This document shows positions 1-64,000 of a stretch of 64,000 nt of DNA, one piece after another. Position 1 is the first letter of the stretch, and every line of letters begins with the position of its first letter. The translations under genes and the position numbers were made by a program. This stretch comes from Caldilineaceae bacterium (GTDB taxonomy: Bacteria > Chloroflexota > Anaerolineae > Caldilineales > Caldilineaceae), in contig JAJEDI010000022.1 of the NCBI GenBank assembly GCA_022821585.1, forward strand, positions 1 through 64,000. The letters run 5' to 3'. The notes under the pieces are model-generated. The model saw nothing but the letters and a program-made list of their open reading frames with translations. It was not told where the DNA came from and searched no databases.

Positions 1-510
1 CAAAAACACACAACCCCCTCACTCTTCCCCCCTTTTTTGGGGGGGGGGGGGGCTTTGCGGCCCCGCCTTTGGGGGGGGCCCCCCCCCCCCCCACGCCCCC
101 TCTCCTACAACATGCCTAACCGACCTGGTGCCGTCCGGCCAGCGGGTGCCATTGCGACCGTACAACTACCGCCGGCGCTCCGGACTAGGCTGGTTCAGAG
201 CAGCTGCCGCGGCAGGCAGGCGTCCTGCCTTCAGGAAAGGAAAGCCCCAGTCGGGCCCTTCAGACGGCGCCAGGTCCATCGAGAGCCGCTACAGGAGTCC
301 CCACTGTCCGGCAATCCCCAGTCCAGATAGATCGATCTAGAATACGGTTGGAAAGTTTCTCTCCGGCGAAAAAGGGGCCGCCAAGGTCCGAAAGTCCCTC
401 TCGCAGACTGGTTCGTCTATAGGAGCTTTCAGTTCAGGGGGAGTGCTGCCTGGAAGAGGAGCAGGTACCTGAAGACAGCAAGAGCGGCCTGCGCTTTCGG
501 CACAACGCTC
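1..510. other. Contig-edge intergenic stretch, no supported gene
   Basis: No convincing gene is visible. Bases from about 31 to 105 are runs of T, G and C with a few interruptions, which looks like a degraded or mis-called copy of the GC-rich hairpin repeat seen at 19432, 47375 and 57745: the order of blocks (GCGGCCC, then a G run, then a C run and ACGCCCC) is the same. The open frames here translate to low-complexity Pro/Gly/Arg protein and are judged spurious. Bases 110-510 hold no tRNA, rRNA or promoter that I can recognise. Confidence 0.6.
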
Positions 511-1176
511 TCAACGGCAGCCGCCGATTACAACGATAAACTCGCCCAGCAACTTCCTGTCTGCGACCGCCTCCAACACGGAACCGACAGTCCCCCGCTG
601 CACCCGTTCGTGCAGCTTCGTCAGATCGTTGGCTATGGCGGCCGGCCGGTCTCCATACACGTCCAGCGCATCGATCAGAAAAGCCGCAAGCCGGTGCTGG
701 CTCTCGTAAAAGACCAGCGTGTGCGGCGAGTCGACGTCCACCTCCAGGAAGCGGCGCCGCGCTGCTGTCTTCCTCGGCGCAAAGCCGCGAAATGTAAAAC
801 TGTGCAGCGGCAGCCCCGAAAGCACCAGCGCCGTGACCAGACCGGTCGGCCCCGGTACCGCAGTGACCGGCAGCCCCTCCTCCAGCGCCCGGCGCACCGC
901 CGAAAATCCCGGATCGGAGATGCCCGGCGTGCCCGCATTCGTGACCGCCGCTACCGAACGCCCGTCCTGCAGCGCCCCGACGATTCGCTCGACCGCTTGC
1001 CGTTCATTGTGTTCGTGATAGGAAAACTGGGGAGTGTCGATGCCGTAGTGCTTCAGCAGCCGCCCGGTCTTGCGCGTGTCCTCCGCCGCAATCAGATCCA
1101 CCGAACGCAGCGTTTCCAGGGCTCGCAGGGAAATATCGCCGAGATTCCCGATGGGCGTGGCGACCAGATAGAGCAT
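511..1176 (-). CDS. rsmI: 16S rRNA (cytidine-1402-2'-O)-methyltransferase RsmI, short form
   Basis: SAM-dependent 2'-O-methyltransferase that modifies C1402 in the decoding centre of 16S rRNA. The 221 aa protein shows the tetrapyrrole-methylase fold signatures of Rsm[15 protein letters not shown] at the N-terminus, AEDTR near residue 32, the glycine-rich motif [11 protein letters not shown] near residue 80, AVPGPTG near residue 107, and LTKLHE near residue 186. It stops right after the methylase core (GEFIVVIGG), so it lacks the C-terminal helical domain of ~50-60 residues that brings typical RsmI to ~280 aa. The usual Asp of DAGTPG is Asn here, and ARE before LTKLHE is AND. The ribosome-binding site is weak. 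It lies downstream of the aminotransferase gene on the same strand. The function call is firm; whether the short form is fully active is not known. Confidence 0.9.
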
Positions 1177-1281
1177 GTCAGCCTGTCAACCAGACAGCCG
1201 CTGATTCCTTCAGTTTGCCTTCCTCCGCTTGGGCTGCCGGGCGATCACAGTTCCAATTTGCCCTGAGGAGGGAATCCAATT

Positions 1282-2463
1282 TCATCCTTGTTCCCCTGCC
1301 GCAAACTCTTCAATCGCTGCAAAAAGCCGCTCCAGGTCTGATGGCCACACCTCGCCCATGTGCCCGATTCGGAACGCTTTGCCCCTGTACGCACCGTACC
1401 CGCTGGCGACCTGCATCTCTTGGCCTTCCAGGAACCGGTTGAGGTCGCCCATTTCCAGTCCCCTGCCGTTCTCAACAGTTGTCACCGTATCCGACTCGTA
1501 CCCGCTCTCAGCCATCAGGCCGAATCCGTTCGTCACCGCCCATTCGCGACTCATCTGCCCGCAAAATGCGTGACGGGCGTAGCGGGCCTCCAGGCCCTCG
1601 TCAAGTATCCGGTCAAGCTGCACGCTCAGCGCACGCATTAGAGAGATGGCCGGCGTGGCCGGAGTCGTGCTCCGCTGCCGGTACTTGTCCAGCTGCAGAA
1701 AGTCGAAATACCAGCCCCGATTGGAAACCGCAGCCGCACGCTCCATCAAGCGATCGCTCACCGCCGCAAACGCCAGCCCCGGCGGCACCGCCAGCGCCTT
1801 CTGCGACGAAGTCAGCAGCAAGTCCAGACCCCACTCGTCAAATGGCAGCCTAACGCCGCTGAACGAGGAGACCGCATCCACCAGGACCAGCGTCTCCGGG
1901 CTGACCCGCCGCACACACGCCGCGATCGCCTCGACCGGGCTCGCCACCCCTGTGCTCGTCTCGTTGTGAACGACCGTGATCGCGTCCACCGGACCGTCAG
2001 CAAGCGCCCCCTGCAGCGCCTCTTCAACCTGCTCCGCCTTGACCGCCGTACACCAGGGCACTTCGACCGCAATGGCCTCCTTACCGCATCCAACCGAAAC
2101 ATCATGCCATCTCTGGCTGAACGCCCCGTTGACAAAATTGATCACCCGCTCGCTGACAGCGTTGCGAACCGCCGCCTCCTGCAAGCCTGAACCCGACGCC
2201 GCAACCGTAAAGACCCGCGCCTCAGTATGGTACAGCGCCTGCAACTGCGCGCTGCACTTCCCGAACAGCGACTCCAGCTCCTCGCTGCGATGACCGATCA
2301 TCGGCGCACCCTGCGCCGCCAGCGTCGCCGGATGCACGTCGGTCGGGCCAGGCACAAACAGCCTCTGCGGCGGCTTGTCCGCCGGCGTCACAAAGTCGGC
2401 CCTCTCCCACCGAGCCTTCGACAATTTGCCAACGGCCTCTGAACTATGAACTGTCGCAGTCAT
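1282..2463 (-). CDS. Class V aminotransferase, alanine-glyoxylate / serine-pyruvate type
   Basis: PLP-dependent transaminase of the alanine:glyoxylate / serine:pyruvate group, acting in the cytoplasm, probably in glyoxylate or serine metabolism. The protein (393 aa from the ATG at 2463) has the PGPTDVHP opening, TVAASGSG for the phosphate-binding region, HNETSTGV, LVDAVSSFSG with the cofactor-contacting Asp, and the Schiff-base Lys in TSSQKAL. The C-terminal FRIGHMGEV motif is typical of the group. A GTG 36 bases upstream would extend it to 405 aa, but an AGGA lies 11 bases before the ATG and the extra residues add nothing conserved. Length fits the family (380-400 aa). The exact amino donor cannot be told from sequence. 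Confidence 0.88.
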   Translation of the reverse strand: MTATVHSSEAVGKLSKARWERADFVTPADKPPQRLFVPGPTDVHPATLAAQGAPMIGHRSEELESLFGKCSAQLQALYHTEARVFTVAASGSGLQEAAVRNAVSERVINFVNGAFSQRWHDVSVGCGKEAIAVEVPWCTAVKAEQVEEALQGALADGPVDAITVVHNETSTGVASPVEAIAACVRRVSPETLVLVDAVSSFSGVRLPFDEWGLDLLLTSSQKALAVPPGLAFAAVSDRLMERAAAVSNRGWYFDFLQLDKYRQRSTTPATPAISLMRALSVQLDRILDEGLEARYARHAFCGQMSREWAVTNGFGLMAESGYESDTVTTVENGRGLEMGDLNRFLEGQEMQVASGYGAYRGKAFRIGHMGEVWPSDLERLFAAIEEFAAGEQG

Positions 2464-2574
2464 TGAATTCAGTTTCCTATGTATTACTGACTTGGCCACT
2501 ACGGAAAAAATAGATTGGCCGGGAACTGCCCGTCGCCCGCCTCCAACTGCACTCCAAATGGCAACATGACCTTC

Positions 2575-3246
2575 CTAAGCCTCTACCGGCTCCACGCAGC
2601 TCGGCTCGTCATTGCACGGGTTATTCACCATCCTGTTCACCGCCACCGCCTTCATATCCCCGCCCTCGTAAGGTCGCATCAGGTGAAGCAGCGTATCCGC
2701 CTTCTGCACGCTCGCATCCAGCCACTCGTCGTAGTCCTGCCGGTTGAGAATCACCGGCATACGGTGATGAAGCGGCGCCATGAACCCGTTCGCATCCGTC
2801 GTCAATAGAGTACAAGACTCGATCACCGAGCCGTCCTGCTCCCAGTGTTCCCACAGCCCCGCAATCCCGAAAATCTCGCCCGACGTCAGACCGATCAAAT
2901 AGGGCTGCTTGCCGCCCTTCTCCTTCTTCCACTCAAAAAACCCATCCGCGGGCACAATGCAGCGCCGGTACTTGAAAGCCGCCCGAAACGACGGCTTCTC
3001 CGCTGCCGTCTCCGAACGCGCATTGATCATCCGGCTCCCGATCTTCGGGTCCTTCGCCCAAAAAGGAACCAGCCCCCAATTCAGATAGGTCGCCTCCCGC
3101 AACCCCCCGTGAGGGTTCGTCCGCACCGCCAGCACCGGCTGAGTAGGCGCGATATTGTACCGCGGGCCCGTCTGCGGCGCCCCGTCCAGCTCAAACAACA
3201 TCTGCAAATTCTGCGGCGAAGCCCGCAACACAAATCGACCGCACAT
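2575..3246 (-). CDS. yedK: SRAP / YedK-HMCES family protein (abasic-site DNA-protein crosslinker)
   Basis: 223 aa member of the SOS response-associated peptidase family. Family members shield abasic sites in single-stranded DNA by forming a thiazolidine crosslink through Cys2. Visible features: the invariant start MCGRF giving Cys2 after Met removal, RYNIAPTQ near residue 30, NARSET with the conserved Asn near residue 77, the GFFEWKK motif with the catalytic Glu near residue 105, and HHRMPVIL with the conserved His near residue 160. A strong ribosome-binding site, GGGGAGG, sits 5 bases before the ATG, so the start is certain. It is on the same strand as the upstream aminotransferase but 111 bases apart. 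No LexA-type operator was recognised. Confidence 0.94.
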   Translation of the reverse strand: MCGRFVLRASPQNLQMLFELDGAPQTGPRYNIAPTQPVLAVRTNPHGGLREATYLNWGLVPFWAKDPKIGSRMINARSETAAEKPSFRAAFKYRRCIVPADGFFEWKKEKGGKQPYLIGLTSGEIFGIAGLWEHWEQDGSVIESCTLLTTDANGFMAPLHHRMPVILNRQDYDEWLDASVQKADTLLHLMRPYEGGDMKAVAVNRMVNNPCNDEPSCVEPVEA

Positions 3247-3767
3247 CTCTGCCTCCCCTGTTCATCCCCGCTCAAACAAGCCTTGCCGATTCCCCTGTCG
3301 ATCTTAGCCACACCCCCCTTGCCTGTCAACAAACGCCCCCACCAATCGCGCCCCGCCCCTCTCTCCTCTTCGTACCTACTCTACTTCAATCAACGCATTC
3401 ACAAGGTACCGTTGACATTTCAACCAGCCCACCCTACCGTAGGGACACCCCTTGTGGGTGCCCTGGTTTTTGCCACTCTCGTGGTCCCTTCCTGGCCCTC
3501 CCCGGAACAAAGAAAGGCGTTCTTCGCGCCCCTTCGCGGATCGAAAGGTTGTGTCTGCAACGAAACTCCAGCGAAAGACATCCCGAACCGAACTGCAGAC
3601 CTTCTGGTCCTGTTGAACTTTGCAACGCCTCCAGAAATGTCAACGTAACCTATCCACTGACCACTGACTACCGACCACTGCAGTTCCAGTTTGACGGTTC
3701 TCCATCCACCGGGTAGCATAGCGGGCAGTGTGCCGCAGACCAGACCCTGCGAACGAACCCGAAGCCC
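3247..3767. other. Intergenic region with hairpin and short tandem repeat
   Basis: This 521 base gap separates the divergent SRAP and phosphoesterase genes. Around 3436-3463 there is an imperfect hairpin (GGGACACCC, loop, GGGTGCCC). Further on, around 3520-3550, is a GCGCCCCTTCGCGGATCGAAAGG stretch that resembles dispersed Chloroflexota intergenic filler, but it does not recur in this window. A heptamer-like tract follows at 3653. No gene is supported; an open frame on the minus strand overlaps the phosphoesterase antisense and is a shadow. Confidence 0.5.
3653..3684 (+). repeat. Heptamer-type tandem repeat (CACTGAC / GACTACC units)
   Basis: The stretch is built from near-identical seven-base steps (CCACTGA, CCACTGA, CTACCGA, CCACTG) ending in CAGTTC. 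The same pattern recurs at 19398-19431 and, degraded, at 47336-47368, twice directly before the GC-rich hairpin repeat. It looks like the short tandemly repeated heptamers known from cyanobacterial intergenic regions. Confidence 0.6.
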
Positions 3768-4772
3768 ATGCGACTTGCCGTCCTCGCCGACATCCACGGA
3801 AACCTGCCCGCGCTGCAAGCTGTCCTTACCGAACTGGAAGGGCTCCAGCCCGATTTCGTCGTCCTCGACGGCGATCTCATCAACCCCATGCCCTTCAACA
3901 ACGGTGTCGTCGACGTTGTCCGCGCCTCCGACTGGGCCGTCGTACGCGGCAATCATGAGTTCTACCTGCTCGACTTCGGCACCGAACGCGCCCCCCAGGG
4001 CGCCGACGACTCAGAACGATGGGGCAGCCTTCACTGGCTTGTCAAACGAGTAGGTAAAGTGCAGGCCAACTACCTGGCCGCGCTGCCCGATGAACTCCGA
4101 CTGCAATTCCCCGGCGCCCAGCCCATCCGCGTGGCGCACGGAGTGCCGGGCCGCAATCGCGTCGGCTTCTACCAGAACATGCCGGACGAAAAAGTCATCT
4201 CCGAAATCGACCCGATCGAAGAACGCAACGTCATCTCTGCCCATACCCACGTACAGGTGGACAGGCATCTCTACCAACCTAATGCCGACGATCCAATGAC
4301 CCACCCTCACGAGAGCGGCTCCCTCTTCGGTGGTGCCAGCCCATTCCAGCCCCCGTCCCCCGCCGGCGACACCTGTCGTCACTGGCACCTCATGAATCCC
4401 GGTAGCATCGGTCTCCCCCTCAACGGCGACCCCGCCGCCCAGTTCGCCGTCATGGAATCAGTGCACGAAAGCGAGCAACCCGGCGGCTGGGGCGTGCATC
4501 ACCACCGTGTACCCTACGACCGCTGCCCCGTCCTCGAGGCCTTTTCCACCTCCGGGTTGCTTGAGGCCGGCGGCGTAATCGCCCAGCTCTTCTACTGGGA
4601 GCTGGTCACCGCCGAACCGGAGATAATCAACTACTTCCGCTGGTGCTGGTCCAACGGACATGACCCCGACGCCGAAGACATCCGCCACTCCTTTGACGCC
4701 TACAGCGAAGCGACCGGACGCGAGCGCTACGTTGACGAGCGCGACCCGCTAAAGGCGGCCCGGTCCACATGA
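3768..4772 (+). CDS. Calcineurin-like metallophosphoesterase (first of a tandem pair)
   Basis: 334 aa protein with the complete set of dinuclear-metal phosphoesterase motifs: DIHGN at residues 8-12, GDLIN near residue 35, GNHEF near residue 63, SAHTHVQ near residue 160, and NPGSIGLPLNGD near residue 210, which is the signature of the YfcE / diadenosine-tetraphosphatase-like group. It probably hydrolyses a phosphodiester or nucleotide substrate in the cytoplasm; the substrate is unknown. Its stop codon overlaps the start of the next gene (ATGA), which encodes a paralogue, so the two are translationally coupled and arose by duplication. No strong ribosome-binding site is seen before the ATG at 3768. 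Confidence 0.87.
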   Translation: MRLAVLADIHGNLPALQAVLTELEGLQPDFVVLDGDLINPMPFNNGVVDVVRASDWAVVRGNHEFYLLDFGTERAPQGADDSERWGSLHWLVKRVGKVQANYLAALPDELRLQFPGAQPIRVAHGVPGRNRVGFYQNMPDEKVISEIDPIEERNVISAHTHVQVDRHLYQPNADDPMTHPHESGSLFGGASPFQPPSPAGDTCRHWHLMNPGSIGLPLNGDPAAQFAVMESVHESEQPGGWGVHHHRVPYDRCPVLEAFSTSGLLEAGGVIAQLFYWELVTAEPEIINYFRWCWSNGHDPDAEDIRHSFDAYSEATGRERYVDERDPLKAARST

Positions 4773-5689
4773 ACTGTCCTCTGCGCCTCGCATTCTTGGG
4801 CGACATCCACGGCAATCTGCCGGCTCTCGAAGCCGTGCTGAACGATATTGACAAACAGGCTCCTGACGCCGTCTTTCTACTGGGCGACCTGATCAACCGC
4901 TGCCCCTGGACCCGCGATGTAATCGACATCCTGCGTCAGCGGGACTGGCCGTCAGTCCAGGGGAACCACGACTTGGTCCTCGCTCAACTCAATACGCCGG
5001 AGAGTTCTCCCCCTTTCAGGAACAGAAACCGCTTTCCTAATATCCACTGGACCTGGGAACAATTGAGTCCCGAGGACCTCCGTTACCTTCTCCTCCTCCC
5101 GCACGACCTGCTTATAGAGACCACGGGTGCCCCGCCGCTGCGACTCTTCCACGGACTCCCCGACAGCCCATTTGCCGGTATCGTACCTGAAGCAGACGAG
5201 GAGTCGGTCTCAGGCCAGATTGCAATCTACGACGAGCCCGTTCTAATCTGCGGCCACACCCACCAGCCGATGGACCGCACCGTAACGCCCAGGTCATCGC
5301 CGGCGCACAACGGAACCTCCAATCCCGTAGAGCAACGAGTGCTCAACCCCGGCAGCGTAGGCATGCCCTATAACGGCGATCCCCGAGCCCAATACCTGCT
5401 CCTGGACCTTGTCCGGGAAGACGGCAATATGGGCTGGCAACCCCATTTCCAAAGGCTCGAATATGATTTCGAACGCGTTGCCAGCGCCTTCCATTCCAGC
5501 GGCCTTCTGGAATCCAGCGGGGCTATCGCGGCGCTCAATCTGCGTACGATAAGGGACGGCCAGCCCTGGGCCAGCGACTTCCAACAGTGGGTGCGTAACC
5601 AGCCCCACGCCCTGCGCAGCGACCCAGAGACCGCCGTCGAACGCTATCTCCAGACCCACGGCCCCAGCCAGTGGGCTTTTCTCGGTTGA
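4769..5689 (+). CDS. Calcineurin-like metallophosphoesterase (second of a tandem pair)
   Basis: 306 aa paralogue of the preceding protein with the same motif order: GDIHGNLPALEAVL at the N-terminus, GDLINRCP, GNHDLVL, CGHTHQPMD, and LNPGSVGMPYNGDPRAQ. The shared C-terminal block after the NPGSxG motif (a SSGLLE-type helix) shows the pair split from one ancestor. It begins inside the stop of the upstream gene (ATGA overlap of 4 bases). The shorter C-terminus suggests divergence in substrate range. Metal ligands are all present, so it should be catalytically active. The biochemical substrate cannot be read from sequence. Confidence 0.87.
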   Translation: MNCPLRLAFLGDIHGNLPALEAVLNDIDKQAPDAVFLLGDLINRCPWTRDVIDILRQRDWPSVQGNHDLVLAQLNTPESSPPFRNRNRFPNIHWTWEQLSPEDLRYLLLLPHDLLIETTGAPPLRLFHGLPDSPFAGIVPEADEESVSGQIAIYDEPVLICGHTHQPMDRTVTPRSSPAHNGTSNPVEQRVLNPGSVGMPYNGDPRAQYLLLDLVREDGNMGWQPHFQRLEYDFERVASAFHSSGLLESSGAIAALNLRTIRDGQPWASDFQQWVRNQPHALRSDPETAVERYLQTHGPSQWAFLG

Positions 5690-5794
5690 ACCTTTAGATT
5701 CGCCTGGGCGACTTTGACCCAAGGTGCCGCAAAAAACTATGGTTGTAGAGACGCAGGACAATTTCAGACAGTCATTCAAACGAGACAAAAGAGC

Positions 5795-6955
5795 ATGTCA
5801 CCAAACCTTTCAACAGTCAGAAGTGAGCTCCCTGCCGTACAGACCTCGACCTACCTGAACACAGGCAGCTACGGTCCACTTAGTCGCGCCGCGGCAACGG
5901 CGATCGCAGAAGAAAGCCGGCAGCAGCTGGAAATCGGACGCCTGACAAGCATGGGCGAGTCAGGCCAGTCAATTGGGGCCTCTCTGCGCGCCGGCTTCGC
6001 CCGCATATTCGGGTGCGGGTCGGATGAAGTCGCGCTCACTCATCACACCACCGATGGCATGAACATCGCTACTTGGGGTGTCCAGTACCGCCCGGGAGAC
6101 GAAATCGTCACCAACTCCTGGGAGCATCCAGGAGGTCTCCTGCCCGTATTTGCCGCGGCCAGGCGCTTCGACCTCAAGGTGCGCATGGTGTCCCTCGACA
6201 AAGAGGACGATGAGGAGACCATCCTCGCCAAATTCGACCACGTCATCGGCCCGCGCACCAAACTCGTTTCCGTCGCCCACGTTTCCTGGAAGACCGGAAC
6301 AATTCTGCCCATAGACCGTCTCGCCGACCTTGTTCACCCGCACGGGGGTCTGCTCGCCGTTGATGGGGCCCAGTACGGCGGCGCCATCCGCCTGGATATG
6401 TCTTCCTCGGGAGCAGACTTCTACGCCATTCCCGGGCAGAAGTGGCTCTGTGGACCGGAGGGAATCGGCGCTCTTTACGTTAACAGGGCGAGCATAGGAG
6501 ACCTGCTGCAGACCTACGTGGGCTACCCCAGCCTGCGCGACGGCGGGGCCTACGACGAAACCGGAATCTTCCTGCCGCCAGACGGGGCCAAGCGCTATGA
6601 AGTTGGCACCACCTACCGTCCCGCCATGGCCGGGATGTTGAGCGGTTTGCAATGGCTGGAGGAGCTGGGCTTGGATTGGGTGTACGACCGCACGCAGAAT
6701 GTGACCCAAATGACTCGCGAGGTCCTCTCAGCCATACCGGCCGTCCGCCTGCTCAATACCCCGACACACGCTGGACTGACCAGCTTCACCATCGATGGCA
6801 TCTCCCCTTCAGCGGCCGTCGAGCGTTTAGCGGAGTCCGGAATACTCATCCGTTCCGTGCCCGATCCGGATCTGATTAGGGTATCTACCCACTTCTTCAA
6901 CGATGAGAACGACATCGACAGACTGCGGGCAGGTATCGAAGGCCTGAACGGTTAA
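5795..6955 (+). CDS. Class V aminotransferase, cysteine-desulfurase / isopenicillin-N-epimerase-like
   Basis: PLP enzyme of aminotransferase fold type I, class V. From the ATG at 5795 it is 386 aa; the open frame reaches back to 5714 but the extra 27 residues match nothing in the family, while YLNTGSYGPLSR begins soon after the chosen start. Visible features: HHTTDGMN for cofactor stacking, VAHVSWKTG, VDGAQYGGA with the cofactor Asp, and the Schiff-base Lys in PGQKWLCGPEG. The conserved active-site Cys loop of true cysteine desulfurases (SufS/IscS) is not evident, so an epimerase, lyase or transaminase role is as likely. It stands alone on the plus strand, converging with the sigma factor gene 55 bases away. 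Confidence 0.82.
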   Translation: MSPNLSTVRSELPAVQTSTYLNTGSYGPLSRAAATAIAEESRQQLEIGRLTSMGESGQSIGASLRAGFARIFGCGSDEVALTHHTTDGMNIATWGVQYRPGDEIVTNSWEHPGGLLPVFAAARRFDLKVRMVSLDKEDDEETILAKFDHVIGPRTKLVSVAHVSWKTGTILPIDRLADLVHPHGGLLAVDGAQYGGAIRLDMSSSGADFYAIPGQKWLCGPEGIGALYVNRASIGDLLQTYVGYPSLRDGGAYDETGIFLPPDGAKRYEVGTTYRPAMAGMLSGLQWLEELGLDWVYDRTQNVTQMTREVLSAIPAVRLLNTPTHAGLTSFTIDGISPSAAVERLAESGILIRSVPDPDLIRVSTHFFNDENDIDRLRAGIEGLNG

Positions 6956-7010
6956 GACCTCTGACACGGCAAGGGACCCCTCCCGGTCCTCGCTTCATCT
7001 GAACCGGCGG

Positions 7011-7706
7011 TCAGGACAGAAGGTCCGCTGTCGCCAGTTGATCTCGCAAGTGTGCGCGGGCGCGGCTCAACCTCGACTTGACCGTGCCCCGCGGCAGACA
7101 CAGATAAGCCGCCGCCTCCCCGTAATCGTAGCCGTGTACATCCACCAGGACCACCACATCCCGGTACCAGGAGGGGAGCCCTTCGATCAGCCTTCCAAGA
7201 CCCGCCAGCCGCTCTCGCCGCAGCGCGTATCGCTCAGGGTTCTGTTCGCTGCTGGATTCCGAGGCCTCGTAGTCAGACTCCTCAATCATCTGATCGAGAC
7301 TCAGTGCGACTCGGCGCTTCTGACTCCTCAAATGGTCGTAACAGGTGTTGGACACGATCCGGAGTAGCCACGCCCTGAAGTTGCCGTCCTTGAAGCGAGG
7401 CATCGCCCGGTGGACCTTGATCAACGCCTCCTGCACCGCGTCGGCCGCCGCCTCCTCCGTCTGCAAAATACTGCGCGCCAGTCGCAACGCCGAGCCCCAA
7501 TTCCCCTCAACCAGACCCTGGAAAGCCTGCCCGTCCCCGTTCCTCGCAGCCGATATCAGGCTCTGCGGCCATCCCCCCCGGTCTCTGACCACTGTGTCCG
7601 TGGATCCGCCGCAGGATTCTGACTCCGCACCTGTACTCTCTCCTCGCCCGCGCACCGCTTCAAACCCAGTTTCTCCGAGGACCAGTTCGCTCTGTATCGT
7701 TGACAT
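7011..7706 (-). CDS. RNA polymerase ECF sigma factor
   Basis: Extracytoplasmic-function sigma-70 factor that directs RNA polymerase to a small regulon. It has region 2 (VQEALIKVHRAMPRF, then FRAWLLRIVSNTCYDHLRSQKR for -10 recognition) and region 4 (helix-turn-helix around YDYGEAAAYLCLPRGTVKSR). An open frame runs to 7766, but the ribosome-binding site GGGAAAGG lies 8 bases before the ATG at 7706, giving 231 aa with a ~45-residue acidic N-terminal tail ahead of region 2, longer than most ECF factors. No anti-sigma factor gene with a zinc-binding or membrane domain is adjacent, so control may run through the neighbouring FHA regulator and Ser/Thr kinase. That last point is inference. Confidence 0.92.
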   Translation of the reverse strand: MSTIQSELVLGETGFEAVRGRGESTGAESESCGGSTDTVVRDRGGWPQSLISAARNGDGQAFQGLVEGNWGSALRLARSILQTEEAAADAVQEALIKVHRAMPRFKDGNFRAWLLRIVSNTCYDHLRSQKRRVALSLDQMIEESDYEASESSSEQNPERYALRRERLAGLGRLIEGLPSWYRDVVVLVDVHGYDYGEAAAYLCLPRGTVKSRLSRARAHLRDQLATADLLS

Positions 7707-8051
7707 CAGCATATCCTTTCCCTTTTGAAAACCGCCGAAATGCGTGCCGGCGCGCCTGTGATTCAATTTCTATCCGGCTCTGCAACTAGGATAAGCCTGC
7801 TTGGCCCCTGCTATCCCGAACATTACGCAACGCAATTCGGACCGTTTGCTTACGGCAACGTGACTCCGCCGCGCGGGATTTCTGCCCTTGTCAGGTCTCG
7901 TTGGGTTCGAATAGGTACGTGTAGGAAAGAATGAGGAAGATGAGGCAAAGGGAGGGACTGCAATCCTCGTTAGAGGTTCCTCCCCCGCCCGTCAGTCTTC
8001 TTCGCGAGGGACGGCGAACTACGTCGGGCAGGTCCGGCCGGCGCCGGACCG
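7707..8051. other. Intergenic region upstream of the sigma factor gene
   Basis: This 345 base gap lies between two minus-strand genes. It should hold the sigma factor promoter on the minus strand, but I cannot point to clear -35/-10 boxes. A perfect 8 bp hairpin at its right edge (8031-8050) follows the FHA gene. No small gene is supported. Confidence 0.5.
8031..8050 (-). terminator. GC-rich hairpin after the FHA-winged-helix gene
   Basis: GGTCCGGC and GCCGGACC form a perfect 8 bp stem around a 4-base loop, starting one base after the stop codon of the FHA regulator as read on the minus strand. There is no T tract behind it, so it may be a weak or Rho-assisted terminator or a 3' end stabiliser. 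Confidence 0.45.
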
Positions 8052-8714
8052 CTATCCTTCGGACAGCTGATACCCGAATCCCCGCACAGTAACAATAAAT
8101 CGGGACTGGGATGCCCCTTGCGTCGCCGAGGCCTTCTCAATGCGGTTCCGCACCCTGCTGACCATGCGGTCGATGCTGGCGTCGAAAACGTCCCCGTCGA
8201 CCTCCGACCAGATGTGGGTCGCTAGCTCATCTTTGCTGACCACCCGCCCCCGATTCTGGTAAAGATACCACAGGAGATCGAACTGCTTCACGCTCAGTGG
8301 CGGCAACAGCACCTCGCCGTCAATGAAGACTTGGCGCGTCGCCGAATCAACTCGAATGCCCGGCTCCGGAAGGGCCTCGAGATACGGCGCAGTAATCGTG
8401 GCCGACGGGTCGTGGAATCGGTATCGCGTTGCCGCAAACTGGAGTTCGTCGCCATCCTCAAGCCATGCCGTCGCCCCCGGTGACAGCCGGTTCCCGTTGA
8501 CAAAAACACCGTTCTTGCTTTCCAGGTCGTGCAACCGGTAAGCGTTCTCAATATAGTGAAGTTCGGCGTGCTGCCGGCTCGCAAACCCATCGTTCACAAC
8601 GACCGACGCGCTGGCAGACCGCCCGACCAGCATCTGTTCCTTGGACAGTTCGTATTCTGTCCCCGCATCGGGACCGCTGAGACACACCAGTCTGGCGTTC
8701 TGACTCCCGCGCAT
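8052..8714 (-). CDS. FHA domain - OmpR/PhoB-type winged-helix transcriptional regulator
   Basis: A transcription factor with a phosphothreonine-binding FHA domain in front of a DNA-binding domain. Residues ~8-95 carry the FHA signature: LVGRSASASVVVND, then SRQHAELHY and LESKNGVFVNG. Residues ~120-220 are a PhoB/OmpR C-terminal winged helix (LLPPLSVKQFDLLWYL, then RVVSKDELATHIW, then FDASIDRMVSRVRNRIE and VRGFGYQL). There is no receiver domain, so input must come through FHA recognition of a phosphorylated Thr. GGAG lies 5 bases before the ATG at 8714; a start at 8780 is possible but lacks such a site. It is divergent from a Ser/Thr kinase gene, the likely partner, comparable in logic to mycobacterial EmbR with PknH but with the domain order reversed. 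Confidence 0.9.
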   Translation of the reverse strand: MRGSQNARLVCLSGPDAGTEYELSKEQMLVGRSASASVVVNDGFASRQHAELHYIENAYRLHDLESKNGVFVNGNRLSPGATAWLEDGDELQFAATRYRFHDPSATITAPYLEALPEPGIRVDSATRQVFIDGEVLLPPLSVKQFDLLWYLYQNRGRVVSKDELATHIWSEVDGDVFDASIDRMVSRVRNRIEKASATQGASQSRFIVTVRGFGYQLSEG

Positions 8715-9194
8715 GAATGCTCCAATCGCAATTACGATAGGGTCCGAAGCCCGGGTCAAAGCTGGTACGTTCCGGCCCATCGGTGAAAGTCCGTTGCCGG
8801 CGGATCAAACTGCCTCTGCCAATGCAGCGATTCAGCCAGCTCGATCTGGGGGACTTACTAACCAGAAGCCTGATGGCATTTCAGCAACGAAGCCATGTAG
8901 ACTTCACGCTTTTGGCTACTTGTTTCCCTATTCCAGTTTCTCTGGTATTATAGTCCGCGAAATGTAGATTTTCAACCTTCGCGCCCCGAAAGGGCCGCGT
9001 CATTGCTGACGCGCCGGACAGGCCGAACTGCAAGCGTTCAAAGCGCCGCCTCTGGGTCGCGATGCCGCAATTGAACACTCTAGCCTCGATCCAAGTCACC
9101 CATAGCCAGGCTGAGAAAACCGAAGCTGCACCACCGTCGGTGCACAATGTCGGCAATGTTCGGATTGAAACGCGCGTAAGTCTGCCACAAAACT
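8715..9194. promoter_or_regulatory. Divergent intergenic region between FHA regulator and Ser/Thr kinase
   Basis: This 480 base gap must hold promoters for both directions. A TATTAT box at about 8946-8951 on the plus strand is a possible -10 element; a TTGTTT lies 20 bases upstream, which is too far for a canonical pair. No clear operator repeat was found. No gene is supported in it, though the regulator could be extended to 8780. Confidence 0.35.
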
Positions 9195-11252
9195 ATGGTA
9201 TCGGAGCAGAAAGAACCTGTCGGCGCCGCCGTTAGGTCAGAGTCGCAGGAAGAAAATGTAAGGGGCGAGATCCACACCGGAATGCCTGCTGACCCAGGCC
9301 CGGATGTCTCCCACGCATCGGGCGGTGCCATGACCGGTCGCCAGATCGGCAGATACCTGATTGGCGAGCGGCTGGGGAGTGGTGGCGCGGCAAGCGTCTA
9401 CCGCGGCTACGACCAAATCCAGGAGCGCACCGTCGCCCTCAAAGTCCTGTCACATGGCGCCGATGACGCAGTACGTAGCCGCTTCCAGCATGAGGCCCGC
9501 ACCGTCGCCAGTTTGAGGCACCCGCACATCGTTAAGACCCTGCAAGTGGGCGATTCTTCGGGCGATGGCACCCCCTATATCGCCATGGAGTTGGTTGAAG
9601 GCGATAGTCTGGATCAGCTTCTCAAGCGTCGCGGACGGCTGAGCGTGGCCGAATGCTGCAACCTCTTGGCCCCTATCGCCCGTGCCCTCGACTACGCCCA
9701 CCAGCAGGAAATCATCCACCGCGACGTAAAGCCCAGTAACATCCTCCTGCGCCCCGTTGACCCTGGCGCATTCGGTAGCGAACCCCCGGATGCTCTTTCC
9801 GCCTTAGCTGTCCACGAAGCCGAAAAAATCCTGATCGGTACGCCGCCAAGTGGAGAGTTTCCGCTCGGTCAATCAGCCGTGGAGTTGCCGGTTGCGCCGC
9901 TTCTGTCCGACTTTGGAATCGCCCGTGCCCTCGATATGCCGGAGTTGACCAACGAAGGACGCACAATCGGCACACCTGCCTACATGGCTCCGGAACAGTG
10001 TGCCGGCAGCCGCGAAGTGACCGGACGCGCCGATATCTATGCATTGGGCGCAGTCCTGTACCGTTGCTTGGTCGGTCGCCCGCCCTTCACCGGCTCCACG
10101 ACACAGATCCTGCATGCCCACGTTTACGCGTCGCTTTCCCTGCCCGACGATCTGCTCGCCTCGCTCCCACCAGGACTAGTCGAGGTGCTCCGTCGCAGCC
10201 TCGCCAAAAATCCGCATGACCGCTACGCCGTCGCCCGTGAAATGGCTGACGATTTGACGGCGACTGCAGGCCTCCTTGCCTCCCTGGAAAGCTCGCTTGC
10301 CGAGCAGACATCTACACTCACGCTTGTCTCACTGCCGTCGGTCGGACCGCCTCCGACTCCCTCGAATACAACGGACACAGTTATCGTTGCCGGCGCCGAG
10401 AGCCTGTTCGATGGAGCGCTGCCGGAGTACATCATCCCGCAAAGGCCCAACGAACAGGACGACCGAGCGCCCTTGTCTGCCGTTTCCAAATTCGCGCCAA
10501 AGCAGCTGATCGCTGCAATCCTGGGTGTCGTCATCATTCTAGGTTTGCTGGCAGCAGGTAATTTCGCAAGAGACGCGTTTCTGGGAGGAGCCTCGCCGGA
10601 TGCTGCACAGAATCAAATCAATTCTGACGCGCCTGCCCCCGCTGCGCCTGCCGCCGGATCGCGGCCCAATGCAGCGCAAGACGTAGAGGCGGAGGCGACA
10701 GCAGACAGTCCTGCTTCCTCATTCACCGATACTGATTCGCAGGGAGCCTCCGCCCCGGACGCCGTGCCGATAAAGGATGCCGCCGGCGCCTGCCAGTATC
10801 AGACAGCAGCTGAATTCGAAAACTATCTCGGCGAAAACGAGTCGATCGCCCAGGAGCTTGGTTGCCCGAGAGGCGTGCCGGTCCTCTTGGCGTTCGAAAC
10901 GCAGTTCTTCCAGACCGGAATGGCCCTTGGCCGCTTGGACAAGCCCATCGTCTATCTACGTTACTTCAGCAACGATGAATGGGAACAGCGAGAACATGCC
11001 TGGCGCGAGGGGATGCAGGAAGTAGTCGATTCCCCTGATCTTCTGTCGCCGGCGGAAGACCTCTATCAGCCCGTACGCGGTATTGGGCAAATCTGGGCCG
11101 AAAGCCTGTTTGTGCGACAGGCGTTGGGCTGGGCTTCCGGCCAGCCGGTGGAGGCTAACGGTATTCTACAATCGTTTGAAGGGGGGTTGCTGATATACAA
11201 TAGTGATTTACAAGATACAATCAGTTTCCTGAAGTCGCAGTTGCGGCTCTAA
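9195..11252 (+). CDS. PknB-type membrane Ser/Thr protein kinase with unknown extracytoplasmic domain
   Basis: 685 aa Hanks-type kinase. The kinase domain spans residues ~54-350: glycine loop GSGGAASV (61-68), the ATP-binding Lys in ALKVL (Lys83), HRDVKPSN with catalytic Asp177, DFG near 239, and GTPAYMAPEQ. The distance from HRD to DFG is ~62 residues, about 44 more than usual, because of an acidic and proline-containing insert of unknown role. One membrane segment lies at ~438-457 (ILGVVIILGLLAAGNF). Outside it are an Ala/Pro/Ser-rich linker and a C-terminal domain (~533-685) with two Cys (AGACQYQ, ELGCPRG); no PASTA repeats are present. The ATG at 9195 has a poor ribosome-binding site, and internal Met30 or Met46 remain possible. 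It sits divergent to an FHA regulator and 22 bases before a lipoprotein gene. Confidence 0.93.
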   Translation: MVSEQKEPVGAAVRSESQEENVRGEIHTGMPADPGPDVSHASGGAMTGRQIGRYLIGERLGSGGAASVYRGYDQIQERTVALKVLSHGADDAVRSRFQHEARTVASLRHPHIVKTLQVGDSSGDGTPYIAMELVEGDSLDQLLKRRGRLSVAECCNLLAPIARALDYAHQQEIIHRDVKPSNILLRPVDPGAFGSEPPDALSALAVHEAEKILIGTPPSGEFPLGQSAVELPVAPLLSDFGIARALDMPELTNEGRTIGTPAYMAPEQCAGSREVTGRADIYALGAVLYRCLVGRPPFTGSTTQILHAHVYASLSLPDDLLASLPPGLVEVLRRSLAKNPHDRYAVAREMADDLTATAGLLASLESSLAEQTSTLTLVSLPSVGPPPTPSNTTDTVIVAGAESLFDGALPEYIIPQRPNEQDDRAPLSAVSKFAPKQLIAAILGVVIILGLLAAGNFARDAFLGGASPDAAQNQINSDAPAPAAPAAGSRPNAAQDVEAEATADSPASSFTDTDSQGASAPDAVPIKDAAGACQYQTAAEFENYLGENESIAQELGCPRGVPVLLAFETQFFQTGMALGRLDKPIVYLRYFSNDEWEQREHAWREGMQEVVDSPDLLSPAEDLYQPVRGIGQIWAESLFVRQALGWASGQPVEANGILQSFEGGLLIYNSDLQDTISFLKSQLRL

Positions 11253-11274
11253 CTATCCACAATGGAGGACTAAG

Positions 11275-12165
11275 ATGCAGAACTCTACAGTTGAACGAGC
11301 CAGGTGGTTGAGCCGATTCTCTACGGCGAAATCATCCTACATGGTCGTTCTGATCGTACTGGTGGCAGCCTTGGCGCTGGCCGGCTGTAACAGAAGGCAG
11401 CAGGCCGCGCCAACCGATACGCCTGTCCCGCCAACCGATACCCCAGTGCCGCCTACGGATACCCCGGTGCCTCCGACTGATACGCCCACGCCGGTACCTC
11501 CGACCGACACGCCTGAGCCGGAGCCGACCGACACACCCGAGCCCGAACCAACTGACACGCCCGCGCCAACCGCTACGCCGGCCCCCGTGCCCAAAGTAAG
11601 CATTCCCAGCGGCTGGGCAACAGTTAAGAACGATCGCCTCGGCTACTCCTTTGCCGTCCCGCGCGGTTGGTCCGTCTTTGACCTTCAGAGCGGCCAGCTG
11701 AGCCAGATCATGCGCTTCGTCAGCCCCGACGCGGCCAAACAGGTGGATGACGCCCTCACAGGCCCCGGCGGCGAGAACGCAGGCCACCTCGCAGTACAAC
11801 TGGCCATCTTCTCCAGGCCGCCCATCGCTGCCATGGCCGGCGTCGGCATCTTCCCCGGCCTCGACGACGACATCTCGTCCGAAAGATTGGTGGAATGGCT
11901 GGAGAAGCAGCTGGAAGGTCTGCCCTTGCCAATTCCCGTGGAAGTGAAGAGCCTTGAGGCCGGCACGACCAACAACCTGCCCTCGATTAGTGGCGTTGCC
12001 ACCGCCGACCTGGCCAGTCAGGGTCTGTTCGATGCCCACATTTCGATTACTGCTTTGCGCGCAAACGATACAGCCTACATCCTGGTTGTAGCCGTACCCC
12101 AAAACCAGGTGCAGAACCGGGCCAACGAGATCAAGGCAATTGTCGGTACCTTCCGACCCGAATAG
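11275..12165 (+). CDS. Lipoprotein with PTDTP-repeat linker and PsbP/LpqN-like C-terminal domain
   Basis: 296 aa predicted lipoprotein. Residues 23-37 are hydrophobic and end in the lipobox LALAGC, so Cys38 would be lipidated. Residues 46-104 form a proline-rich linker with seven PTDTP units and a final PTATP, a spacer that probably holds the folded part away from the membrane. The C-terminal ~190 residues contain SGWATVKNDRLGYSFAVPRGWSVF, a pattern seen at the start of PsbP-like / serine-protease-associated beta domains, with no catalytic residues that I can identify. GGAGG sits 6 bases before the ATG, so the start is secure. Co-directional with the kinase gene 22 bases upstream, it is probably co-transcribed and may be its sensor partner or output. 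Confidence 0.85.
   Translation: MQNSTVERARWLSRFSTAKSSYMVVLIVLVAALALAGCNRRQQAAPTDTPVPPTDTPVPPTDTPVPPTDTPTPVPPTDTPEPEPTDTPEPEPTDTPAPTATPAPVPKVSIPSGWATVKNDRLGYSFAVPRGWSVFDLQSGQLSQIMRFVSPDAAKQVDDALTGPGGENAGHLAVQLAIFSRPPIAAMAGVGIFPGLDDDISSERLVEWLEKQLEGLPLPIPVEVKSLEAGTTNNLPSISGVATADLASQGLFDAHISITALRANDTAYILVVAVPQNQVQNRANEIKAIVGTFRPE
11410..11586 (+). repeat. 21-base coding minisatellite (VPPTDTP units)
   Basis: The linker of the lipoprotein is encoded by degenerate 21-24 base tandem units of the type CCN ACN GAY ACN CCN. Seven PTDTP units are present. Synonymous codon differences between units show they are not recent copies, though length change by slippage remains possible. Confidence 0.75.
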
Positions 12166-12318
12166 TCTATACTGAGTGACTCGGAATCGAGGAGAGAGAA
12201 GCCAGGGGATTTGGCTGCATTCTGCACCGGTCCCCAGCTTTTCTCTTCTCGTTTTCATCCATCCTTAAGCGGAAGGCTGATTCACCAGGCTCTGCCCGGA
12301 TGTGAAGTGGTGAACCCT

Positions 12319-14226
12319 ATGCGCGAAGCGGCGCCGGACCTCAGCTACATCGTCGGATTAATGTCGAGCGACTTCAGCACAGAAGTGGTTCGACGCGCTC
12401 TGGCGCGGAGGAAGCAAGCGCGTGGAAATCTGAGGAAATCGTTCCGAGCGGCTCTGCGCAAGAATGTGGAAATCGACGGATTCATAAACCCCCATAAGGC
12501 GGACAACCAGCTTCTCCTTCCTGAAATACTTCGTCATCTGCCCTACTCAGCTGAGCTCGTTGGCCCCGTATTGCAAATATGGATAGCCTCCCATACCGAG
12601 CTCTATGAAGAGGTTTTCGGACACCTGTCCGAACTGAAAATACCAACCCCTGGTCTGGACTTTTCCGCTAATCGCTTCGCCGGCAGTTGGAGCTTCGAAT
12701 CCTGGCAGCACGAAAAGGACAATATCGTTGCTCTGCACGGTCACTTCAGTGAAGACGATGTCGCCCTCATGTTGTGTTGTGTGTCAGGGAACATGCCAGT
12801 CTCTCATGAAAGCGAGGAAGTCGATCAAGCAGAGTCCCGCAGGGACGCGTACTTCCCCAAGTGGCTTGAAGAACTGCGCGAGCTGCCGGCAGACGCATCC
12901 CAATGGCAACAAGCGAACGAATTCCTGGCATCCGCCGCCGAAATCATTGAACATAAAACGAACGTACGCAGTTATTCACTGAAATTCAATCAAATTCTGG
13001 CTGAGATGAAGCAAGAGGTCGGACGTGAACTGGCCTTCTTTCAAATCGACCCGGAATCCTGGACAGTTGAGAATCTGCCCAACCGACAGGCAGGCAACTG
13101 CCTGGCAACTCCTGAGGAAATGGCGGAGCTACTACGCCAGACCGAGTCACTGAAGGTCTTGCTGACCGACTACAAGTCGCTTCACGACATTGCTCCGACT
13201 ATCAATGAGGAAGTAGCCCTTTGGCCACAGCGTGCAGAACTTCAGCAGCAGATTCTCCGCTGCCTCAGTCGAATCTATCTACTGTTTTCCAACTCTGGCA
13301 AAGATGACGATGAAATGGTAGCGATGGGCAATGGGCACGGCTCCCTTGACCCCGATTCGGCGGTTCCAGCCTACAAAGCGCAGGACGGGCATGCTCAGAT
13401 CGATAGGTCGCAGTCCCACGACCAGTCTTCTTCAGCCGAGGTGCCGGTCAGACCACCTGATTCGACTGACACCCCCGCCGCTGAAGTTTCGCTCTCGGAC
13501 ACATCAGACTTGGAAGACGATGAACCGGATTCCGCACATACAACCATTCATGTTCAAAGCGATGAAACTGTTCTTCAACCCGGTGCAGAAGCACACTATC
13601 ATTCGGATTCTGGAAACGCCTCTCTGAAGGCAGAGATTAGTTTACTGAGACAAGATCTTCACGAGATTCGCGGCGAACTAAAGACGTCGCAGGATGTCGT
13701 CAGGCTCTGGCGGATCGCTTACGAAAATGCCAGCAAGCGGATGGGGCAATCCGCGAAACCGCCGAGTAAAGACGAATTCCTGCCGGTAGAAGACGTGAGA
13801 ACAGCAGTGGCGCTTGCTAAAGAAAAATACGCTGGCGAGCTGATTTTTCAACCCAACTCGAAATCTGAAATCGAAGACAATCCATATGAGAAGCCCACGA
13901 ACGTGCTAGCCGCGCTCGAATGGCTTGCAACGACCTTCTACCGTTCCAAAATGGGGGAAGTGAGAGTAACCGACCTGAATAAGTCTATAAAGAAGGTCTG
14001 TGGCTGGAGCTATACGGGACGTCAAAACAGGAACACGATGAGGAAGTACGAGCCCTGGTATACGACCAGTTTTGAGGGCAAGACATACTGGCTGAAAAGG
14101 CACGTAGGCACCGGCAGCAACAAGGACTCTCGCTATACGATTCGCATTGCATTCGAGTGGGACAAAGCTCGCCAAGTTGTCGTCATCGGCTATATTGGTC
14201 AGCATCAACAGACTGACGCAACCTGA
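12319..14226 (+). CDS. Uncharacterised protein with coiled coil and C-terminal beta-rich domain
   Basis: Not recognised. The open frame runs from a TTG at 12211 (671 aa); the ATG at 12319 gives 635 aa and is preferred because the first 36 residues look unstructured. No ribosome-binding site decides between them. From the ATG: residues ~1-280 are mostly helical and charged with no membrane segment; ~355-440 is acidic and Ser/Thr/Pro-rich; ~435-475 contains a coiled coil (LKAEISLLRQDLHEIRGEL); and ~490-635 is a compact domain ending in IRIAFEWD and VVVIGYIGQHQQT. That last part resembles C-terminal domains I associate with hypothetical proteins of mobile or defence gene sets, but I cannot name a family. 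Base composition is poorer in GC than in neighbouring genes, with many AAA, GAA and AAT codons, which suggests acquisition by transfer. Confidence 0.7.
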   Translation: MREAAPDLSYIVGLMSSDFSTEVVRRALARRKQARGNLRKSFRAALRKNVEIDGFINPHKADNQLLLPEILRHLPYSAELVGPVLQIWIASHTELYEEVFGHLSELKIPTPGLDFSANRFAGSWSFESWQHEKDNIVALHGHFSEDDVALMLCCVSGNMPVSHESEEVDQAESRRDAYFPKWLEELRELPADASQWQQANEFLASAAEIIEHKTNVRSYSLKFNQILAEMKQEVGRELAFFQIDPESWTVENLPNRQAGNCLATPEEMAELLRQTESLKVLLTDYKSLHDIAPTINEEVALWPQRAELQQQILRCLSRIYLLFSNSGKDDDEMVAMGNGHGSLDPDSAVPAYKAQDGHAQIDRSQSHDQSSSAEVPVRPPDSTDTPAAEVSLSDTSDLEDDEPDSAHTTIHVQSDETVLQPGAEAHYHSDSGNASLKAEISLLRQDLHEIRGELKTSQDVVRLWRIAYENASKRMGQSAKPPSKDEFLPVEDVRTAVALAKEKYAGELIFQPNSKSEIEDNPYEKPTNVLAALEWLATTFYRSKMGEVRVTDLNKSIKKVCGWSYTGRQNRNTMRKYEPWYTTSFEGKTYWLKRHVGTGSNKDSRYTIRIAFEWDKARQVVVIGYIGQHQQTDAT

Positions 14227-14298
14227 GAATGGCATGGTAGAAACAATACCCCGCCTTTGCAGGGCCGCGCTTCATAGGCAAGACGAAAGGTAACTGTT

Positions 14299-15381
14299 TT
14301 GACTGCACAAACAATCGATCTGCGCTCCGATACCGTAACCCTCCCCACCGACGAAATGCGCAAGGCAATGGCCTCCGCGCCCGTCGGCGATGACGTCTAC
14401 GGCGAAGACCCGACCGTAAATCGCCTCGAGGCCATGACCGCAGACCTTCTGGGCAAAGAGGCAGCACTATTTGTGTCCAGCGGCACGATGGGCAATCTCG
14501 CCTCCGTACTCAGCCACTGCGGTCGCGGAGACGAAATGATCCTGGGAGATCATTCCCACATCTTTACTGCCGAACAGGGCGGCACTGCCGCGCTCGGAGG
14601 CGTATTCCCTCGCCCCTTACCTACCTCCACAGATGGGACCTTGGACCTGGACCTGGTGGTGGAATCCATCCGCCCCGACAACGAGCACTACCCTCGTACC
14701 AGGCTGCTGGCCATCGAAAACACGCACAACCGCAGCGGCGGCCGCTGCCTGCCTGTGGAATACATGGACGCTGCCGGCAACACGGCCCACAATCACGGTC
14801 TAAAATTGCATGTGGACGGCGCGCGGCTATGGAACGCCGCCGTCGCCCTCAACGTTGCCCCCGCCCGCCTCGTGCAGGAAGCGGACAGCGTAAGCGTCTG
14901 TTTGAGCAAAGGACTCGGCGCGCCGGTCGGTTCCGTCATCGTCGGCGAAGCCGATTTTATCGGGCGCGCCCGCCGAATGCGCAAGGTCCTCGGCGGCGGC
15001 ACCCGCCAGGCCGGTATCATCGCTGCCGCCGGCATCGTCGCCATTACCGACATGATCGAAAGATTGGCCGACGACCACGCCAACGCCCGCAAACTGGCCG
15101 ATGGCCTCTCCAAATTGGACGGGATCATCATCGACCCGGAGACGGTGGAGACCGACATCGTCTACTTCGAGTTGCGCCGCGACGACATCACCCCGGCTCA
15201 ACTCTCCGCCGGGCTCAGAGAGTTGAATGTCCTCCTCAATCCTACCGGGGGTAATCTGCTGAGGGCGGTCACAAACTTGGCAGTTACCTCTGCAGATATA
15301 GACCGTACCCTTGTCGCCTTCGCCCGCGTCCTTGAGTCGAACTGCGGGGCCAGCGGCGATGACGTGCTCGTTTACGGATAG
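14299..15381 (+). CDS. ltaE: Low-specificity L-threonine aldolase
   Basis: PLP-dependent aldolase that splits L-threonine and L-allo-threonine into glycine and acetaldehyde in the cytoplasm. The 360 aa length is typical. Motifs: DLRSDTVTLPTDEMR at the N-terminus, GDDVYGEDPTVNRLE near residue 30, ALFVSSGTMGN near 55, IENTHNRSGG near 138, LHVDGARLWNAA near 170, and the Schiff-base Lys in CLSKGLGAPVGS near residue 204. It starts at TTG; GAAAGG lies 9 bases upstream, and the conserved N-terminus begins immediately, so the start is secure. It is followed after 12 bases by the DUF697 gene, so the two are probably co-transcribed. Confidence 0.93.
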   Translation: MTAQTIDLRSDTVTLPTDEMRKAMASAPVGDDVYGEDPTVNRLEAMTADLLGKEAALFVSSGTMGNLASVLSHCGRGDEMILGDHSHIFTAEQGGTAALGGVFPRPLPTSTDGTLDLDLVVESIRPDNEHYPRTRLLAIENTHNRSGGRCLPVEYMDAAGNTAHNHGLKLHVDGARLWNAAVALNVAPARLVQEADSVSVCLSKGLGAPVGSVIVGEADFIGRARRMRKVLGGGTRQAGIIAAAGIVAITDMIERLADDHANARKLADGLSKLDGIIIDPETVETDIVYFELRRDDITPAQLSAGLRELNVLLNPTGGNLLRAVTNLAVTSADIDRTLVAFARVLESNCGASGDDVLVYG

Positions 15382-15393
15382 GCGAAGCGCACA

Positions 15394-16530
15394 ATGCGTG
15401 CACTGCCGTTGCGGTCCATCTGGCAAATCGTCAGCGAAATCAATCTTGCTGAAATCCAACGCGAGATCGACGCACCCGTCCATCTTCTGATTGCGGCCGA
15501 CCAGGAAACTGACGCCGAGCAAGCCGCCCTCCACCTCAGTTCCCCTGGTGCAGATTTCGTTCACCCCTGGATCACTGTCACCGACAGCAGCGGCTCTGGC
15601 CTGCTCTCACTCAGCACTGAGCTTGCTCCTCGCTCCCCTGCAACCCCGTCCTCCTCACCGCAGCCGTCGCGCTCAACCCCGGACTGTGCCCTGCTCATAT
15701 CGACCCGGCTCGAGCTCAGTTCGGACCTGCGCTCTCTCCAGCAAGCGCTGAACACACAATCTATCCCCTCCCTGATTGTCGTCGTCGGGCCCGAAGCCAA
15801 ACGTCCCGATAGCGCCATCGCCCGCCGGGGCGAACACGTGCGCATCGCGATTCCGGCCTGGTCGGAACGAGCAGTCGCCATCGTGGCGGGCACGCTCATA
15901 CAAATCGTTCCCCCCGCGCTCCGCCTGCCTCTTGCCCGTCGCCTGCCGCCGCTCCGCCCGGCTGCCCTCAACATGTTGATCCAGGAAACATCCCAGGTCA
16001 ACGCCAGCTACTCCTTCACCACCGGCCTCGGCGAAACTGTTCCCGGTCTGAACTTCGTCCTCGGCGCCGGAGACGCTATCGTCCTCACCAAGAATCAGTT
16101 GATGATGGCATACAAGATCGCACTGGTCTCCGGAAAATCCGGCTCACCGCAACAACTGCTTGGCGAAATCGTCGGCGTGCTCGGCGGCGGCTTTCTCTTC
16201 CGCCAGCTCGCCCGCCAGATGAGCGGTCTGATTCCGGTCTGGGGCATCGTGCCCAAGGTCGCCGTCTCCTACGCTGGCACCTGGGCCATCGGAAGGGCCG
16301 TCACCGTGTGGGCGACCGAAGGACAGAAAATCACGCCGGAGCTCATGTCCGGCCACTACCGCGAGGCCTTGGAACAAGGACGCCAGACCGCCCAGCGCAT
16401 TGTCGACAATGCCCGCCGGCCGCGCTCTTCCGCCGCCAAAAAGTTGCCCGCCAAAACCCAGGCCGTCTCCTCTCGGCTCCTGCGGCGCGTGGGCAAAAGT
16501 ATACCTCGCTTGCCCTCCCGCAAAGGTTGA
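15394..16530 (+). CDS. DUF697 (YcjF-like) membrane-associated protein
   Basis: 378 aa protein of unknown function. The N-terminal ~190 residues resemble a degenerate nucleotide-binding-like fold (LLIAADQETD, then LIVVVGPEAK) without a P-loop. Residues ~195-335 form the DUF697 domain: ETVPGLNFVLGAGDAIVLTKNQ, GEIVGVLGGGFLFRQLARQ, and GLIPVWGIVPKVAVSYAGTWAIG, with two or three helical hydrophobic stretches that may insert into the membrane. The C-terminal tail is basic and low in complexity. DUF697 is often fused or adjacent to Era-like GTPases, but no GTPase is present nearby. It follows the threonine aldolase by 12 bases and precedes a tRNA. Confidence 0.8.
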   Translation: MRALPLRSIWQIVSEINLAEIQREIDAPVHLLIAADQETDAEQAALHLSSPGADFVHPWITVTDSSGSGLLSLSTELAPRSPATPSSSPQPSRSTPDCALLISTRLELSSDLRSLQQALNTQSIPSLIVVVGPEAKRPDSAIARRGEHVRIAIPAWSERAVAIVAGTLIQIVPPALRLPLARRLPPLRPAALNMLIQETSQVNASYSFTTGLGETVPGLNFVLGAGDAIVLTKNQLMMAYKIALVSGKSGSPQQLLGEIVGVLGGGFLFRQLARQMSGLIPVWGIVPKVAVSYAGTWAIGRAVTVWATEGQKITPELMSGHYREALEQGRQTAQRIVDNARRPRSSAAKKLPAKTQAVSSRLLRRVGKSIPRLPSRKG

Positions 16531-16647
16531 AGCGGCCTCCACCGCTTCCTTCCCCCAGCTCGGGATTCCATCACCTTTCAACCGGTTTCATTTGACAGCC
16601 GCAAGCGTCCGTGATATCATCCGCTTTACATGTCATGATTTCCTGAT

Positions 16648-16720
16648 GGGGGCGTGGTGTAGCGGTTAGCATGTCGGCCTGTCAAGCCGGAGGTCGCGGG
16701 TTCAAATCCCGTCGCTCCCG
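16648..16720 (+). tRNA. tRNA-Asp (GTC)
   Basis: A complete cloverleaf can be drawn. The 7 bp acceptor stem GGGGGCG pairs with CGCTCCC with one G-T pair. The anticodon stem TCGGC/GCCGG holds the loop CTGTCAA, with the anticodon GTC at 16681-16683. The T arm is GCGGG-TTCAAAT-CCCGT. The discriminator base is G, as expected for aspartate. CCA is not encoded (CCT follows). Confidence 0.97.
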
Positions 16721-16808
16721 CCTCGGCGGTAACGATGCCAGTCCATGGGGGAATCGGGGGAAGTGCGTATCTTGGCAGTGCCCTCCCTCCCACACAAAGA
16801 CATGAAAA

Positions 16809-16840
16809 AACAGGTCAACCCACGTATGGGTTGACCTGTT
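16809..16840 (+). terminator. Bidirectional intrinsic terminator between tRNA-Asp and fabI
   Basis: A perfect 14 bp stem (AACAGGTCAACCCA pairing with TGGGTTGACCTGTT) encloses a 4-base loop. It is preceded by AAAA and followed by TTTG, so T-rich tails lie on both strands. It sits between the convergent tRNA-Asp and fabI genes, 36 bases beyond the fabI stop. Confidence 0.88.
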
Positions 16841-16876
16841 TGCATTTCCCAATCCGAAGGCGCCTGCCTAACTCCG

Positions 16877-17659
16877 TCAGACAGTGTCCATCTCGGGAGC
16901 GCCCATTATATTGTAACCCCCGTCCACGTAGACGACTTCCCCTGTCACCTTCTGCGCCCAATCTCCCAGAAGGAACCGCGCCGCATTCCCCACGTCGGCC
17001 TGCGTCACATTCCCCATCGGCGCCACCGTGCCAACATAGCCTAAACTCTTCCGGAAACCGCTGACTCCCGCCGACGCCAGGGTCTTTATCGGACCGGCGC
17101 TGATAGCATTGACCCGCACCTGGTCCTTTCCCAGGTCCCAGGCAAGATAGCGGATCGTAGCCTCTAACGCGGCCTTCGCTACGCCCATAACATTGTAGTT
17201 CGGCGTCACCTTCTCTGCCCCGTAGTAGGTCATCGCCAGCATGCTTCCGCCCTCGGGCATCAAAGGCACCGCACGCCTGGCCAGCGCAACTAGGCTGTAG
17301 CAACTGACATCGAGTGCGACCCGGAATCCTTCGCGGCTTGTGTCCACAAATCGTCCGCCCAGGTCCTCACGCGGCGCATATGCAATCGAGTGGACCAGAA
17401 AATCGAGGCCTCCAAAGTGGTCCCCCACCTTGACAAAGAGCTCGTCTATCGCCGCGTCGTCCGCGACATCGCACTCCTCGATGAAACGGCTGCCCACCTC
17501 TTCTGCCAGGGGTGTGACCCGCTTCTCCAGAAAGGAGCCCGCGTAGCTGAAGCCAATCTCCGCGCCCTCCTCTGCCAGCGCCTGCGCTATCCCCCAGGCA
17601 ATTGAATTCTTGTTCGCAACGCCAAAAATAAGACCCCGCTTCCCATCAAAAGTCCCCAT
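16877..17659 (-). CDS. fabI: Enoyl-[acyl-carrier-protein] reductase (NADH) FabI
   Basis: Catalyses the last reduction of each fatty-acid elongation cycle (FAS II). The 260 aa protein has the FabI-type short-chain dehydrogenase features: the cofactor loop [15 protein letters not shown] near residue 11, SIAYAPRED near 91, and the catalytic Tyr155 with Lys162 in the Y-x6-K spacing (YNVMGVAK). [11 protein letters not shown] near residue 185 is the substrate-loop signature of the family. AAAGGAG lies 6 bases before the ATG, so the start is certain. It stands as a single transcription unit ending at the shared terminator with tRNA-Asp. Expected to be essential unless another enoyl reductase exists. 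Confidence 0.96.
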
Positions 17660-18032
17660 CGCTCGCTCCTTTTGTCATTACCATGCTGAAGTCCACTGAC
17701 GGTCCTGGCGTGTTGCACCAATCCGCCCCCAAAGGCGTTCTGTCCCTGAGTACTCCGACAATCAAGCAACCAGTCCCGCAACCGCGCCCAAGCGCCGCCA
17801 GAACTCTGCAAAATGGAGGAAACAGCCAGGTTTCGGCGAAAAAAAATGAAAAAACCTGAATTTCCACCAATTTACCCCTTTACAATCAAATAAAAGCGTG
17901 CTATACTATTTGCTGAGGGATCGAGTTGTCACGTTGTGGTTGGAAGCCACTATCGGGGGAAGCGTGGCATCCGGTTCCTCTTTCTATTGGTAAGCATAAG
18001 CCCCCCTTAACTCCCTGGAAAACTGCCCGCTG
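17660..18032. other. Intergenic region between tyrS and fabI, possible small RNA
   Basis: This 373 base gap lies upstream of fabI and downstream of tyrS, both on the minus strand. It includes an A-rich stretch near 17840-17855 and a well-formed sigma70 promoter aimed the other way (17879-17907). The ~120 bases after that promoter can fold into local stems (GTGGTT/AGCCAC at 17936-17950; GAGG with CCTC), and CCGCTG/CAGCGG at 18027-18043 straddles the tyrS stop. No open reading frame of note runs in that direction. Confidence 0.5.
17879..17907 (+). promoter_or_regulatory. Orphan sigma70-type promoter pointing toward the tyrS 3' end
   Basis: TTTACA (17879-17884) and TATACT (17902-17907) are each one base from the consensus and are separated by exactly 17 bases. 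No protein gene lies downstream on this strand, so it would drive a small RNA or an antisense transcript over the end of tyrS. Confidence 0.55.
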
Positions 18033-19271
18033 CTATCCAGCGGAAACGACCCGCAGGAATCGCCTCTTCCCTACCTGAAGTACGTTTTCCCCCCCGTTTG
18101 GTGTGACGCAGGTCTGCACACCGTCGGACACTGCCTTCCCATTCAGCCGCACCCCGCCTTGCTGAATTAGTCGACGCGCCTCACCCTTGCTGCGCACGAG
18201 TCCCGATGCACTCATTAAGTCCAGCAGATTCATCTCCTGCGACAACTTGAACTGCGGCGCGTCGCTTGGTGCCGCCCCCTCGTGCATCCGTACAGCGTCG
18301 ACGGCCGCCTGCTCCGCCCTTTCCTCGCCGTGAAAAATGCCGACAATCTCTTTCGCCAGCGCCCGCTTCGCCAGCTGCGGTTCCAGTTCGCCGCTCTCAA
18401 TCTGGTCCATCATGCTATCGATCTCTTCCTGGCTCCAGCGCGTCACCAGCTCGGCGAAGTTCCGGATTGTGTGGTCCGGGAGGTTGACCACCTTTGTGAA
18501 AATCACCCCCGGGGCCTCGTCGATCCCAATATGATTGCCGGTCGACTTGCTCATCCGCAGGTGGCCGTCTGTTCCCACCAGAATCGGGAACGTCAACACG
18601 ACCTGTGGTCGCATTTCACGCGCACTCATCAACGTGCGCCCGGCCATCAGATTGAACAGCTGGTCCGTCCCGCCGATCTGCACGTCTGTGTCCAGCATGA
18701 TGGCATCATATCCCTGCATCAGCGCATAGAAGAATTCGTGTAGCCAAATAGGCTCGCCCTTGGCATGCCGCTTGCTGAAATTATCCCTGGCCAGAAACTG
18801 CTGCACTGTGAAGCTGCTGGCCAGCTGTATGACCCCGCCGAAGTCCAACTCCCCCAGCCACCTGTGATTGTAGTCGACGACCGTCTTCTCCGGGTCCAGC
18901 ACCCTGTGCGCCTGCTGCGTAAAACTCCGCGCATTTTCCATCGCCGCTTCCAGGCTCTGTTGCGAACGCGCGCTCTCTTTGTCACTTGGGTCCCCGATGG
19001 TACCCGTAAACGTACCAATCAGGAAAACGACGGTATGACCGAGATCCTGGAACTGCCTCAGCTTTCGCAGAGGAACAGTGTGCCCAAGATGGAGATCGCT
19101 CGATGTGGGGTCGAACCCGCAGTAAACGCGCAGCGGCCGGCCGTGCTCGCGACTCTCTACTAGCCTCTGTCGTAGCTCCGCTTCCATATTGGCGCGGGTT
19201 CGATCGTCACCAAACTCCACCCCCCGCATCAATACAGCCATCTGCTCATCTACCGGCCGAAACTCAGGCAT
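18033..19271 (-). CDS. tyrS: Tyrosine-tRNA ligase
   Basis: Class Ic aminoacyl-tRNA synthetase that charges tRNA-Tyr. The 412 aa protein has HLGH (the HIGH motif, in [15 protein letters not shown]) near residue 51, the tyrosine/ATP-binding region, and RMSKSTGN (the KMSKS motif) near residue 236. A C-terminal S4 RNA-binding domain begins near residue 345 ([22 protein letters not shown]). The motif forms fit the longer TyrS type 2 lineage. The frame extends to a GTG at 19292, but GGAGGG lies 8 bases before the ATG at 19271, which is taken as the start. No T-box leader could be found upstream. A weak 6 bp hairpin overlaps its stop codon. Confidence 0.95.
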
Positions 19272-19397
19272 CTCTCCAACCCTCCAATTCACAATACTCT
19301 TCCAAAAAAATGTGACCCCTAAGCCCGTACCGTATGGCGATCATGATTCAGCATGGGAAAGGTGATTCTCTCACCTATCGCCTGTCAATCGCCGCAT

Positions 19398-19431
19398 TCA
19401 CTGACTACTGACTACTGACCACTGCAGTTCT
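19398..19431 (+). repeat. Heptamer tandem repeat (TGACTAC x2, TGACCAC)
   Basis: Three successive seven-base units, CTGACTA, CTGACTA and CTGACCA, end in CTGCAGTTC, matching the tract at 3653-3684. It directly abuts the GC-rich hairpin repeat. Confidence 0.65.
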
Positions 19432-19563
19432 GGGCGGTCGGGCCTATTCGGCCCTCCCTTGTGCGGGGGCTCCGCCCCCCCAACGCCCCCGGCCCTATTC
19501 GCGCCGCAGCAAATGTGAGGGAAACATGACCTGGGCGTCCCGCGGCAGCTCGTGCTACCCCCC
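19432..19563 (+). repeat. GC-rich double-hairpin intergenic repeat, copy A
   Basis: The element starts GGGCGGTCGG and has a first stem (GGGCC around TATTC with GGCCC), then CTCCCTTGTGC, then a second stem (GGGGGC-TCC-GCCCCC), then CAACGCCCCCGGCC. A conserved right part follows (GCCGCAGC, TGTGAGGG, ATATGACNTGGGCG-like). Copies with the same order are at 47375 (left half only) and 57745 (full length). Confidence 0.8.
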
Positions 19564-19783
19564 AACCAGCGTCATGGCATGGACCGGGCGACTGCCAGGG
19601 CAGGCAAGTCAACTCCACAACTGGGACCAACATAAACCGCCGTGACCATCAAGACTCCGCTACAAAAGACCTGACAGTACGTGCTGTCTTGCCCTTGCCA
19701 GGCAGATCCCACATGTCTCCAGCAGCCCCGTCCGGACACCGAAGTTCACCAAGAACTAAAAACTGACTACTAAAAACTTCCAA

Positions 19784-21520
19784 TCAAAACTTGGGCTGCG
19801 CCTGCGTCTCCACAGGATCCCGCCCCAGCAGGAAGTCAAAGTCCATCCCATCCGGAGCCTGCATCACATGGTCCAGGAAAAGCTTGCCGTAGCCGCGCCG
19901 GTATTGCGGCGGCGGCTGTCGCCATTCTGCGTGACGCCTGCCGATCTCTTCCTCTTCCACGCGCAGTTCGAGCCGCCTGCCCGGGACATCCAACTCGATC
20001 TCATCGCCCGAACGTACGACTGACAGCGGCCCGCCCACAGCAGCCTCCGGAGCAACGTGCAGTACAATCGTCCCAAATGCCGTACCGCTCATTCTTGCAT
20101 CGGAGATACGCACCATATCGCGTACCCCCTGTTTTAGCAACTTTTTAGGGATCGGTAGGTTCCCCACCTCCGGCATCCCCGGCCCGCCGATCGGACCCGC
20201 ATTCTGTAGCACTAGAATATCCTCGGGATGGACGTCAAGCGCAGGATCGTCGATTCTCTTCTGCAGATCGGCAATACTTTGAAATACAACCGCCCGCCCC
20301 CTGTGCTGCAGGAGGTCCGGCGACGCCGCCGCATGCTTGATCACAGCCCCGGCCGGCGCCAGGTTGCCCCGCAGGATGGCCAGTCCCCCTTCCGACTTCA
20401 GCGGATAGTCCCGAGATTGGACCACCTCGCTATCGACAACGTCGCTCTGCGCTACGTTTTCCGCAAGAGTCCGCCCGGTGACGGTAAGCGCATCGCCATA
20501 AAGTAGCGGCAGGAGCTGCTTCAAAACTGCCGGTACGCCCCCTGCATAGAAGAAGTCCTCCATTTGGAAGCTGCCCGCGGGCCGGATATTGGCCAGCAAA
20601 GGGGTCCGCCGGCTGATCGAATCGAACAGGTCCAGCGGTAGTTCGAATCCAAGCCGCCCAGCCACCGCCGGCAAATGCACGACCGCGTTCGTGCTTCCTC
20701 CCAATGCGCACAAAAGTGTAATTGCGTTTTCCATCGCCTCTCGCGTCAGCACTTGCGAAGGACGCAGCCCTTCCTCCGCCATCGCCACGATGCGTCGTCC
20801 GGCCTGCTCAGCCAGAAGAATCCGCCGCGAATCAGCCGCCGGGATCGCCCCGTTTCCAGGAAGAGAGATGCCCAACGCCTCCGTCAGCGAGTTCATCGTC
20901 GAAGCTGTGCCCATCACCATGCAGTGGCCGCGGCTCCGCACCAGGTTTTCTTCAACCTCTGCATACTCTCCATCGCTTAGATCGCCCGCCCGGTACTCAG
21001 TCGTCAAGCGCCGGCAATCTGTACACGCCCCCAGCGTCTGACCGCGCCAGTGCCCGTTCAGCATCGGCCCGCCCGAGACGAGAATCGCCGGTAGATCGGC
21101 GCTCGCCACGCCCATCAACGCCGCCGGCGTCGTCTTGTCGCACCCGCACAGGACGACCACTCCGTCCATCGGATTGCCGCGTATCATCTCCTCCGTGTCC
21201 ATGGCCGCCAGGTTGCGCCACAACATCGAGGTGGGTGTCAGGTAGATCTCTCCCAGGCTGATCGTCGGAAACTCCAGCGGGAATCCGCCCGCCTGCCACA
21301 CCCCCCGCTTCACCGCCTCCACCAGCTCGGGAAAATGGGCATGGCAGTTATTCATCTCGCTGTAGGTGTTCAGAATTCCAATCAAGGGTCGGTTCATGTC
21401 CGCCCTGTCGAAACCAAGGGAGCGTGTGAACGCCCTGTGCATCAGCCCCGCTGCATCCGGCTCGTTGAAAAAAGCGCGCCCGCGTGCTTCCTTAGCCGTC
21501 CCATTCCGTTTCTCAGTCAC
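19784..21520 (-). CDS. IlvD/Edd family dehydratase, pentonate (L-arabonate/D-xylonate) type
   Basis: Fe-S dehydratase of 578 aa. It has Cys59 (NNCHAHFPE), Cys127 (CGCDKTTPAALMG) and Cys200 (RGHCMVMGTAST), the three conserved cysteines of the family's iron-sulfur centre, and the Ser in ARMSGT expected to act as base. CDKTTPA, rather than the CDKxxPGMLMA form of branched-chain dihydroxy-acid dehydratase, points to the sugar-acid branch, where the enzyme turns an aldonate into a 2-keto-3-deoxy acid. It starts at GTG, with GGGAGG about 11 bases upstream. It follows the NHL-protein gene by 61 bases on the same strand. An automatic label of ilvD would probably be wrong; the sugar used is not known. 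Confidence 0.88.
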   Translation of the reverse strand: MTEKRNGTAKEARGRAFFNEPDAAGLMHRAFTRSLGFDRADMNRPLIGILNTYSEMNNCHAHFPELVEAVKRGVWQAGGFPLEFPTISLGEIYLTPTSMLWRNLAAMDTEEMIRGNPMDGVVVLCGCDKTTPAALMGVASADLPAILVSGGPMLNGHWRGQTLGACTDCRRLTTEYRAGDLSDGEYAEVEENLVRSRGHCMVMGTASTMNSLTEALGISLPGNGAIPAADSRRILLAEQAGRRIVAMAEEGLRPSQVLTREAMENAITLLCALGGSTNAVVHLPAVAGRLGFELPLDLFDSISRRTPLLANIRPAGSFQMEDFFYAGGVPAVLKQLLPLLYGDALTVTGRTLAENVAQSDVVDSEVVQSRDYPLKSEGGLAILRGNLAPAGAVIKHAAASPDLLQHRGRAVVFQSIADLQKRIDDPALDVHPEDILVLQNAGPIGGPGMPEVGNLPIPKKLLKQGVRDMVRISDARMSGTAFGTIVLHVAPEAAVGGPLSVVRSGDEIELDVPGRRLELRVEEEEIGRRHAEWRQPPPQYRRGYGKLFLDHVMQAPDGMDFDFLLGRDPVETQAQPKF

Positions 21521-21581
21521 CTTTTCTCAGTCCTCCCAGCCTCACCTCAACCCGGTCTGCATCGCCTGCGACGCAAGTCGT

Positions 21582-22883
21582 TCAAGGTGAGATTTCCAGC
21601 CGGTAAATGTTACCGTTGTCGCTGTCCGTAACAACAAGAATCCCCGGCCCGCTTGCAGTAATCCCGACCAGCTTCCGCAACGGCTTTCCCTCTGCAAGCA
21701 CCCAGGCTGCCAGGTCCTCGACGTCGTCCCCCGAGATTCTCAGGATGCCGCCCTGCTCAGGCTGGGTAACATAGACTGTCCCCTCGCTGTCGAGGGCTAG
21801 GTGAGGACCGTCCATACTGTTGGCTGTTACCAAGGGCCACAGATTCAACAGCTCCCCAGCCTCGGTAAATCGCAGCACAGAAGTCATTCCCGCGGTCGAC
21901 ACAAAGACAGAGCCGTCAGATCGGTAAGCAACATCGACCGGCTGCAGGTCCGTTCCTTCAAAATCGGTCGAAATGCGAACCAGTTCCTGACCCAACAGGT
22001 CAAACGCGGCAACAGCCAGCGCAGGCGTCATGGCCAGCCAGATCCGCCCAAAGCCGTCAACGTCGAGCCCTCTGCTCCGGTCTGCCGTCTGGGCGGGAAT
22101 GGGAATCACTTCTTGGAACTCGCCGCTAGGCCCGTGAACACTTACCTGGCCCCCTGCGCCGGCATCCAGCACGTACACATTCCCCGCGCCGTCTGCCGCA
22201 ACATCAACCGGCTCGACAAGGGGACGGTCCGAGTGCTCTATCTGGGCAATCGGCTGCCCTTCGCCATCCAGGATGATAAGCGCCCTTCGGCTTGGATCGA
22301 CCACATAGATGTTTCCATTCGAAATGGTCACCCCTCGCGGTTGCGCAAAGTCGGCACTTACCGTCTCGAAGTCGGTGGTCTTCTCCTCACCTGTAAACGG
22401 TGTGACGATCTCCAACGGCAAGGCCATGCCCGGCACGCCCCCGGGTACCGCCTCGCTGCTTACCTCTTGCACATTTGGCGGTACCTGTGAATCCGCCTTC
22501 CTGAAATTGTCTCTGGCCACTGCGCCAACTAGGACCACCAGCAACAGAAGCGGACTCCCGCTCCAAAGGATGAGCGCTTGAATTCCGCCGCGTACCTTCT
22601 TCTGAAACGTAGCCCGATGGCGTTTTGATTCAGGGTACGGTCTCGACCCGCCAACCGGCCCAGACCTCGCCTCCGTGCCACCTTCTGCGCCAAACCCGCT
22701 ATCGGGTCCCAACGTCTCTTCGCCTGCCTCAACGGGAAGGACTACCTCCAGGCCTTCGGCATCATGCTCTGCAGCACTATCCCTTGAAGACAAGGCCCAG
22801 CCGCACTGGTCGCAGAATCTGGCCTCACTTCTGACTGAAGATTCGCATCGGGGGCAGACTACCACCGGCTCTTCTCTCAACAT
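21582..22883 (-). CDS. Zinc-ribbon, single-membrane-span, NHL-repeat protein
   Basis: 433 aa from the ATG at 22883; the frame extends to a TTG at 22976 (464 aa). Near the N-terminus is a zinc ribbon with two CxxC pairs (CPRCESS, FCDQCGWAL). An acidic, disordered stretch follows, then one membrane segment (ILWSGSPLLLLVVLVGAVA), placing the C-terminal ~270 residues outside the cytoplasm. That part is an NHL-type beta propeller with repeated VDVAADGAGNVYVLDAG-like units. It matches the C-terminal propeller of the next gene upstream almost unit for unit, including DRSRG, TPALAVAAFD, LNLWPL and DGPH, so this looks like a copy of that protein that has lost the glycosyltransferase and PA14 parts. 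The ligand of the propeller is unknown. Confidence 0.82.
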   Translation of the reverse strand: MLREEPVVVCPRCESSVRSEARFCDQCGWALSSRDSAAEHDAEGLEVVLPVEAGEETLGPDSGFGAEGGTEARSGPVGGSRPYPESKRHRATFQKKVRGGIQALILWSGSPLLLLVVLVGAVARDNFRKADSQVPPNVQEVSSEAVPGGVPGMALPLEIVTPFTGEEKTTDFETVSADFAQPRGVTISNGNIYVVDPSRRALIILDGEGQPIAQIEHSDRPLVEPVDVAADGAGNVYVLDAGAGGQVSVHGPSGEFQEVIPIPAQTADRSRGLDVDGFGRIWLAMTPALAVAAFDLLGQELVRISTDFEGTDLQPVDVAYRSDGSVFVSTAGMTSVLRFTEAGELLNLWPLVTANSMDGPHLALDSEGTVYVTQPEQGGILRISGDDVEDLAAWVLAEGKPLRKLVGITASGPGILVVTDSDNGNIYRLEISP

Positions 22884-23116
22884 GTCTTTCCCGGGTTGTC
22901 CAAGATCTGCGTCCGGAGGTCTGAAGTCCCGCCGCAAAGCAACTTGAGTATTGGAGGCGATTACGCTAAACAACAACGCCTTCGATTAAGATCGACGCGC
23001 GCCCGCATTGAGACCGCTAGCCCCATTAGCATTCTTGCTGGCCCCCGGTTCCCGAGCGCACGACCATAGCCAGCCCGCAGAGACGGCTCGTCTGGCCCGC
23101 CCGCTTGTCGCTCCGT

Positions 23117-26100
23117 CTACGGCGAGACCGGAACGCGGTATATGAGCCCGTTCTCGCTATCGGTCAGCAACAGATTGCCGCCAGGTCCTACGCTAACGCC
23201 AACAAGCTTTCGGACCGGTTGACTGGCGGGAAGCGCCCACACAACGATATTCTCGTCATCGTCCAGCGGGATCCGCACAAAACTTCCCAGTTCCGGCTGG
23301 GTCACGTATAGTGTCCCGGCCTCGTCAACCGCCATGTGTGGGCCGTCGGCGCTGTTTGCCCTGGCCAGTGGCCACAGATTAAGAGCTTCGCCCCCAATCG
23401 AAAAACGTATGACCGCTGTCGTGCCTACCGATGAAACGTAGACGGCATCGTCGGCATGGTAGGCCACGTCGACCGGTTGAAAGTCCCCTTCGCCAAAGAC
23501 TGTCGTAATGCGAGCCAGCTCCCGACCCTCCACGTCAAATGCCGCCACCGCAAGCGCAGGAGTCAAGGCCAGCCAGATCCGACCCGCCTCGTCGACGTCA
23601 ATTCCTCTGCTCCTGTCCGCAATGTTATCAGACAACGGAACCGCTCGCACAAAGTCGCCCGCCGCATCATGGATCGACACCTGCCCGCCGCCTCCCGCGT
23701 CAAGAACATAAATGTTGCCGGCCTTATCGGCCGCGACATCGACCGGTTCGCTGAATCTTCGATTTGAGCGGCGAACCTGTGCGATCTCCTGACCGCTGGG
23801 ATCCAGGACAAACATAGACTGCTGTCCCGGATCAACGACATACAACATGCCGTTTGCAGCCACTACCCCCCGGGGTCGCTCAAAAATGTCGCTTACACTT
23901 TCAAACGCAGCCGTCTCCTCACCCTCCACCGGCAGAAGCGACACATTCATAGGTAGACCTGCCAGCGACGCCTCCGACGTTCTGTCGAAAATCGCAAGGT
24001 CCTCTATGGACAAATGGTCGTAGTTGCCCTGTGGGGGAATAAGCGCTTCAGCCTGCACCAGCGTGCGCTCCTGTCCCGGCGGCGCCCAGTGGAGGTTGAC
24101 ATGATAGTGAGACGTGCGCGCCACATAGCGGATCCGAATGTCATGCAGTCCTGCAGTAAGAGTGATCGAGTCCTCATCGTACTGATTCGGTTCGGGGCTA
24201 GCCGCCACCGCGATTTCGTCGATCCACAGCTCAGACTCGTCGATTGACTCAATCCCTAAGCGGTAGACACCTTCGATCGGCACAGCCAGCTTTCCCTCCC
24301 ATTCCACCGTATACGGACGCGGCAGCGGAATATCGTGAAAATAGAGATTGATCTGCGGGTCAATGCGCGTAAACGCCGGCGGACCCTGCCAGTCCCCATT
24401 GGCATAGTACCTCCCCAAAAGCCCGTTGCTCGTCACCGGCGCCACATGCAGTGCAGACGACGGCACGATCTGCTCCTCCTCCCCAGGACGCTGCCACGAA
24501 AGCGAAACCGCGCCCTCACCGCCAACCGCCCGCAGGCGAATACTGTGCAGGCCCAGGGCCAGCTTCAGGGCCGCCGTGGCCTCCTGGCTACCTGCTGCCC
24601 GCCCGCCTTCGCCTCCTTCACCAATCTGGGCCACAAGCTCTTCGTCTATGTACAGCTCTGCAGCCGCCGGAGCCCGCAGAACAATCTTGTGCGGCCCGTA
24701 CTCCTCGATGTTGAGAATACCCGTCCACTCGGCAGAATAAGGCCCTGAGAGCGGCGCTCCGCCGGGCCAGTTCACCGAAACCGTAGCATGTCTCTCGACA
24801 GCGACCGGGTCGCCAGCCCACGCGTCACCCTCAAAATAAGAGACCTCCACGCCCTGTATCGATGTGATGTCCGCAGGGCTGAGACGGGCCTCATACAGGA
24901 CAGTGGGTCCGCCGAAAGGCGGCCTATGCTCTATAAACTCGCCGTTCGGGTAGAAGTTGCGCGCCTGCTCAAAGAAACTCCGCCGCTCAGGGTCCATGAG
25001 GAACAGCGCGTTTCGATCGGACGAGAGCGGCATCGGCAGCGTCTCAGTGTACTTGATCGCCCGATAGTACGGCACCGTGCTGCCCACGAAACGCACTGAC
25101 GGATGTCCTGCATAGTGTGAGGTGAGATAAACGTTCGTGTCAACGCTGTCCACGTGTTCTGCGACCACAGTCGCTGCGATAGTCTCCCCTGTGGAGTAGG
25201 CGTTCCAAACCGCGAAGTCGTTCACCTGCCGAACGAAGTACGTTCGATAATTGTATACTCCCACCGCCGCCAGCAGCACAGCCGCAAACAAGACAGGCGT
25301 GCCCCGCCACAGAAACAATTGCCAGAACCAGCCTGCAATCCCCCTGTTCATTGAGGCGACCCGACCCAGGCGCTTTTCGACGCCTGTCTCCCCTTCCTCC
25401 CCCAGACTCCACCCGTGGAAAGAGGCCGCTCGCCAGTTTTGCCACAACAGCGCCAGGGGAAGCAAAACGAGCAGATACGCGACCGGCAATGTCCCGATGG
25501 CTCGCAGCGACTGTGGCGCCTCAAAACTGAGCGAAAAAACACCCCCCGCCAGCAGACCGAAAAACCACAATATGAGAAGCAGAAATCTAGGACGCCAGAA
25601 GCGGCTGAGACTGAGCCCCAGTCCCAGCACGAGCAGCCCCCCGGCCACCGGAGCCAGCATCGGTTCCCCTGGCAGGTTGTGGCGCCCGTTTGGATCGCCG
25701 CGAACGTTGTACATCAGAAGATGTGCTGCCGCGTTTTCCCGTACTTTTTCCCAGACCTCGTCATCCGAGTACTCCTCAAATATCGAAACGGTTCGCGTGC
25801 GCTCCAGATACCGGTCAAGTCTTGCGAACGCGAAAGTTGCCAGCGGCGCTAGGAAAAGCAGGACGCCCATCGCCAGTACGACGAGCCCCTTCCACTGCGA
25901 AAGAATGAGCGTCCACTTCGAAATCAAGAGAAAGAGTACAAAAGTCGACACCACCGCAAGAAAAAGCTGGAAGGCATAGTACGTATTGAGGCCGAAGCCC
26001 AGGCACAGTCCGGCCCAGAGATAGTCGGTGATCCTACCTCTGCGCAGCGCCTTGAACAGTAGGCCGATCGCCAGAAAAACAAACAGCGTCATCAGAATGT

Positions 26101-27436
26101 TGAACATGCCGATTCGGCTGAAATTCACACTCCAGCGGGAGACCGCGACCAGAAGGGCGAGTACGAGCGCAGGACCGCGGCCAAACAACTGGCTTCCGGC
26201 CAGGTACGCGGCCGGCACCGACAATACACCCGTGATGACTGTGGCTAGGCGTACTACAAATGTGATCTTCGGCAATAGCATGAACAGAAAGGAGACCAGA
26301 TACACGTAATGTTCCGGCCCCATCAGCGCGCTCACATAGAGCGGGCGATAGTCCGGCTCACTCAGAATCCGCTGTGCCTCCAACCCGGCCGTAGCCTCGT
26401 CATACCAGGTGCCCGCAGGAAACTCCGGCAGCAGATAGACCCGCATAAACATGCCGACGCAGATGATCGACAAGACCAGCAGACGCTGGCCTGTGCTCCA
26501 GGGACGCTTCTCTCCGTCTGATCCCGGTTCCGGCTTCGAGGAGAAGGTAGTTGCATGACTTCCCCCGGTACCTGGCATCACACCGTTTGCTCGCTTGCTC
26601 AGAGCTCTCTGAGCAAGGTACACACCTCCTATAAAAAGCGCGACGCTCAACCAGTGCAACTGCCAGAACAGATCGGGGGGGCGGTCGGGGTTGGTCAGTA
26701 ACCGCTCCAACGACCAGGCCGCGGCCGCTCCCGGAATGAACACCACGGCAAGCAACCACAAAGTGCTGAAGCGCCTTAGCTGCTCGTGACTGCCCACCGC
26801 TGGCAGCGGGAAGTCTGTGCTTCTTCGAAAAGCCCACAAAGCCAGCGCGATTGCAATACCGAATAAGACGACCGCGGGCAGCCTCTGCCCGCCCCCAAGC
26901 AGCAACTGGCCGCCCACTGCTCCGGCAATTGCGAGAACACCCAAAAGAACGTTTGCTCGGACTGTCGCCGCAGGACCAATGTGAGCAACCTGTTCAAGGG
27001 TAACTGTGTCACCGACGCCAGGCGACCCCCTCGCACCCGATGGCTTCAAAACCTCACCAGGCCCGGGTCGGACAGGGGCGCCCAACGGTTCCAGCAGCCT
27101 CGCCAATGCCGGTACCCGATATGCGTTCGCAACGCGGTCGACCAAGGCACGCATTTGTGAGGGGATAGAAGCGCGGGAAGCCGGCCCCTCACCGAACACA
27201 CCCCGACGGCCCGCCTCCCTACTCGCTTCCGCCGAGCTGGCCCCCTCTGCACTCAGCGCCGTCCCGCACTCATGGCAGAAGCGCTGCCCATTCACACACT
27301 CCTCGCCGCATTGACCGCAGATCAAGTTGTCGGGAAGTCGTTCCCCGCAACTCTCGCAGAAATTCGCCGCTGGTCGGTTGGCGCACCAGCACGAAGTGCA
27401 GGTCCTCTGCCCCCGGACTCTTTCGGAATTCAGCAT
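23117..27436 (-). CDS. Zinc-ribbon - GT39 glycosyltransferase - PA14 x2 - NHL multidomain membrane protein
   Basis: 1439 aa. Residues 11-62 are two zinc ribbons (Cys13/16, 27/30, 40/43, 54/57). About residues 165-275 hold several hydrophobic helices. Residues ~320-720 form a GT-C fold, PMT/ArnT-like (GT39) membrane domain with the acidic catalytic motif YDEA near 346 in the first outer loop. About 870-990 and 1005-1130 are two PA14-like beta domains (YFEGDAWAG; LLGRYYANGDWQG; LYIDEELVA; LWIDEIAVA). About 1150-1439 is an NHL propeller. A lipid-linked sugar donor and an outer-surface acceptor are expected from the family, with PA14 and NHL possibly binding glycan. I know of no described protein with this order of parts. 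The start is an ATG with a weak ribosome-binding site. Confidence 0.87.
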   Translation of the reverse strand: MLNSERVRGQRTCTSCWCANRPAANFCESCGERLPDNLICGQCGEECVNGQRFCHECGTALSAEGASSAEASREAGRRGVFGEGPASRASIPSQMRALVDRVANAYRVPALARLLEPLGAPVRPGPGEVLKPSGARGSPGVGDTVTLEQVAHIGPAATVRANVLLGVLAIAGAVGGQLLLGGGQRLPAVVLFGIAIALALWAFRRSTDFPLPAVGSHEQLRRFSTLWLLAVVFIPGAAAAWSLERLLTNPDRPPDLFWQLHWLSVALFIGGVYLAQRALSKRANGVMPGTGGSHATTFSSKPEPGSDGEKRPWSTGQRLLVLSIICVGMFMRVYLLPEFPAGTWYDEATAGLEAQRILSEPDYRPLYVSALMGPEHYVYLVSFLFMLLPKITFVVRLATVITGVLSVPAAYLAGSQLFGRGPALVLALLVAVSRWSVNFSRIGMFNILMTLFVFLAIGLLFKALRRGRITDYLWAGLCLGFGLNTYYAFQLFLAVVSTFVLFLLISKWTLILSQWKGLVVLAMGVLLFLAPLATFAFARLDRYLERTRTVSIFEEYSDDEVWEKVRENAAAHLLMYNVRGDPNGRHNLPGEPMLAPVAGGLLVLGLGLSLSRFWRPRFLLLILWFFGLLAGGVFSLSFEAPQSLRAIGTLPVAYLLVLLPLALLWQNWRAASFHGWSLGEEGETGVEKRLGRVASMNRGIAGWFWQLFLWRGTPVLFAAVLLAAVGVYNYRTYFVRQVNDFAVWNAYSTGETIAATVVAEHVDSVDTNVYLTSHYAGHPSVRFVGSTVPYYRAIKYTETLPMPLSSDRNALFLMDPERRSFFEQARNFYPNGEFIEHRPPFGGPTVLYEARLSPADITSIQGVEVSYFEGDAWAGDPVAVERHATVSVNWPGGAPLSGPYSAEWTGILNIEEYGPHKIVLRAPAAAELYIDEELVAQIGEGGEGGRAAGSQEATAALKLALGLHSIRLRAVGGEGAVSLSWQRPGEEEQIVPSSALHVAPVTSNGLLGRYYANGDWQGPPAFTRIDPQINLYFHDIPLPRPYTVEWEGKLAVPIEGVYRLGIESIDESELWIDEIAVAASPEPNQYDEDSITLTAGLHDIRIRYVARTSHYHVNLHWAPPGQERTLVQAEALIPPQGNYDHLSIEDLAIFDRTSEASLAGLPMNVSLLPVEGEETAAFESVSDIFERPRGVVAANGMLYVVDPGQQSMFVLDPSGQEIAQVRRSNRRFSEPVDVAADKAGNIYVLDAGGGGQVSIHDAAGDFVRAVPLSDNIADRSRGIDVDEAGRIWLALTPALAVAAFDVEGRELARITTVFGEGDFQPVDVAYHADDAVYVSSVGTTAVIRFSIGGEALNLWPLARANSADGPHMAVDEAGTLYVTQPELGSFVRIPLDDDENIVVWALPASQPVRKLVGVSVGPGGNLLLTDSENGLIYRVPVSP

Positions 27437-27521
27437 GCGCCGGTTACTTCACCACTCTTCTCTCACTGTCGACTGGGGGTCCGCAAGAATACTCGGAACG
27501 GCGAAGTTGCTTGCAATTCGA

Positions 27522-29444
27522 TTATCCTCTGAGGTGATATACCACGAATAGCGGTTCGGGCCCTTCGTCGACGATCAATTCCCCTCCCGGATACATCTCC
27601 ATGATCTTGTCGATCTCTTCCACGTACGGCCCCTCCAGCAGGTAAGTAACCGGCCCCGGATCTAGTTTCTCCAGATCGAAGATACCAAATTCCCTGGATC
27701 TGTCGATTCCATTGCTATCCGGGTAGAGGAACCGAATGGTCTCATATTGGAACCTTCGCTGTCCCGAAAAATAGTAAATTGTCCCGGGGTCGTCAAAAGA
27801 GTGGGCCGCGTCCAGTGACTCAAAATAATACGTAGGGAACGTCCACCGAAACGTCGATGTCAGCGGCAATTCTATGAAATAATAGCTGAGATTCCACACC
27901 GCGCTCACCAGCAGTACGAGGATCGAAGCGCTGACCGCGGCTGCTCGGCCCCAGTCTCCTATGCGGCGCTGCCCGAACTGGATGATCTCCCCGGCGCCGA
28001 CTCCGGCCAGACCGAAAACCCATGGAATCGCGGTGATGCTGCGCCGCATCGAACCGGCCGAAGGATCAGTGAGCACCAGACCAGAGAGAGCGGCAAAAAC
28101 GATCAGCGCGGCCATCAAATGGGGTGGACTGCGCCATCTGCGAACTGCAACAATTAGTCCAAGATACGCCAGCAACGCGATGCTTACGTCCAGTGCCCCT
28201 ACGCCCCCGATCCCATCCACACCGTCAGTTCGCGGGTTCCGCAGCAACAGCGAAGCGGCCTCCCACGCCCGCTCAACTAGGAATTCTGCCTTCTCTCCAA
28301 AGCCGGCCGCGTTCACATACTCGTGATAGTCCCACACCGACTTCTGATTCATTCGCCCGAAAAAGGCGTCAGGCGAACGCAAAGCGAACCGTATTACAGG
28401 CGCCGCGCTCAGTGCTGCGCCTAGCGCCAGCAGCGAAAGAGGGAGAAGCTTGCGCTTGAACGACTCCCTTTGCAAAAGAAAGTACAGTAGCGTCGCCGCA
28501 CCCATCGCAGCCAGGAATGTTGGAAAGGCAAAGTAGGTGTAGGGAATAAGGCCCAGCAGCACACCGGCTGCAAACCAGCTCCACATGTTTCTGCGCCGAT
28601 CCCCAGGACTTCCGGCATCGTAGGACTTCATCGCCCACAGCAGCGCCGCCGCCGCCGCCGTCGACGCGAAAGCAAGCGGGACCACCCCGAAGCCCAAACG
28701 GCTGAAATGCAGATGCCAGTAGCTCACCGTTAGTGCCGAAGTCCCGAACAGCGCGATCCAGCGTCCAAACCCTGTCCTCAAAAGAAAGTAGGCCGTCGGT
28801 ACAGTGGCAATGCCGAATAGCCCCATCGACAGCCGGACCGAGAAAACGGAGGCATCCAGCAGCCAGATCAGAGCTGCGGTAAGGTAGAATGGCCCCGTCA
28901 ACTGACCCAGCGCAGAAGAGGTATAGGGTCCAATCCAGCCCTCCCGCAGAATCCGCAGACCCTCGATGCCCGTCAAGGCCTCGTCTCCGTGAAAGCCGGC
29001 AGGGATCTCGTCGAGTCGAAACACGCGCAGAAACGCCGCAGCGACCGTCAACAACGCGACCGCCACTATTTCCCAGCGATTCCGCCCCGCCCAAGCCGAC
29101 ATATGCTGGCGTGACCACCTCCAGTCGTGGAAGGGCGCTTCCCAGACAAGCCCCCGGCGCGCTACCTCCCTGCGAACAGAAGACATCCAGGGCAGGAACC
29201 GGTTCCTGATGCCAGGATCTCCGCTTTCCGGAGAAACGCCCCCGTAAATCGTGGCGCCGCACGTATCACAGTACTCGTGTCCACCGGGATTCTTTTTGCC
29301 GCACTGGGGGCAAGACACATCCAAGGGCCTGCCGCAGCGCCCGCAAAACGCAGCGCTCGACCGGTTGAGGAACTCGCAAGCATGACAGAGCCAAGGCTCT
29401 GTCGAAGCACCTATGTCGCTGTCCTCAGGAGAAGTAAGAGACAA
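27522..29444 (-). CDS. Zinc-ribbon - GT39-type membrane glycosyltransferase
   Basis: 640 aa. Two zinc ribbons occupy residues 19-66 (Cys20/23, 34/37, 45/48, 59/62). From ~110 on there are a dozen hydrophobic segments of the PMT_2/ArnT type, with the acidic motif GDEA at 153-156 in the first extracytoplasmic loop, as expected for the catalytic Asp of GT-C enzymes using polyprenyl-phosphate sugars. A small soluble domain of ~100 residues ends the protein (FDDPGTIYYFSGQRRFQYE and onward). The only start before the ribbon is TTG at 29444, without a clear ribosome-binding site. It is a paralogue of the larger neighbour downstream but lacks PA14 and NHL parts. Substrate unknown. Confidence 0.85.
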   Translation of the reverse strand: MSLTSPEDSDIGASTEPWLCHACEFLNRSSAAFCGRCGRPLDVSCPQCGKKNPGGHEYCDTCGATIYGGVSPESGDPGIRNRFLPWMSSVRREVARRGLVWEAPFHDWRWSRQHMSAWAGRNRWEIVAVALLTVAAAFLRVFRLDEIPAGFHGDEALTGIEGLRILREGWIGPYTSSALGQLTGPFYLTAALIWLLDASVFSVRLSMGLFGIATVPTAYFLLRTGFGRWIALFGTSALTVSYWHLHFSRLGFGVVPLAFASTAAAAALLWAMKSYDAGSPGDRRRNMWSWFAAGVLLGLIPYTYFAFPTFLAAMGAATLLYFLLQRESFKRKLLPLSLLALGAALSAAPVIRFALRSPDAFFGRMNQKSVWDYHEYVNAAGFGEKAEFLVERAWEAASLLLRNPRTDGVDGIGGVGALDVSIALLAYLGLIVAVRRWRSPPHLMAALIVFAALSGLVLTDPSAGSMRRSITAIPWVFGLAGVGAGEIIQFGQRRIGDWGRAAAVSASILVLLVSAVWNLSYYFIELPLTSTFRWTFPTYYFESLDAAHSFDDPGTIYYFSGQRRFQYETIRFLYPDSNGIDRSREFGIFDLEKLDPGPVTYLLEGPYVEEIDKIMEMYPGGELIVDEGPEPLFVVYHLRG

Positions 29445-29488
29445 TTCAGGATGACCCGAAAATGGGGTACAGAGGGTAAACCGAAATC

Positions 29489-29509
29489 GGGGCCGTTGGC
29501 AATGGCCCT
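29489..29509 (-). terminator. Hairpin between the Agl23-NHL and zinc-ribbon-GT39 genes
   Basis: Read on the minus strand, AGGGCCATT and AACGGCCCC form a 9 bp stem with two G-T pairs around a 3-base loop, followed by GATTTCGG. It lies in the 146 base gap that is the widest break in this gene cluster apart from the one before the zinc-ribbon-NHL gene, so it may be a partial terminator. Confidence 0.35.
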
Positions 29510-29590
29510 ATTGCAAGCAGCGGTACCCCCTTGACCGACACCTGTTACGGCGCACGTCAGTTTTTCCGTACGCCTCAGCTACCCTCAACA

Positions 29591-32500
29591 TCAATTGACC
29601 GCAAATACGAGGATACGATGGTTGTCCGCGTCCGCAACCAGAATCTCACCAGTGAGCGGATCGACCGCAATGCCGGTCGGCTTGGCAAAGCGGTTGAGAT
29701 CGCCGCCATACCTCCCAAAGCTGGACTGGATATCCCCGCCGGATGACATCACATAGATCTGCGCAAACTGCGGGTCCGAAGCATAGACAGTACCGTCGGC
29801 TGCCGCCGCAAGAAACGGCTTGTCCCATATCTCCTGGCTCTCCCAGGTAGGAATGAGCCACTCAAATAAGGGGACCAGCTCTGACGAAAGCACCTGGATC
29901 CGGCAGTTCCAGGCGTCACTGACCAGAACATTCCCGGTCGGCGGGTGGATGGTGACGTCCACCGGTTCCTCAAAATGGCCGAGGATCAAGCCGCCTCCGC
30001 CGACCTGACGCACGAACTCTCCCAGTGGACTGAACTCGATAATGCGTTTGTTCCCGGTGTCCGCTACCAGCAGGTTGCCTGCCCGCGTTACCGCCAGACC
30101 CCGCGGGCCAAATAGTGCGAAGGGGTCCCTGTTGTCTTCGGTAATTACGGTGAAACTCCCCCATTTGCGCACGAAATTCCCCTGGCTGTCAAAGACCTGA
30201 ATGCGACCGTTCCAGGTGTCAGCCACAAAGACAGTGCCGTCAACCCCAACGGCGATACCCCACGGTTCTCGAAATTGACCGTCACCCAGTTCAAGAGGTC
30301 CATCTCCGTCTGGATCGACGCAGCCCCTGCTTGCGCCCTCCTCCAGAAAACAGGTACTGCCGAAAGCAACCCGATATGTACCGTCGGAGTTCAGCACAAC
30401 AACGCGGTTATTCCCCGTATCCAGAATGTAGCGCTGCCCGTCCGCCCCTATCGCAATATTGCGCGGGTTGGCCAGTGGGACCGCGTCGTAGAGCCCATTG
30501 TACTCTAGGCTGGCGGTCCGATCTATCTCATCATAGCTGAACGCTCGCGACTGCGATGTTCCTCCCCCGGCCGTGGGAACAACGTTCAAGTCCCACACCA
30601 GTTCGGCTATGTCCCTGCGAACGTACATGCGGAAATCATGTCGGTGGGGCCACGCCGTCAATGTCCTGTCGGGATGATTGCGGAAGAAAAAGATCTGCCA
30701 AAGGCGGTTGCGTCGCTCACCATCTCTCAATGCGCCCCATATCTGCTCTAGAGTCAGACCTTTCGACTTCTCACCGTCCCACTCACCCTTGTAGCTCTCC
30801 TCCGGCCACCACACAAGCCGGTAGTTACGGCTGACATAGTCGCGGCCAACGTACGGCTCGACCTTCCCATAGTTCTTCTTGCCGACAAGGATGATCGGTG
30901 CGCTCATCGCTTCAGTAGTCGGGTTCGCGCCGTAGAAGATGTGATTGGGATAGAAGCGCATGTACCATGTCATCGGCCAGGCAACGTCATCGTCATAGGA
31001 GACCTGAATCTCGCGTTCGCCAACCGTCCGTTCGCTTATCGTCTCAATCTCCTCCAATGCCCGCTTTACGTCCGGCGCTGCGTGGGCATAGACGAGATAT
31101 TCGGTTGCCATGTCGTAGTTGACGTACGTGAGCAAATACGAAAATCGAATGGTTAGCAGAAACAGTATGGTGAATCCTGTCACCGCAGTAAGCCGCAACG
31201 TCAAGCGCCAACCTGAGCGCAGGTAGGCCAAATACATGTAGTACAACAACGCCCCCATCAGACCGAGAGCAAGGATAAAGCGAACAGACCGCGATAGCAT
31301 TTCGACGTCCCGGACGCGGCCGGGTATCGAGCCGCCCAGCGTCGCCGCTACAAATAGCAGTGCCGGCAGCAGCCCCAGTATCCACCAACTCTGCGTCTCC
31401 CGCACCCTTTTCCAGTCAATCCTACGCAGGATCTCTGCCCCCCACCAACCTCCGAAGAGCGCCATTGGCTGGGTCATATGCGTCGTCAGCCATGGCATCT
31501 TCTCTCCTGCATAGGAATATGACAGCCAGGCTCCGACCCCCCACCAGGCGAGAAAGAGCACAAAATATGGCCGCACAATCAAAGCCCCGGTCCCGCTATC
31601 TGTTTCGGACCGGCCGTCGCCATTTCTATCCTTACCTTCGGAACCGGGCGCATCTTGCCCCGCTCGGGTCTGACCCCACCATTTGCCATGCAGAAGCCGG
31701 TGCGTGAGCAGCGTCGCGCCTCCCAGGCTGAGAATGAGAGGCACGAATTCATAGAGCAAGCTCTGCATTATGTAGTAATACCACGGCTGACTTCCCCGCT
31801 GGACCTCCTGCTGCGCAAGCCAGTAACCGAGGCTGCCAACGACGCCTGTCGCAAGTCCGTCAACCGGATTAGTGAAAAACGTCGTAAATAGCAGGATCTC
31901 GATCGCCCAGAACAGCGCCATGAATATGGCCCAATTCGAAAAAGTGATCCGTGGCTCTTGCCCGTTACCGGCGGGCGAACGGGCCCCGTCCTTGCCCTGC
32001 CTGGCCGCACCGAACCACCAGTAGGCAATTGCCCCGCTGAGTCCCGTCATCAGCAGCACCAGCGCGGCCGACCTCGCCAAATCCTGGGTCGTGCTATACG
32101 CGAGTGCATCCCAACCGAGCAAAAGGTGTCCGAGCGGCGCGGCAAACGGCAGTACAAGAGTCAGGAGCAGAACCGCTATATCCCCAAAGGAACTTTCTCG
32201 AATCCCCTCCCGTCCCGTCCACCAGCGCCAGAGGGCCGCTCCTACCATGAAAACGCCAAAAATCGTACCCGACATGAACTGGTTTTCCTTTGCTGCAAAA
32301 CCGAGCGCCATGGCGGTCACGGTATAATAGAGCCACTTCATCTTCCGCTCTTCTACATAGCGGAACATGCAATACACCCAAATCATCGAGAAAAAGACGA
32401 TGTAAATGTCGTTCCGTATGTAGCGGCTGTGAAAGAGTATGCTGGGACTGAAGAGGAGGAGCAGGGCCGTCAGCAGCGCGCCCGTGCGCCCGATCCACCG

Positions 32501-33004
32501 TCGGAACAGCCAGGTAACTGCGACCGTCCCAATGCCTGCCAGGGCCGGCATCACTCGTGCCGTGGCATCGCTGACGCCAAACAAAAAGTAGATTAATGCA
32601 TTGGCGTGGAAGAGAAAGGGCCCATGCATCATCGGATTGTGCTGATAGCTGCCATTCCGATAGAGATCGAGCGAGTAAACCGCGTGCAGACTCTCGTCGT
32701 GGCTCATCCCCCGGACGCCGAGCGCATAAAACCGGCTGACGATTGCCACAACCAGGATGACCGCCCAGGCCGCGGTCTCCCAATTGGCCCGCAATATGGC
32801 CAGTGGATTCCTGTCCAGAAAACTATCCGGCGTCACAACAGCTTCCGTCTGACTGGAATCTCGAGAGTCCTGGCTAGGCAGGGCTTCCCCCGAATCTTCC
32901 CCTTGCTCCTCAGCAAGAAGAATTCCACTAGAGGTTTCATGAAGCTCCTTCTCGGAGACTTCGTTCCCGGCCTTTTCTTGCTCTTCGTTTCTTACTTCAG
33001 CCAT
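29591..33004 (-). CDS. Agl23-like GT39 family membrane protein fused to NHL propeller
   Basis: 1137 aa. After a charged cytoplasmic N-terminus (~70 residues) comes a membrane domain (~75-640) with the TIGR03663 (Agl23) signature: RGMSHDESLHAVYSLDLY with Asp103/Glu104, then NPMMHGPFLFHANAL. In archaea, Agl23-type proteins are linked to protein N-glycosylation and lipid-linked sugar handling. A soluble segment (~640-780) leads into six NHL repeats (~790-1137; units such as ILDTGNNRVVVLNSDG, VADTWNGRIQVFDSQG, VADTGNKRIIEFSPLG, VADADNHRILVFAVN). GGAGAGG lies 6 bases before the ATG, and the upstream gene ends only 3 bases earlier, so the two are translated together. The propeller probably faces outward. 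The role in sugar transfer is inferred. Confidence 0.88.
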   Translation of the reverse strand: MAEVRNEEQEKAGNEVSEKELHETSSGILLAEEQGEDSGEALPSQDSRDSSQTEAVVTPDSFLDRNPLAILRANWETAAWAVILVVAIVSRFYALGVRGMSHDESLHAVYSLDLYRNGSYQHNPMMHGPFLFHANALIYFLFGVSDATARVMPALAGIGTVAVTWLFRRWIGRTGALLTALLLLFSPSILFHSRYIRNDIYIVFFSMIWVYCMFRYVEERKMKWLYYTVTAMALGFAAKENQFMSGTIFGVFMVGAALWRWWTGREGIRESSFGDIAVLLLTLVLPFAAPLGHLLLGWDALAYSTTQDLARSAALVLLMTGLSGAIAYWWFGAARQGKDGARSPAGNGQEPRITFSNWAIFMALFWAIEILLFTTFFTNPVDGLATGVVGSLGYWLAQQEVQRGSQPWYYYIMQSLLYEFVPLILSLGGATLLTHRLLHGKWWGQTRAGQDAPGSEGKDRNGDGRSETDSGTGALIVRPYFVLFLAWWGVGAWLSYSYAGEKMPWLTTHMTQPMALFGGWWGAEILRRIDWKRVRETQSWWILGLLPALLFVAATLGGSIPGRVRDVEMLSRSVRFILALGLMGALLYYMYLAYLRSGWRLTLRLTAVTGFTILFLLTIRFSYLLTYVNYDMATEYLVYAHAAPDVKRALEEIETISERTVGEREIQVSYDDDVAWPMTWYMRFYPNHIFYGANPTTEAMSAPIILVGKKNYGKVEPYVGRDYVSRNYRLVWWPEESYKGEWDGEKSKGLTLEQIWGALRDGERRNRLWQIFFFRNHPDRTLTAWPHRHDFRMYVRRDIAELVWDLNVVPTAGGGTSQSRAFSYDEIDRTASLEYNGLYDAVPLANPRNIAIGADGQRYILDTGNNRVVVLNSDGTYRVAFGSTCFLEEGASRGCVDPDGDGPLELGDGQFREPWGIAVGVDGTVFVADTWNGRIQVFDSQGNFVRKWGSFTVITEDNRDPFALFGPRGLAVTRAGNLLVADTGNKRIIEFSPLGEFVRQVGGGGLILGHFEEPVDVTIHPPTGNVLVSDAWNCRIQVLSSELVPLFEWLIPTWESQEIWDKPFLAAAADGTVYASDPQFAQIYVMSSGGDIQSSFGRYGGDLNRFAKPTGIAVDPLTGEILVADADNHRILVFAVN

Positions 33005-33007
33005 CGA

Positions 33008-34954
33008 CTACCTCTCCCCTATCACCCAAAGTTCTACCTCTCTACGCGCCGGAGTGCCTCCCGCAATCTGCTGTCTTTCCCGATATAGCATCCAACGCAA
33101 GAGAGCTCCGGGACTCTCCAACTCTGTGGGCAGCCAGCGCTGTGTCACAGTGTAACTGCTTCCTACGAAACCGGCGGGCAGAAGGTCACGATTGCCTTCG
33201 TTCCCCGAGGTGCCCTGAGTAACAACCAGGGCGTCAGTCTCAATCCCAGTCAAGTCGATTCCCGGGTGCAAGCGTAGATCGCGCATGGTCCGCAGATGCC
33301 AGTAAAAGAAAGGCAAGTAGGAATATTCAACTTGCAAATAGATCGAAGCCTCTGTGGGATCTCCTGTTCGCAGCGAGCTTAGTCTGGCAATGTCTTTTGC
33401 CAGCAAAGCCATCCCGCTGTCGCCGGCCTCAGCATACAGTGTGCGGCTATGGTCGTATTCCGGACGCAAATTCAGCATCCAACTGCTGCTGGCCTGGGCC
33501 AGAATAAGCGCACTCAAGGTCAGAAATCCGAAAACGTGGAGGCTGGCCCGTCCTCCCGACCACCAAACGAAAAACGCGCCTAGCGCTGGAATCAGCAGAT
33601 AAAAAGTGGCCAGTCGGGGATCGAAGTTGCCGTCGCGAAGCGAAACGCTGATTGTGCCCGTCCAAAAAAAAGCTGTTATCAGCAATATTCCCATCGTGGC
33701 CAAGGCCGGCATCCGAGAGCTGTCCCCAATCAGCGCCCCCATCGGAATCGCACGCAACAAGCGCGTTGCCGTCCCCGCCGCCATCAGCAGCAACGGCAGC
33801 CCTGTCACAAGCAGGTTGACTGGTGTGCGGCCCGGCAGCAAGATCAACAAGAGGCCCCAGGCCACACCGACTGCCAGGACATTATGCCAAATGGCGTCTA
33901 CCCGGACTCCTCTCTCAGTTTTGACGGCCTCGTCCTCGTTGTTATTCCGTGCTGACGGGCCTGCTACGGAGAAGGCTGTCCCGAAAAGGGCAATTGCCAT
34001 CCCCGAGACGCCAAACAACAGTAGGAGCGGCTCATCAACGAACAGCCTGAGCAGCGCCCAATCGACAGTGTAACCGTGCTCGGCAAGCAGGATCCCTGCA
34101 GTCCCTGACGAGCCCACCAGGTGGGCGACTGCAGTCCCAACGCTTTCTCCGATGGCCGACAAGCCCGAGAGGTTCGAAAAGAGCCCCGTCGACCCGACAA
34201 CGACAGTCAGGGCGCAAATGACCGCCCCCCGCCTGCTCTGGCTCGGGGAAAGATTCGCTAGCGGCCCCCCCTTGAGCAGGTAGAGGGCGTACAACAACAC
34301 CGGCAGCAGGAGCCATGCTAGCGGTCCGCTGATCAGGTAAAGCCCTCCTGTCACCGCCAGCCAATCCAAATGCCGGCCGTCTTTCCCGCCGTCAAACAGT
34401 GCCGCCAGCAGAATCAAGCCAGTCAGAACCGACAGTGTCGCCCCATCGGCCATTCGGCTGAATGAAAGCAGCCACGGATCGATCGCAAATAGCGCTGCAG
34501 CCATCAGCGCAGCCCCGCGCCCCATGCGCCTTCTCAGCGTCCACGCGGACAGAACAAGCCCCGCTCCCGCACATGCCGGCGCAAATCGGGCCCAAAAACT
34601 GCTCCCGCCTCCCGTAACCAGAAAGAGCGCTCGCTGAACCGTATGCAATAACGGACTGGCAGGAGGGCCCGGTTCCGGTAGCCCGCTCTCCTCCAGCGCG
34701 CGGGCCGACTTGTCCAGCCAGGCAGGCCAGATCTGGGCAGCCTCCAAGGGCGATACGGCGTTTAGGTCGCCCAGGGAATACAGGCGCAATCCCAGCGCCA
34801 GCACGAAAAGGAGCGCATAGAGTGCCTGTTCAACAGTCGCCCCTTTCCCCTGCAACCCTGTCGCCGGCGCGCTGTGTTCCCGCCCGGCATCGGCGTGGCC
34901 CCCATCCCCAAGCACTATTCCTTCCGTCCGTTCAGCTGTCTTACCTCGTGTCAC
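33008..34954 (-). CDS. GT39-like membrane protein with altered acidic motif
   Basis: 648 aa with about 12 hydrophobic segments from residue 42 on and a short soluble C-terminus (~105 residues). The arrangement is that of GT-C family proteins, but where active members have HPDE or HxDE in the first outer loop this protein has SPLE at 68-71, so the Asp is missing and only Glu71 remains. It may be inactive, or use the Glu. It starts at GTG with CAGGA 7 bases upstream, 30 bases after the DUF2298 gene, and ends 3 bases before the Agl23 gene, so it is in the middle of an operon. Possible roles are an accessory or scaffold subunit of the neighbouring glycosyltransferases. Confidence 0.8.
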   Translation of the reverse strand: MTRGKTAERTEGIVLGDGGHADAGREHSAPATGLQGKGATVEQALYALLFVLALGLRLYSLGDLNAVSPLEAAQIWPAWLDKSARALEESGLPEPGPPASPLLHTVQRALFLVTGGGSSFWARFAPACAGAGLVLSAWTLRRRMGRGAALMAAALFAIDPWLLSFSRMADGATLSVLTGLILLAALFDGGKDGRHLDWLAVTGGLYLISGPLAWLLLPVLLYALYLLKGGPLANLSPSQSRRGAVICALTVVVGSTGLFSNLSGLSAIGESVGTAVAHLVGSSGTAGILLAEHGYTVDWALLRLFVDEPLLLLFGVSGMAIALFGTAFSVAGPSARNNNEDEAVKTERGVRVDAIWHNVLAVGVAWGLLLILLPGRTPVNLLVTGLPLLLMAAGTATRLLRAIPMGALIGDSSRMPALATMGILLITAFFWTGTISVSLRDGNFDPRLATFYLLIPALGAFFVWWSGGRASLHVFGFLTLSALILAQASSSWMLNLRPEYDHSRTLYAEAGDSGMALLAKDIARLSSLRTGDPTEASIYLQVEYSYLPFFYWHLRTMRDLRLHPGIDLTGIETDALVVTQGTSGNEGNRDLLPAGFVGSSYTVTQRWLPTELESPGALLRWMLYRERQQIAGGTPARREVELWVIGER

Positions 34955-34984
34955 TCGCAGATCCTGACCTCTGCCACCGCCACA

Positions 34985-37612
34985 TTACCTTTCAGACGCG
35001 CCCTCGGCGCTGTATATTCGAAAGTCGCCATGTTCAAATGCCAGTTCGAGCACCTGGCCGAGTCGGTTTTCCAACACGGGCGTAACGCCGTACTGTGCCC
35101 GCTCCTCCGGTCCGACCAGGACATAATCAATCTGCCATCGGTCCAGCGTCTCCTTCAGCGTGGACGGCCTGGGAAACTGGTATAACTCCTGGATAGCGTC
35201 GGCCCGTCCCGCCGCCATCTCTCCATAGGCGCGGCCCCGCCACTGGGCCTCGTGCCCATCCCATCCCAGCAACGTTGCCCGGCCCGTTGCTGCGCTGATT
35301 CGCGCCGTATTGACCCTGTAGCTGGCCCCCTTGGCCTCCAGTACGACCGCCTCCGGACGCGTATTTCTCCTGATCCAGTCGATAACCGTCAGCTCTTCAT
35401 CACCTACGTAGGCAAGTCCATTGAGTGTGGGCTCACGCGTGCCGGAGTCCTTAATCTTAGCATAAGCCCCGGCCACCGGATACACAAGGCTCGCAAGGAC
35501 CAGCAGGAGTGAGAGAGCGGATGGCACGAATCCTGCTAAGGGAACCGCCGCCCAGTCCCCTTCTCCCTGCCGAATGCGGCGTCCCGCTAGCTGGACGTAC
35601 CTCGCGATCGTATATGCCGCCGCGATGCCGAATAACAACCAGCTCTGATAGTAAAACTTGAATACCGTATTCATCCTGTTGCCAAAATTGTCGCGCAAAT
35701 ATACAAACTCCGGCAGATAGGTCAGCAGGCAGCCGATTGCAAACAAGCACAGGACAAATGTGGTCGGCTTGGCGCCTCCGCCTTGCACCGTCAAGCGTTG
35801 CCAGAGCATCCCCAGCGTCAGCGACGTTAGCCCCCCCATGAGTAGAAACGTCCAGGGCTCTCCTATTCGCCGCCGGACGATGTTTGCCAGCATTTCATCG
35901 GCACCGGCCGCAGAGTTTGCCGAAAGCAGCCCGGTCGTCACCAAGAAGACAAGCGGCAAGCCCAGGACCAGGACCGCCGCCGCCAGCAGCACAGCCGCCG
36001 CTGGCCTCGATTCCCGCCAGCCTATGACCAGCAGGCCCACGCCTGCCAGCAGAAAATGTCCGAACATCACCAGAAACTGCGGCAGTCGCGTCGGATGTAA
36101 CAGGTTGGGCAAAATGCCGCCGGCCTGGCTCTGCGCGGTCAGAAAGTAGGGCAAATACAGCAGTAGGGCGCCCAATACAACCAGGACGCCAACGGTCGCT
36201 GCCCGTGACAGCGCCTGACGCACCGCCGCCGCGACTTCCCCGGTCTGACGAATGCCCGTCAGCATCGCCACCAGGACAAGCAGGAGCCAGTACGGTGGAA
36301 AGTCCCACGTATTTAGAAAGATGAGTCCGCCGGTCGCGGCGACAAGCAAGAGAAGCCCTGCCGCACCCAACGGCTGCGACACAGATCTGACCTGAGCTAC
36401 AGTCCCGGTAAGAATGGGGCCGATCCACCCTCTCCCCTCCCCTTCGCATTTCTCCTGGCGGCCCGCCTCATCGCCAAGCTTCTCCCTGTCCCCGCTGAAC
36501 CAGTTCAAGGCAATGCCCACGACCAGAAGCACAAATGGCATGGCCAGCAAGTGGGGGTGATTGTCGGAGAGCACGTAACTGAAAATCGGAAACTCGTCGA
36601 TGACTTCAATATGGTTTCCATCGAGGTCGAGATCCTCTATCACTCGGCTCGCTCGCCACCACCAGCCCCAGCCGCTGTCAATGTACCATTTGTTGGTCAC
36701 AAATGATTGCTCTGGAAAGTTATAGACATCTACCCACCGGATTAGGGCGTTCATCTGCACACCCTGTGCATAGAGCCACTCGAGAAGAACATGCAGATTT
36801 GAAGCCAATGCGACCGCGACAGCCGTCAGCAGACCTGCCATGAAAGGGAATGCTGCCGTTGCCCTGTCAACAGTTCTCCGGACAGTCCAGGTTTCCGGCT
36901 GGCCGGCTTCCCCGTTCCCGTCTTCCTTCTCTCTGGAATGCATTCGAAGCAGGTTGTACCCCACACCAAAGCTTGTCGTGACCAGTAGGCCGAACCAGCA
37001 CGCCTGCCCCAGGTTGTAGGCAATTTCAGGCGGCTGTCCTGCCAGATGGGCCAAGGTCGAAATCATCCAGTAGCCGAAATAATAGTAGCTGATCGCATAG
37101 CCGGACAGCCACGGGTCCCGCGGCGGATACGTAGCGCTGCTCCAGATTCCGTTTATGAACATCAGGTCCATCGGCTGTTCGGTGTGGCTGATCGCTGGAT
37201 CGTACGATCGAACTCCCGTCCACACCGCGAAGGCAACCAGAAACAGGAGCTCGACACCCACAACATAGCCCCAGGAAGGCAATAGCTTTCGTGTCCATCC
37301 CGGCCCCAAACGTGCACCCTCCTCACCGCCCGCTCTTCTATGCAGCAAAGACCAGACGCTGAGCAGAGCGACGAGCAGAAACGCCACCCAGGCCCCCCCG
37401 GACGTATTGCGAAGCAGGCCATAGCTTGTTCCCAGCCACAGCAGAAGGCTCACCAGAAATATCCCCAGCACCCGCGAAAAGGCATATCCACGATCCGGCA
37501 AGGCGCAGAAGCACCTTAGCGTCAACCCCATCGCCGCTACGCTCACAGCCTGCGTGATCGCATACCAGCCCAGGAATGCAACCGCGATCTCACCCACGCC
37601 GCGCGCCCCCAT
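34985..37612 (-). CDS. DUF2298 (Chlor_Arch_YYY) membrane protein
   Basis: 875 aa, with some 15-18 hydrophobic segments. It carries the DUF2298 signatures: DRGYAFSRVLG near residue 40, MDLMFINGIWSSATYPPRDPW near 147, AISYYYFGYW, and NTVFKFYYQSWLLFG near 660. The soluble C-terminal ~110 residues include ISAATGRATLLGWDGHEAQWRG. The family is found in Chloroflexota and archaea, often beside GT39 glycosyltransferases, and is thought to be a membrane glycan-assembly protein, but no reaction is established. The start at 37612 has no clear ribosome-binding site. It lies 96 bases after the NUDIX gene and 30 before the GT39-like gene, all on one strand. Confidence 0.88.
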   Translation of the reverse strand: MGARGVGEIAVAFLGWYAITQAVSVAAMGLTLRCFCALPDRGYAFSRVLGIFLVSLLLWLGTSYGLLRNTSGGAWVAFLLVALLSVWSLLHRRAGGEEGARLGPGWTRKLLPSWGYVVGVELLFLVAFAVWTGVRSYDPAISHTEQPMDLMFINGIWSSATYPPRDPWLSGYAISYYYFGYWMISTLAHLAGQPPEIAYNLGQACWFGLLVTTSFGVGYNLLRMHSREKEDGNGEAGQPETWTVRRTVDRATAAFPFMAGLLTAVAVALASNLHVLLEWLYAQGVQMNALIRWVDVYNFPEQSFVTNKWYIDSGWGWWWRASRVIEDLDLDGNHIEVIDEFPIFSYVLSDNHPHLLAMPFVLLVVGIALNWFSGDREKLGDEAGRQEKCEGEGRGWIGPILTGTVAQVRSVSQPLGAAGLLLLVAATGGLIFLNTWDFPPYWLLLVLVAMLTGIRQTGEVAAAVRQALSRAATVGVLVVLGALLLYLPYFLTAQSQAGGILPNLLHPTRLPQFLVMFGHFLLAGVGLLVIGWRESRPAAAVLLAAAVLVLGLPLVFLVTTGLLSANSAAGADEMLANIVRRRIGEPWTFLLMGGLTSLTLGMLWQRLTVQGGGAKPTTFVLCLFAIGCLLTYLPEFVYLRDNFGNRMNTVFKFYYQSWLLFGIAAAYTIARYVQLAGRRIRQGEGDWAAVPLAGFVPSALSLLLVLASLVYPVAGAYAKIKDSGTREPTLNGLAYVGDEELTVIDWIRRNTRPEAVVLEAKGASYRVNTARISAATGRATLLGWDGHEAQWRGRAYGEMAAGRADAIQELYQFPRPSTLKETLDRWQIDYVLVGPEERAQYGVTPVLENRLGQVLELAFEHGDFRIYSAEGASER

Positions 37613-37708
37613 CCCGACGAGACTCTACAGCCCATCCTCTCCCCAAAAGCCTATATCTCTCCCTCACAGCCTCCCCCATACCAACCAGACCCACACATCG
37701 TCACTAAT

Positions 37709-38215
37709 CTATTGACAATCGCCGTCACCTTCAACGCGCAGAAGCGCCTCCTGAACAACCTGCCTGCCAAAGGGTTCCATGGGCGGCAGTTCATCTGCGC
37801 CAAAAAATTTGGCCTCGAGCACCTCCACAGGGTCGATCTCCAGCTGTCCCCCGCTGATTCGCCCCAGCAGATAGAACTCCAATACACGCCGTGTCGCCCG
37901 ATGGCATACAACCTCTTCCTCAGACGTCACAAGTGCCAGCTCCTCCTTCACCTCCCGCCGCCAGCACTCGTAGATGGTTTCCCCGGGAGACAGCCAGCCG
38001 CCGGGCAGCCCCCATATCCAGTGGTTGTGAAAGCGGTGGCGCAGCAGCAGGACCCGGCCTTCTTCGTTCAGTAGCACGCCGCTTACACCGACAATCACTT
38101 TGCCGGCGATCGTCCAGGTAACTGCCCCGCTCAGCCACTGCGGTGCCCGCCGCCAGATGCCTGCCGCCAGCGGCGCCATTCGACTGAGTTGGCCCATCCG
38201 CCTTCTCCCCCTCAT
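37709..38215 (-). CDS. NUDIX hydrolase
   Basis: 168 aa. It has a full Nudix box, G-x5-E-x7-REVKEEL, with the metal-binding glutamates, near residues 73-95 (GGWLSPGETIYECWRREVKEEL). Family members split nucleoside diphosphates linked to other groups, including nucleotide sugars. Its start overlaps the stop of the large GT39-DUF2298 gene (ATGA), so it is translationally coupled; a second in-frame ATG at 38197 preceded by GGGGGAGAAGG is a good alternative. Its place inside a glycan-assembly operon makes a nucleotide-sugar or polyprenyl-phosphate substrate plausible, but that is inference. Confidence 0.9.
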   Translation of the reverse strand: MRGRRRMGQLSRMAPLAAGIWRRAPQWLSGAVTWTIAGKVIVGVSGVLLNEEGRVLLLRHRFHNHWIWGLPGGWLSPGETIYECWRREVKEELALVTSEEEVVCHRATRRVLEFYLLGRISGGQLEIDPVEVLEAKFFGADELPPMEPFGRQVVQEALLRVEGDGDCQ

Positions 38216-41200
38216 CGGCCCTTCAACTGGCCTTGAATGTGGGAGGGAACTGCGTAAATGGTCACCTCGGGATTCTGATAGACTGACTCCAAAAGACCGG
38301 TCCGTTCCAGCTGCGCCAGTCTCGAATCAGCCCCCGGGTGCTGATGTCTCTCCAGCTGGCCCGTGTATATCAGGCCGATCTCCAGCTCTTCAATGAGTGT
38401 CCTGATTCGTTCCAAGTCCTCCGTATTCCAGAACTCGGACAGCTTCCCGTGCCGCTCTCCGACGTCTTTCCCGTAGCGCTGTTCCCCTGCGTGCATCCCC
38501 AGCAGTCCGCTCAATCCGGTAAGGCTGGCCACACGTGTGCCCCCCGCCCGGTAATAGTCAATCTGTGCGGACTCTGCCAAAACAACATTGCCCCGTACGT
38601 TCGCCAGAAGCCACTGGATCGCCTCCAAATCGTACTGCAATTCGATGGCATTGTTGCTGTCTGGCCAGTGGTAGACCCCGTTTTCCATGAATGCCATCCC
38701 GTTTAGCGTCCCTATCGGTGGCCGCCACCCAGGGAATCTCTGCGATAACCGCGACGGCGTCCCCAATAGCGGGTAGACCAGACTGGCGCACAGCAGAACG
38801 GAAAACGCAACGCCCCACGCCCCCCGAACCGTCTCCAACGCCAGTTTGAAGTGGGGACGCATTTGTCCCGAGCCGGCCGGAATCAAGGAACGGCCCTCCG
38901 CCGTACTTTCGCCCATTATCATAGACTCGAAACGGGAGAAAATCCTCGGCAAGGCTATCGCCGCCGCCACGCCCCAGAGCACCCACACCTGGTTGTAGAA
39001 CTTGAAAAGCGTGTTCATACGGTAAGCGTCGCCACCCTGAAGATGGTCCTTCAAATATACAACCTGTGTCCCCGCCAGGACTGCCAGGCCCGTCGCAGCC
39101 AGCAGCGCAGCGCATACTGCACCCGTGTCCATCTCGCTCTCTCGCCGCCAGAAATATGAAAATGCCATGCCAAGCGCCGGCAGGCATATGGCCAGGATCG
39201 TCTGATTCGTGAAAATGAGAAGCAACAAAGAAGCGACAAACAGCTCCGGAAGCAGTACGACCCCGGTGAAGTAGGCCATGGTCGGCTTCTGTACCAGTAG
39301 CCTGTGGATGCGCAGATAACGCATCCTGCTCCTTTCACCCCGTCCTGCCACCAGCCACGTGAGGATAACAAACGCGAAAAACCCCCAGATCTGAACCCAA
39401 TTGCCCAAGTCATCGGGCGACCGCACCAACCCGATCCCGCTGGCCGCGACATTGGTGTAGCTGCGGAAGAATGGCAGGAATAGAAGGAACGCCCCACCCG
39501 CCATCACTATCCCAAGCCCGGCAACAGGCACAACCTGCAGGCGGCCTCGCCTTCGGTAAATTGCGACCGCCAGCGCCAGGACCCCCAGCCCGAGGTAGGT
39601 GGGCAGGTCCCACAGGTTGACCGCTGCCAGAACCCCCAACATAAAGGCGAGACCAACGACAAGCAGTGTCCCGTAGTGCCAGTTCTCCCGCCAGTCGAGG
39701 CCATAGCCCTTCAGAAGCGCCAGGACCAGCGCCACAAAAAATAGCGAAAACGGAATGCCGATCATATGGGGATGTAGATCGGCATAGGTGAAGCTCCAGA
39801 AGGGGAACTCGTTGATCGTATGCGGGATAACTCGGCTGGGGGCCCAAAAGTCATAGCCCGGAACTGTCGCCTCACCGGTAACCACGCGCCACAGTCCGCT
39901 CACGGCATGCACAGCCGTTTCAACTCCGGGGACGCTGCTCCTGAATTCGCTTTCGCTGACTCTTCCAAGCGACCGAAGCAGCTGCCCGAATCCGGCCAGA
40001 TTCCCGAAAACTGCGACAAACAACGGAGCCAGAAGTGCCGCGCCAACACCTTCGTGCCAGGGTGGCTGCCGCACTTCAGACGTCGGATCTGACGGCTCGA
40101 GTACCCTTATACCCCCTCTGAAACCAGACTCTGCTTCAAACAATGTACCGGTAAGCTTTTGCTGTTCGTAGCTGATCGAGCCTGTCGCCTCCGGCCGGGC
40201 TCCTCTCGCGAGCGCCCAGTGAGGACGGTCATGCCAGGTGGGGGAAGGCGACGGATCTTCCTCTGCCACCGGGCTGTCAGTCTGCTTCGCAGAAGGCAAG
40301 TACATCGACTCAAATGCCGCCTCAGCCCCAATTGCGGTCTCTGGTTGTGCGGCAAAATCCAGCTCCGGCGTCGGCTGGTCGTCCGTCTGTGCCTGATCCC
40401 TCGCACGATTCTCCCGCAAGCGGTATCCGCTGACTGAATAGGCCACGGCAAATGCGTTAACCACCGTCAGCGCGAACAACATTGGTATAGCCAGGTTGAA
40501 GGCCACTTCTGCGTAGATGCCCGTTAGCTTGATCAGATAACCGACCAGGTAGATCCCGTAGTAGTAATAGTTGATGTACCCGCCCGCGAAATGTGGGTCC
40601 ACCGGCGGAAAGTACGGACTCCGCAATATCCCGTTCAGGAACGCAAACTCCATAAACTTTTCGCCCCCGAACCAGGGTTGCCAAATGTCCGGATTCGCCC
40701 GCCGGATTAGCACAAAGAACAGGAATGATGCCGCGAACAGACCTTCCCCGACCAGCAGGATCCCCCACATGCGCCGAAGGAACGAGAGAACATCCCGCCA
40801 GGTGAAAACCAGCACGGCGGCATTCACGAGAACCACTATCGCTGCCACCAGCCAGGCATTGCGCACGGAGTTCTGCGCCAGGCCTGAACTGGCGAATAGC
40901 CACAACCCCCACCCGCTCAGTAGCCAGCCAAGTGTCTTCGTCAGCAGAAACCCGCGATCCCGCAGGCCGCGGAACAGCACAAAAGCCAATGGCCACGCCG
41001 TCCAGCCCAGTACCGAAATAACCAGCCACCACCAACCCACTGCAAGCCAGGGCGAACCGCTGGCCGCCGTGTTCCATCTGTAATTGTCTACCAGGGGAAG
41101 TTCGCTGAGTGGTGTTGTCAGCAGCAGAGTCGGTTGCGATCTTTCTGCACTGTCCGCGCGTGCCTGTTCGCGGCCCTCCGGAACCTCCTGCCCTAGCACG

Positions 41201-43170
41201 AGCGCGAGAACAAGGTTGATCAGTCCCCTGTCCTGGCTCTCAGGCGCGCTCCCCAATCCGACGGCGTTCAGCAGTGGGGCAAACGCCGGTTCACGTCCCC
41301 GGTCCCAATGTCTTGCGCCCTCCCACGAGCCCTCTAACAATCTGTCAATCTCGGACCCGCTCAACCCCCGCTGCTTCGCGAATATCGTCACCTGCGGATG
41401 GTCATACAGGCTCCAGCTTTCGTCCGCTTCGTGGTCCTCGAATGTCAGACCAAGCAGACTGGGAGGCGTCGTAAAGTGAGCCGCCCGCACAAAGCCCAGC
41501 CGCTCGCCGAACATCAGGTCGTAATACCGGTTCGTCATCGGATACCGAGCCGGAAGTTCATCCACGCTCTCGTATATGCGCTTGGAACTGTAGATGACGT
41601 AGTCCGCCGTCTGCAGCTTTTCCCTCAGTATCTCGTACTTCTCCGCCGTGTCCTCCTCATACGGTGACCAGTCGATATGTAGCAGCCCATGGCTGCCCAT
41701 ATTCATTCCCGGCTCGCCCGGAAGGCTCTTCGGAAGTGGATCGTCCCACGATTCCCACAAAATGACCGAGCCCGGCGCCGCGTTCGCATACACCCAGCGG
41801 CTGGCCGTCACCCACGTATGCTCGCTTCCATAGACGCCGCTGGTATAGGCCAGCGACCAGAACACACCCCCCCCAACTGCCAGGAACGCTAGGACTACCC
41901 CCGGCAAACGCATGGCCAGCCGGTACTTCGGCCTGACTTTCGACCGCAGCAGCCACACGATCAATCCCGCCGCAAATAGCAGTACAAAGGGGAGCACCGG
42001 GCTCATGTACCGGTTAAACTTGGCCAGAAATGCGCCCGTAATGCCGAAATAAGGGACAACCCAGGCCCAAACAATGAGTTCGCCGGCCTTCGCCCGATTA
42101 AGTACCGTCTTCCCCAGCGCCCACGCGCTCCCGGCCACAGCTGCCAACCCCAGCGGCCAGCCCAATCCCCATACGACCTGCTGCTCAATGAAATAGAGAT
42201 AGGGCACTGAATTGCGGTACTGCCGCGTAAACGGAAAATCGGCCACCCCGCGCACCATGCGGCCCTGTTCGACGAGCGTAGCCTGAATGAAACTCACCCA
42301 GTCCAGCACGGCGTAGGGGCTGGTGACGAAGAAAACTGCGGCAACCACCGCATAAGAGACCAGCAGTTGGACGAATGAACTCCCTGCTCCCATCCCTCCG
42401 TCGGTCGGCCCGCCCTGGTTCCCTCTCCTCAATTCCAGGACAAGCATAGCTGTGAATGGTACCGCCAGGACCGGAAGCGCACTGAACTTGGAAGAGATTG
42501 CCAGCCCCGCGCCGGTCCCTGCCAGAAACACGCCCCGCCAGGAGCGTTCCTGCACCATCAGAACGCCCCCGTATACAGCCAGGACTACAAACGTCGTGCT
42601 TGCCGGGTCCATGGCAAAGAAATGGCTGAGCTGAACGGCCTGGGCGGTAAACGCATATAATGTCGCCGCCAGGAGACCCCCGAAAGCGCCGTATAGCCTT
42701 CTCCCCAGCAAGAACAGGAGAAAGATCGTCAGCGTATCCAACAAGGCCATCATCAAGCGGCCTGCAAAGGCCACCCCTTCGCAGGCAGTATTGGCCCGCT
42801 CCATCAGCTCTATTGACCGTTCGGGAAGCGGCAGAATTTCTGCCGGTCCTGCCAGACCGCTCAGCAGTTCACCCGTTAGAACGCCTAGGTAGAGGGGAAA
42901 GTGGCCGTACGTGAACGATCTTCGCCGGTCGTTTTGGCGGTCCCACAGTGGATTGAGCGGGCTGAGTCTCGGATCGAGAAACTCATCTGCAGTCGCGGGC
43001 CAGCCGATAGTCGGCGCATAAAAGCACGTCGTGCTTCGCTCATCAGGATGAGAATTCAACCCGCCGTCAAAACTGACGTTCCATGTTCGCAATCCCAGCC
43101 CTGCCAGTAAGACCGCACCCAAGACCAGGTACACGGCTAGAGAAGGCGATTTACGCAGAACGGCTAGCAT
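38212..43170 (-). CDS. Giant GT39 - DUF2298 fusion membrane protein
   Basis: 1652 aa from the ATG at 43170; the frame extends to 43425, but those 85 residues lack any hydrophobic or conserved pattern and are left out. Residues 8-28 are the first membrane helix. HPDE at 41-44 is the catalytic acidic motif of a PMT/GT39 domain that fills the first ~560 residues, followed by a soluble domain (~460-720). From ~780 on is a DUF2298 domain (FMEFAFLNGILRSPYFPPVDP and GGYINYYYYGIY near 885-925, NTLFKFYNQVWVLWG near 1400) and a soluble tail with TGLSGLLGMHAGEQ. Separate DUF2298 and GT39 genes lie downstream in the same operon, so this fusion supports a physical partnership of the two families. Its stop overlaps the NUDIX start. 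Confidence 0.87.
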   Translation of the reverse strand: MLAVLRKSPSLAVYLVLGAVLLAGLGLRTWNVSFDGGLNSHPDERSTTCFYAPTIGWPATADEFLDPRLSPLNPLWDRQNDRRRSFTYGHFPLYLGVLTGELLSGLAGPAEILPLPERSIELMERANTACEGVAFAGRLMMALLDTLTIFLLFLLGRRLYGAFGGLLAATLYAFTAQAVQLSHFFAMDPASTTFVVLAVYGGVLMVQERSWRGVFLAGTGAGLAISSKFSALPVLAVPFTAMLVLELRRGNQGGPTDGGMGAGSSFVQLLVSYAVVAAVFFVTSPYAVLDWVSFIQATLVEQGRMVRGVADFPFTRQYRNSVPYLYFIEQQVVWGLGWPLGLAAVAGSAWALGKTVLNRAKAGELIVWAWVVPYFGITGAFLAKFNRYMSPVLPFVLLFAAGLIVWLLRSKVRPKYRLAMRLPGVVLAFLAVGGGVFWSLAYTSGVYGSEHTWVTASRWVYANAAPGSVILWESWDDPLPKSLPGEPGMNMGSHGLLHIDWSPYEEDTAEKYEILREKLQTADYVIYSSKRIYESVDELPARYPMTNRYYDLMFGERLGFVRAAHFTTPPSLLGLTFEDHEADESWSLYDHPQVTIFAKQRGLSGSEIDRLLEGSWEGARHWDRGREPAFAPLLNAVGLGSAPESQDRGLINLVLALVLGQEVPEGREQARADSAERSQPTLLLTTPLSELPLVDNYRWNTAASGSPWLAVGWWWLVISVLGWTAWPLAFVLFRGLRDRGFLLTKTLGWLLSGWGLWLFASSGLAQNSVRNAWLVAAIVVLVNAAVLVFTWRDVLSFLRRMWGILLVGEGLFAASFLFFVLIRRANPDIWQPWFGGEKFMEFAFLNGILRSPYFPPVDPHFAGGYINYYYYGIYLVGYLIKLTGIYAEVAFNLAIPMLFALTVVNAFAVAYSVSGYRLRENRARDQAQTDDQPTPELDFAAQPETAIGAEAAFESMYLPSAKQTDSPVAEEDPSPSPTWHDRPHWALARGARPEATGSISYEQQKLTGTLFEAESGFRGGIRVLEPSDPTSEVRQPPWHEGVGAALLAPLFVAVFGNLAGFGQLLRSLGRVSESEFRSSVPGVETAVHAVSGLWRVVTGEATVPGYDFWAPSRVIPHTINEFPFWSFTYADLHPHMIGIPFSLFFVALVLALLKGYGLDWRENWHYGTLLVVGLAFMLGVLAAVNLWDLPTYLGLGVLALAVAIYRRRGRLQVVPVAGLGIVMAGGAFLLFLPFFRSYTNVAASGIGLVRSPDDLGNWVQIWGFFAFVILTWLVAGRGERSRMRYLRIHRLLVQKPTMAYFTGVVLLPELFVASLLLLIFTNQTILAICLPALGMAFSYFWRRESEMDTGAVCAALLAATGLAVLAGTQVVYLKDHLQGGDAYRMNTLFKFYNQVWVLWGVAAAIALPRIFSRFESMIMGESTAEGRSLIPAGSGQMRPHFKLALETVRGAWGVAFSVLLCASLVYPLLGTPSRLSQRFPGWRPPIGTLNGMAFMENGVYHWPDSNNAIELQYDLEAIQWLLANVRGNVVLAESAQIDYYRAGGTRVASLTGLSGLLGMHAGEQRYGKDVGERHGKLSEFWNTEDLERIRTLIEELEIGLIYTGQLERHQHPGADSRLAQLERTGLLESVYQNPEVTIYAVPSHIQGQLKGR

Positions 43171-43554
43171 TGGTTTCCCACATACACAACCACGGTAAGT
43201 TCGAATTCCTGAGCCTGCAGACAGCAGTTGGCAATTTGCGATCCGTCCACCAATTTTATCACGGTCAACCGCGAACATAGCGACACAATGTCCACTCGAT
43301 CGGTGCTGCCCTCGGCACGCACTGACAGGGCACGACCCAACGCAGTTCAGAGTTGTCTCGTGGGATAGTTTGCTCTGGCCTGACAGGAATCTCCCTTCAC
43401 GACCGATTACTTTCAGGGACTGCACTTCGAGCTAAGGCGAGGAACTGCCTCGGGGAGGGAGCAGGAACTTCAGAGGCGCGGCGCAAAACAAAACGTGCCG
43501 ACCGAGCATTCAGTTGGCACGTCTGTCTTCTGCTGCCTGGCACCGCTGTTTCAA
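43171..43554. other. Intergenic region upstream of the GT39-DUF2298 fusion gene
   Basis: This 384 base gap separates the 3' end of the YabE-like gene from the start of the long glycan cluster, both on the minus strand. It should contain the main promoter of that cluster. A TAAAAT box lies near 43253-43258 as read on the minus strand, but no convincing -35 accompanies it. No gene or repeat was recognised; the open frame in the right half is antisense to the YabE-like gene. Confidence 0.4.
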
Positions 43555-45225
43555 TTACTGTGGCTCAATCGGCCAGTTGCGTATCACCCACTCAATCTGA
43601 TGCTCAGGCGGCGGCGGCCAGAGCAGGTAGACGTCAACCCAGCGGCTCCACAGTACAAGGTTGTGGTCGTCATACCCCAGATCTATGCGCCGGAACTTAA
43701 TGTTGCCGCCCGTATCCAGCGCATCGCCAAACCCGTATCCAGGTACGTAGACTCTGGTGCGCAGCGGGACGATATTCGGGTCGACAGCTACGATCCCTTT
43801 CCGCATCCGGTCTCCTGTTCGCGTAAACCCATACCAGGGTACGCTGGGCGAGACCCCGGCCGTAGACGCACTGTAGCTGGTTGCTCTCATTCTGACTTTG
43901 CGCCAGTAAGTGATCTCCTGGCCGTCTTCAGTGATGTAAGTCTGTGGCTCGATCTTCTGGCCGTACACGATCCGCTTATCGCGCGGCTCTTGCGCTACCC
44001 AAATGTCCTCCAGAGCCCGTTCGACCAATTCGTCGTCACGAAACAGTACACGAAAGCGGCTCCGGGTTACGCCTTCGGCCCCCGCATACTCGATGATAGT
44101 ATCGATGGGAAGATTTGGGTCTGGCTCCCACACAGTCTCAAACGGGGCGATCTCTTCTTCGATTTCGACCTCTTCCTTAACGCGTACGATCCGAATCTGC
44201 ATTTCCGGGTGCAGTCCTGCCCCCAGATGCGGTGTCACTTCGTCAAGACCCGTCAGCCCAACGCCAATCTCCGTCAACACGTCACCTACACTATCGCTCA
44301 GCGTACGCGTCCTGTAGAGCACGCCGTCCGCCACCAGACTCACAGGTATGCTGCGCCGGATGAACACACGCAGTCCCGAACTGACACGTGTACCCAGGCT
44401 TGGCTGCACCTCGTCTCCAAGATAGATTGTGACCTGCGCCTCCCGAAGAGCTTCGCCCACCGTGTCAGCCAGCGTATGTATCGTGAAGGGAATGGTGTGC
44501 TCGTAAACGGTAATCCGGGCCGATCGGTTGACCTCTATGACCAGCGGCGCCCTCTCAGCCTGTTCCCAGGAGGGCCCGCCAGATAGACGCGTTTCGCTGA
44601 CTCTACCCGGTCCCGTCGGAATCTCATCGTCCCAACCGACGTCGATTCCATACACCAGTACCTGGTCGCGAGGACTATAGGGAATCCCGGCGTCAGCCAT
44701 GAGTTCGGCAGGCGTCTTCGCCCAACTTGATGCCCCGTACTCCCGGCCGTCTGCGACAATGAGAAAGCGCTGCGGCCGCTCTACAGAGAGACGCAGACCG
44801 TCGATTATTCTCGTGTTGAGGGCGTGGGATACTCTTAGACCTTCTTGGGGCGCATTCCCCTGCAGGGCAACCCCCTCAGACGACGGCGTGTCGCTGGCCT
44901 CGTTCTGCGCCTGCGCCACTCGTGCAGGAACGAGAGGTCGCTCGGCCAAGGTTCCATCAATCGCTGCCTCCGGGCCCGCAATAAGGCCAACGTCGGTCAG
45001 CAAATCACCCACATTTCGTCTGTGGGTCTGCACTGTTCTGGTGACCCCGTCCACTTCGATCTCAACTGTGCTGGCCGTCAAGCTCCAAAGTAACCAGAGT
45101 CCTGCAATAGCAGCCGTCAACGCTGACAACTGTACCAGCATCCGAATCCGCCGGCCCGTCTGCCGCCTCAGTGGGGTCCCGGAGACGCCAGCCTTCGGCT
45201 TGATCCGTCGGGTGACAGTAGCCAT
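43555..45225 (-). CDS. YabE-like secreted protein: DUF348 x3, G5, 3D domain
   Basis: 556 aa cell-wall-associated protein. One membrane anchor or signal segment lies at ~31-50 (LSALTAAIAGLWLLWSL). Three DUF348 repeats follow (VEIEVDGVTRTVQTHRRNVGDLLTDVGL near 52; ITVYEHTIPFTIHTLADTVGEAL near 236; VSLVADGVLYRTRTLSDSVGDVL near 295). Next is a G5 domain (~345-425), and then a 3D domain with the three Asp motif (VAVDP, ALDTGG, RIDLGY) near 475-530, the fold of lytic transglycosylase-like peptidoglycan enzymes such as B. subtilis YabE/YocH and resuscitation-promoting factors. The region between repeats one and two (~100-230) is longer than usual. TTGACC and TAGAAT boxes lie close before the ATG (15-base spacing), hinting at a very short leader. 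Confidence 0.9.
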   Translation of the reverse strand: MATVTRRIKPKAGVSGTPLRRQTGRRIRMLVQLSALTAAIAGLWLLWSLTASTVEIEVDGVTRTVQTHRRNVGDLLTDVGLIAGPEAAIDGTLAERPLVPARVAQAQNEASDTPSSEGVALQGNAPQEGLRVSHALNTRIIDGLRLSVERPQRFLIVADGREYGASSWAKTPAELMADAGIPYSPRDQVLVYGIDVGWDDEIPTGPGRVSETRLSGGPSWEQAERAPLVIEVNRSARITVYEHTIPFTIHTLADTVGEALREAQVTIYLGDEVQPSLGTRVSSGLRVFIRRSIPVSLVADGVLYRTRTLSDSVGDVLTEIGVGLTGLDEVTPHLGAGLHPEMQIRIVRVKEEVEIEEEIAPFETVWEPDPNLPIDTIIEYAGAEGVTRSRFRVLFRDDELVERALEDIWVAQEPRDKRIVYGQKIEPQTYITEDGQEITYWRKVRMRATSYSASTAGVSPSVPWYGFTRTGDRMRKGIVAVDPNIVPLRTRVYVPGYGFGDALDTGGNIKFRRIDLGYDDHNLVLWSRWVDVYLLWPPPPEHQIEWVIRNWPIEPQ

Positions 45226-45674
45226 GGCAACATTCTATCCATAATTGTATGTGGTCAAAATTTCATACCTTCCCAATGGCATTAAGACAGCGTGGATACT
45301 GAAAAAGTTCCCAAACCTTGGGAAAAGACATTCCTGGGGCCCCGCCAACTCTCCCAATCAGCATGCAGAGATGCATTGCATGTCCATCGTTCACATCGCC
45401 ACCAGACCGCAACGGCAATTCTGACAGTACAATCTGTCAATCTTGATCCAGGCAGACCGCACAGTGTAAGCATACCGATATCGACTTGGTAGCTCTCAGC
45501 GATCCAGTCGCCGGACGGCGCGGGCGCGCAAATTCGGGTCCTCGTCTCTGGACGAGGACCCGGTCCCTCTCGGTTAAGAGTCTGGGGTAATGGGATGTTG
45601 GAAAGTGGTTGTAGGTGTCCGCAAGTCGGAACGCAGAAAGAAAGGCCCGCCCGCGGAACTGCACGTACCAGCCG
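45226..45674. other. Intergenic region between sulfatase and YabE-like gene
   Basis: This 449 base gap lies between two minus-strand genes. It holds one strong hairpin (45535-45562) and the promoter area of the YabE-like gene at its left edge. No small gene is supported. Confidence 0.5.
45535..45562 (-). terminator. Strong hairpin downstream of the minus-strand sulfatase
   Basis: CGGGTCCTCGTC and GACGAGGACCCG make a perfect 12 bp stem around a 4-base loop, 113 bases past the sulfatase stop codon. As read on the minus strand it is followed by AATTTGC, a poor T tract, so it is either a weak terminator or a 3' end stabiliser. Confidence 0.55.
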
Positions 45675-47156
45675 CTACGCCAGCCAGTTCATCTCTTTCA
45701 GCATGGGCCAGCGACAACGCTCTTCCGGCCCCGTGTTGCGCGCCCAGTTCACCAGAATCGGCTCATCGGCCCTCTTCTGCGCCATCCTCTTCTTCACCTG
45801 CTCTGGGTCCCAGCCCCGCAGGACCTCGTTGTGAAGTTCCTGCAGGATCGACTGGCAACCTGGGTCCTCTGCACGGTCGACCAGTTCCTCTGGGTCTTCC
45901 ATTAAATTGAAGAGCTGTGGTGGCATTTCGTGATAGTAAATGTACTTCCACTCCTCGCGCCGCACCATGCGCTGGTAAGCCCCCTCCGGCGGACCGAACT
46001 TGTCGGTGCAGTACTCAGAAAAGGCTAAATCCTCCCAGGCGGAGGCCGTGCTTCCCCCATCGACCTGCGAAAGAAAACTGCGGCCCGACGCATTGGGCAG
46101 CGCCGGCGCCTCCAGCGCATCCAACATTGTCGCAGCCACGTCCACCGCGCTGACAACCATCTCGCAGCGTTGCCCGGCAGGAATCCGGCCGGGCCAGCTC
46201 AAAATCAGGGGAACCCGCACCGATTCCTCATAGAATACATGCTTCCAGAAAAGACCGTGCTCACCTTGCATGTCGCCGTGGTCCGATGTGTAGATGATCA
46301 ACGTATTGTCGTCAAGCCCATTCTCAACCAGGGCATCCAGGATCTTTCCGATCATCGCGTCCGTACGGTACACAAGCCCGGCGTAGGCTGCGCGCGACCT
46401 TCGAACCTCCTCTTCGTCCATCACTTCGATACCCGTCGATTGCCGCCACCATCGCAGAAAAGGATGCTGCTCCTGCATTGCCGGCGCAGCTTTTTGGGGT
46501 AAACCCATCTTATCGGCGTAAAGGTCATAGTCCTCCTGCCGCGCTACGTACGGCGGGTGGGGAAGCATCAGCCCAACTGACAGGCTGAAGGGCTGCTTAA
46601 GTAGGCCCGCTCGCTTCTGCACGCCCAACCGGTTCAGCCGCTCGATTGTAACCGCCGTCACGTCCTCATCATGAACCTGATAGGCACTCTGTCCTGGGCC
46701 GGATCGCGTGAGACTCAAGTGATGCGGGCCCGCAGTTACACCCAGAATGCCGCGATCGGGGCCGGGGTTTCCAGGGTGATTCGGGCCATGATCGCCAACG
46801 AAACGGGCAGCGTACCCGTGCAGTTGGTCCGGCCCCACCGAGTGCATGCGGCCGACCAGTTCAGGCTGATAGCCCGCCGCGCCCATTGCATGCGCGATCG
46901 TCGGTATCCTCGAATCAAGACCGTGTTCGTTCGTCCACACATCGTTCTGATACGGATGACGCCCGCTGAGCATCGACATGCGCGAAGGAACGCATATAGG
47001 CGAACTGCAGTACGCATTGTCGAAGACGGCCCCATCCGCTGCAAGCCGGTCGAGATTGGGCGTGTCGACCAGGTCGTCACCGTAGCAGCCTGTCACATGC
47101 GGGCTGTGCTGATCGGAGTGTATATATAATAAATTGGGCCGGCTTGACTCGTCCAT
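45675..47156 (-). CDS. Type I sulfatase (alkaline-phosphatase superfamily)
   Basis: 493 aa formylglycine-dependent sulfatase. The metal-binding Asp-Gln pair is at residues 15-16 (HSDQH), and Cys55 in CVPSR is the residue to be converted to formylglycine; MLSGRHP completes the signature. TSDHGDMQGEHG near residue 295 supplies the second set of metal ligands. The open frame extends 104 residues upstream through a GC-rich intergenic repeat, but GGAGAG lies 5 bases before the ATG at 47156, which is clearly the true start. No signal peptide is visible, so it may act in the cytoplasm or be exported another way. It is divergent from a second sulfatase gene. Substrate unknown; sulfated polysaccharide or choline sulfate types are possible. 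Confidence 0.92.
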   Translation of the reverse strand: MDESSRPNLLYIHSDQHSPHVTGCYGDDLVDTPNLDRLAADGAVFDNAYCSSPICVPSRMSMLSGRHPYQNDVWTNEHGLDSRIPTIAHAMGAAGYQPELVGRMHSVGPDQLHGYAARFVGDHGPNHPGNPGPDRGILGVTAGPHHLSLTRSGPGQSAYQVHDEDVTAVTIERLNRLGVQKRAGLLKQPFSLSVGLMLPHPPYVARQEDYDLYADKMGLPQKAAPAMQEQHPFLRWWRQSTGIEVMDEEEVRRSRAAYAGLVYRTDAMIGKILDALVENGLDDNTLIIYTSDHGDMQGEHGLFWKHVFYEESVRVPLILSWPGRIPAGQRCEMVVSAVDVAATMLDALEAPALPNASGRSFLSQVDGGSTASAWEDLAFSEYCTDKFGPPEGAYQRMVRREEWKYIYYHEMPPQLFNLMEDPEELVDRAEDPGCQSILQELHNEVLRGWDPEQVKKRMAQKRADEPILVNWARNTGPEERCRWPMLKEMNWLA

Positions 47157-47374
47157 AGAACTCTCCAAAGCGTCTGACTGTCCTCGCTGGGACTTTCTGA
47201 TTCCACACTCTCCAACTACGCGTAAAGACCCGTCACCCTTGCTCCCACACCCCTCCAGACTCCCTATCGTCACCTTCTGCGGTCGTGGTAGATTAGCAAA
47301 GACGGCCAAGCGTAGCAAATGCCGGCTGCCAGGCATCTGACCACTGAACACGAGCCACCAACCACTGCGTTTCT

Positions 47375-47433
47375 GGGCGGTCGGGCCTTCGGCCCTCCCT
47401 TGTGCAGGGGCTTCGCCCCCGCAACGCCCCCCC
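47375..47433 (+). repeat. GC-rich double-hairpin intergenic repeat, copy B (left half)
   Basis: It begins GGGCGGTCGGGCCTTCGGCC and continues with CTCCCTTGTGCAGGGGC, TTC, GCCCCCGCAACGCCCC. It matches copy A over the two hairpins but ends in a C run where copies A and C continue for another ~70 bases. Confidence 0.78.
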
Positions 47434-47711
47434 CCCGGAAACATGCCTCGGCGAAAGTGTGTCGCCATTGGTCGCTGGTGTCCAGTTGAGAGTGTCTCGG
47501 TAGACCAGGCCCTCCAGTCCTATCAAGTCTCCGCAGGTGTCGGTCTCGTGCCTGCCGCGGGCACGCCCAACTGAAGGACCTCCCGGTATGGCCGGGCTCG
47601 GCGGCGGCCCTCTGTCTCTCCAGGAGCAGGTAGTCAGTTCCAGCCGCCGCTGGCATGGGTTCCCGCCGGCTTGTTCCCACTCCAACTCTGGGATTAACCC
47701 TGCTCTGGAAT

Positions 47712-47739
47712 TTGCCGACCCCTTGGGATATGCTAGAAT
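47712..47739 (+). promoter_or_regulatory. Candidate sigma70 promoter for the plus-strand sulfatase
   Basis: TTGCCG (47712-47717) and TAGAAT (47734-47739) are 16 bases apart. Transcription would start near 47746, leaving a leader of ~58 bases before the GTG start at 47804. Confidence 0.4.
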
Positions 47740-47803
47740 CTGCCCTGAATTCCCTGGCTACATTTGATCCCATCGATCCTCTTCGCGCTTGGAGGAGTAG
47801 CAC

Positions 47804-49258
47804 GTGGAACGCCCCCACATTCTGCTCATTACAACCGACCAGCAGCGCTTTGACGCCGCCGGCGCCGCCGCACCAGCCTTCATGCGTACGCCCCACTTCG
47901 ATCACCTGACGCGAGAGGGGATCGACTTCACGTCTGCATACGGCGACTGTCCGGTCTGCGTCCCGTCGCGAATGTCCATCATGACCGGCAAATACGTAAC
48001 TACGCACGGTATGACCGGCAACGGGCCTTCTTCACGGGCCATCCCCGACGCCAGCAATACGCTGCCCACCTGCTTGAGTAACCTGGGCTACCAGACCGCC
48101 GCCATCGGCAAGATGCACTTCACGCCCCAACGCGCCCGCCACGGCTTCCAGGAAATGATCCTCCCCGAGGACTACTACCGCCATATGGCCCGTCGCGGCT
48201 ACGACGTCCAGCCCATGCACCACGGGTTAGGCCAGAATGAGCTCTACCCGGGAATGGCCACCGTCCCCGAAGCCTTGACCCTCACCTCCTGGACCGCCGA
48301 GCAGTGTGTAGAGTACATTCGCGAACGCCGCGACCCCACCTTGCCTTTCTTCCTCTGGTGCTCCTTTTCCAAGCCGCATCCCCCGATCGATCCCCCTGAG
48401 CCCTACTACTCCATGTATCGCAACTGTGACATCCCGGCGCCCGTTTTCGGCGATTGGAGTGAAGGCAAAGATGTTCCCTACGCATTTCGCCTCATGCGCG
48501 AAAAGCAGTCCTTCGACCTCGTTCCCCCAGAAATAATCCGCGAGGCACGCGCCGCCTACTACGGCGTCATCACCCAGATCGACTACAACATGGGCCGCGT
48601 CTTCGCCGCCCTCCAGGACATGGGCATCTTCGACGATACCCTCATCATCTACACCTCCGATCACGGCGAGTACCTGGGAGACCACTGTGCCGGCGGCAAG
48701 GGCTTCTTCCATGAGTCCTCAGCCCACGTGCCCTTTGCCTTGCGCATGCCCCAGGGCTGGGACAACCGCCGGCACGGAACACGCAACCGATCTCTCGTCA
48801 CCCTCGCCGACATTCTTCCCACCGCCGTCACAGCCGCCGGTGGCACACCCCCGAACGATGTCGACGGCCTCGATCTCGTCGCCCTCGCACGAGGAGAGAT
48901 CGAGGCGCGGCCCTACTTGGAATCTGCCCTCGGCGGTCCGGACAGACCAGGCAACTTTGCCATCACCGACGGCCGCTGGAAATACATCTGGTTCCCTGTC
49001 GGCGGCAGCGAGCAACTCTTCGATCTCGACACCGATACCCAGGAACTCCGCAACCTCGCCGGCGCTGCGCAAGCCCTACCGCACCTCGAACGCCTGCGCA
49101 GTGAACTGATCGGGCGGCACCGGGCCAGGGGATCTGCAACCGTCGAAGACGGCAACTGGGTAACTCTGCCCGTGCCGCAGGAAACCGAAGCTGACCGCCG
49201 CAACACCAGCTGGCCCGGCTATCATACCGAGTTCTACCGCATCGACGTGCGCCATTGA
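47804..49258 (+). CDS. Type I sulfatase (alkaline-phosphatase superfamily)
   Basis: 484 aa. Asp12 and Gln13 (TTDQQR) open the metal site, Cys52 in CVPSR is the formylglycine precursor, and TSDHGEYLGDH near residue 285 gives the remaining metal ligands. GGAGGAG sits before the GTG at 47804, and the conserved N-terminus starts at once, so the start is secure. No signal peptide is seen. It is followed after 75 bases by an ABC-type binding protein gene on the same strand, so a shared operon is likely and the imported solute may be the sulfatase substrate. It is only a distant paralogue of the divergent sulfatase. A formylglycine-generating enzyme must exist elsewhere in the genome, as none is present here. 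Confidence 0.93.
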   Translation: MERPHILLITTDQQRFDAAGAAAPAFMRTPHFDHLTREGIDFTSAYGDCPVCVPSRMSIMTGKYVTTHGMTGNGPSSRAIPDASNTLPTCLSNLGYQTAAIGKMHFTPQRARHGFQEMILPEDYYRHMARRGYDVQPMHHGLGQNELYPGMATVPEALTLTSWTAEQCVEYIRERRDPTLPFFLWCSFSKPHPPIDPPEPYYSMYRNCDIPAPVFGDWSEGKDVPYAFRLMREKQSFDLVPPEIIREARAAYYGVITQIDYNMGRVFAALQDMGIFDDTLIIYTSDHGEYLGDHCAGGKGFFHESSAHVPFALRMPQGWDNRRHGTRNRSLVTLADILPTAVTAAGGTPPNDVDGLDLVALARGEIEARPYLESALGGPDRPGNFAITDGRWKYIWFPVGGSEQLFDLDTDTQELRNLAGAAQALPHLERLRSELIGRHRARGSATVEDGNWVTLPVPQETEADRRNTSWPGYHTEFYRIDVRH

Positions 49259-49333
49259 ATGGCATCTTTCTGCCGGAGACACCAGTTTCCATCTCCGCTT
49301 GAACTACCTACCCAACTGTTAAGGAGCTCTCTG

Positions 49334-51421
49334 ATGTTCCGAACCCCAACGAGCCGATCGAACCGCACGGCTGGGGCCGCAGGGGCCCTGCTGCTCGTGC
49401 TTGCTCTGGTCCTGTCTGCCTGCGGTGGCGGACCCGAACCTGCTGCCGAAGAGCCGGCCGCGGCAGAAGAAACCGCAAAGGACAGCGATGAAGGCGCCGG
49501 CGACGCCATGATGTCGGCCAAAGAGGCCCCGCAGCTTGCCGAAATGGTCGCCGCCGGCGACCTGCCCCCCCTCGAAGAACGGATTCCCATCGATCCACTG
49601 GTCATCGACCTGCCCTGGATCGAAGTCGGCAAATACGGGGGCACGTTGAAGCGCACGACCACCCGCAGCAATCTGCGCGATACGTCAGCCTATATGTACG
49701 GACATTCGCCATTGCACTGGGAAGAGGGCGGCACCGCTGTAGGCCCGGGTCTGGCAAAAGACTGGGAGATCAACGACGACGCCTCCGAGTGGACCTTCTA
49801 CTTCCGCGAGGGAACCAGGTGGTCCGACGGGCATCCCTTTACTGTCGATGACGTTCTCTTCTGGTGGGAGGATATGGCTGCCAATCCGGACCATCCGATG
49901 GCAATGCCGGCTTGGACGCTCGTAGGCGGCCAGCCAATGACAGCCGAGAAAATCGACGACTATACGATTCGCTTCAAATTCGTAGCGCCTGCCCCGCTGG
50001 TCGACATCGAATTGGCAGCTTTTGTCAACGGCGGGGTCTCAGGCAACTTCGGGCCCTATCCGCGCCACTACCTCGAACAGTTCCATCCGAAATACTCCGA
50101 CGCCGCCGACTATGAGGAGTTTACCGAGAAACAAGACTGGTGGAACAACCCGGATAGGCCTGTCCTGAATGCCTGGATGCCGGTCCTGCTTGAGACGGGC
50201 AACCGCATGGTCCTCGAACGCAATCCCTACTACTACGCCGTCGATACCGCCGGCAACCAGTTGCCTTATATCGACAGGTTGGAAGTGACCTACTCTGAAA
50301 ACGCCGAAGTTCTGAAGTTGCGCATCTTTAACGGCGACGTCAACTTCCACGCCCACCCCCACCTTTCCCTGCGCGACCTGGCAGTCCTCAAGGAAAACGA
50401 GTCCAAAGGCGACTATCGTGTTCTCCTTTGGGATAACGGTGCCGGTGGCGCGCCGGCCTGGGGCGTGAACTGGAACAATCCCGACGATGGCAAGCGGGCG
50501 GTCGTGCGCACAACCCAGTACCGCCGCGCCCTGTCGCACGCCATGGACCGCGAGAGAATCCGCAAAATAACCTTCCTTGGCTTGGGTGAAGCCGCCAGCA
50601 CCGGCACAATGTCTCCCAACTCCGGTCAGTTTAACCGCACCGAAAGAGGCCAGCAGATGCTGGTAGCCTGGCGCGACTCCGCCGTCGCCTACGACCCGGA
50701 ACTGGCCGCCAGCCTGCTCGACGAGATCGACGTCACCGACCAGGATGGTGACGGATTCCGTGATCTTCCCGACGGCTCGCCGCTCGAAGTTCGCATCGAC
50801 TTCCCGGCCGGCAATACCGCTTTTATCGAGACCGCCGAACTGATGGTTGAGGACTGGAAAGCAATCGGCCTCAACGCATTCGTTAACTCCATTCCGGGTT
50901 CGCAGTTGGGTGTCATGACCACCAGCGCCACCTACGACATTCGCCTCTATGGCGGCGGCGCACCGGACGGCCCCGACCTGCTCACCTATCCTGCCTGGCT
51001 CGTTTCATACGGCAGCGGCGGGCGCTGGGCTCCCTTGTACGGAGCTTGGATGGCGGCTGAAGGCACACCCAAAGAGGGCACCGAACTGGACCTCGACCCG
51101 CGCGATCGTACACCCCCGCGTGAGGAAATCCCGGTCGACGATCCCATGTACCGCATGTGGGAACTGTACAAGCAGGCAATCGCCGAGCCCGACGTCGACA
51201 AGCGCGACGAACTCACCTTCCAGATAATCCAGATTCACATCGACGAAGGTCCCTTCCTGCTGGGCGGCATCGCCGATCCACCCAACATCATTGTGGCGGG
51301 CAACTCGATCCTGAACGTTCCCACGCGCGAAGACCTTCCCCTGGGCGGCTGGCACGGTCCGGGCGTACTCGGTATGCCGGGTGCAATGACCTATCCGGAA
51401 GTTTACTTCGTTGAAGAATAG
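49334..51421 (+). CDS. ABC transporter substrate-binding lipoprotein, family 5 (SBP_bac_5)
   Basis: 695 aa extracytoplasmic solute-binding protein of the peptide/nickel/oligosaccharide (Dpp/Opp) family. AAGGAG lies 7 bases before the ATG at 49334; the frame reaches back to 49259 but that part is discarded. The signal segment ends in the lipobox LVLSAC near residue 33, followed by an Ala/Glu-rich spacer. The mature part shows family-5 hallmarks: WEINDDASEWTFYFREGTRWSDGHPFTVDDV near residue 150, and the RRALSHAMDRERI helix near 395. At almost 700 residues it is larger than standard DppA (~535), in the range of Chloroflexota homologues often linked to glycans. Neighbouring sulfatases and dehydrogenases point to a carbohydrate or sulfated product rather than peptides. 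Confidence 0.92.
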   Translation: MFRTPTSRSNRTAGAAGALLLVLALVLSACGGGPEPAAEEPAAAEETAKDSDEGAGDAMMSAKEAPQLAEMVAAGDLPPLEERIPIDPLVIDLPWIEVGKYGGTLKRTTTRSNLRDTSAYMYGHSPLHWEEGGTAVGPGLAKDWEINDDASEWTFYFREGTRWSDGHPFTVDDVLFWWEDMAANPDHPMAMPAWTLVGGQPMTAEKIDDYTIRFKFVAPAPLVDIELAAFVNGGVSGNFGPYPRHYLEQFHPKYSDAADYEEFTEKQDWWNNPDRPVLNAWMPVLLETGNRMVLERNPYYYAVDTAGNQLPYIDRLEVTYSENAEVLKLRIFNGDVNFHAHPHLSLRDLAVLKENESKGDYRVLLWDNGAGGAPAWGVNWNNPDDGKRAVVRTTQYRRALSHAMDRERIRKITFLGLGEAASTGTMSPNSGQFNRTERGQQMLVAWRDSAVAYDPELAASLLDEIDVTDQDGDGFRDLPDGSPLEVRIDFPAGNTAFIETAELMVEDWKAIGLNAFVNSIPGSQLGVMTTSATYDIRLYGGGAPDGPDLLTYPAWLVSYGSGGRWAPLYGAWMAAEGTPKEGTELDLDPRDRTPPREEIPVDDPMYRMWELYKQAIAEPDVDKRDELTFQIIQIHIDEGPFLLGGIADPPNIIVAGNSILNVPTREDLPLGGWHGPGVLGMPGAMTYPEVYFVEE

Positions 51422-51565
51422 AATCGATTTGGTTCCCTTTTCTCTGTCACCGGCCAGCCGCACTTGCTGGCAAGAATTCCGAAACGACTTGCGGCCTTTC
51501 GGCAGAGGAACACCATAGCTCATTGCCGCACAGATTCGACATTACGAGCAAACGAGCAAAAAGAA

Positions 51566-51602
51566 AGGGAGAGAGGAACTGTTTCAAAACTCCTCTCTCC
51601 CT
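51566..51602 (+). terminator. Intergenic hairpin between binding-protein and permease genes
   Basis: AGGGAGAGAGGA and TCCTCTCTCCCT form a perfect 12 bp stem around a 13-base loop in the 297 base gap (51422-51718). It lacks a T tract. Such hairpins after a binding-protein gene commonly allow more binding protein than permease to be made, by attenuation or mRNA protection. The rest of the gap holds only a possible TATACT box near 51669 for a second promoter. Confidence 0.6.
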
Positions 51603-51718
51603 CGTGCGTTAAGTCTGTCGCCCGTTCGAATGTCTGAGAGACCGCGTGCTATTCTTCCCAATCCTGTATACTGTTATCGTGTAGAATTCTAGGACTAGCT
51701 GCCAGTCGGAGGCCGCCC

Positions 51719-52702
51719 TTGCAAGGATTCATCGTCCCGCGCTTTCTCTATATGCTGGTTACGATGTTCTTCGTCTCGATCGTAGGCTTCGTGATCATCA
51801 ATCTTCCGCCCGGCTCCTACTTGGATGTCTATCGAGAACAGCTGGAAGCTCAGGGGACTACGACCACCGCAAGCCAGCTCGAAACCATCGTGAACCAATA
51901 CGGCCTCGATCAGCCGATTTACGTGCAGTACTGGAAGTGGGTCTCCGGCTTTGTCCAGGGAGACTTCGGTCGGTCGTTCGCCTACAACAAGGATGTAAGC
52001 GAACTGATCTGGGAACGGCTGACGTTGACAATGGTTATCTCAATCACAACCCTCATTGTGACTTGGCTGATCGCTATCCCAATCGGCATCTATTCGGCTA
52101 CTCACCAGTACCAGGCCAGCGACCACTTCTTTACTACCGTTGGCATGATTGGCCTCTCAATCCCCAACTTCCTCCTTGCTCTCATCTTCATGGTCATCGC
52201 CGCCATGGTCTTCGATCAATCTGTAGGAGGGCTCTTTTCGCCCGAATACCAGGACGCTCCCTGGAACTTCGCCAAGCTGTGGGACCTCCTGAAACACATG
52301 TGGATCCCCGTCCTCGTGGTCGGCACCTCCGGCACTGCCGGGCTGATCCGGATGATGCGCGGCAATCTGCTCGACGTCCTCAAAATCGCCTACATCACCT
52401 CCGCCCGCGCCAAGGGTCTCCCCGAGCGGCGGGTCATCTTCGTACACGCAGTACGTAACGCCATCCATCCTCTTGTAATGATTCTCGGCACCAGCCTGCC
52501 GCAAATCATCTCGGGCGCAACCATCGTGTCGATGGTGCTGAGCCTTCCCACAACGGGACCGCTCTACTTCACTGCCCTTCTCGAGCAGGATATGTATCTG
52601 GCCGGCACATTCCTCGTCTTTCTTGCCGGGCTCCTGGTTATCGGCAATTTCCTGGCCGACATCCTGCTCGTCTGGATCGATCCCCGCATCCGTTACACCT
52701 GA
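51719..52702 (+). CDS. ABC transporter permease, DppB/OppB type
   Basis: 327 aa inner-membrane channel subunit of a Dpp/Opp-type importer with six hydrophobic segments. The loop that docks on the ATPase has the EAA motif (AYITSARAKGLPERRVIFVHAVRNA). A large loop follows the first helix (PGSYLDVYREQLEAQG and onward) as usual in DppB. It starts at TTG; GGAGG lies 6 bases upstream and the hydrophobic N-terminus begins directly. It ends 2 bases before the second permease gene, so both are translated together. Confidence 0.92.
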   Translation: MQGFIVPRFLYMLVTMFFVSIVGFVIINLPPGSYLDVYREQLEAQGTTTTASQLETIVNQYGLDQPIYVQYWKWVSGFVQGDFGRSFAYNKDVSELIWERLTLTMVISITTLIVTWLIAIPIGIYSATHQYQASDHFFTTVGMIGLSIPNFLLALIFMVIAAMVFDQSVGGLFSPEYQDAPWNFAKLWDLLKHMWIPVLVVGTSGTAGLIRMMRGNLLDVLKIAYITSARAKGLPERRVIFVHAVRNAIHPLVMILGTSLPQIISGATIVSMVLSLPTTGPLYFTALLEQDMYLAGTFLVFLAGLLVIGNFLADILLVWIDPRIRYT

Positions 52703-52704
52703 CC

Positions 52705-53838
52705 ATGGCGACGAGCGCAACAACCGTTAATTTGCTTTCCAGCCAAGAGGCCCGCGAGACCACGGCCATCTCCCCTGCCCGCCTAATCGGCCGCCGCTTC
52801 CTCCGTAACAAGCTTGCCATCGGCGGCGGCATTATCCTCGTTCTCCTTTACACCTCAGCCCTCTTTGCCGATTTTATCGCCCCTGTTCGCTATAATGAAG
52901 TCCACGAAGACTACGTGTTTGTCCCGCCCCAGCTGCCCCGCTTTCGCGACGAACAAGGGAACTTTCACCTGCGCCCCTTTGTCTACGGGATGGAAAGCGA
53001 ACTCGACATGGACACCTTTCGCTTCGTATATAGCGAGATCCATGAAGAAAAATATCCCATAAAGTTCTTTGTTGAAGGATACGAATACAAACTCTTTGGA
53101 CTCATCCCCTTCAACCGGCACCTCTACGGGGTCGACGCGCCTGGCGTATTCTATCTATTGGGCAGCGACGATCTGGGCCACGATATGGTGGCCCGCGTCT
53201 TCAAGGGAGCTAAGATTTCTCTGACAATCGGGTTGGTTGGCGTCATCCTGACCATCATATTCGGCGCCACCCTCGGCACAATCTCTGGCTTCTACGGCGG
53301 CGGCCTCGACACGATAATCCAGCGCATCATAGAATTCCTGATGTCTTTCCCTGCCATCCCTCTGTGGGCCGCGCTCGCCGCAGCCATGCCGCCTAACTGG
53401 TCCCCCCTGCAGCGTTTCTTCGCCATCTCCGTTATCCTCTCCCTGATCGAATGGACCGGCTTGGCGCGGCAGGTCCGCGCCAAAGTGCTCTCCTTCCGTG
53501 AGATGGAATACACGCTCGCCGCCAGGGCCGCCGGCGCCTCCGACGCCCGCATCATCTTCCGACACATGCTCCCCAACGCCTTCAGCCACATCATCGTCGT
53601 TGCCACCCTCGCCATCCCCGGCATGATTCTCGCCGAAACCGCCCTCAGCTTTCTCGGCCTCGGCATCCAGCCCCCGCAGACCAGTTGGGGCGCCCTCCTC
53701 AAACAAGCCCAGTTGGTGAGCGTCCTCCTCCAGCAGCCCTGGCTCCTGATCCCTGCCTTCTTCGTCATCGCCGCCGTCCTCACCTTCAACTTTGTCGGCG
53801 ACGGCCTCCGCGATGCCGTCGATCCCTATTCACTGTGA
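52705..53838 (+). CDS. ABC transporter permease, DppC/OppC type
   Basis: 377 aa second channel subunit. An N-terminal cytoplasmic stretch and first helix (GGIILVLLYTSALFADFIAP) are followed by an unusually long extracytoplasmic region (~55-145) and then the DppC core with GSDDLGHDMVARVFKGAKISL, the usual GTDxxGRDxxSR-like signature in modified form. The EAA motif is EYTLAARAAGASDARIIFRH. The ending is FNFVGDGLRDAVDP, typical of DppC. The ATPase genes (dppD, dppF) that normally follow are absent; a lipoprotein sugar dehydrogenase gene comes next. ATPases must be supplied from elsewhere. Confidence 0.93.
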   Translation: MATSATTVNLLSSQEARETTAISPARLIGRRFLRNKLAIGGGIILVLLYTSALFADFIAPVRYNEVHEDYVFVPPQLPRFRDEQGNFHLRPFVYGMESELDMDTFRFVYSEIHEEKYPIKFFVEGYEYKLFGLIPFNRHLYGVDAPGVFYLLGSDDLGHDMVARVFKGAKISLTIGLVGVILTIIFGATLGTISGFYGGGLDTIIQRIIEFLMSFPAIPLWAALAAAMPPNWSPLQRFFAISVILSLIEWTGLARQVRAKVLSFREMEYTLAARAAGASDARIIFRHMLPNAFSHIIVVATLAIPGMILAETALSFLGLGIQPPQTSWGALLKQAQLVSVLLQQPWLLIPAFFVIAAVLTFNFVGDGLRDAVDPYSL

Positions 53839-53950
53839 GCGGTCTGTACAGGATCTCCGTCGCAAAGGCAGGTCATTTCCCGCGACGACCTGGCACCCCT
53901 TCCCAGCCAGTGAACACTCTCCCACTGGCACTGTGACAGGAGTCCGGGCG

Positions 53951-55714
53951 ATGCAATCTGAGTCAGCGCGTAGAGCGAACGCCACGCCCACACCAGCCAA
54001 CTCTTTGCTGATCCTCCTCGTCTGCTTCCTTGTGCCCACGGGAGCCTGCTTTCCAGCTTCCCTGTCGATTGGCTCAGACTCCATCCCTGGTGAAACCGGT
54101 TCGGCAGCTGCACAGAGTTCCGCTGCAAGCCTGTCTCTTTCGCTGTCCCGTGCAGGTTCGAGAGCCGGCGCGACGCAGATGCACCCGCCTCTAGGAAAGG
54201 ACATCACCGCTCAGGCCAAAGGCCTGTCCTACAAAAGAGGTGATGGCGGACGCCAAGTGATCGATGACCAGGCATTCTTGGCCCTCGACGGCGATCCGGA
54301 GACCATATGGAATTCCGGCCAACCTGCACCGCAGTGGTACGCTATTGTTCTTGATCAGCCATATGAAGTTGACAGGGTGGAAATGGTCGTAACCCAATTT
54401 CCTCCAGGCAGCACCACACATGAGCTCTGGATCGGCAACGGCTCGGGAGTTCGCACGCTCTACCGAAGACTTTCCGACCTCCACACCGAAGACGGTCAAA
54501 CTCTGGTCGTGGATATCGAACCTCCATTGCTGGCCAGCGAACTGGTGATTCTGACCACCCACAGTACAAGCTGGGTTGCCTGGCGCGAATTTCGCGTCTT
54601 CGGTATCAAGCCTCTCGACTCCGCTTCGGAACTGAAGCAGCCCCCTTTGGCAGCCAGGAAATTCGCGACCGGGTTGAAATTCCCGGTCCAGATTACACAC
54701 GCCGGAGACGGTACCGACCGCATCTTCGTCGTCGAGCAACAGGGGCGCATCAGAACTATCGAAGCTGGCAGCGTCACTGATCAGCACTACTTGGATATAT
54801 CTCACCGCGTGAGTTGCTGCCAGGAACGGGGTATGTTCAATGTGGCCTTCCCTCCTTCCTATGCCGAAGATCGGACCCTCTTCGTGAGCTACTCCAATCT
54901 GGCAGGTGATACGGTTATCAGCCGTTTTGCGGCATCTGGTGAACCGGAGAGAGTCGATCCCCATAGCGAAGAAACGCTTTTGGTCCTGCACCAACCGGGC
55001 AAAATTCACAACGGAGGCCACCTCGCATTTGGACCGAGAGACGGGTTTCTCTACATTGGAAGCGGCGACGGCGGTCTCTGGCATCAAGACAGAGCCCAGA
55101 ATCCTGTTTCCCTGTTGGGCAAAATCCTTCGCATCGATGTAACTGGTACGCAGCGGCCCTACGGTGTGCCTGCCGGCAACCCCTATACCTCAGTGGACGG
55201 GTTCCTTGACGAAATCTGGGCCTTGGGCCTTCGTAATCCTTGGGGATTCGCATTCGACAAAAAAACGGGTGACCTGTTCATTCCGGACACCGGCCACATA
55301 AAACGCGAAGAGGTCAACTTTCAGCCCGCCTCCAGCAAAGGGGGAGAGAACTATGGTTGGCTCCTTCGCGAAGGCACGATATGCTTCGAGTTGTGGCACT
55401 GTGGTATGGAACAAGACAAGCTGCACTCGCCTGTGGCCGAGTACGACCGCTCTCAAGGCTGTGCCATCGTGGGCGGCGTAGTCTATCGCAACAACGGCGG
55501 CAGGGATCTGCAGGGACGCTTCCTGTTTGCCGACTTCTGCAGCGGCCGCATCTGGGGACTCAAAAGGCCCCAACCGATCTACGACAAAATGTGGCAAGCT
55601 GAGCTGGTTGCCGAAGCGGGCGTTCCCATAAGTAGTATAGGTGAAGACGAAAAAGGGAATGTCTATGCCACCGGCTACCAGGATGGTGTTCTCTATCTGC
55701 TTGAAGAGAAATAA
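53951..55714 (+). CDS. Lipoprotein: discoidin-like domain + PQQ-type sugar dehydrogenase (module 1)
   Basis: 587 aa. The ATG at 53951 has AGGAG 9 bases upstream; an earlier ATG at 53792 overlaps the permease gene and is rejected. The signal segment ends PTGAC, a slightly unusual lipobox. Residues ~65-225 are an F5/8-type C (discoidin)-like domain (FLALDGDPETIWNSGQ, VAWREFRVFG), often carbohydrate-binding. Residues ~235-585 match the glucose/sorbosone dehydrogenase beta-propeller of the YliI/Asd family: ITHAGDGTDRIFVVEQQGRI, HNGGHLAFGPRDGFLYIGSGDGG, LGLRNPWGFAFD, and EEVNFQPAS. The catalytic-type His and Arg are present. A CC pair precedes RGMFNVAFPPS. It probably oxidises sugars at the cell surface with PQQ. 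First of five modules in tandem. Confidence 0.88.
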   Translation: MQSESARRANATPTPANSLLILLVCFLVPTGACFPASLSIGSDSIPGETGSAAAQSSAASLSLSLSRAGSRAGATQMHPPLGKDITAQAKGLSYKRGDGGRQVIDDQAFLALDGDPETIWNSGQPAPQWYAIVLDQPYEVDRVEMVVTQFPPGSTTHELWIGNGSGVRTLYRRLSDLHTEDGQTLVVDIEPPLLASELVILTTHSTSWVAWREFRVFGIKPLDSASELKQPPLAARKFATGLKFPVQITHAGDGTDRIFVVEQQGRIRTIEAGSVTDQHYLDISHRVSCCQERGMFNVAFPPSYAEDRTLFVSYSNLAGDTVISRFAASGEPERVDPHSEETLLVLHQPGKIHNGGHLAFGPRDGFLYIGSGDGGLWHQDRAQNPVSLLGKILRIDVTGTQRPYGVPAGNPYTSVDGFLDEIWALGLRNPWGFAFDKKTGDLFIPDTGHIKREEVNFQPASSKGGENYGWLLREGTICFELWHCGMEQDKLHSPVAEYDRSQGCAIVGGVVYRNNGGRDLQGRFLFADFCSGRIWGLKRPQPIYDKMWQAELVAEAGVPISSIGEDEKGNVYATGYQDGVLYLLEEK

Positions 55715-55807
55715 GCAGAAGAAAACTACACCCCCAGCGATCGCCCGGAGAGCAGTAGGACATAAGAAAATCAAGTGAGACTTGCTGCGGACGTCCAGAG
55801 GAATGAA

Positions 55808-57553
55808 TTGAAACATCCGACCTTTGTCATACGAGCCCTGACACTGGCTCTGTTCACGCTGGCTGCAATTGCCTGCTCATCAACCGAGCAGGATGGTCGA
55901 ACCGGAATCGCGACCTCAGCCTCTTCGGCAGATGGCGCACGGCTCACCATCTCTGTATCTCCAGCCGAACCGCCATACTCACCGGCAAGACATGGCCCGC
56001 CCCTTGGCCAGAATATCGCGCCCCTGGCATCAGGGCTCGCCTACATCAGGGGAGACGAAGGCCACCTCGTAGAAGATGAGCAAGCCTACTTGGCCATCGA
56101 CGGCAACCCGGATACGATCTGGAGCTCCAGGCAGCCAGCCCCACAGTCCTACACAATAGTCCTGGACCAACCCTACCTTGTGGACAGGTTGGAGATGGTC
56201 GTAACCCAGTCTCCCCCGGGCCCCACGACCCACGAAATATGGCTCGGTCACGGTTCAGGTCTCCACACTTTCTATAAACGACTCGCAGATGTCCATACCG
56301 AGGATGGGCAGACTCTCGCTATCCCTGTCGAACCCTCTGAGACTGTATACGAAATAGTGATTCGCACCCTTCACAGCCCAAGTTGGGTGGCTTGGCGTGA
56401 ATTCCGGGTCTTCGGGAGCCAGCCTGTAAGCGCAGAATCGGGAGAAAACGGACTCCCCTTTGAGATCGCAGAAGTCGCAACGGGGCTGCAGTATCCTGTC
56501 CGGGTAGCCCACGCCGGCGACGGAAGCGGGCGGATCTTCTTAGTCGAACTACCAGGGCGCATCCGCATCATTGCTAACGGCGTTGTAGAAGACAACCCCT
56601 TCCTGGACATCACCGAGCGCGTAAACTGCTGCGTCGGCGAACGCGGCCTCTTCGGTCTGGCATTTCCTCCTTCCTATCCCGGCTCCAGGCGCTTCTATGT
56701 GAGTTACACCAACCGCGATGGCGCCACCATTGTTAGCCGCTTCAATACGACCGACGACCCCAATCGAGCGGACGAAAACAGCGAGGAGATACTGCTCACA
56801 ATTGACCAGCCGCACCAGAATCACAATGGAGGGCACCTGGCCTTTGGTCCACACGACGGTTTTCTCTACATCGGCAGTGGCGACGGCGGACTTCCCCGCG
56901 ATCCCGAGAACCGCGGCCAGACGACGGATTCCTTGCTTGGGAAGCTACTTCGCATCGACGTCGAATCAGGCGTTGCTCCCTACCAGGTACCTGCCTCCAA
57001 TCCCTTCGTAGACGCCACTGGCTACCGACCCGAAATCTGGGCCCTCGGCCTTCGCAATCCCTGGGGCTTTGCCTTCGACAGCCTGAGCGGCGATCTCTAT
57101 CTGCCCGATACAGGCAACTTCAAACGCGAAGAGGTCAACTACCAGCCGGCCGGCAGTCCCGGAGGACAAAACTATGGCTGGCCCGTTATGGAAGGCAGCA
57201 TCTGTTTCGAGCACGATACTCTCTCCTGCACTGCCGAAGGCCTCACCTTGCCGGTAGCCGAATACGACCACACCCGCGGATGTGCAATCGTTGGCGGGGT
57301 CCTCTACGCCGGAGACAAACTACCCGGTCTCCAGGGCACATTCATTGTCGCCGACTACTGTACTGGTCACATCTGGGGAATCGAGCGGTCGGATGCGGCT
57401 GGGTCTCGAGGCAAAAAGACCAGCTGGCACAGTACACTGTTGGCCAAGGCAGGCATGCCGGTCAGCAGTGTGGGAACGGACGAGCAGGGCAATGTCTACT
57501 TCACTGGCTATGCCAAAGATAAGGGCGTTCTGTTTATCCTCAATCATAGGTAA
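55808..57553 (+). CDS. Lipoprotein: discoidin-like domain + PQQ-type sugar dehydrogenase (module 2)
   Basis: 581 aa paralogue of the preceding protein with the same domain order. The frame opens at GTG 55775, but a TTG at 55808 with AGAGGA 5 bases upstream gives a clean signal peptide ending in the lipobox AAIAC, so it is preferred. The discoidin-like part (~60-220) includes YLAIDGNPDTIWSSRQ and VAWREFRVFG. The dehydrogenase part (~225-580) has HAGDGSGRIFLVELPGRI, NHNGGHLAFGPHDGFLYIGSGDGG, LGLRNPWGFAFD and EEVNYQPAG. The vicinal cysteines are in VNCCVGERGLFG. Conserved single Cys lie in RGCAIVGG and DYCTGHIWG. The gene begins 93 bases after module 1. Confidence 0.88.
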   Translation: MKHPTFVIRALTLALFTLAAIACSSTEQDGRTGIATSASSADGARLTISVSPAEPPYSPARHGPPLGQNIAPLASGLAYIRGDEGHLVEDEQAYLAIDGNPDTIWSSRQPAPQSYTIVLDQPYLVDRLEMVVTQSPPGPTTHEIWLGHGSGLHTFYKRLADVHTEDGQTLAIPVEPSETVYEIVIRTLHSPSWVAWREFRVFGSQPVSAESGENGLPFEIAEVATGLQYPVRVAHAGDGSGRIFLVELPGRIRIIANGVVEDNPFLDITERVNCCVGERGLFGLAFPPSYPGSRRFYVSYTNRDGATIVSRFNTTDDPNRADENSEEILLTIDQPHQNHNGGHLAFGPHDGFLYIGSGDGGLPRDPENRGQTTDSLLGKLLRIDVESGVAPYQVPASNPFVDATGYRPEIWALGLRNPWGFAFDSLSGDLYLPDTGNFKREEVNYQPAGSPGGQNYGWPVMEGSICFEHDTLSCTAEGLTLPVAEYDHTRGCAIVGGVLYAGDKLPGLQGTFIVADYCTGHIWGIERSDAAGSRGKKTSWHSTLLAKAGMPVSSVGTDEQGNVYFTGYAKDKGVLFILNHR

Positions 57554-58084
57554 CTCTGGATTCTGCGAATTGCCGGAAACCATTTACTGCCGGGAATATG
57601 AGCTGCCCCCCTGGCAATACTCCTTTGGAGCAATTGACCTGGTATCTGTGTCGTGACTACAAAGTCCCTGCCATATGGCTGCAATAATTCAGAGAAAGAA
57701 AAGTCTCCTCTCTCCCCACTCCTCTTCCCTCTTTCCTCCCCATTGGGCGGTCGGCCGCAAGCGGCCTCCCTTGTGCGGGGGCACCGCCCCCGCAACGCCC
57801 CCGGCCCAACTCCCGCCGCAGCGAGTGTGAGGGCAATATGACGTTGGCGACCCGCTGCGGCCCGCGCTTCCCCCCATCCAGTCTCTCGACTCATTCCGAG
57901 CGTGAGCCGGCTCAAGCTATGCAGGCGCGAAAACGCCCCATTGGGCCCAACGTGTTCCGATGTTGCCCCCCAAGGGCGCGATACCGAATTACTGACAGTC
58001 CCCCTTTTGAATTCGGATCTGGGCAGACCGCAAATGTTCGCACACCGGTTGTGGCTTGGTCGTTACAGCAAATGAAATGACTCC
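57554..58084. other. Intergenic region with GC-rich repeat inside the dehydrogenase array
   Basis: This 531 base gap separates modules 2 and 3. It contains full-length copy C of the GC-rich repeat (57745-57875). The rest shows no gene, and no clear promoter for the downstream 3.2 kb gene was found. Confidence 0.5.
57745..57875 (+). repeat. GC-rich double-hairpin intergenic repeat, copy C
   Basis: It starts GGGCGGTCGGCCGCAAGCGGCC, continues with CTCCCTTGTGCGGGGGC, ACC, GCCCCCGCAACGCCCC, and keeps the long right part (CGGCCCAACTCCCGCCGCAG, TGTGAGGGCAATATGAC). The first stem has compensating base changes relative to copy A (GGCCG-CAAG-CGGCC against GGGCC-TATTC-GGCCC), which suggests that the structure is kept by selection. 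Confidence 0.8.
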
Positions 58085-61000
58085 ATGAACAGAATCTTCG
58101 GCCTTCTCGTACTGGGGCTGTCCGCCTTGATTGCAGTGGCCTGTGACTCAGCCTCCCAGGCCCCCCAGGTCGAGGGGTCGCCGGCCCCGATCGCCAGCCT
58201 CAACCTCTCGGTTTCGCCCGCAGCAGCCTGGACGGCCTCCCCTTTCGGATCCCCGCCCTTGGGAGAAAACGTGGCACTGCAGGGGTACGCAACTGCCTCT
58301 GCACGAGATGCCGCCGGCCTCCTGGCCGTTGACGCCGTGACCGCGCATCTGGCGATCGACGGCGATTCTTCCTCCGTTTGGAGCTCACAGCAACCGGCTC
58401 CTCAGTGGTTCTCCGTCGCTCTCGACGGGCTCCATCTGGTGAATCGCATCCAGTTGGAGGTTACGCAGGCGCCTGCGGGTGCCACGACGCACGAAATATG
58501 GCTGGGAAATGGTTCCGGCAGTCGGACCCTATTTGCACGGCTATCCGATGTATACACGGACGACGGTCAGCTGCTTGACGTAGAGATCGATCCTCCCCGG
58601 GCCGTCGACGAGGTCTTCATACTTACACTCGACAGCCCTAGCTGGGTGGCATGGCGCGAGATCAGTGTATTCGGCCTTCCCGTGACCGAACCGCTGACCT
58701 TGGACGAGAAGCCTCGACTGACGCTTCAAGCCATCGCTTCCGGACTGGAAATGCCCGTACAGGTCACCCACGCCGGCGACCGGAGCGGGCGCCTCTTCGT
58801 AGCTGAAAAAGAAGGACGCATCCGCATCGTCAAAGATGGCTCAGCCCTGGCAACCCCATTCCTCGACATCTCTGATCGCGTCCGCTGTTGCGTGCACCGG
58901 GGCCTGTTCGACATTGCCTTCCCGCCCTCGCCCGGCACACCAGGACACTTCTATGTCAGCTACACCAACGCCGAAGGCCACACCGTTATCAGCCGCTTCC
59001 GCATTTCTCGGAATCCCGATAAGGCCGACCCCGAAAGTGAAGAAACTGTCCTGTTAATCGAGCAGCCCGCCGAACATCACAACGGCGGCCACATGGCATT
59101 CGGCCCGCAAGACGGATACCTCTATATCTCCAGCGGCGATGGCGGCTCCTTCAGCTATCCCGAGAACCCGGCACTGGAAAGTGACACACTGCTGAGTAAG
59201 CTTCTTCGCATAGATGTAGAGTCAGGCGCCAAACCATATCGTATTCCCGACAGCAATCCCTTCGCCCACACAAGCGGCTACCGCGGTGAGATCTGGGCAC
59301 TGGGGCTGCGCAATCCCGGCAACTTCGCCTTTGACGAGAAGACCGGGGATCTCTTCATCCTCGATTCGGGGCACCGCCGTCGCGAAGAAATCAACTTCCA
59401 ACCCGCGTCCAGCCCAGGAGGCGAAGACTATGGCTGGTTCAAAATGGAGGCGAACCTCTGTTTCAACAACTTCGTCGTCCCCTGCAGCGCCGAATCTCTG
59501 ACTCTGCCGGTAGCCGAATACGACCACTCGCAGGGCTGCGCTATCTCCGGCGGTGCCGTCCACCGTGGCCTTGGCTCTCCCGAACTGCATGGACTCTTCT
59601 TCTTCGCCGACTTCTGTAGCGGTCGTATATGGGGTCTGAAGCGACCCGATCCCCCCATGAGAACGGGATGGATGAGTACGCTCCTGATGAACGTGCCATT
59701 CTCGATCAGTAGCATCGGGCAGGACGAAGTCGGCAATCTCTATGTCACCAGCTTTGACGATGGCGTCCTCTACCAGCTGACCGAGAGAACTGTTTCCTCG
59801 ACTGGCGGCATGGACGTCCGCGAAAACGTCGCCCTGCGCGGATCGGGTCGAGCGTCTGCCCAAGTCGGCTCCATTGAACTTGCTACTGACGGAGATCCGG
59901 CCACCGGCTGGGAATCTGAAAAACTCCCGCCTCAGTGGTTCTCGGTCCTCCTCGATGACCTCTACTTGCTCGATCGGATTGAACTGGTATTTCCCCCCGG
60001 CGCCCGCGGGCCCGCAACCCTTGAGCTCTGGTTGGGCAACGAATCCGGAACACGTACTCTCTTTAAGCGTTTCGACCAAATCTGGCCCGGCAGCGAACGC
60101 CTGCTGGCCATCCCCATAGAACCGCCCCAAGTCGCCAACGAAGTCTTGCTGCTCTCTCTGCAAGGTCAGGATAAAGTCGCCTGGCAGGAAGTCAGGGTCT
60201 TCGGCTCCTCCTCTGCCTACCTGCAAGCGCAAAGTACTGTGCCTCAGGTCCGCCTCGCCGCGAGCGTTACCGGCCTCGAACTTCCAGTTCTGATTGCGCA
60301 TGCGGGTGACGGCAGCGGCCGAATCTTCATAGCCGAGCAGAAAGGACGGATTCGCATCCTGAAAGATGGTCGCCTTCTGGATTCCCCCTTTCTCGACATT
60401 ACCGACAGCATCGCCTGCTGTGGAGAGCAAGGCCTGTTCGGACTCGCCTTCCCTCCATCCTATCACCAGAGCCGGCACTTCTACGTCAGCTACTCGAATC
60501 CCGACGGCGATACCATTGTCAGCCGCTTCAGGACAACTGATCACCCCGATAGAGCAAACCGCGACTCCGAGGAAGTCCTCTTGAAACTCGAGCAACCCTA
60601 CAAGGTTCACAACGGCGGCCACCTGGCTTTCGGACCCCTTGACGGCTTCCTTTACGTCGGCAGTGGCGATGGGGGCACCTTCCGCGATCCCGACAACATG
60701 GCGCAGAGACCGGACACACTACTCGGAAAGATCCTGCGAATCGACGTGGAATCCGGCAACCTGCCCTACGCTGTCCCGAATGACAATCCATTCGTCCACG
60801 CAGATGGCTATCGTGGAGAAATCTGGGCCCTGGGCCTCCGAAATCCTTGGGGCTTTGCCTTTGATCCGGAATCCGGTGATCTCTTCATTCCCGATGTGGG
60901 AGGTAGCCTGCGTGAAGAGGTTAACTTTCAGCCCGCGAGCAGCGCAGCGGGAAGAAATTTCGGCTGGGCTGTGATGGAGGGCAACATCTGCTTCGAGCAT

Positions 61001-61333
61001 GACTTCCTCATCTGCAACGCCGAGGGTCTAACCTCCCCCGTCGCCGAATACGACCATGCCCAGGGCTGCGCCGTCGTCGGCGGAGCGGTCTACAGGGGGA
61101 CCGCCATCCCCGCCTTGAACGGACTCTTCCTCTTCGCCGATTTCTGCCGCGGTGACATATGGGGTCTCAGGCGTGCCGTAAACACATCAAACGGCACAGC
61201 TGAAATAAGGTGGGAGAGCGCCCTGCTCGCAAACGCCGGCTTCCCTGTAAGCAGCATTGGGGAAGACGAAGAGGGCAACGTCTACGCCGCCGGTTACCAG
61301 GATGGTACAATCTATATGATCACTTCGAAATAG
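58085..61333 (+). CDS. Double-module lipoprotein: two discoidin-like + sugar dehydrogenase units in one chain (modules 3 and 4)
   Basis: 1082 aa. The signal peptide ends in the lipobox IAVAC (Cys near residue 19). Unit one spans ~45-570 and unit two ~577-1082, each a discoidin-like domain plus a glucose/sorbosone dehydrogenase propeller. Unit two lacks a signal peptide and follows directly after the YQLTER end of unit one, so two former genes have fused head to tail. Unit one deviates: HHNGGHMAFGP is intact but LGLRNPGNFAFD replaces LGLRNPWGFAFD and LDSGHRRREEINFQ replaces the PDTG form. Unit two is canonical (VHNGGHLAFGPLDGFLYVGSGDGG, LGLRNPWGFAFD). Both keep the CC pair before the GLF motif (RVRCCVHRGLFD; SIACCGEQGLFG). 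The start ATG at 58085 is well placed for the signal peptide. Confidence 0.9.
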   Translation: MNRIFGLLVLGLSALIAVACDSASQAPQVEGSPAPIASLNLSVSPAAAWTASPFGSPPLGENVALQGYATASARDAAGLLAVDAVTAHLAIDGDSSSVWSSQQPAPQWFSVALDGLHLVNRIQLEVTQAPAGATTHEIWLGNGSGSRTLFARLSDVYTDDGQLLDVEIDPPRAVDEVFILTLDSPSWVAWREISVFGLPVTEPLTLDEKPRLTLQAIASGLEMPVQVTHAGDRSGRLFVAEKEGRIRIVKDGSALATPFLDISDRVRCCVHRGLFDIAFPPSPGTPGHFYVSYTNAEGHTVISRFRISRNPDKADPESEETVLLIEQPAEHHNGGHMAFGPQDGYLYISSGDGGSFSYPENPALESDTLLSKLLRIDVESGAKPYRIPDSNPFAHTSGYRGEIWALGLRNPGNFAFDEKTGDLFILDSGHRRREEINFQPASSPGGEDYGWFKMEANLCFNNFVVPCSAESLTLPVAEYDHSQGCAISGGAVHRGLGSPELHGLFFFADFCSGRIWGLKRPDPPMRTGWMSTLLMNVPFSISSIGQDEVGNLYVTSFDDGVLYQLTERTVSSTGGMDVRENVALRGSGRASAQVGSIELATDGDPATGWESEKLPPQWFSVLLDDLYLLDRIELVFPPGARGPATLELWLGNESGTRTLFKRFDQIWPGSERLLAIPIEPPQVANEVLLLSLQGQDKVAWQEVRVFGSSSAYLQAQSTVPQVRLAASVTGLELPVLIAHAGDGSGRIFIAEQKGRIRILKDGRLLDSPFLDITDSIACCGEQGLFGLAFPPSYHQSRHFYVSYSNPDGDTIVSRFRTTDHPDRANRDSEEVLLKLEQPYKVHNGGHLAFGPLDGFLYVGSGDGGTFRDPDNMAQRPDTLLGKILRIDVESGNLPYAVPNDNPFVHADGYRGEIWALGLRNPWGFAFDPESGDLFIPDVGGSLREEVNFQPASSAAGRNFGWAVMEGNICFEHDFLICNAEGLTSPVAEYDHAQGCAVVGGAVYRGTAIPALNGLFLFADFCRGDIWGLRRAVNTSNGTAEIRWESALLANAGFPVSSIGEDEEGNVYAAGYQDGTIYMITSK

Positions 61334-61449
61334 TCCGCCGGCATTCGCATCGAAGCTCTTGGCCCAATCCCTTCTGGCACTTTGAACCGACTTCAACAAA
61401 GCCGTCCCGCCGTCTACAAGGCCAACCTGTCCCACCGAATGAACCCTCT

Positions 61450-63189
61450 ATGAAACACGCAGTCTCGCTGGCAGGTCTGCTACTGATACTGACACTCTTG
61501 ACTGCCTGCGCAGCACAGTCGGGGTTGGAACGTTCAACGGAATCGGAGCCGGTTACCCCGAAATTCACGCAAACAGCTAACCCGGCAACCATCCCCGCGC
61601 CAACCCCGACACCGGCGCCGTCTCCCACCAATACCCCTGCGCCGGTACCCCTTAGTCCGAATGTCGCCATCCATGGAACCGCGAGCGCCTCCACAGGTGA
61701 AGAGCGGGTCCGATTTGCCATCGATGGCGATCCTGAAACATTTTGGAGTGCTCAGGACCATCCCGCGCAGTGGATCTCAATAGCGCTCGATAAACTCTAT
61801 CTCGCAGAGCGCATAGAGCTTGTTGTAGCTCAGGCTCCCCCCGGACCAACGACACACTTCTTGTGGGTCGACAACGGCTCTGGCGTGCGCACACGATTCA
61901 AACAACTCACCGACATCCACACCGAAGATGGGCAGACGCTCTCATTCGATTTCGATCCCCCGCGACCCGTCAGGGGAATCCTGATTCAGACACTTGAAGG
62001 TCCAAGCTGGGTCGCATGGCGGGAAGTAAGAGTCTTTGGTTCGACCATTACCCCACAAAATGAACATGGGACGGCCCCGCAGTTGCGCCTCGAGAAAGTC
62101 CTCGACCAGCTGGTGCTGCCGGTGCAAGTTACCCATGCCGGCGACGGCAGCGGACGGCTCTTCGTCGTGGAGCAACAAGGGCGCATCACGATCGTCAAAG
62201 ACGGAGTGGCCAACAAAACCCTCTTCCTGGATATCACCGATCGAGCCAACTGCTGCGAAGAACGGGGTCTCTTCAACGTCGCCTTTCCTCCATCATTCCA
62301 GGCCAGCCGGCAATTCTATCTGAGCTATTCGGATTCCAATGACGATACCGTCATCAGCCGCTTCACCATGACCGATGACCTCGACATCGCCGATCCGGCT
62401 AGTGAGGAAATCCTTCCCATCGTCGCTCAGCCGCACCATGTCCACAATGGTGGCCGGCTTGCCTTCGGCCCGAATGACGGCTACCTTTACTTTGGATTGG
62501 GAGACGGGGGAAGCGATGGTCACCCTGTCCCCTTCCCGCAAGACCCGAATCTTCTGCTTGGGAAAATACTGCGGATCGATGTGGAATCAGGTGTCCACCC
62601 CTATGCAATCCCCGCCAGCAATCCATTCGTCGCCGACGAAGAATTCCGCGACGAAATTTGGGCGCTCGGGCTCAGAAACCCTTGGGGCTTCGCCTTCGAC
62701 GATCAGACGGGGGAACTCTATATCCCCGATGCGGGACACAATAATCGCGAAGAACTCAACTTCCAGCCTGCCTCAAGCAACGGTGGCGAAAACTACGGGT
62801 GGCCCACACTAGAGGGTACCCGCTGCCCCGGGTTTGAACATCTGCCCTTTCACTGTCACCAGGCCGCTATGTTCGTGCACCCGATAGCCGAATACGATCA
62901 CACGCGCGGTTGTGCAATAGTAGGCGGCATCGTCTACCGCGGCAGCGAACTGCCCCGCCTCACAGGCCGTTTCCTCTTCGCCGATTTCTGCCGCGGTGAC
63001 ATCTGGAGCCTGCAGTACGTTGGCGCAGCGGAAGGGAACTCTTCAAATCGGGACAGCTTTGAAAGATGGCAGAGCGAACTGGTCTTGAGTGCTTCCGTAC
63101 CGGTTAGCAGCATCGGCGAAGATGAAGACGGAAATCTCTTCGTTACTGGCTACGCCGACGGCACCGTATACCTGCTGACTACAGAATAG
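61450..63189 (+). CDS. Lipoprotein: discoidin-like domain + PQQ-type sugar dehydrogenase (module 5)
   Basis: 579 aa. The frame runs back to 61210 inside the upstream gene, but the ATG at 61450 starts a clear signal peptide with the lipobox LLTAC. A proline-rich linker (PAPTPTPAPSPTNTPAP) follows, as in the PTDTP lipoprotein near 11.4 kb. The discoidin-like part is ~65-215 (FAIDGDPETFWSAQD, VAWREVRVFG) and the dehydrogenase ~220-579. The sugar-binding segment reads VHNGGRLAFGPNDGYLYFGLGDGG: the second His of HNGGH is Arg, and SGDGG has become LGDGG. LGLRNPWGFAFD is kept. The CC pair is in RANCCEERGLFN. An extra Cys-containing loop (RCPGFEHLPFHCHQ) is unique to this copy. It may have changed specificity or activity. 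Confidence 0.88.
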   Translation: MKHAVSLAGLLLILTLLTACAAQSGLERSTESEPVTPKFTQTANPATIPAPTPTPAPSPTNTPAPVPLSPNVAIHGTASASTGEERVRFAIDGDPETFWSAQDHPAQWISIALDKLYLAERIELVVAQAPPGPTTHFLWVDNGSGVRTRFKQLTDIHTEDGQTLSFDFDPPRPVRGILIQTLEGPSWVAWREVRVFGSTITPQNEHGTAPQLRLEKVLDQLVLPVQVTHAGDGSGRLFVVEQQGRITIVKDGVANKTLFLDITDRANCCEERGLFNVAFPPSFQASRQFYLSYSDSNDDTVISRFTMTDDLDIADPASEEILPIVAQPHHVHNGGRLAFGPNDGYLYFGLGDGGSDGHPVPFPQDPNLLLGKILRIDVESGVHPYAIPASNPFVADEEFRDEIWALGLRNPWGFAFDDQTGELYIPDAGHNNREELNFQPASSNGGENYGWPTLEGTRCPGFEHLPFHCHQAAMFVHPIAEYDHTRGCAIVGGIVYRGSELPRLTGRFLFADFCRGDIWSLQYVGAAEGNSSNRDSFERWQSELVLSASVPVSSIGEDEDGNLFVTGYADGTVYLLTTE

Positions 63190-63414
63190 GCAATCTGTAT
63201 CTCCACGCAACGCACTTGGACCAACCTCCAAACGAGGGCATGACGAGCATAACCGGGATCAAGACCTGGTCCGGAAAAAGCTCCTCACCCGAAACGATGA
63301 GTAGATGCTTGGCAACGATTCGTTCATGAAGTATGGACGGCGATCACATGTTCCCGTGCAAGTAGCTCTGAACGCAACAAGACTGAGGACCAAAAGTACA
63401 AAGGAGGCTTGGCG

Positions 63415-64000
63415 ATGCCAAAGGAACGTCCCAACATCCTCTGGTTCTGCTCAGACCAGCAGAGATTCGACACGATTCACGCACTGGGCAATCCCTACAT
63501 CAACACGCCCAACCTCGATCGGCTCGTCGCCGAAGGCGTCGCCTTTACCCACGCTTTCTGCCAGAGTCCCATCTGCACGCCGAGCCGTGCCAGCTTTCTC
63601 ACCGGCCGCTACCCCGGCAACGTCCGCGGCTGCATGAACGGCAACGAAGAGTGGGGCGAAGGCGCTCCCCTCGTCACTGCCCTGCTCGCCGAGAGCGGCT
63701 ACGACTGCGGCCTCAGCGGAAAGTTCCACCTTGCCGGCGCCCACGGCCGCGAAGAACCGCGCCCTAAGGACGACGGATACCGCGTCTTCCACTGGAGTCA
63801 TGACCCGCAGGATCGCTACCCCTCCGGACATGCCTACGCAGACTGGCTCGCCGGTCAGGGATACTCTCTTCGAGACCTGAGAGAAGATCCCGCCTCCATC
63901 CCCCCCGAGCTGCACCAGACCACCTGGTGTGCCGACCGCGCCATAGATTTCCTGTCCGAAAAGCGCCGCAAAGGCCCCTGGCTGATGAGCATCAACGTCT
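63415..64000 (+). CDS. Type I sulfatase, 3' part beyond the window
   Basis: Partial: the first 195 codons, open to the edge of the window. AAGGAGG lies 7 bases before the ATG at 63415, an ideal start. The N-terminus MPKERPNILWFCSDQQRFDT has the metal-binding Asp14-Gln15. TPNLDRL near 31 and PICTPSRASFLTGRYP around Cys54 are the sulfatase signature, Cys54 being the formylglycine precursor. YDCGLSGKFHLAG near residue 95 is the next conserved block. It is closer in motif form to the plus-strand sulfatase at 47.8 kb than to the minus-strand one (CTPSR against CVPSR in both). It follows the dehydrogenase array by 225 bases on the same strand. Confidence 0.93.
   Translation, partial: MPKERPNILWFCSDQQRFDTIHALGNPYINTPNLDRLVAEGVAFTHAFCQSPICTPSRASFLTGRYPGNVRGCMNGNEEWGEGAPLVTALLAESGYDCGLSGKFHLAGAHGREEPRPKDDGYRVFHWSHDPQDRYPSGHAYADWLAGQGYSLRDLREDPASIPPELHQTTWCADRAIDFLSEKRRKGPWLMSINV

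Follow-up and report, generated by a model that had tools for sequence, protein, structure and literature searches.

Gene integrity, domain organization, and distribution

The gene at positions 23117 to 27436 of the window, the 64,000-nucleotide stretch of Caldilineaceae DNA analyzed here, probably encodes a large membrane enzyme which adds sugars outside the cell. Its product comprises a double zinc ribbon, a GT-C (PMT_2) region, two PA14 domains, and an NHL propeller, in that order. The earlier note had regarded this whole order as novel, a view which could not be upheld, as the succession of GT-C core, two PA14 domains, and NHL propeller is widespread in Chloroflexota; what is new relative to these relatives is the ribbons alone, which were found in one genus. 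The reading frame, which like all features described below lies on the minus strand, starts with ATG, contains no internal stops, and specifies a protein of 1439 aa. A Pfam scan located each of the named domains in the intact frame, with PMT_2, PA14, and NHL above their cut-offs and DZR above its cut-off in the genome scan, which bears out the single multidomain protein described in the earlier note.

Nine further genomes of the genus carry the whole protein at 61 to 89% identity, with all eight ribbon cysteines and intact catalytic residues. Per-domain dN/dS values range from 0.02 to 0.34, with the exception of the linker between the ribbon and the first transmembrane (TM) segment (residues 61 to 145; 27002 to 27256), which evolves rapidly (dN/dS of 0.35 to 0.81) and retains just 14 to 60% identity within the genus. 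Because full-length orthologues recur and all domains except this linker are strongly constrained, the domain joins are not considered artifacts. The source genome is assembled in 102 contigs, which would be compatible with joins produced by an assembly or frameshift error; however, two of the nine other genomes harboring the same whole protein (G017 and G019) are single-contig assemblies, and every named domain is under purifying selection. Such an error is refuted by these independent copies and retains a negligible probability.

Both PA14 and NHL were detected in all 37 full-length Chloroflexota orthologues scanned. When the architecture was sought outside the phylum, one scan of genome contigs returned just four near relatives, plasmids matched solely in the PA14 region, with several of these hits in glycosidases, and phages gave no matches. 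Caldilineaceae metagenome bins account for the four named members of the genus, and, judging by bin and isolate names, some of these four are suspected to originate from sponges; if so, a role at the host interface is conceivable, although this is only a thought. The literature search on PA14, glycosyltransferase, and NHL combinations in Chloroflexi and similar topics returned nothing, and in the literature searched the GT-C transferases which build Chloroflexota surface glycans appear almost unstudied. The interest of the family lies in the union of an enzyme, a glycan binder, and a propeller in one chain that is widespread across this phylum.

The membrane core

The membrane part begins with a hydrophobic segment (residues 146 to 300; 26537 to 27001) for which hydropathy predicts three or four helices, and which is common to the ribbon-less orthologues, their alignments starting at residue ~160. 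It is followed by the core (residues 315 to 733; 25238 to 26494), which scored 53.9 bits against PMT_2 (PF13231; curated cut-off, 26.1), a profile matched at 1e-3 by 35 of 37 orthologues. Judged by sequence, that is, by this match and by a family-profile match to archaeal AglB, the membrane part appears to be a GT-C glycosyltransferase. A WYDE motif (residues 344 to 347; 26396 to 26407), containing the putative catalytic residue D346, follows the predicted helix at residues 319 to 337, the first TM segment of the core, and is thus placed in the core's first external loop, a position of the acidic motif which agrees with the GT-C literature (PMC6801728). D346 and E347 are kept in nearly all of the 58 aligned proteins and, together with the EAPQSLR motif and the family signature RGDPNGRHN (residues 579 to 587, probably in an external loop; 25676 to 25702), are conserved across Chloroflexota. 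The final transmembrane helix, as judged by hydropathy, spans residues 707 to 725 (25262 to 25318). The core evolves slowly within the genus (dN/dS of 0.03 to 0.07, and 0.18 against the most distant copy). The AlphaFold2 model of residues 1 to 860, which was built from only five close input sequences, has a mean pLDDT of 37.8.

Of the assignment of this membrane part to GT39, the broader GT-C placement is supported by sequence and by the WYDE motif; the label GT39 had been derived from a Pfam name, and PMT_2 is a broad GT-C family. PF02366 (PMT, corresponding to CAZy GT39 proper) had no match reported for the 1439-aa protein at an E value of 0.1 and was matched by 9 of 37 orthologues, and the Agl23 model TIGR03663 scored 28 bits, far below its cut-off of 126.25.

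The closest solved structures by family profile are archaeal AglB oligosaccharyltransferases (3waj; E value, 2.7e-4), which would favor an oligosaccharyltransferase or protein O-glycosyltransferase acting on exported proteins, with the PA14 domains and propeller binding the protein acceptor. A match of the STT3 model to 4 of 37 orthologues and a nonsignificant TMEM260 profile match (E value, 0.63) point in the same direction. Against this, the WWDxG acceptor motif of STT3 and AglB occurs in none of the 58 aligned proteins, and membership of that oligosaccharyltransferase group was rejected on this ground; furthermore, the archaeo_STT3 model scored 14.7 against a cut-off of 450, and carbohydrate binding by tandem PA14 domains is known. 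Protein glycosylation is, therefore, regarded as an unlikely function, and transfer to a glycan acceptor is preferred.

PA14 domains and NHL propeller

The PA14 profile (PF07691) matched in two stretches with 73.4 bits (cut-off, 24). The first domain covers about residues 862 to 1000 (24437 to 24853), and the second, which is the best PA14 stretch, covers residues 1003 to 1130 (24047 to 24430) and is the most strongly conserved domain of the protein (dN/dS of 0.02 to 0.05). In a direct search of the PDB, both halves matched the PA14 dyad of RsgI3 (6qdi and 6qe7), as did the model, in agreement with the two domains previously recognized. The RsgI3 pair is reported to bind pectin (PMC4711584).

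The NHL-type beta-propeller (residues 1165 to 1439; 23120 to 23944) scored 34.3 bits (cut-off, 20). In the AlphaFold2 model of the C-terminal part, most of the propeller has pLDDT values of 70 to 93, and comparison of this model with known folds supports a propeller, with matches to the Brat/TRIM NHL and Pizza6 propellers, the best being Brat NHL (E value, 4.9e-15), and a TM-score on target of about 0.8.

The double zinc ribbon and the transferase-free paralogue

Four CxxC pairs are located within residues 13 to 57, and the predicted double zinc ribbon (residues 13 to 58; 27263 to 27400) scored 35.9 bits against DZR (PF12773) in the genome scan and 25.9 in the whole-protein scan (cut-off, 27.3). 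All eight cysteines are kept in each of the 11 genus sequences aligned (ribbon dN/dS of 0.04 to 0.22), and the ribbon presumably binds zinc. Among the genomes searched, ribbons on these proteins were found only in this genus, in which three neighbors from a single conserved cluster carry them, as does one more GT-C copy encoded elsewhere.

The adjoining gene (21582 to 22976; likely true start, the ATG at 22883) encodes a 464-aa protein composed of a ribbon, one TM segment, and a propeller that is 57% identical to that of the 1439-aa protein. Its single TM segment matches one helix of the 1439-aa protein alone, the final GT-C helix; the 464-aa protein is thus an internally deleted paralogue in which ribbon, final helix, and propeller are kept and the transferase and both PA14 domains are lost. 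As it joins the ribbon to the propeller through this one helix, it provides independent evidence that the two are separated by the membrane, as had been claimed for the larger protein, and supports an arrangement with the ribbons inside and the propeller outside. An apparent fusion of the 464-aa gene with the 640-aa gene of the same cluster in G006 and G014 (frames of 1155 and 1343 aa) was rejected, since the DNA shows separate frames.

Of the 17 genus genomes, 16 carry the 464-aa paralogue and 10 the intact transferase; no intact copy was found in the remaining 7, so the 1439-aa protein is dispensable. That the transferase-free form is the better kept of the two in the genus, and that the G006 copy has lost D346 and E639, could indicate that the protein chiefly serves as a sensor or scaffold of the envelope and that its GT-C core is no longer catalytic. 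This is considered improbable, as the core belongs to the most strongly constrained parts of the protein, and the ten complete genus copies, like almost all outside relatives, retain their catalytic residues. The paralogue nevertheless supports a role of the ribbon-propeller pair apart from catalysis. Together with the ribbon-adding genus, it represents a natural experiment in which the enzyme has been removed and the tag and propeller kept, and the role of the extra domains is thus directly testable.

The ribbon is proposed to act as a cytoplasmic docking tag. Were it instead a cytoplasmic regulator, such as a zinc or redox sensor which switches the transferase on and off, the retention of all eight cysteines would be readily understood; yet its presence in the transferase-free paralogue, from which it follows that it may well function independently of catalysis, and its absence from most orthologues make a regulatory function rather unlikely. 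As proteins combining a ribbon with TM segments are common in this genome, the docking tag may be a generic one.

Gene cluster and proposed function

Upstream of the 1439-aa gene lie genes for a 640-aa double zinc ribbon-GT-C protein (27522 to 29444; DZR, 35.1 bits, over the cut-off), whose ribbon-bearing homologues were found in this genus alone; an Agl23-type GT-C protein that itself bears an NHL propeller (29591 to 33004; TIGR03663, 274.5 bits; NHL, 116.3 bits); a 648-aa GT-C-like membrane protein (33008 to 34954) with weak PMT_2 and TIGR03663 matches; a DUF2298/Chlor_Arch_YYY membrane protein (34985 to 37612); and a giant membrane protein combining PMT_2 with DUF2298/Chlor_Arch_YYY (38212 to 43425). 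The name Agl23 is also used in the literature for unrelated proteins. The cluster with Agl23 and DUF2298 is conserved inside and outside the genus. The suggested co-occurrence with these two genes was observed as adjacency, but it is not specific, because 44 of the 46 genomes of the family contain DUF2298, and these include a genus in which the 1439-aa protein has no close relative.

It is proposed, with somewhat more confidence than doubt, that the 1439-aa protein is a transferase of polyprenyl-phosphate-linked sugars which acts on the extracytoplasmic side, its PA14 pair binding glycans, its propeller forming a scaffold, and its ribbon providing a docking tag in the cytoplasm. The GT-C core would operate on the outside of the cytoplasmic membrane, where a sugar taken from a polyprenyl-phosphate carrier via the WYDE loop would be passed on to an extracellular acceptor. 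This acceptor would most likely be a surface glycan under construction or a lipid-linked oligosaccharide, produced jointly with the neighboring Agl23/DUF2298 cluster. The PA14 pair would hold this carbohydrate acceptor, as the RsgI3 pair holds pectin, and the propeller would be a scaffold outside the cell, of the same kind as in the Agl23 neighbor. The double zinc ribbon, which this genus has added at the presumably cytoplasmic end, as on two neighbors, would likely link proteins of the cluster with one another or with a partner in the cytoplasm that makes the donor. More tentatively, and with doubt prevailing, the ribbons might assemble two GT-C transferases and the 464-aa scaffold carved from the enzyme into a transmembrane glycan-building complex.

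Comparison with known systems

One close published counterpart, from Chloroflexi bacterium 44-23, is the PMT2/PA14 protein OJX39484.1, which is listed beside a DUF2298 gene (PMC8756737, Appendix 2) and likewise joins a PMT_2-type GT-C region to PA14; it is, however, an unstudied neighbor entry in a table, for which no zinc ribbon or propeller is mentioned (PMC8756737). The Agl23-type neighbor at 29591 to 33004 shares the combination of GT-C core and NHL propeller within the same cluster, but zinc ribbons and PA14 were not found in it. AglB and STT3 show distant similarity in the GT-C core but possess WWDxG, which the 1439-aa protein lacks, and other C-terminal domains. RsgI3 presents a tandem PA14 pair on the outside of a membrane protein, although it is an anti-sigma factor and polysaccharide sensor with no transferase. 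AftD, a GT-C enzyme with external carbohydrate-binding domains (PMC8035078), and similar large GT-Cs combine a GT-C core with glycan-binding domains on the outside, to which a role in holding the acceptor is ascribed (PMC8035078); the likeness seen is in architecture, the binding domains of AftD are different, and neither a propeller nor cytoplasmic ribbons are reported for it (PMC8035078).

Domain architecture and conservation

The target gene reported in the earlier note (positions 23117-27436, minus strand) reads unbroken from an ATG start, specifying 1439 residues with no internal stops. The domains which that note had named were all recovered: PMT_2, two PA14 stretches and NHL exceeded their Pfam cut-offs in a whole-protein scan, while the double zinc ribbon (DZR) fell slightly below its cut-off in that scan (25.9 versus 27.3 bits) and surpassed it at the same site in a genome scan (35.9 bits). 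The assignment to GT39 stood only as a match to PMT_2, a broad family that does not by itself establish GT39 in the strict sense. The protein comprises the ribbons (residues 13-58), a linker (61-145), a hydrophobic N-terminal segment (146-300), the GT-C core (315-733), a first and second PA14 domain (862-1000 and 1003-1130) and the propeller (1165-1439). The C-terminal structural model (mean pLDDT of 65) captures the propeller well, the second PA14 domain moderately well and the first poorly.

The whole protein, with all eight ribbon cysteines, is present in nine further genomes of the genus (61-89% identity), two of which are single-contig assemblies; four named records of the genus set are Caldilineaceae metagenome bins. 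These nine whole copies rule out an assembly or frameshift artefact, which the earlier note had named as a refuting condition, and the domain joins are genuine. Nei-Gojobori dN/dS, calculated domain by domain across eight pairs (individual ratios are approximate, as dS exceeded 1 in many pairs), was 0.04-0.22 for the ribbons, 0.35-0.81 for the linker, 0.11-0.34 for the N-terminal segment, 0.03-0.07 for the GT-C core (0.18 against the most distant copy), 0.10-0.23 and 0.02-0.05 for the first and second PA14, respectively, and 0.11-0.23 for the propeller. Every one of the eight pairs gave a lower value for the ribbon than for the linker; the ribbon is under constraint, while the linker following it is drifting.

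Distribution of the architecture and of the ribbons

Across the class, 102 of 298 sampled genomes harbor a target match at E <= 1e-40, many being single frames of approximately 1200-1330 aa that align from residue ~160 or later through the propeller, and additional matches occur in other parts of the phylum. When 37 full-length proteins were scanned singly, PA14 and NHL were found in all, PMT_2 in 35 and DZR in three; the three proteins with the cysteine pattern are the genus members of that set. Among 58 aligned proteins, 46 possess the propeller and 12 end at or near the PA14 end, while four N-terminal CxxC pairs are present in 11, all genus members, although some loci were cut near the gene start; even for these, the reported open frames leave scant space for ribbon and linker. 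The GT-C/PA14/NHL layout without ribbons is thus common in Chloroflexota, and a PMT2/PA14 protein adjoining a DUF2298 gene has been tabulated for Chloroflexi bacterium 44-23 (PMC8756737). The novelty claimed for the domain order therefore narrows to the ribbons, which remain new.

The neighboring 640-aa protein (27522-29444) combines a double ribbon with a GT-C region. Searched against 199 class genomes, it returned ribbon-bearing matches in the genus only, the listed matches outside the genus starting past the ribbon. The source genome encodes a second ribbon-GT-C copy on contig C92 and further ribbon-TM proteins, of which two contain, on our reading, LysM-like repeats; ribbons on envelope proteins are therefore a broader habit of this genome.

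The C92 gene (locus L119, 8572-10464, genome G000) shares 60% identity with the 640-aa neighbor and is flanked by four mutually similar genes resembling lipoprotein substrate-binding proteins. The products at loci L112 and L117 (contigs C34 and C96 of G000; zinc ribbon, one TM, LysM-like) are unrelated to the target and follow the same plan, with a ribbon inside and a glycan binder outside.

Genomic context and retention

The window presents, in order, a giant YYY/DUF2298 gene (Chlor_Arch_YYY, DUF2298-type membrane protein), NUDIX, a further YYY/DUF2298 gene, GT-C 648, Agl23+NHL, the 640-aa ribbon-GT-C gene, the target, the 464-aa ribbon-TM-propeller gene (21582-22976), an ilvD-type dehydratase and a tyrosyl-tRNA synthetase-type gene. 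The order from GT-C 648 onward is conserved in readable genus genomes. In G011, ~45 kb separates the target from the 464-aa gene. Where the contig extends far enough, the family's other genera display, in order, DUF2298, GT-C, Agl23+NHL and a ribbon-less target, and outside the family Agl23 or DUF2298 genes occur within 10 kb in about half of 20 loci read. The co-occurrence proposed as a check in the earlier note is not specific: 44 of the 46 genomes of the family contain DUF2298, among them those of genus g2, where no close orthologue of the target occurs; DUF2298 is therefore core and the target accessory.

Two divergently transcribed sulfatase genes (45675-49258) adjoin the glycan cluster. 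Four genes adjacent to one another at 53792-63189 encode GSDH (glucose/sorbosone dehydrogenase-type) domains, and a pair of them also encodes F5/8 type C domains.

The 464-aa protein is encoded by 16 of the 17 genus genomes and an intact target by 10; the tag-plus-propeller form is thus better retained than the enzyme. The copy in G006, full-length and away from the cluster (L160, 8016-12146, contig C68), has lost D346, a putative catalytic residue, and E639. G014 carries one copy with a stop elsewhere in the genome, and remnants (target residues ~727-835) lie between the 640-aa and 464-aa genes (L159, 6461-6893, C33). In G009, whose fragmented assembly calls for caution, a partial copy occurs elsewhere and the in-place copy (L161, 3782-4967, C419) contains a stop and is missing roughly residues 247-1190; the cause may be either a join made in assembly or a recent loss akin to the internal deletion proposed for the 464-aa protein. 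A full target copy was not found in G008, G015, G018 or G020.

Origin of the 464-aa protein

The 464-aa protein retains a ribbon, the final GT-C helix and the propeller but lacks the GT-C core and both PA14 domains. Its propeller (57% identity to that of the target) forms one clade with those of genus targets, separate from other genera (support 100/100), and its single TM corresponds uniquely to the target's final GT-C helix (residues 707-725): seven copies scored 56-79 there, whereas no other helix scored above 37 and 2000 shuffles each gave a maximum of 45. Descent from a target-like ancestor is indicated by these sequence relationships, for which internal deletion from a longer gene would be the simplest reading, although the same pieces may instead have been brought together by fusion. 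In the propeller tree, the G015 and G018 forms, which have a double ribbon, group weakly with targets (83/74) and so may represent a second, separate case.

Ribbon and propeller are conserved in the 464-aa protein also, its linker drifting, and they lie on opposite membrane sides because one helix separates them. Since PA14 and propeller are outside in the GT-C enzyme, the target's ribbons are predicted to be cytoplasmic.

Proposed function and comparison with known systems

The core motifs WYDE (first external loop), RGDPNGRHN and EAPQSLR are retained family-wide. GT-C enzymes draw on polyisoprenol carriers as sugar donors, several of them requiring an acidic motif in the first external loop (PMC6801728); such a carrier would presumably serve the target. 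Together with the two precedents described below, these motifs lead us to consider it rather probable that the target is an extracytoplasmic transferase with an acceptor-holding PA14 pair, a propeller scaffold and a cytoplasmic docking tag. The GT-C core would transfer sugar outside the cytoplasm, the PA14 pair may, by analogy, grip the glycan acceptor, the propeller would act as scaffold, and the putatively zinc-binding ribbons would provide docking in this genus.

The family profile matches archaeal AglB (E of 2.7e-4), but WWDxG is absent from all 58 aligned proteins, and assignment as an oligosaccharyltransferase was therefore rejected. The PA14 pair resembles, by sequence and by fold, the PA14 dyad of RsgI3, for which pectin binding has been reported (PMC4711584), and AftD, a large GT-C transferase, bears external carbohydrate-binding domains (PMC8035078), the arrangement proposed here for the PA14 pair of the target.

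Follow-up and report, generated by a model that had tools for sequence, protein, structure and literature searches.

The locus described here raises the question of what is achieved by five copies of one two-domain module, each joining a discoidin domain to a GSDH propeller, when they are encoded by four consecutive lipoprotein genes placed between an ABC importer and sulfatases. The window, i.e., the whole 64,000-nucleotide stretch of DNA that was analysed, belongs to a 5.5 Mb genome, and the genus comprises 17 genomes, this one and 16 more. A member of the genus, MPML01 bin5, was recovered from the sponge Aplysina aerophoba (PMC5649159); with the host verified for bin5, we infer a mainly sponge-associated life for the genus. 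Sponge Caldilineae have been reported to be rich in arylsulfatases and have been proposed as users or degraders of glycosaminoglycans (PMC6306507). The genome carrying the window returned 41 sulfatase matches.

Organisation of the Array and of the Flanking Genes

The genes of the locus were assigned as follows, the modules of the array being numbered M1 to M5:

45675..47468, minus strand: sulfatase A, divergent from the array; choline-sulfatase-like, below the NCBIfam cut-off
47804..49258, plus strand: sulfatase B, type I, with a C-x-P-S-R motif (CVPSR)
49259..51421, plus strand: solute-binding protein of the ABC importer, family 5 (SBP_bac_5); genus orthologues 85-95% identical
51719..52702, plus strand: permease 1 of the ABC importer, oligopeptide type
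52705..53838, plus strand: permease 2 of the ABC importer, OppC type
53951..55714, plus strand: M1, lipoprotein; discoidin domain at 54188-54607, then GSDH propeller
55775..57553, plus strand: M2, lipoprotein; discoidin domain at 56000-56419, then GSDH propeller
58085..59809, plus strand: M3, first half of a double gene, with lipoprotein signal; discoidin domain at 58256-58678, then GSDH propeller with altered pocket, His replacing Glu289 and Gly replacing Trp430 in M2 numbers
59810..61333, plus strand: M4, second half of the double gene; discoidin domain at 59813-60208, then GSDH propeller
61450..63189, plus strand: M5, lipoprotein; discoidin domain at 61648-62043, then GSDH propeller
63409..64000, plus strand: sulfatase C, cut by the window end and running to contig position 64944 (L040, 1410-2945)

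Open reading frames, Pfam searches and alignments bore out the preliminary description of positions 53951-63189 as four consecutive plus-strand genes carrying five repeats of a single discoidin and GSDH module, the third gene (58085-61333) being a double gene that holds M3 and M4. The longest open reading frames of M1 and M5 start at TTG 53792 and GTG 61210 respectively, and the real start of sulfatase A probably lies within its open reading frame. The five modules could be aligned end to end with pairwise identities of 48-57%, as expected for the paralogous and well-diverged copies that had been proposed. Each gene had also been credited with its own lipoprotein signal, and a N-terminal hydrophobic stretch with a lipobox-like Cys was indeed present in all four, ending in ...VPTGAC (gene 1, the weakest), ...LAAIAC (gene 2), ...LIAVAC (gene 3) and ...LLTAC (gene 4). 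Genus-wide, a lipobox-like N-terminus was found in 59 of 71 discoidin and GSDH gene models, the remainder being mostly truncated or provided with mis-called starts.

The GSDH and discoidin assignments were examined by profile searches. All five propellers matched Pfam GSDH (PF07995) far above the cut-off of 25 bits, with scores of 139, 155, 283 and 153 bits for genes 1 to 4, the third value referring to the double gene. Genes 3 and 4 exceeded the cut-off of the Pfam discoidin model (PF00754, 28.2 bits) and genes 1 and 2 scored 25.1 and 21.9 bits; the five discoidin copies, including the two below the cut-off, are mutually homologous. An AlphaFold model of M2 showed a mean pLDDT of 86.

Past sulfatase C, the opposite strand carries a second importer region with permeases, a SBP-5 protein, a GHL10-like protein and a DHDPS-family protein, whose nearest match, below cut-off, is 5-dehydro-4-deoxyglucarate dehydratase. 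Two related proteins of this region (L040:3017-11149) are 35% identical, one being GHL10-like and the other having no Pfam match. Elsewhere in the window, the minus strand encodes large proteins with zinc-ribbon, PMT_2 mannosyltransferase, PA14 and NHL/SGL-like repeats (23117-34954).

Conservation of the Locus within the Genus

The position of the array between an ABC importer and sulfatases, already pointed out in the preliminary description, proved to be syntenic throughout the genus. The array is linked to the orthologous importer in 15 of the 17 genomes and directly follows it in 14; in G003 the contig is broken, with the modules placed after the second permease and the binding protein located on a different contig. 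On all contigs that extend past the array, the third sulfatase comes next, followed by the second importer region. Two genomes without the importer (G010 and G012) carry modules solely in other contexts; a module pair at L059:7655-11215 and in L135 occurs in a different context common to both. Such importers were also detected without modules in two genomes of other genera (G020 and G031). An assembly artefact or a chance array was ruled out by the conservation of the array and its presence in the single-contig assemblies G004, G011 and G015.

All 17 genus genomes contain the discoidin type of the array, and a search of 29 further family genomes gave no match. Among 400 sampled Chloroflexota, 16 others carry it, with one matching place each, joined to GSDH in two. 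The distribution between the genus and the rest of the family, with two GSDH fusions outside, ruled out a family- or phylum-wide system.

Modules also occur as solo genes. A Lake Baikal Chloroflexi genome encodes one solo discoidin and GSDH lipoprotein, with no sulfatase or importer recognised alongside as judged from the list of open reading frames alone. In the genome carrying the window, solo lipoproteins that combine a pair of discoidin domains with a single GSDH propeller were found at L042:6607-8739, adjoining FAD-linked oxidase and zinc dehydrogenase genes, and at L043:7422-9734, adjoining riboflavin-synthesis and zinc dehydrogenase genes; no sulfatase occurred among the neighbours examined. 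The proposed co-occurrence with importer and sulfatases was thus found genus-wide for the array and failed for the solo copies of this genome and of Lake Baikal, indicating that the link is a property of the array and not of every module.

Evolution of the Copies

The arrays contain from three (G002) to seven (G004) modules. In a tree of 86 propellers, M1, M2, M3, M4 and M5 each formed their own clade across species; this grouping by array position into five separate orthologous clades places the origin of the paralogues before the radiation of the genus. Orthologues of M1 and M2 were recovered in 7 and 12 genomes respectively. A recent duplication was ruled out genus-wide by the same grouping and holds for G004 only, whose seven near-alike modules fall into one clade (SH-aLRT 99) and were independently amplified or homogenised at this same site. 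Decay was observed as well: G001 retains a decayed remnant of one module, and module 6 at the array ends of G007 and G013 (L050 and L051) is a decaying copy with in-frame stop codons, the G008 copy being uninterrupted. Comparison of G000 with G014 by the NG86 method gave dN/dS values of 0.16-0.21 for the array genes, which are under purifying selection, and of 0.06-0.08 for the importer and sulfatase genes.

The variable copy number, the G001 remnant, the interrupted module 6 and the near-alike copies of G004 might be taken to indicate that the copies serve mainly gene dosage or are neutral tandem duplications, without division of labour. However, the maintenance of five orthologous clades throughout the genus, at about 50% identity and under purifying selection, makes this explanation very improbable.

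Active Site Residues and the Question of PQQ

The residues of sGDH were mapped onto the modules via YliI and by profile comparison, as long insertions misplace the C-terminal third in a direct sGDH alignment, and columns were counted over 110 aligned propellers using M2 numbering. The catalytic His (His350, sGDH His144) and Arg (Arg427, sGDH Arg228) are present in 110/110 sequences and the catalytic Asn (Asn428, sGDH Asn229) in 108/110; the Gly of the Ca/PQQ loop is also retained. At the three basic PQQ anchors, the Lys377 column is occupied by Cys in 106/110 propellers, otherwise by Val or Ala and never by Lys or Arg, the Arg406 column mostly by Pro, Ser or Ala with no Lys or Arg in 110, and the Arg408 column by Ser in 104/110 and by Arg once. 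YliI shows Lys, Arg and Arg at these columns. Contig 34 of the same genome encodes a GSDH propeller with a C-terminal cytochrome c (L041:5104-7218), in which the three columns read Arg, Arg and Arg, i.e., canonical basic anchors.

The conserved cysteines tend to occur in pairs. A vicinal Cys-Cys just before the sGDH Gln76 column is present in 98 propellers and absent from 12, with no mixed cases; Cys503 and Cys529, the latter corresponding to the Lys377 column, are both present in 105, both missing in 4 and mixed in 1, and Cys477 and Cys485 occur together in 92 and mixed in 11. This paired pattern suggests disulfides. A vicinal disulfide can form part of the wall of a sugar or PQQ site, which for these propellers is just a lead. 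Among the M3 orthologues, Glu289 is changed to His in 11/12 and Trp430 to Gly in 10/12, Asn428 is lost in 2/12, and M3 is fused ahead of M4 in every species possessing these orthologues; with its altered pocket, M3 may have turned mainly into a binding module. Relatives with approximately 50-55% propeller identity from Nitrospira, Acidobacteria, Binatia, Deltaproteobacteria and Nitrosomonas (L122-L133) likewise show the triad without the anchors, most of them with the Cys-Cys.

A profile search for PqqC returned no match in any of the 17 genus genomes; the same model scored over its cut-off in 8 of 251 sampled Chloroflexota, demonstrating that it works in this phylum. All PqqE matches were far below cut-off. 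The cytochrome c-fused GSDH therefore likely uses outside PQQ. The modules scored 46-84 bits with NCBIfam TIGR03606, whose cut-off is 434.55; the cytochrome c-fused GSDH fails this strict model too.

Comparison with Known Systems

HHIP was the best solved match by sequence, with 188 bits in the profile comparison against 104 for YliI, and gave the best Foldseek E-value, with a TM over target of 0.66 (HHIP has extra domains) versus 0.81-0.83 for Asd-type enzymes. The designation of the propellers as PQQ-type dehydrogenases in the preliminary description found no support, since every module has other residues at the anchor positions, HHIP is the closest solved structure and PqqC was found in no genus genome. 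Anchor loss and PqqC absence argue against canonical PQQ use, although short of proof in view of the AA12 precedent considered below, and the label "PQQ dehydrogenase" is unsafe for the array propellers.

The HHIP propeller (2wft, 3ho3, 7pgm) lacks the PQQ anchors as well and binds sulfated glycans, heparin and sucrose octasulfate being bound at surface sites of HHIP-C (PMC8660895). Unlike the modules, HHIP is devoid of the active-site Arg and Asn, carries CRD and EGF domains but no discoidin domain, and binds hedgehog; a Pfam search of the modules gave discoidin and GSDH only, with no CRD or EGF domains. The sGDH/Asd enzymes (YliI from E. coli, 2g8s; P. aerophilum, 3a9g; Acinetobacter sGDH, 1c9u) share the Pfam GSDH family, the six-bladed propeller and the catalytic His, Arg and Asn, whereas the modules have Cys, Pro and Ser in place of Lys377, Arg406 and Arg408 and add three conserved Cys pairs, a discoidin domain, a lipoprotein signal and the tandem arrangement.

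CAZy family AA12 (Coprinopsis CcPDH, Trichoderma 6h7t) comprises propeller oxidoreductases of the same fold, and CcPDH is also joined to a carbohydrate-binding domain; in contrast to the modules, these proteins are fungal, solo and retain two PQQ arginines. Assignment of the modules to AA12 was discarded, the Foldseek match (E 9e-12, TM 0.61 over target) being weaker than those of Asd, sGDH and HHIP. Galactose oxidase, also found by Foldseek, similarly places a CBM32/discoidin domain N-terminal to a propeller, but the latter is a seven-bladed Kelch propeller with copper and unrelated chemistry. The sulfatase-rich, polysaccharide-utilisation-like glycan loci of sponge symbionts likewise combine sulfatases, importers and surface proteins, whereas no SusC/SusD was seen among the array neighbours and the propeller array stands where lyases or hydrolases would be. 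A limited open-access literature search returned no description of such an array.

Possible Function of the Array

The explanation that we favour, tentatively and at a little less than an even chance, is that the array encodes surface-tethered glycan-binding propellers of a sulfated-glycan locus, which are probably enzymatic and not canonical PQQ enzymes. The products would be secreted, membrane-tethered proteins with a CBM32-like discoidin sugar-binding domain and a six-bladed GSDH-fold propeller, forming with the flanking sulfatases and the two importers a surface locus for a sulfated glycan of the host or the matrix. At the cell surface, the discoidin domains would hold this glycan, the sulfatases would strip its sulfate, the propellers would act on the exposed sugar units and the importers would take up the resulting products, the array positions being probably specialised for different sugar ends or linkages. 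Domain layout, synteny, the pattern of residues, the age of the paralogues and purifying selection are observed, and we infer each functional step, namely sugar binding, catalysis, glycan type and division of labour. The neighbouring three sulfatases, two SBP-5 importers, GHL10-like and DHDPS-family proteins count in favour of a glycan locus; against it count the missing PQQ anchors, the closeness to HHIP, a binding protein, the frequent transport of peptides by SBP-5 proteins and the lack of a sulfatase among the examined neighbours of the solo modules. The propellers are most likely still catalytic, because the active-site His, Arg and Asn of GSDH are almost invariant, but they do not bind PQQ through the established anchors.

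Alternatively, the propellers might be devoid of catalysis and, in the manner of HHIP, serve for glycan binding or adhesion, with the array attaching to the sponge matrix as a multivalent lectin on the cell surface. The closest solved match is itself a binding protein that holds heparin and sucrose octasulfate (PMC8660895), the PQQ anchors are lost, the M3 pocket is altered and every copy contains a discoidin domain; on the other hand, retention of the three catalytic residues in 108-110 of 110 propellers is hard to explain without chemistry, HHIP having lost two of them, and we consider this explanation rather unlikely, if still a serious one. Ordinary PQQ-dependent sugar dehydrogenases, holding environmental PQQ by other residues, would fit the fold, the catalytic triad, the Gly retained in the Ca/PQQ loop and the presence in the same genome of the cytochrome c-fused GSDH, which keeps canonical anchors and would need outside PQQ too. 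Many bacteria with PQQ enzymes make no PQQ themselves. Moreover, fungal AA12 depends on PQQ despite missing several bacterial PQQ residues, Lys377 included (PMC4133262, PMC6881789), but it retains two of its three arginines common to bacterial enzymes (PMC6881789), whereas Lys or Arg occurs in the modules at none of the Lys377 and Arg406 positions and in 1/110 at Arg408. Together with the PqqC, PqqE and TIGR03606 results, this makes ordinary PQQ enzymes doubtful.

A bolder reading may also be put forward. The GSDH triad may have been kept while the PQQ anchors were exchanged for Cys pairs, one of them the vicinal Cys-Cys beside the pocket, hence another cofactor or mechanism, and the genus would then have amplified an array of differently specific surface enzymes for sulfated sponge-matrix glycans. 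To this reading we assign a low probability.

A match to Pfam GSDH routinely earns a protein the name of PQQ-dependent sugar dehydrogenase. As the triad without anchors and the paired cysteines are also found in Nitrospira, Acidobacteria, Binatia and others, the PQQ label may mislead for a broad group of proteins. The array provides a concrete, expressible set of proteins with which the capture of sulfated host glycans by sponge-type Chloroflexota can be studied.
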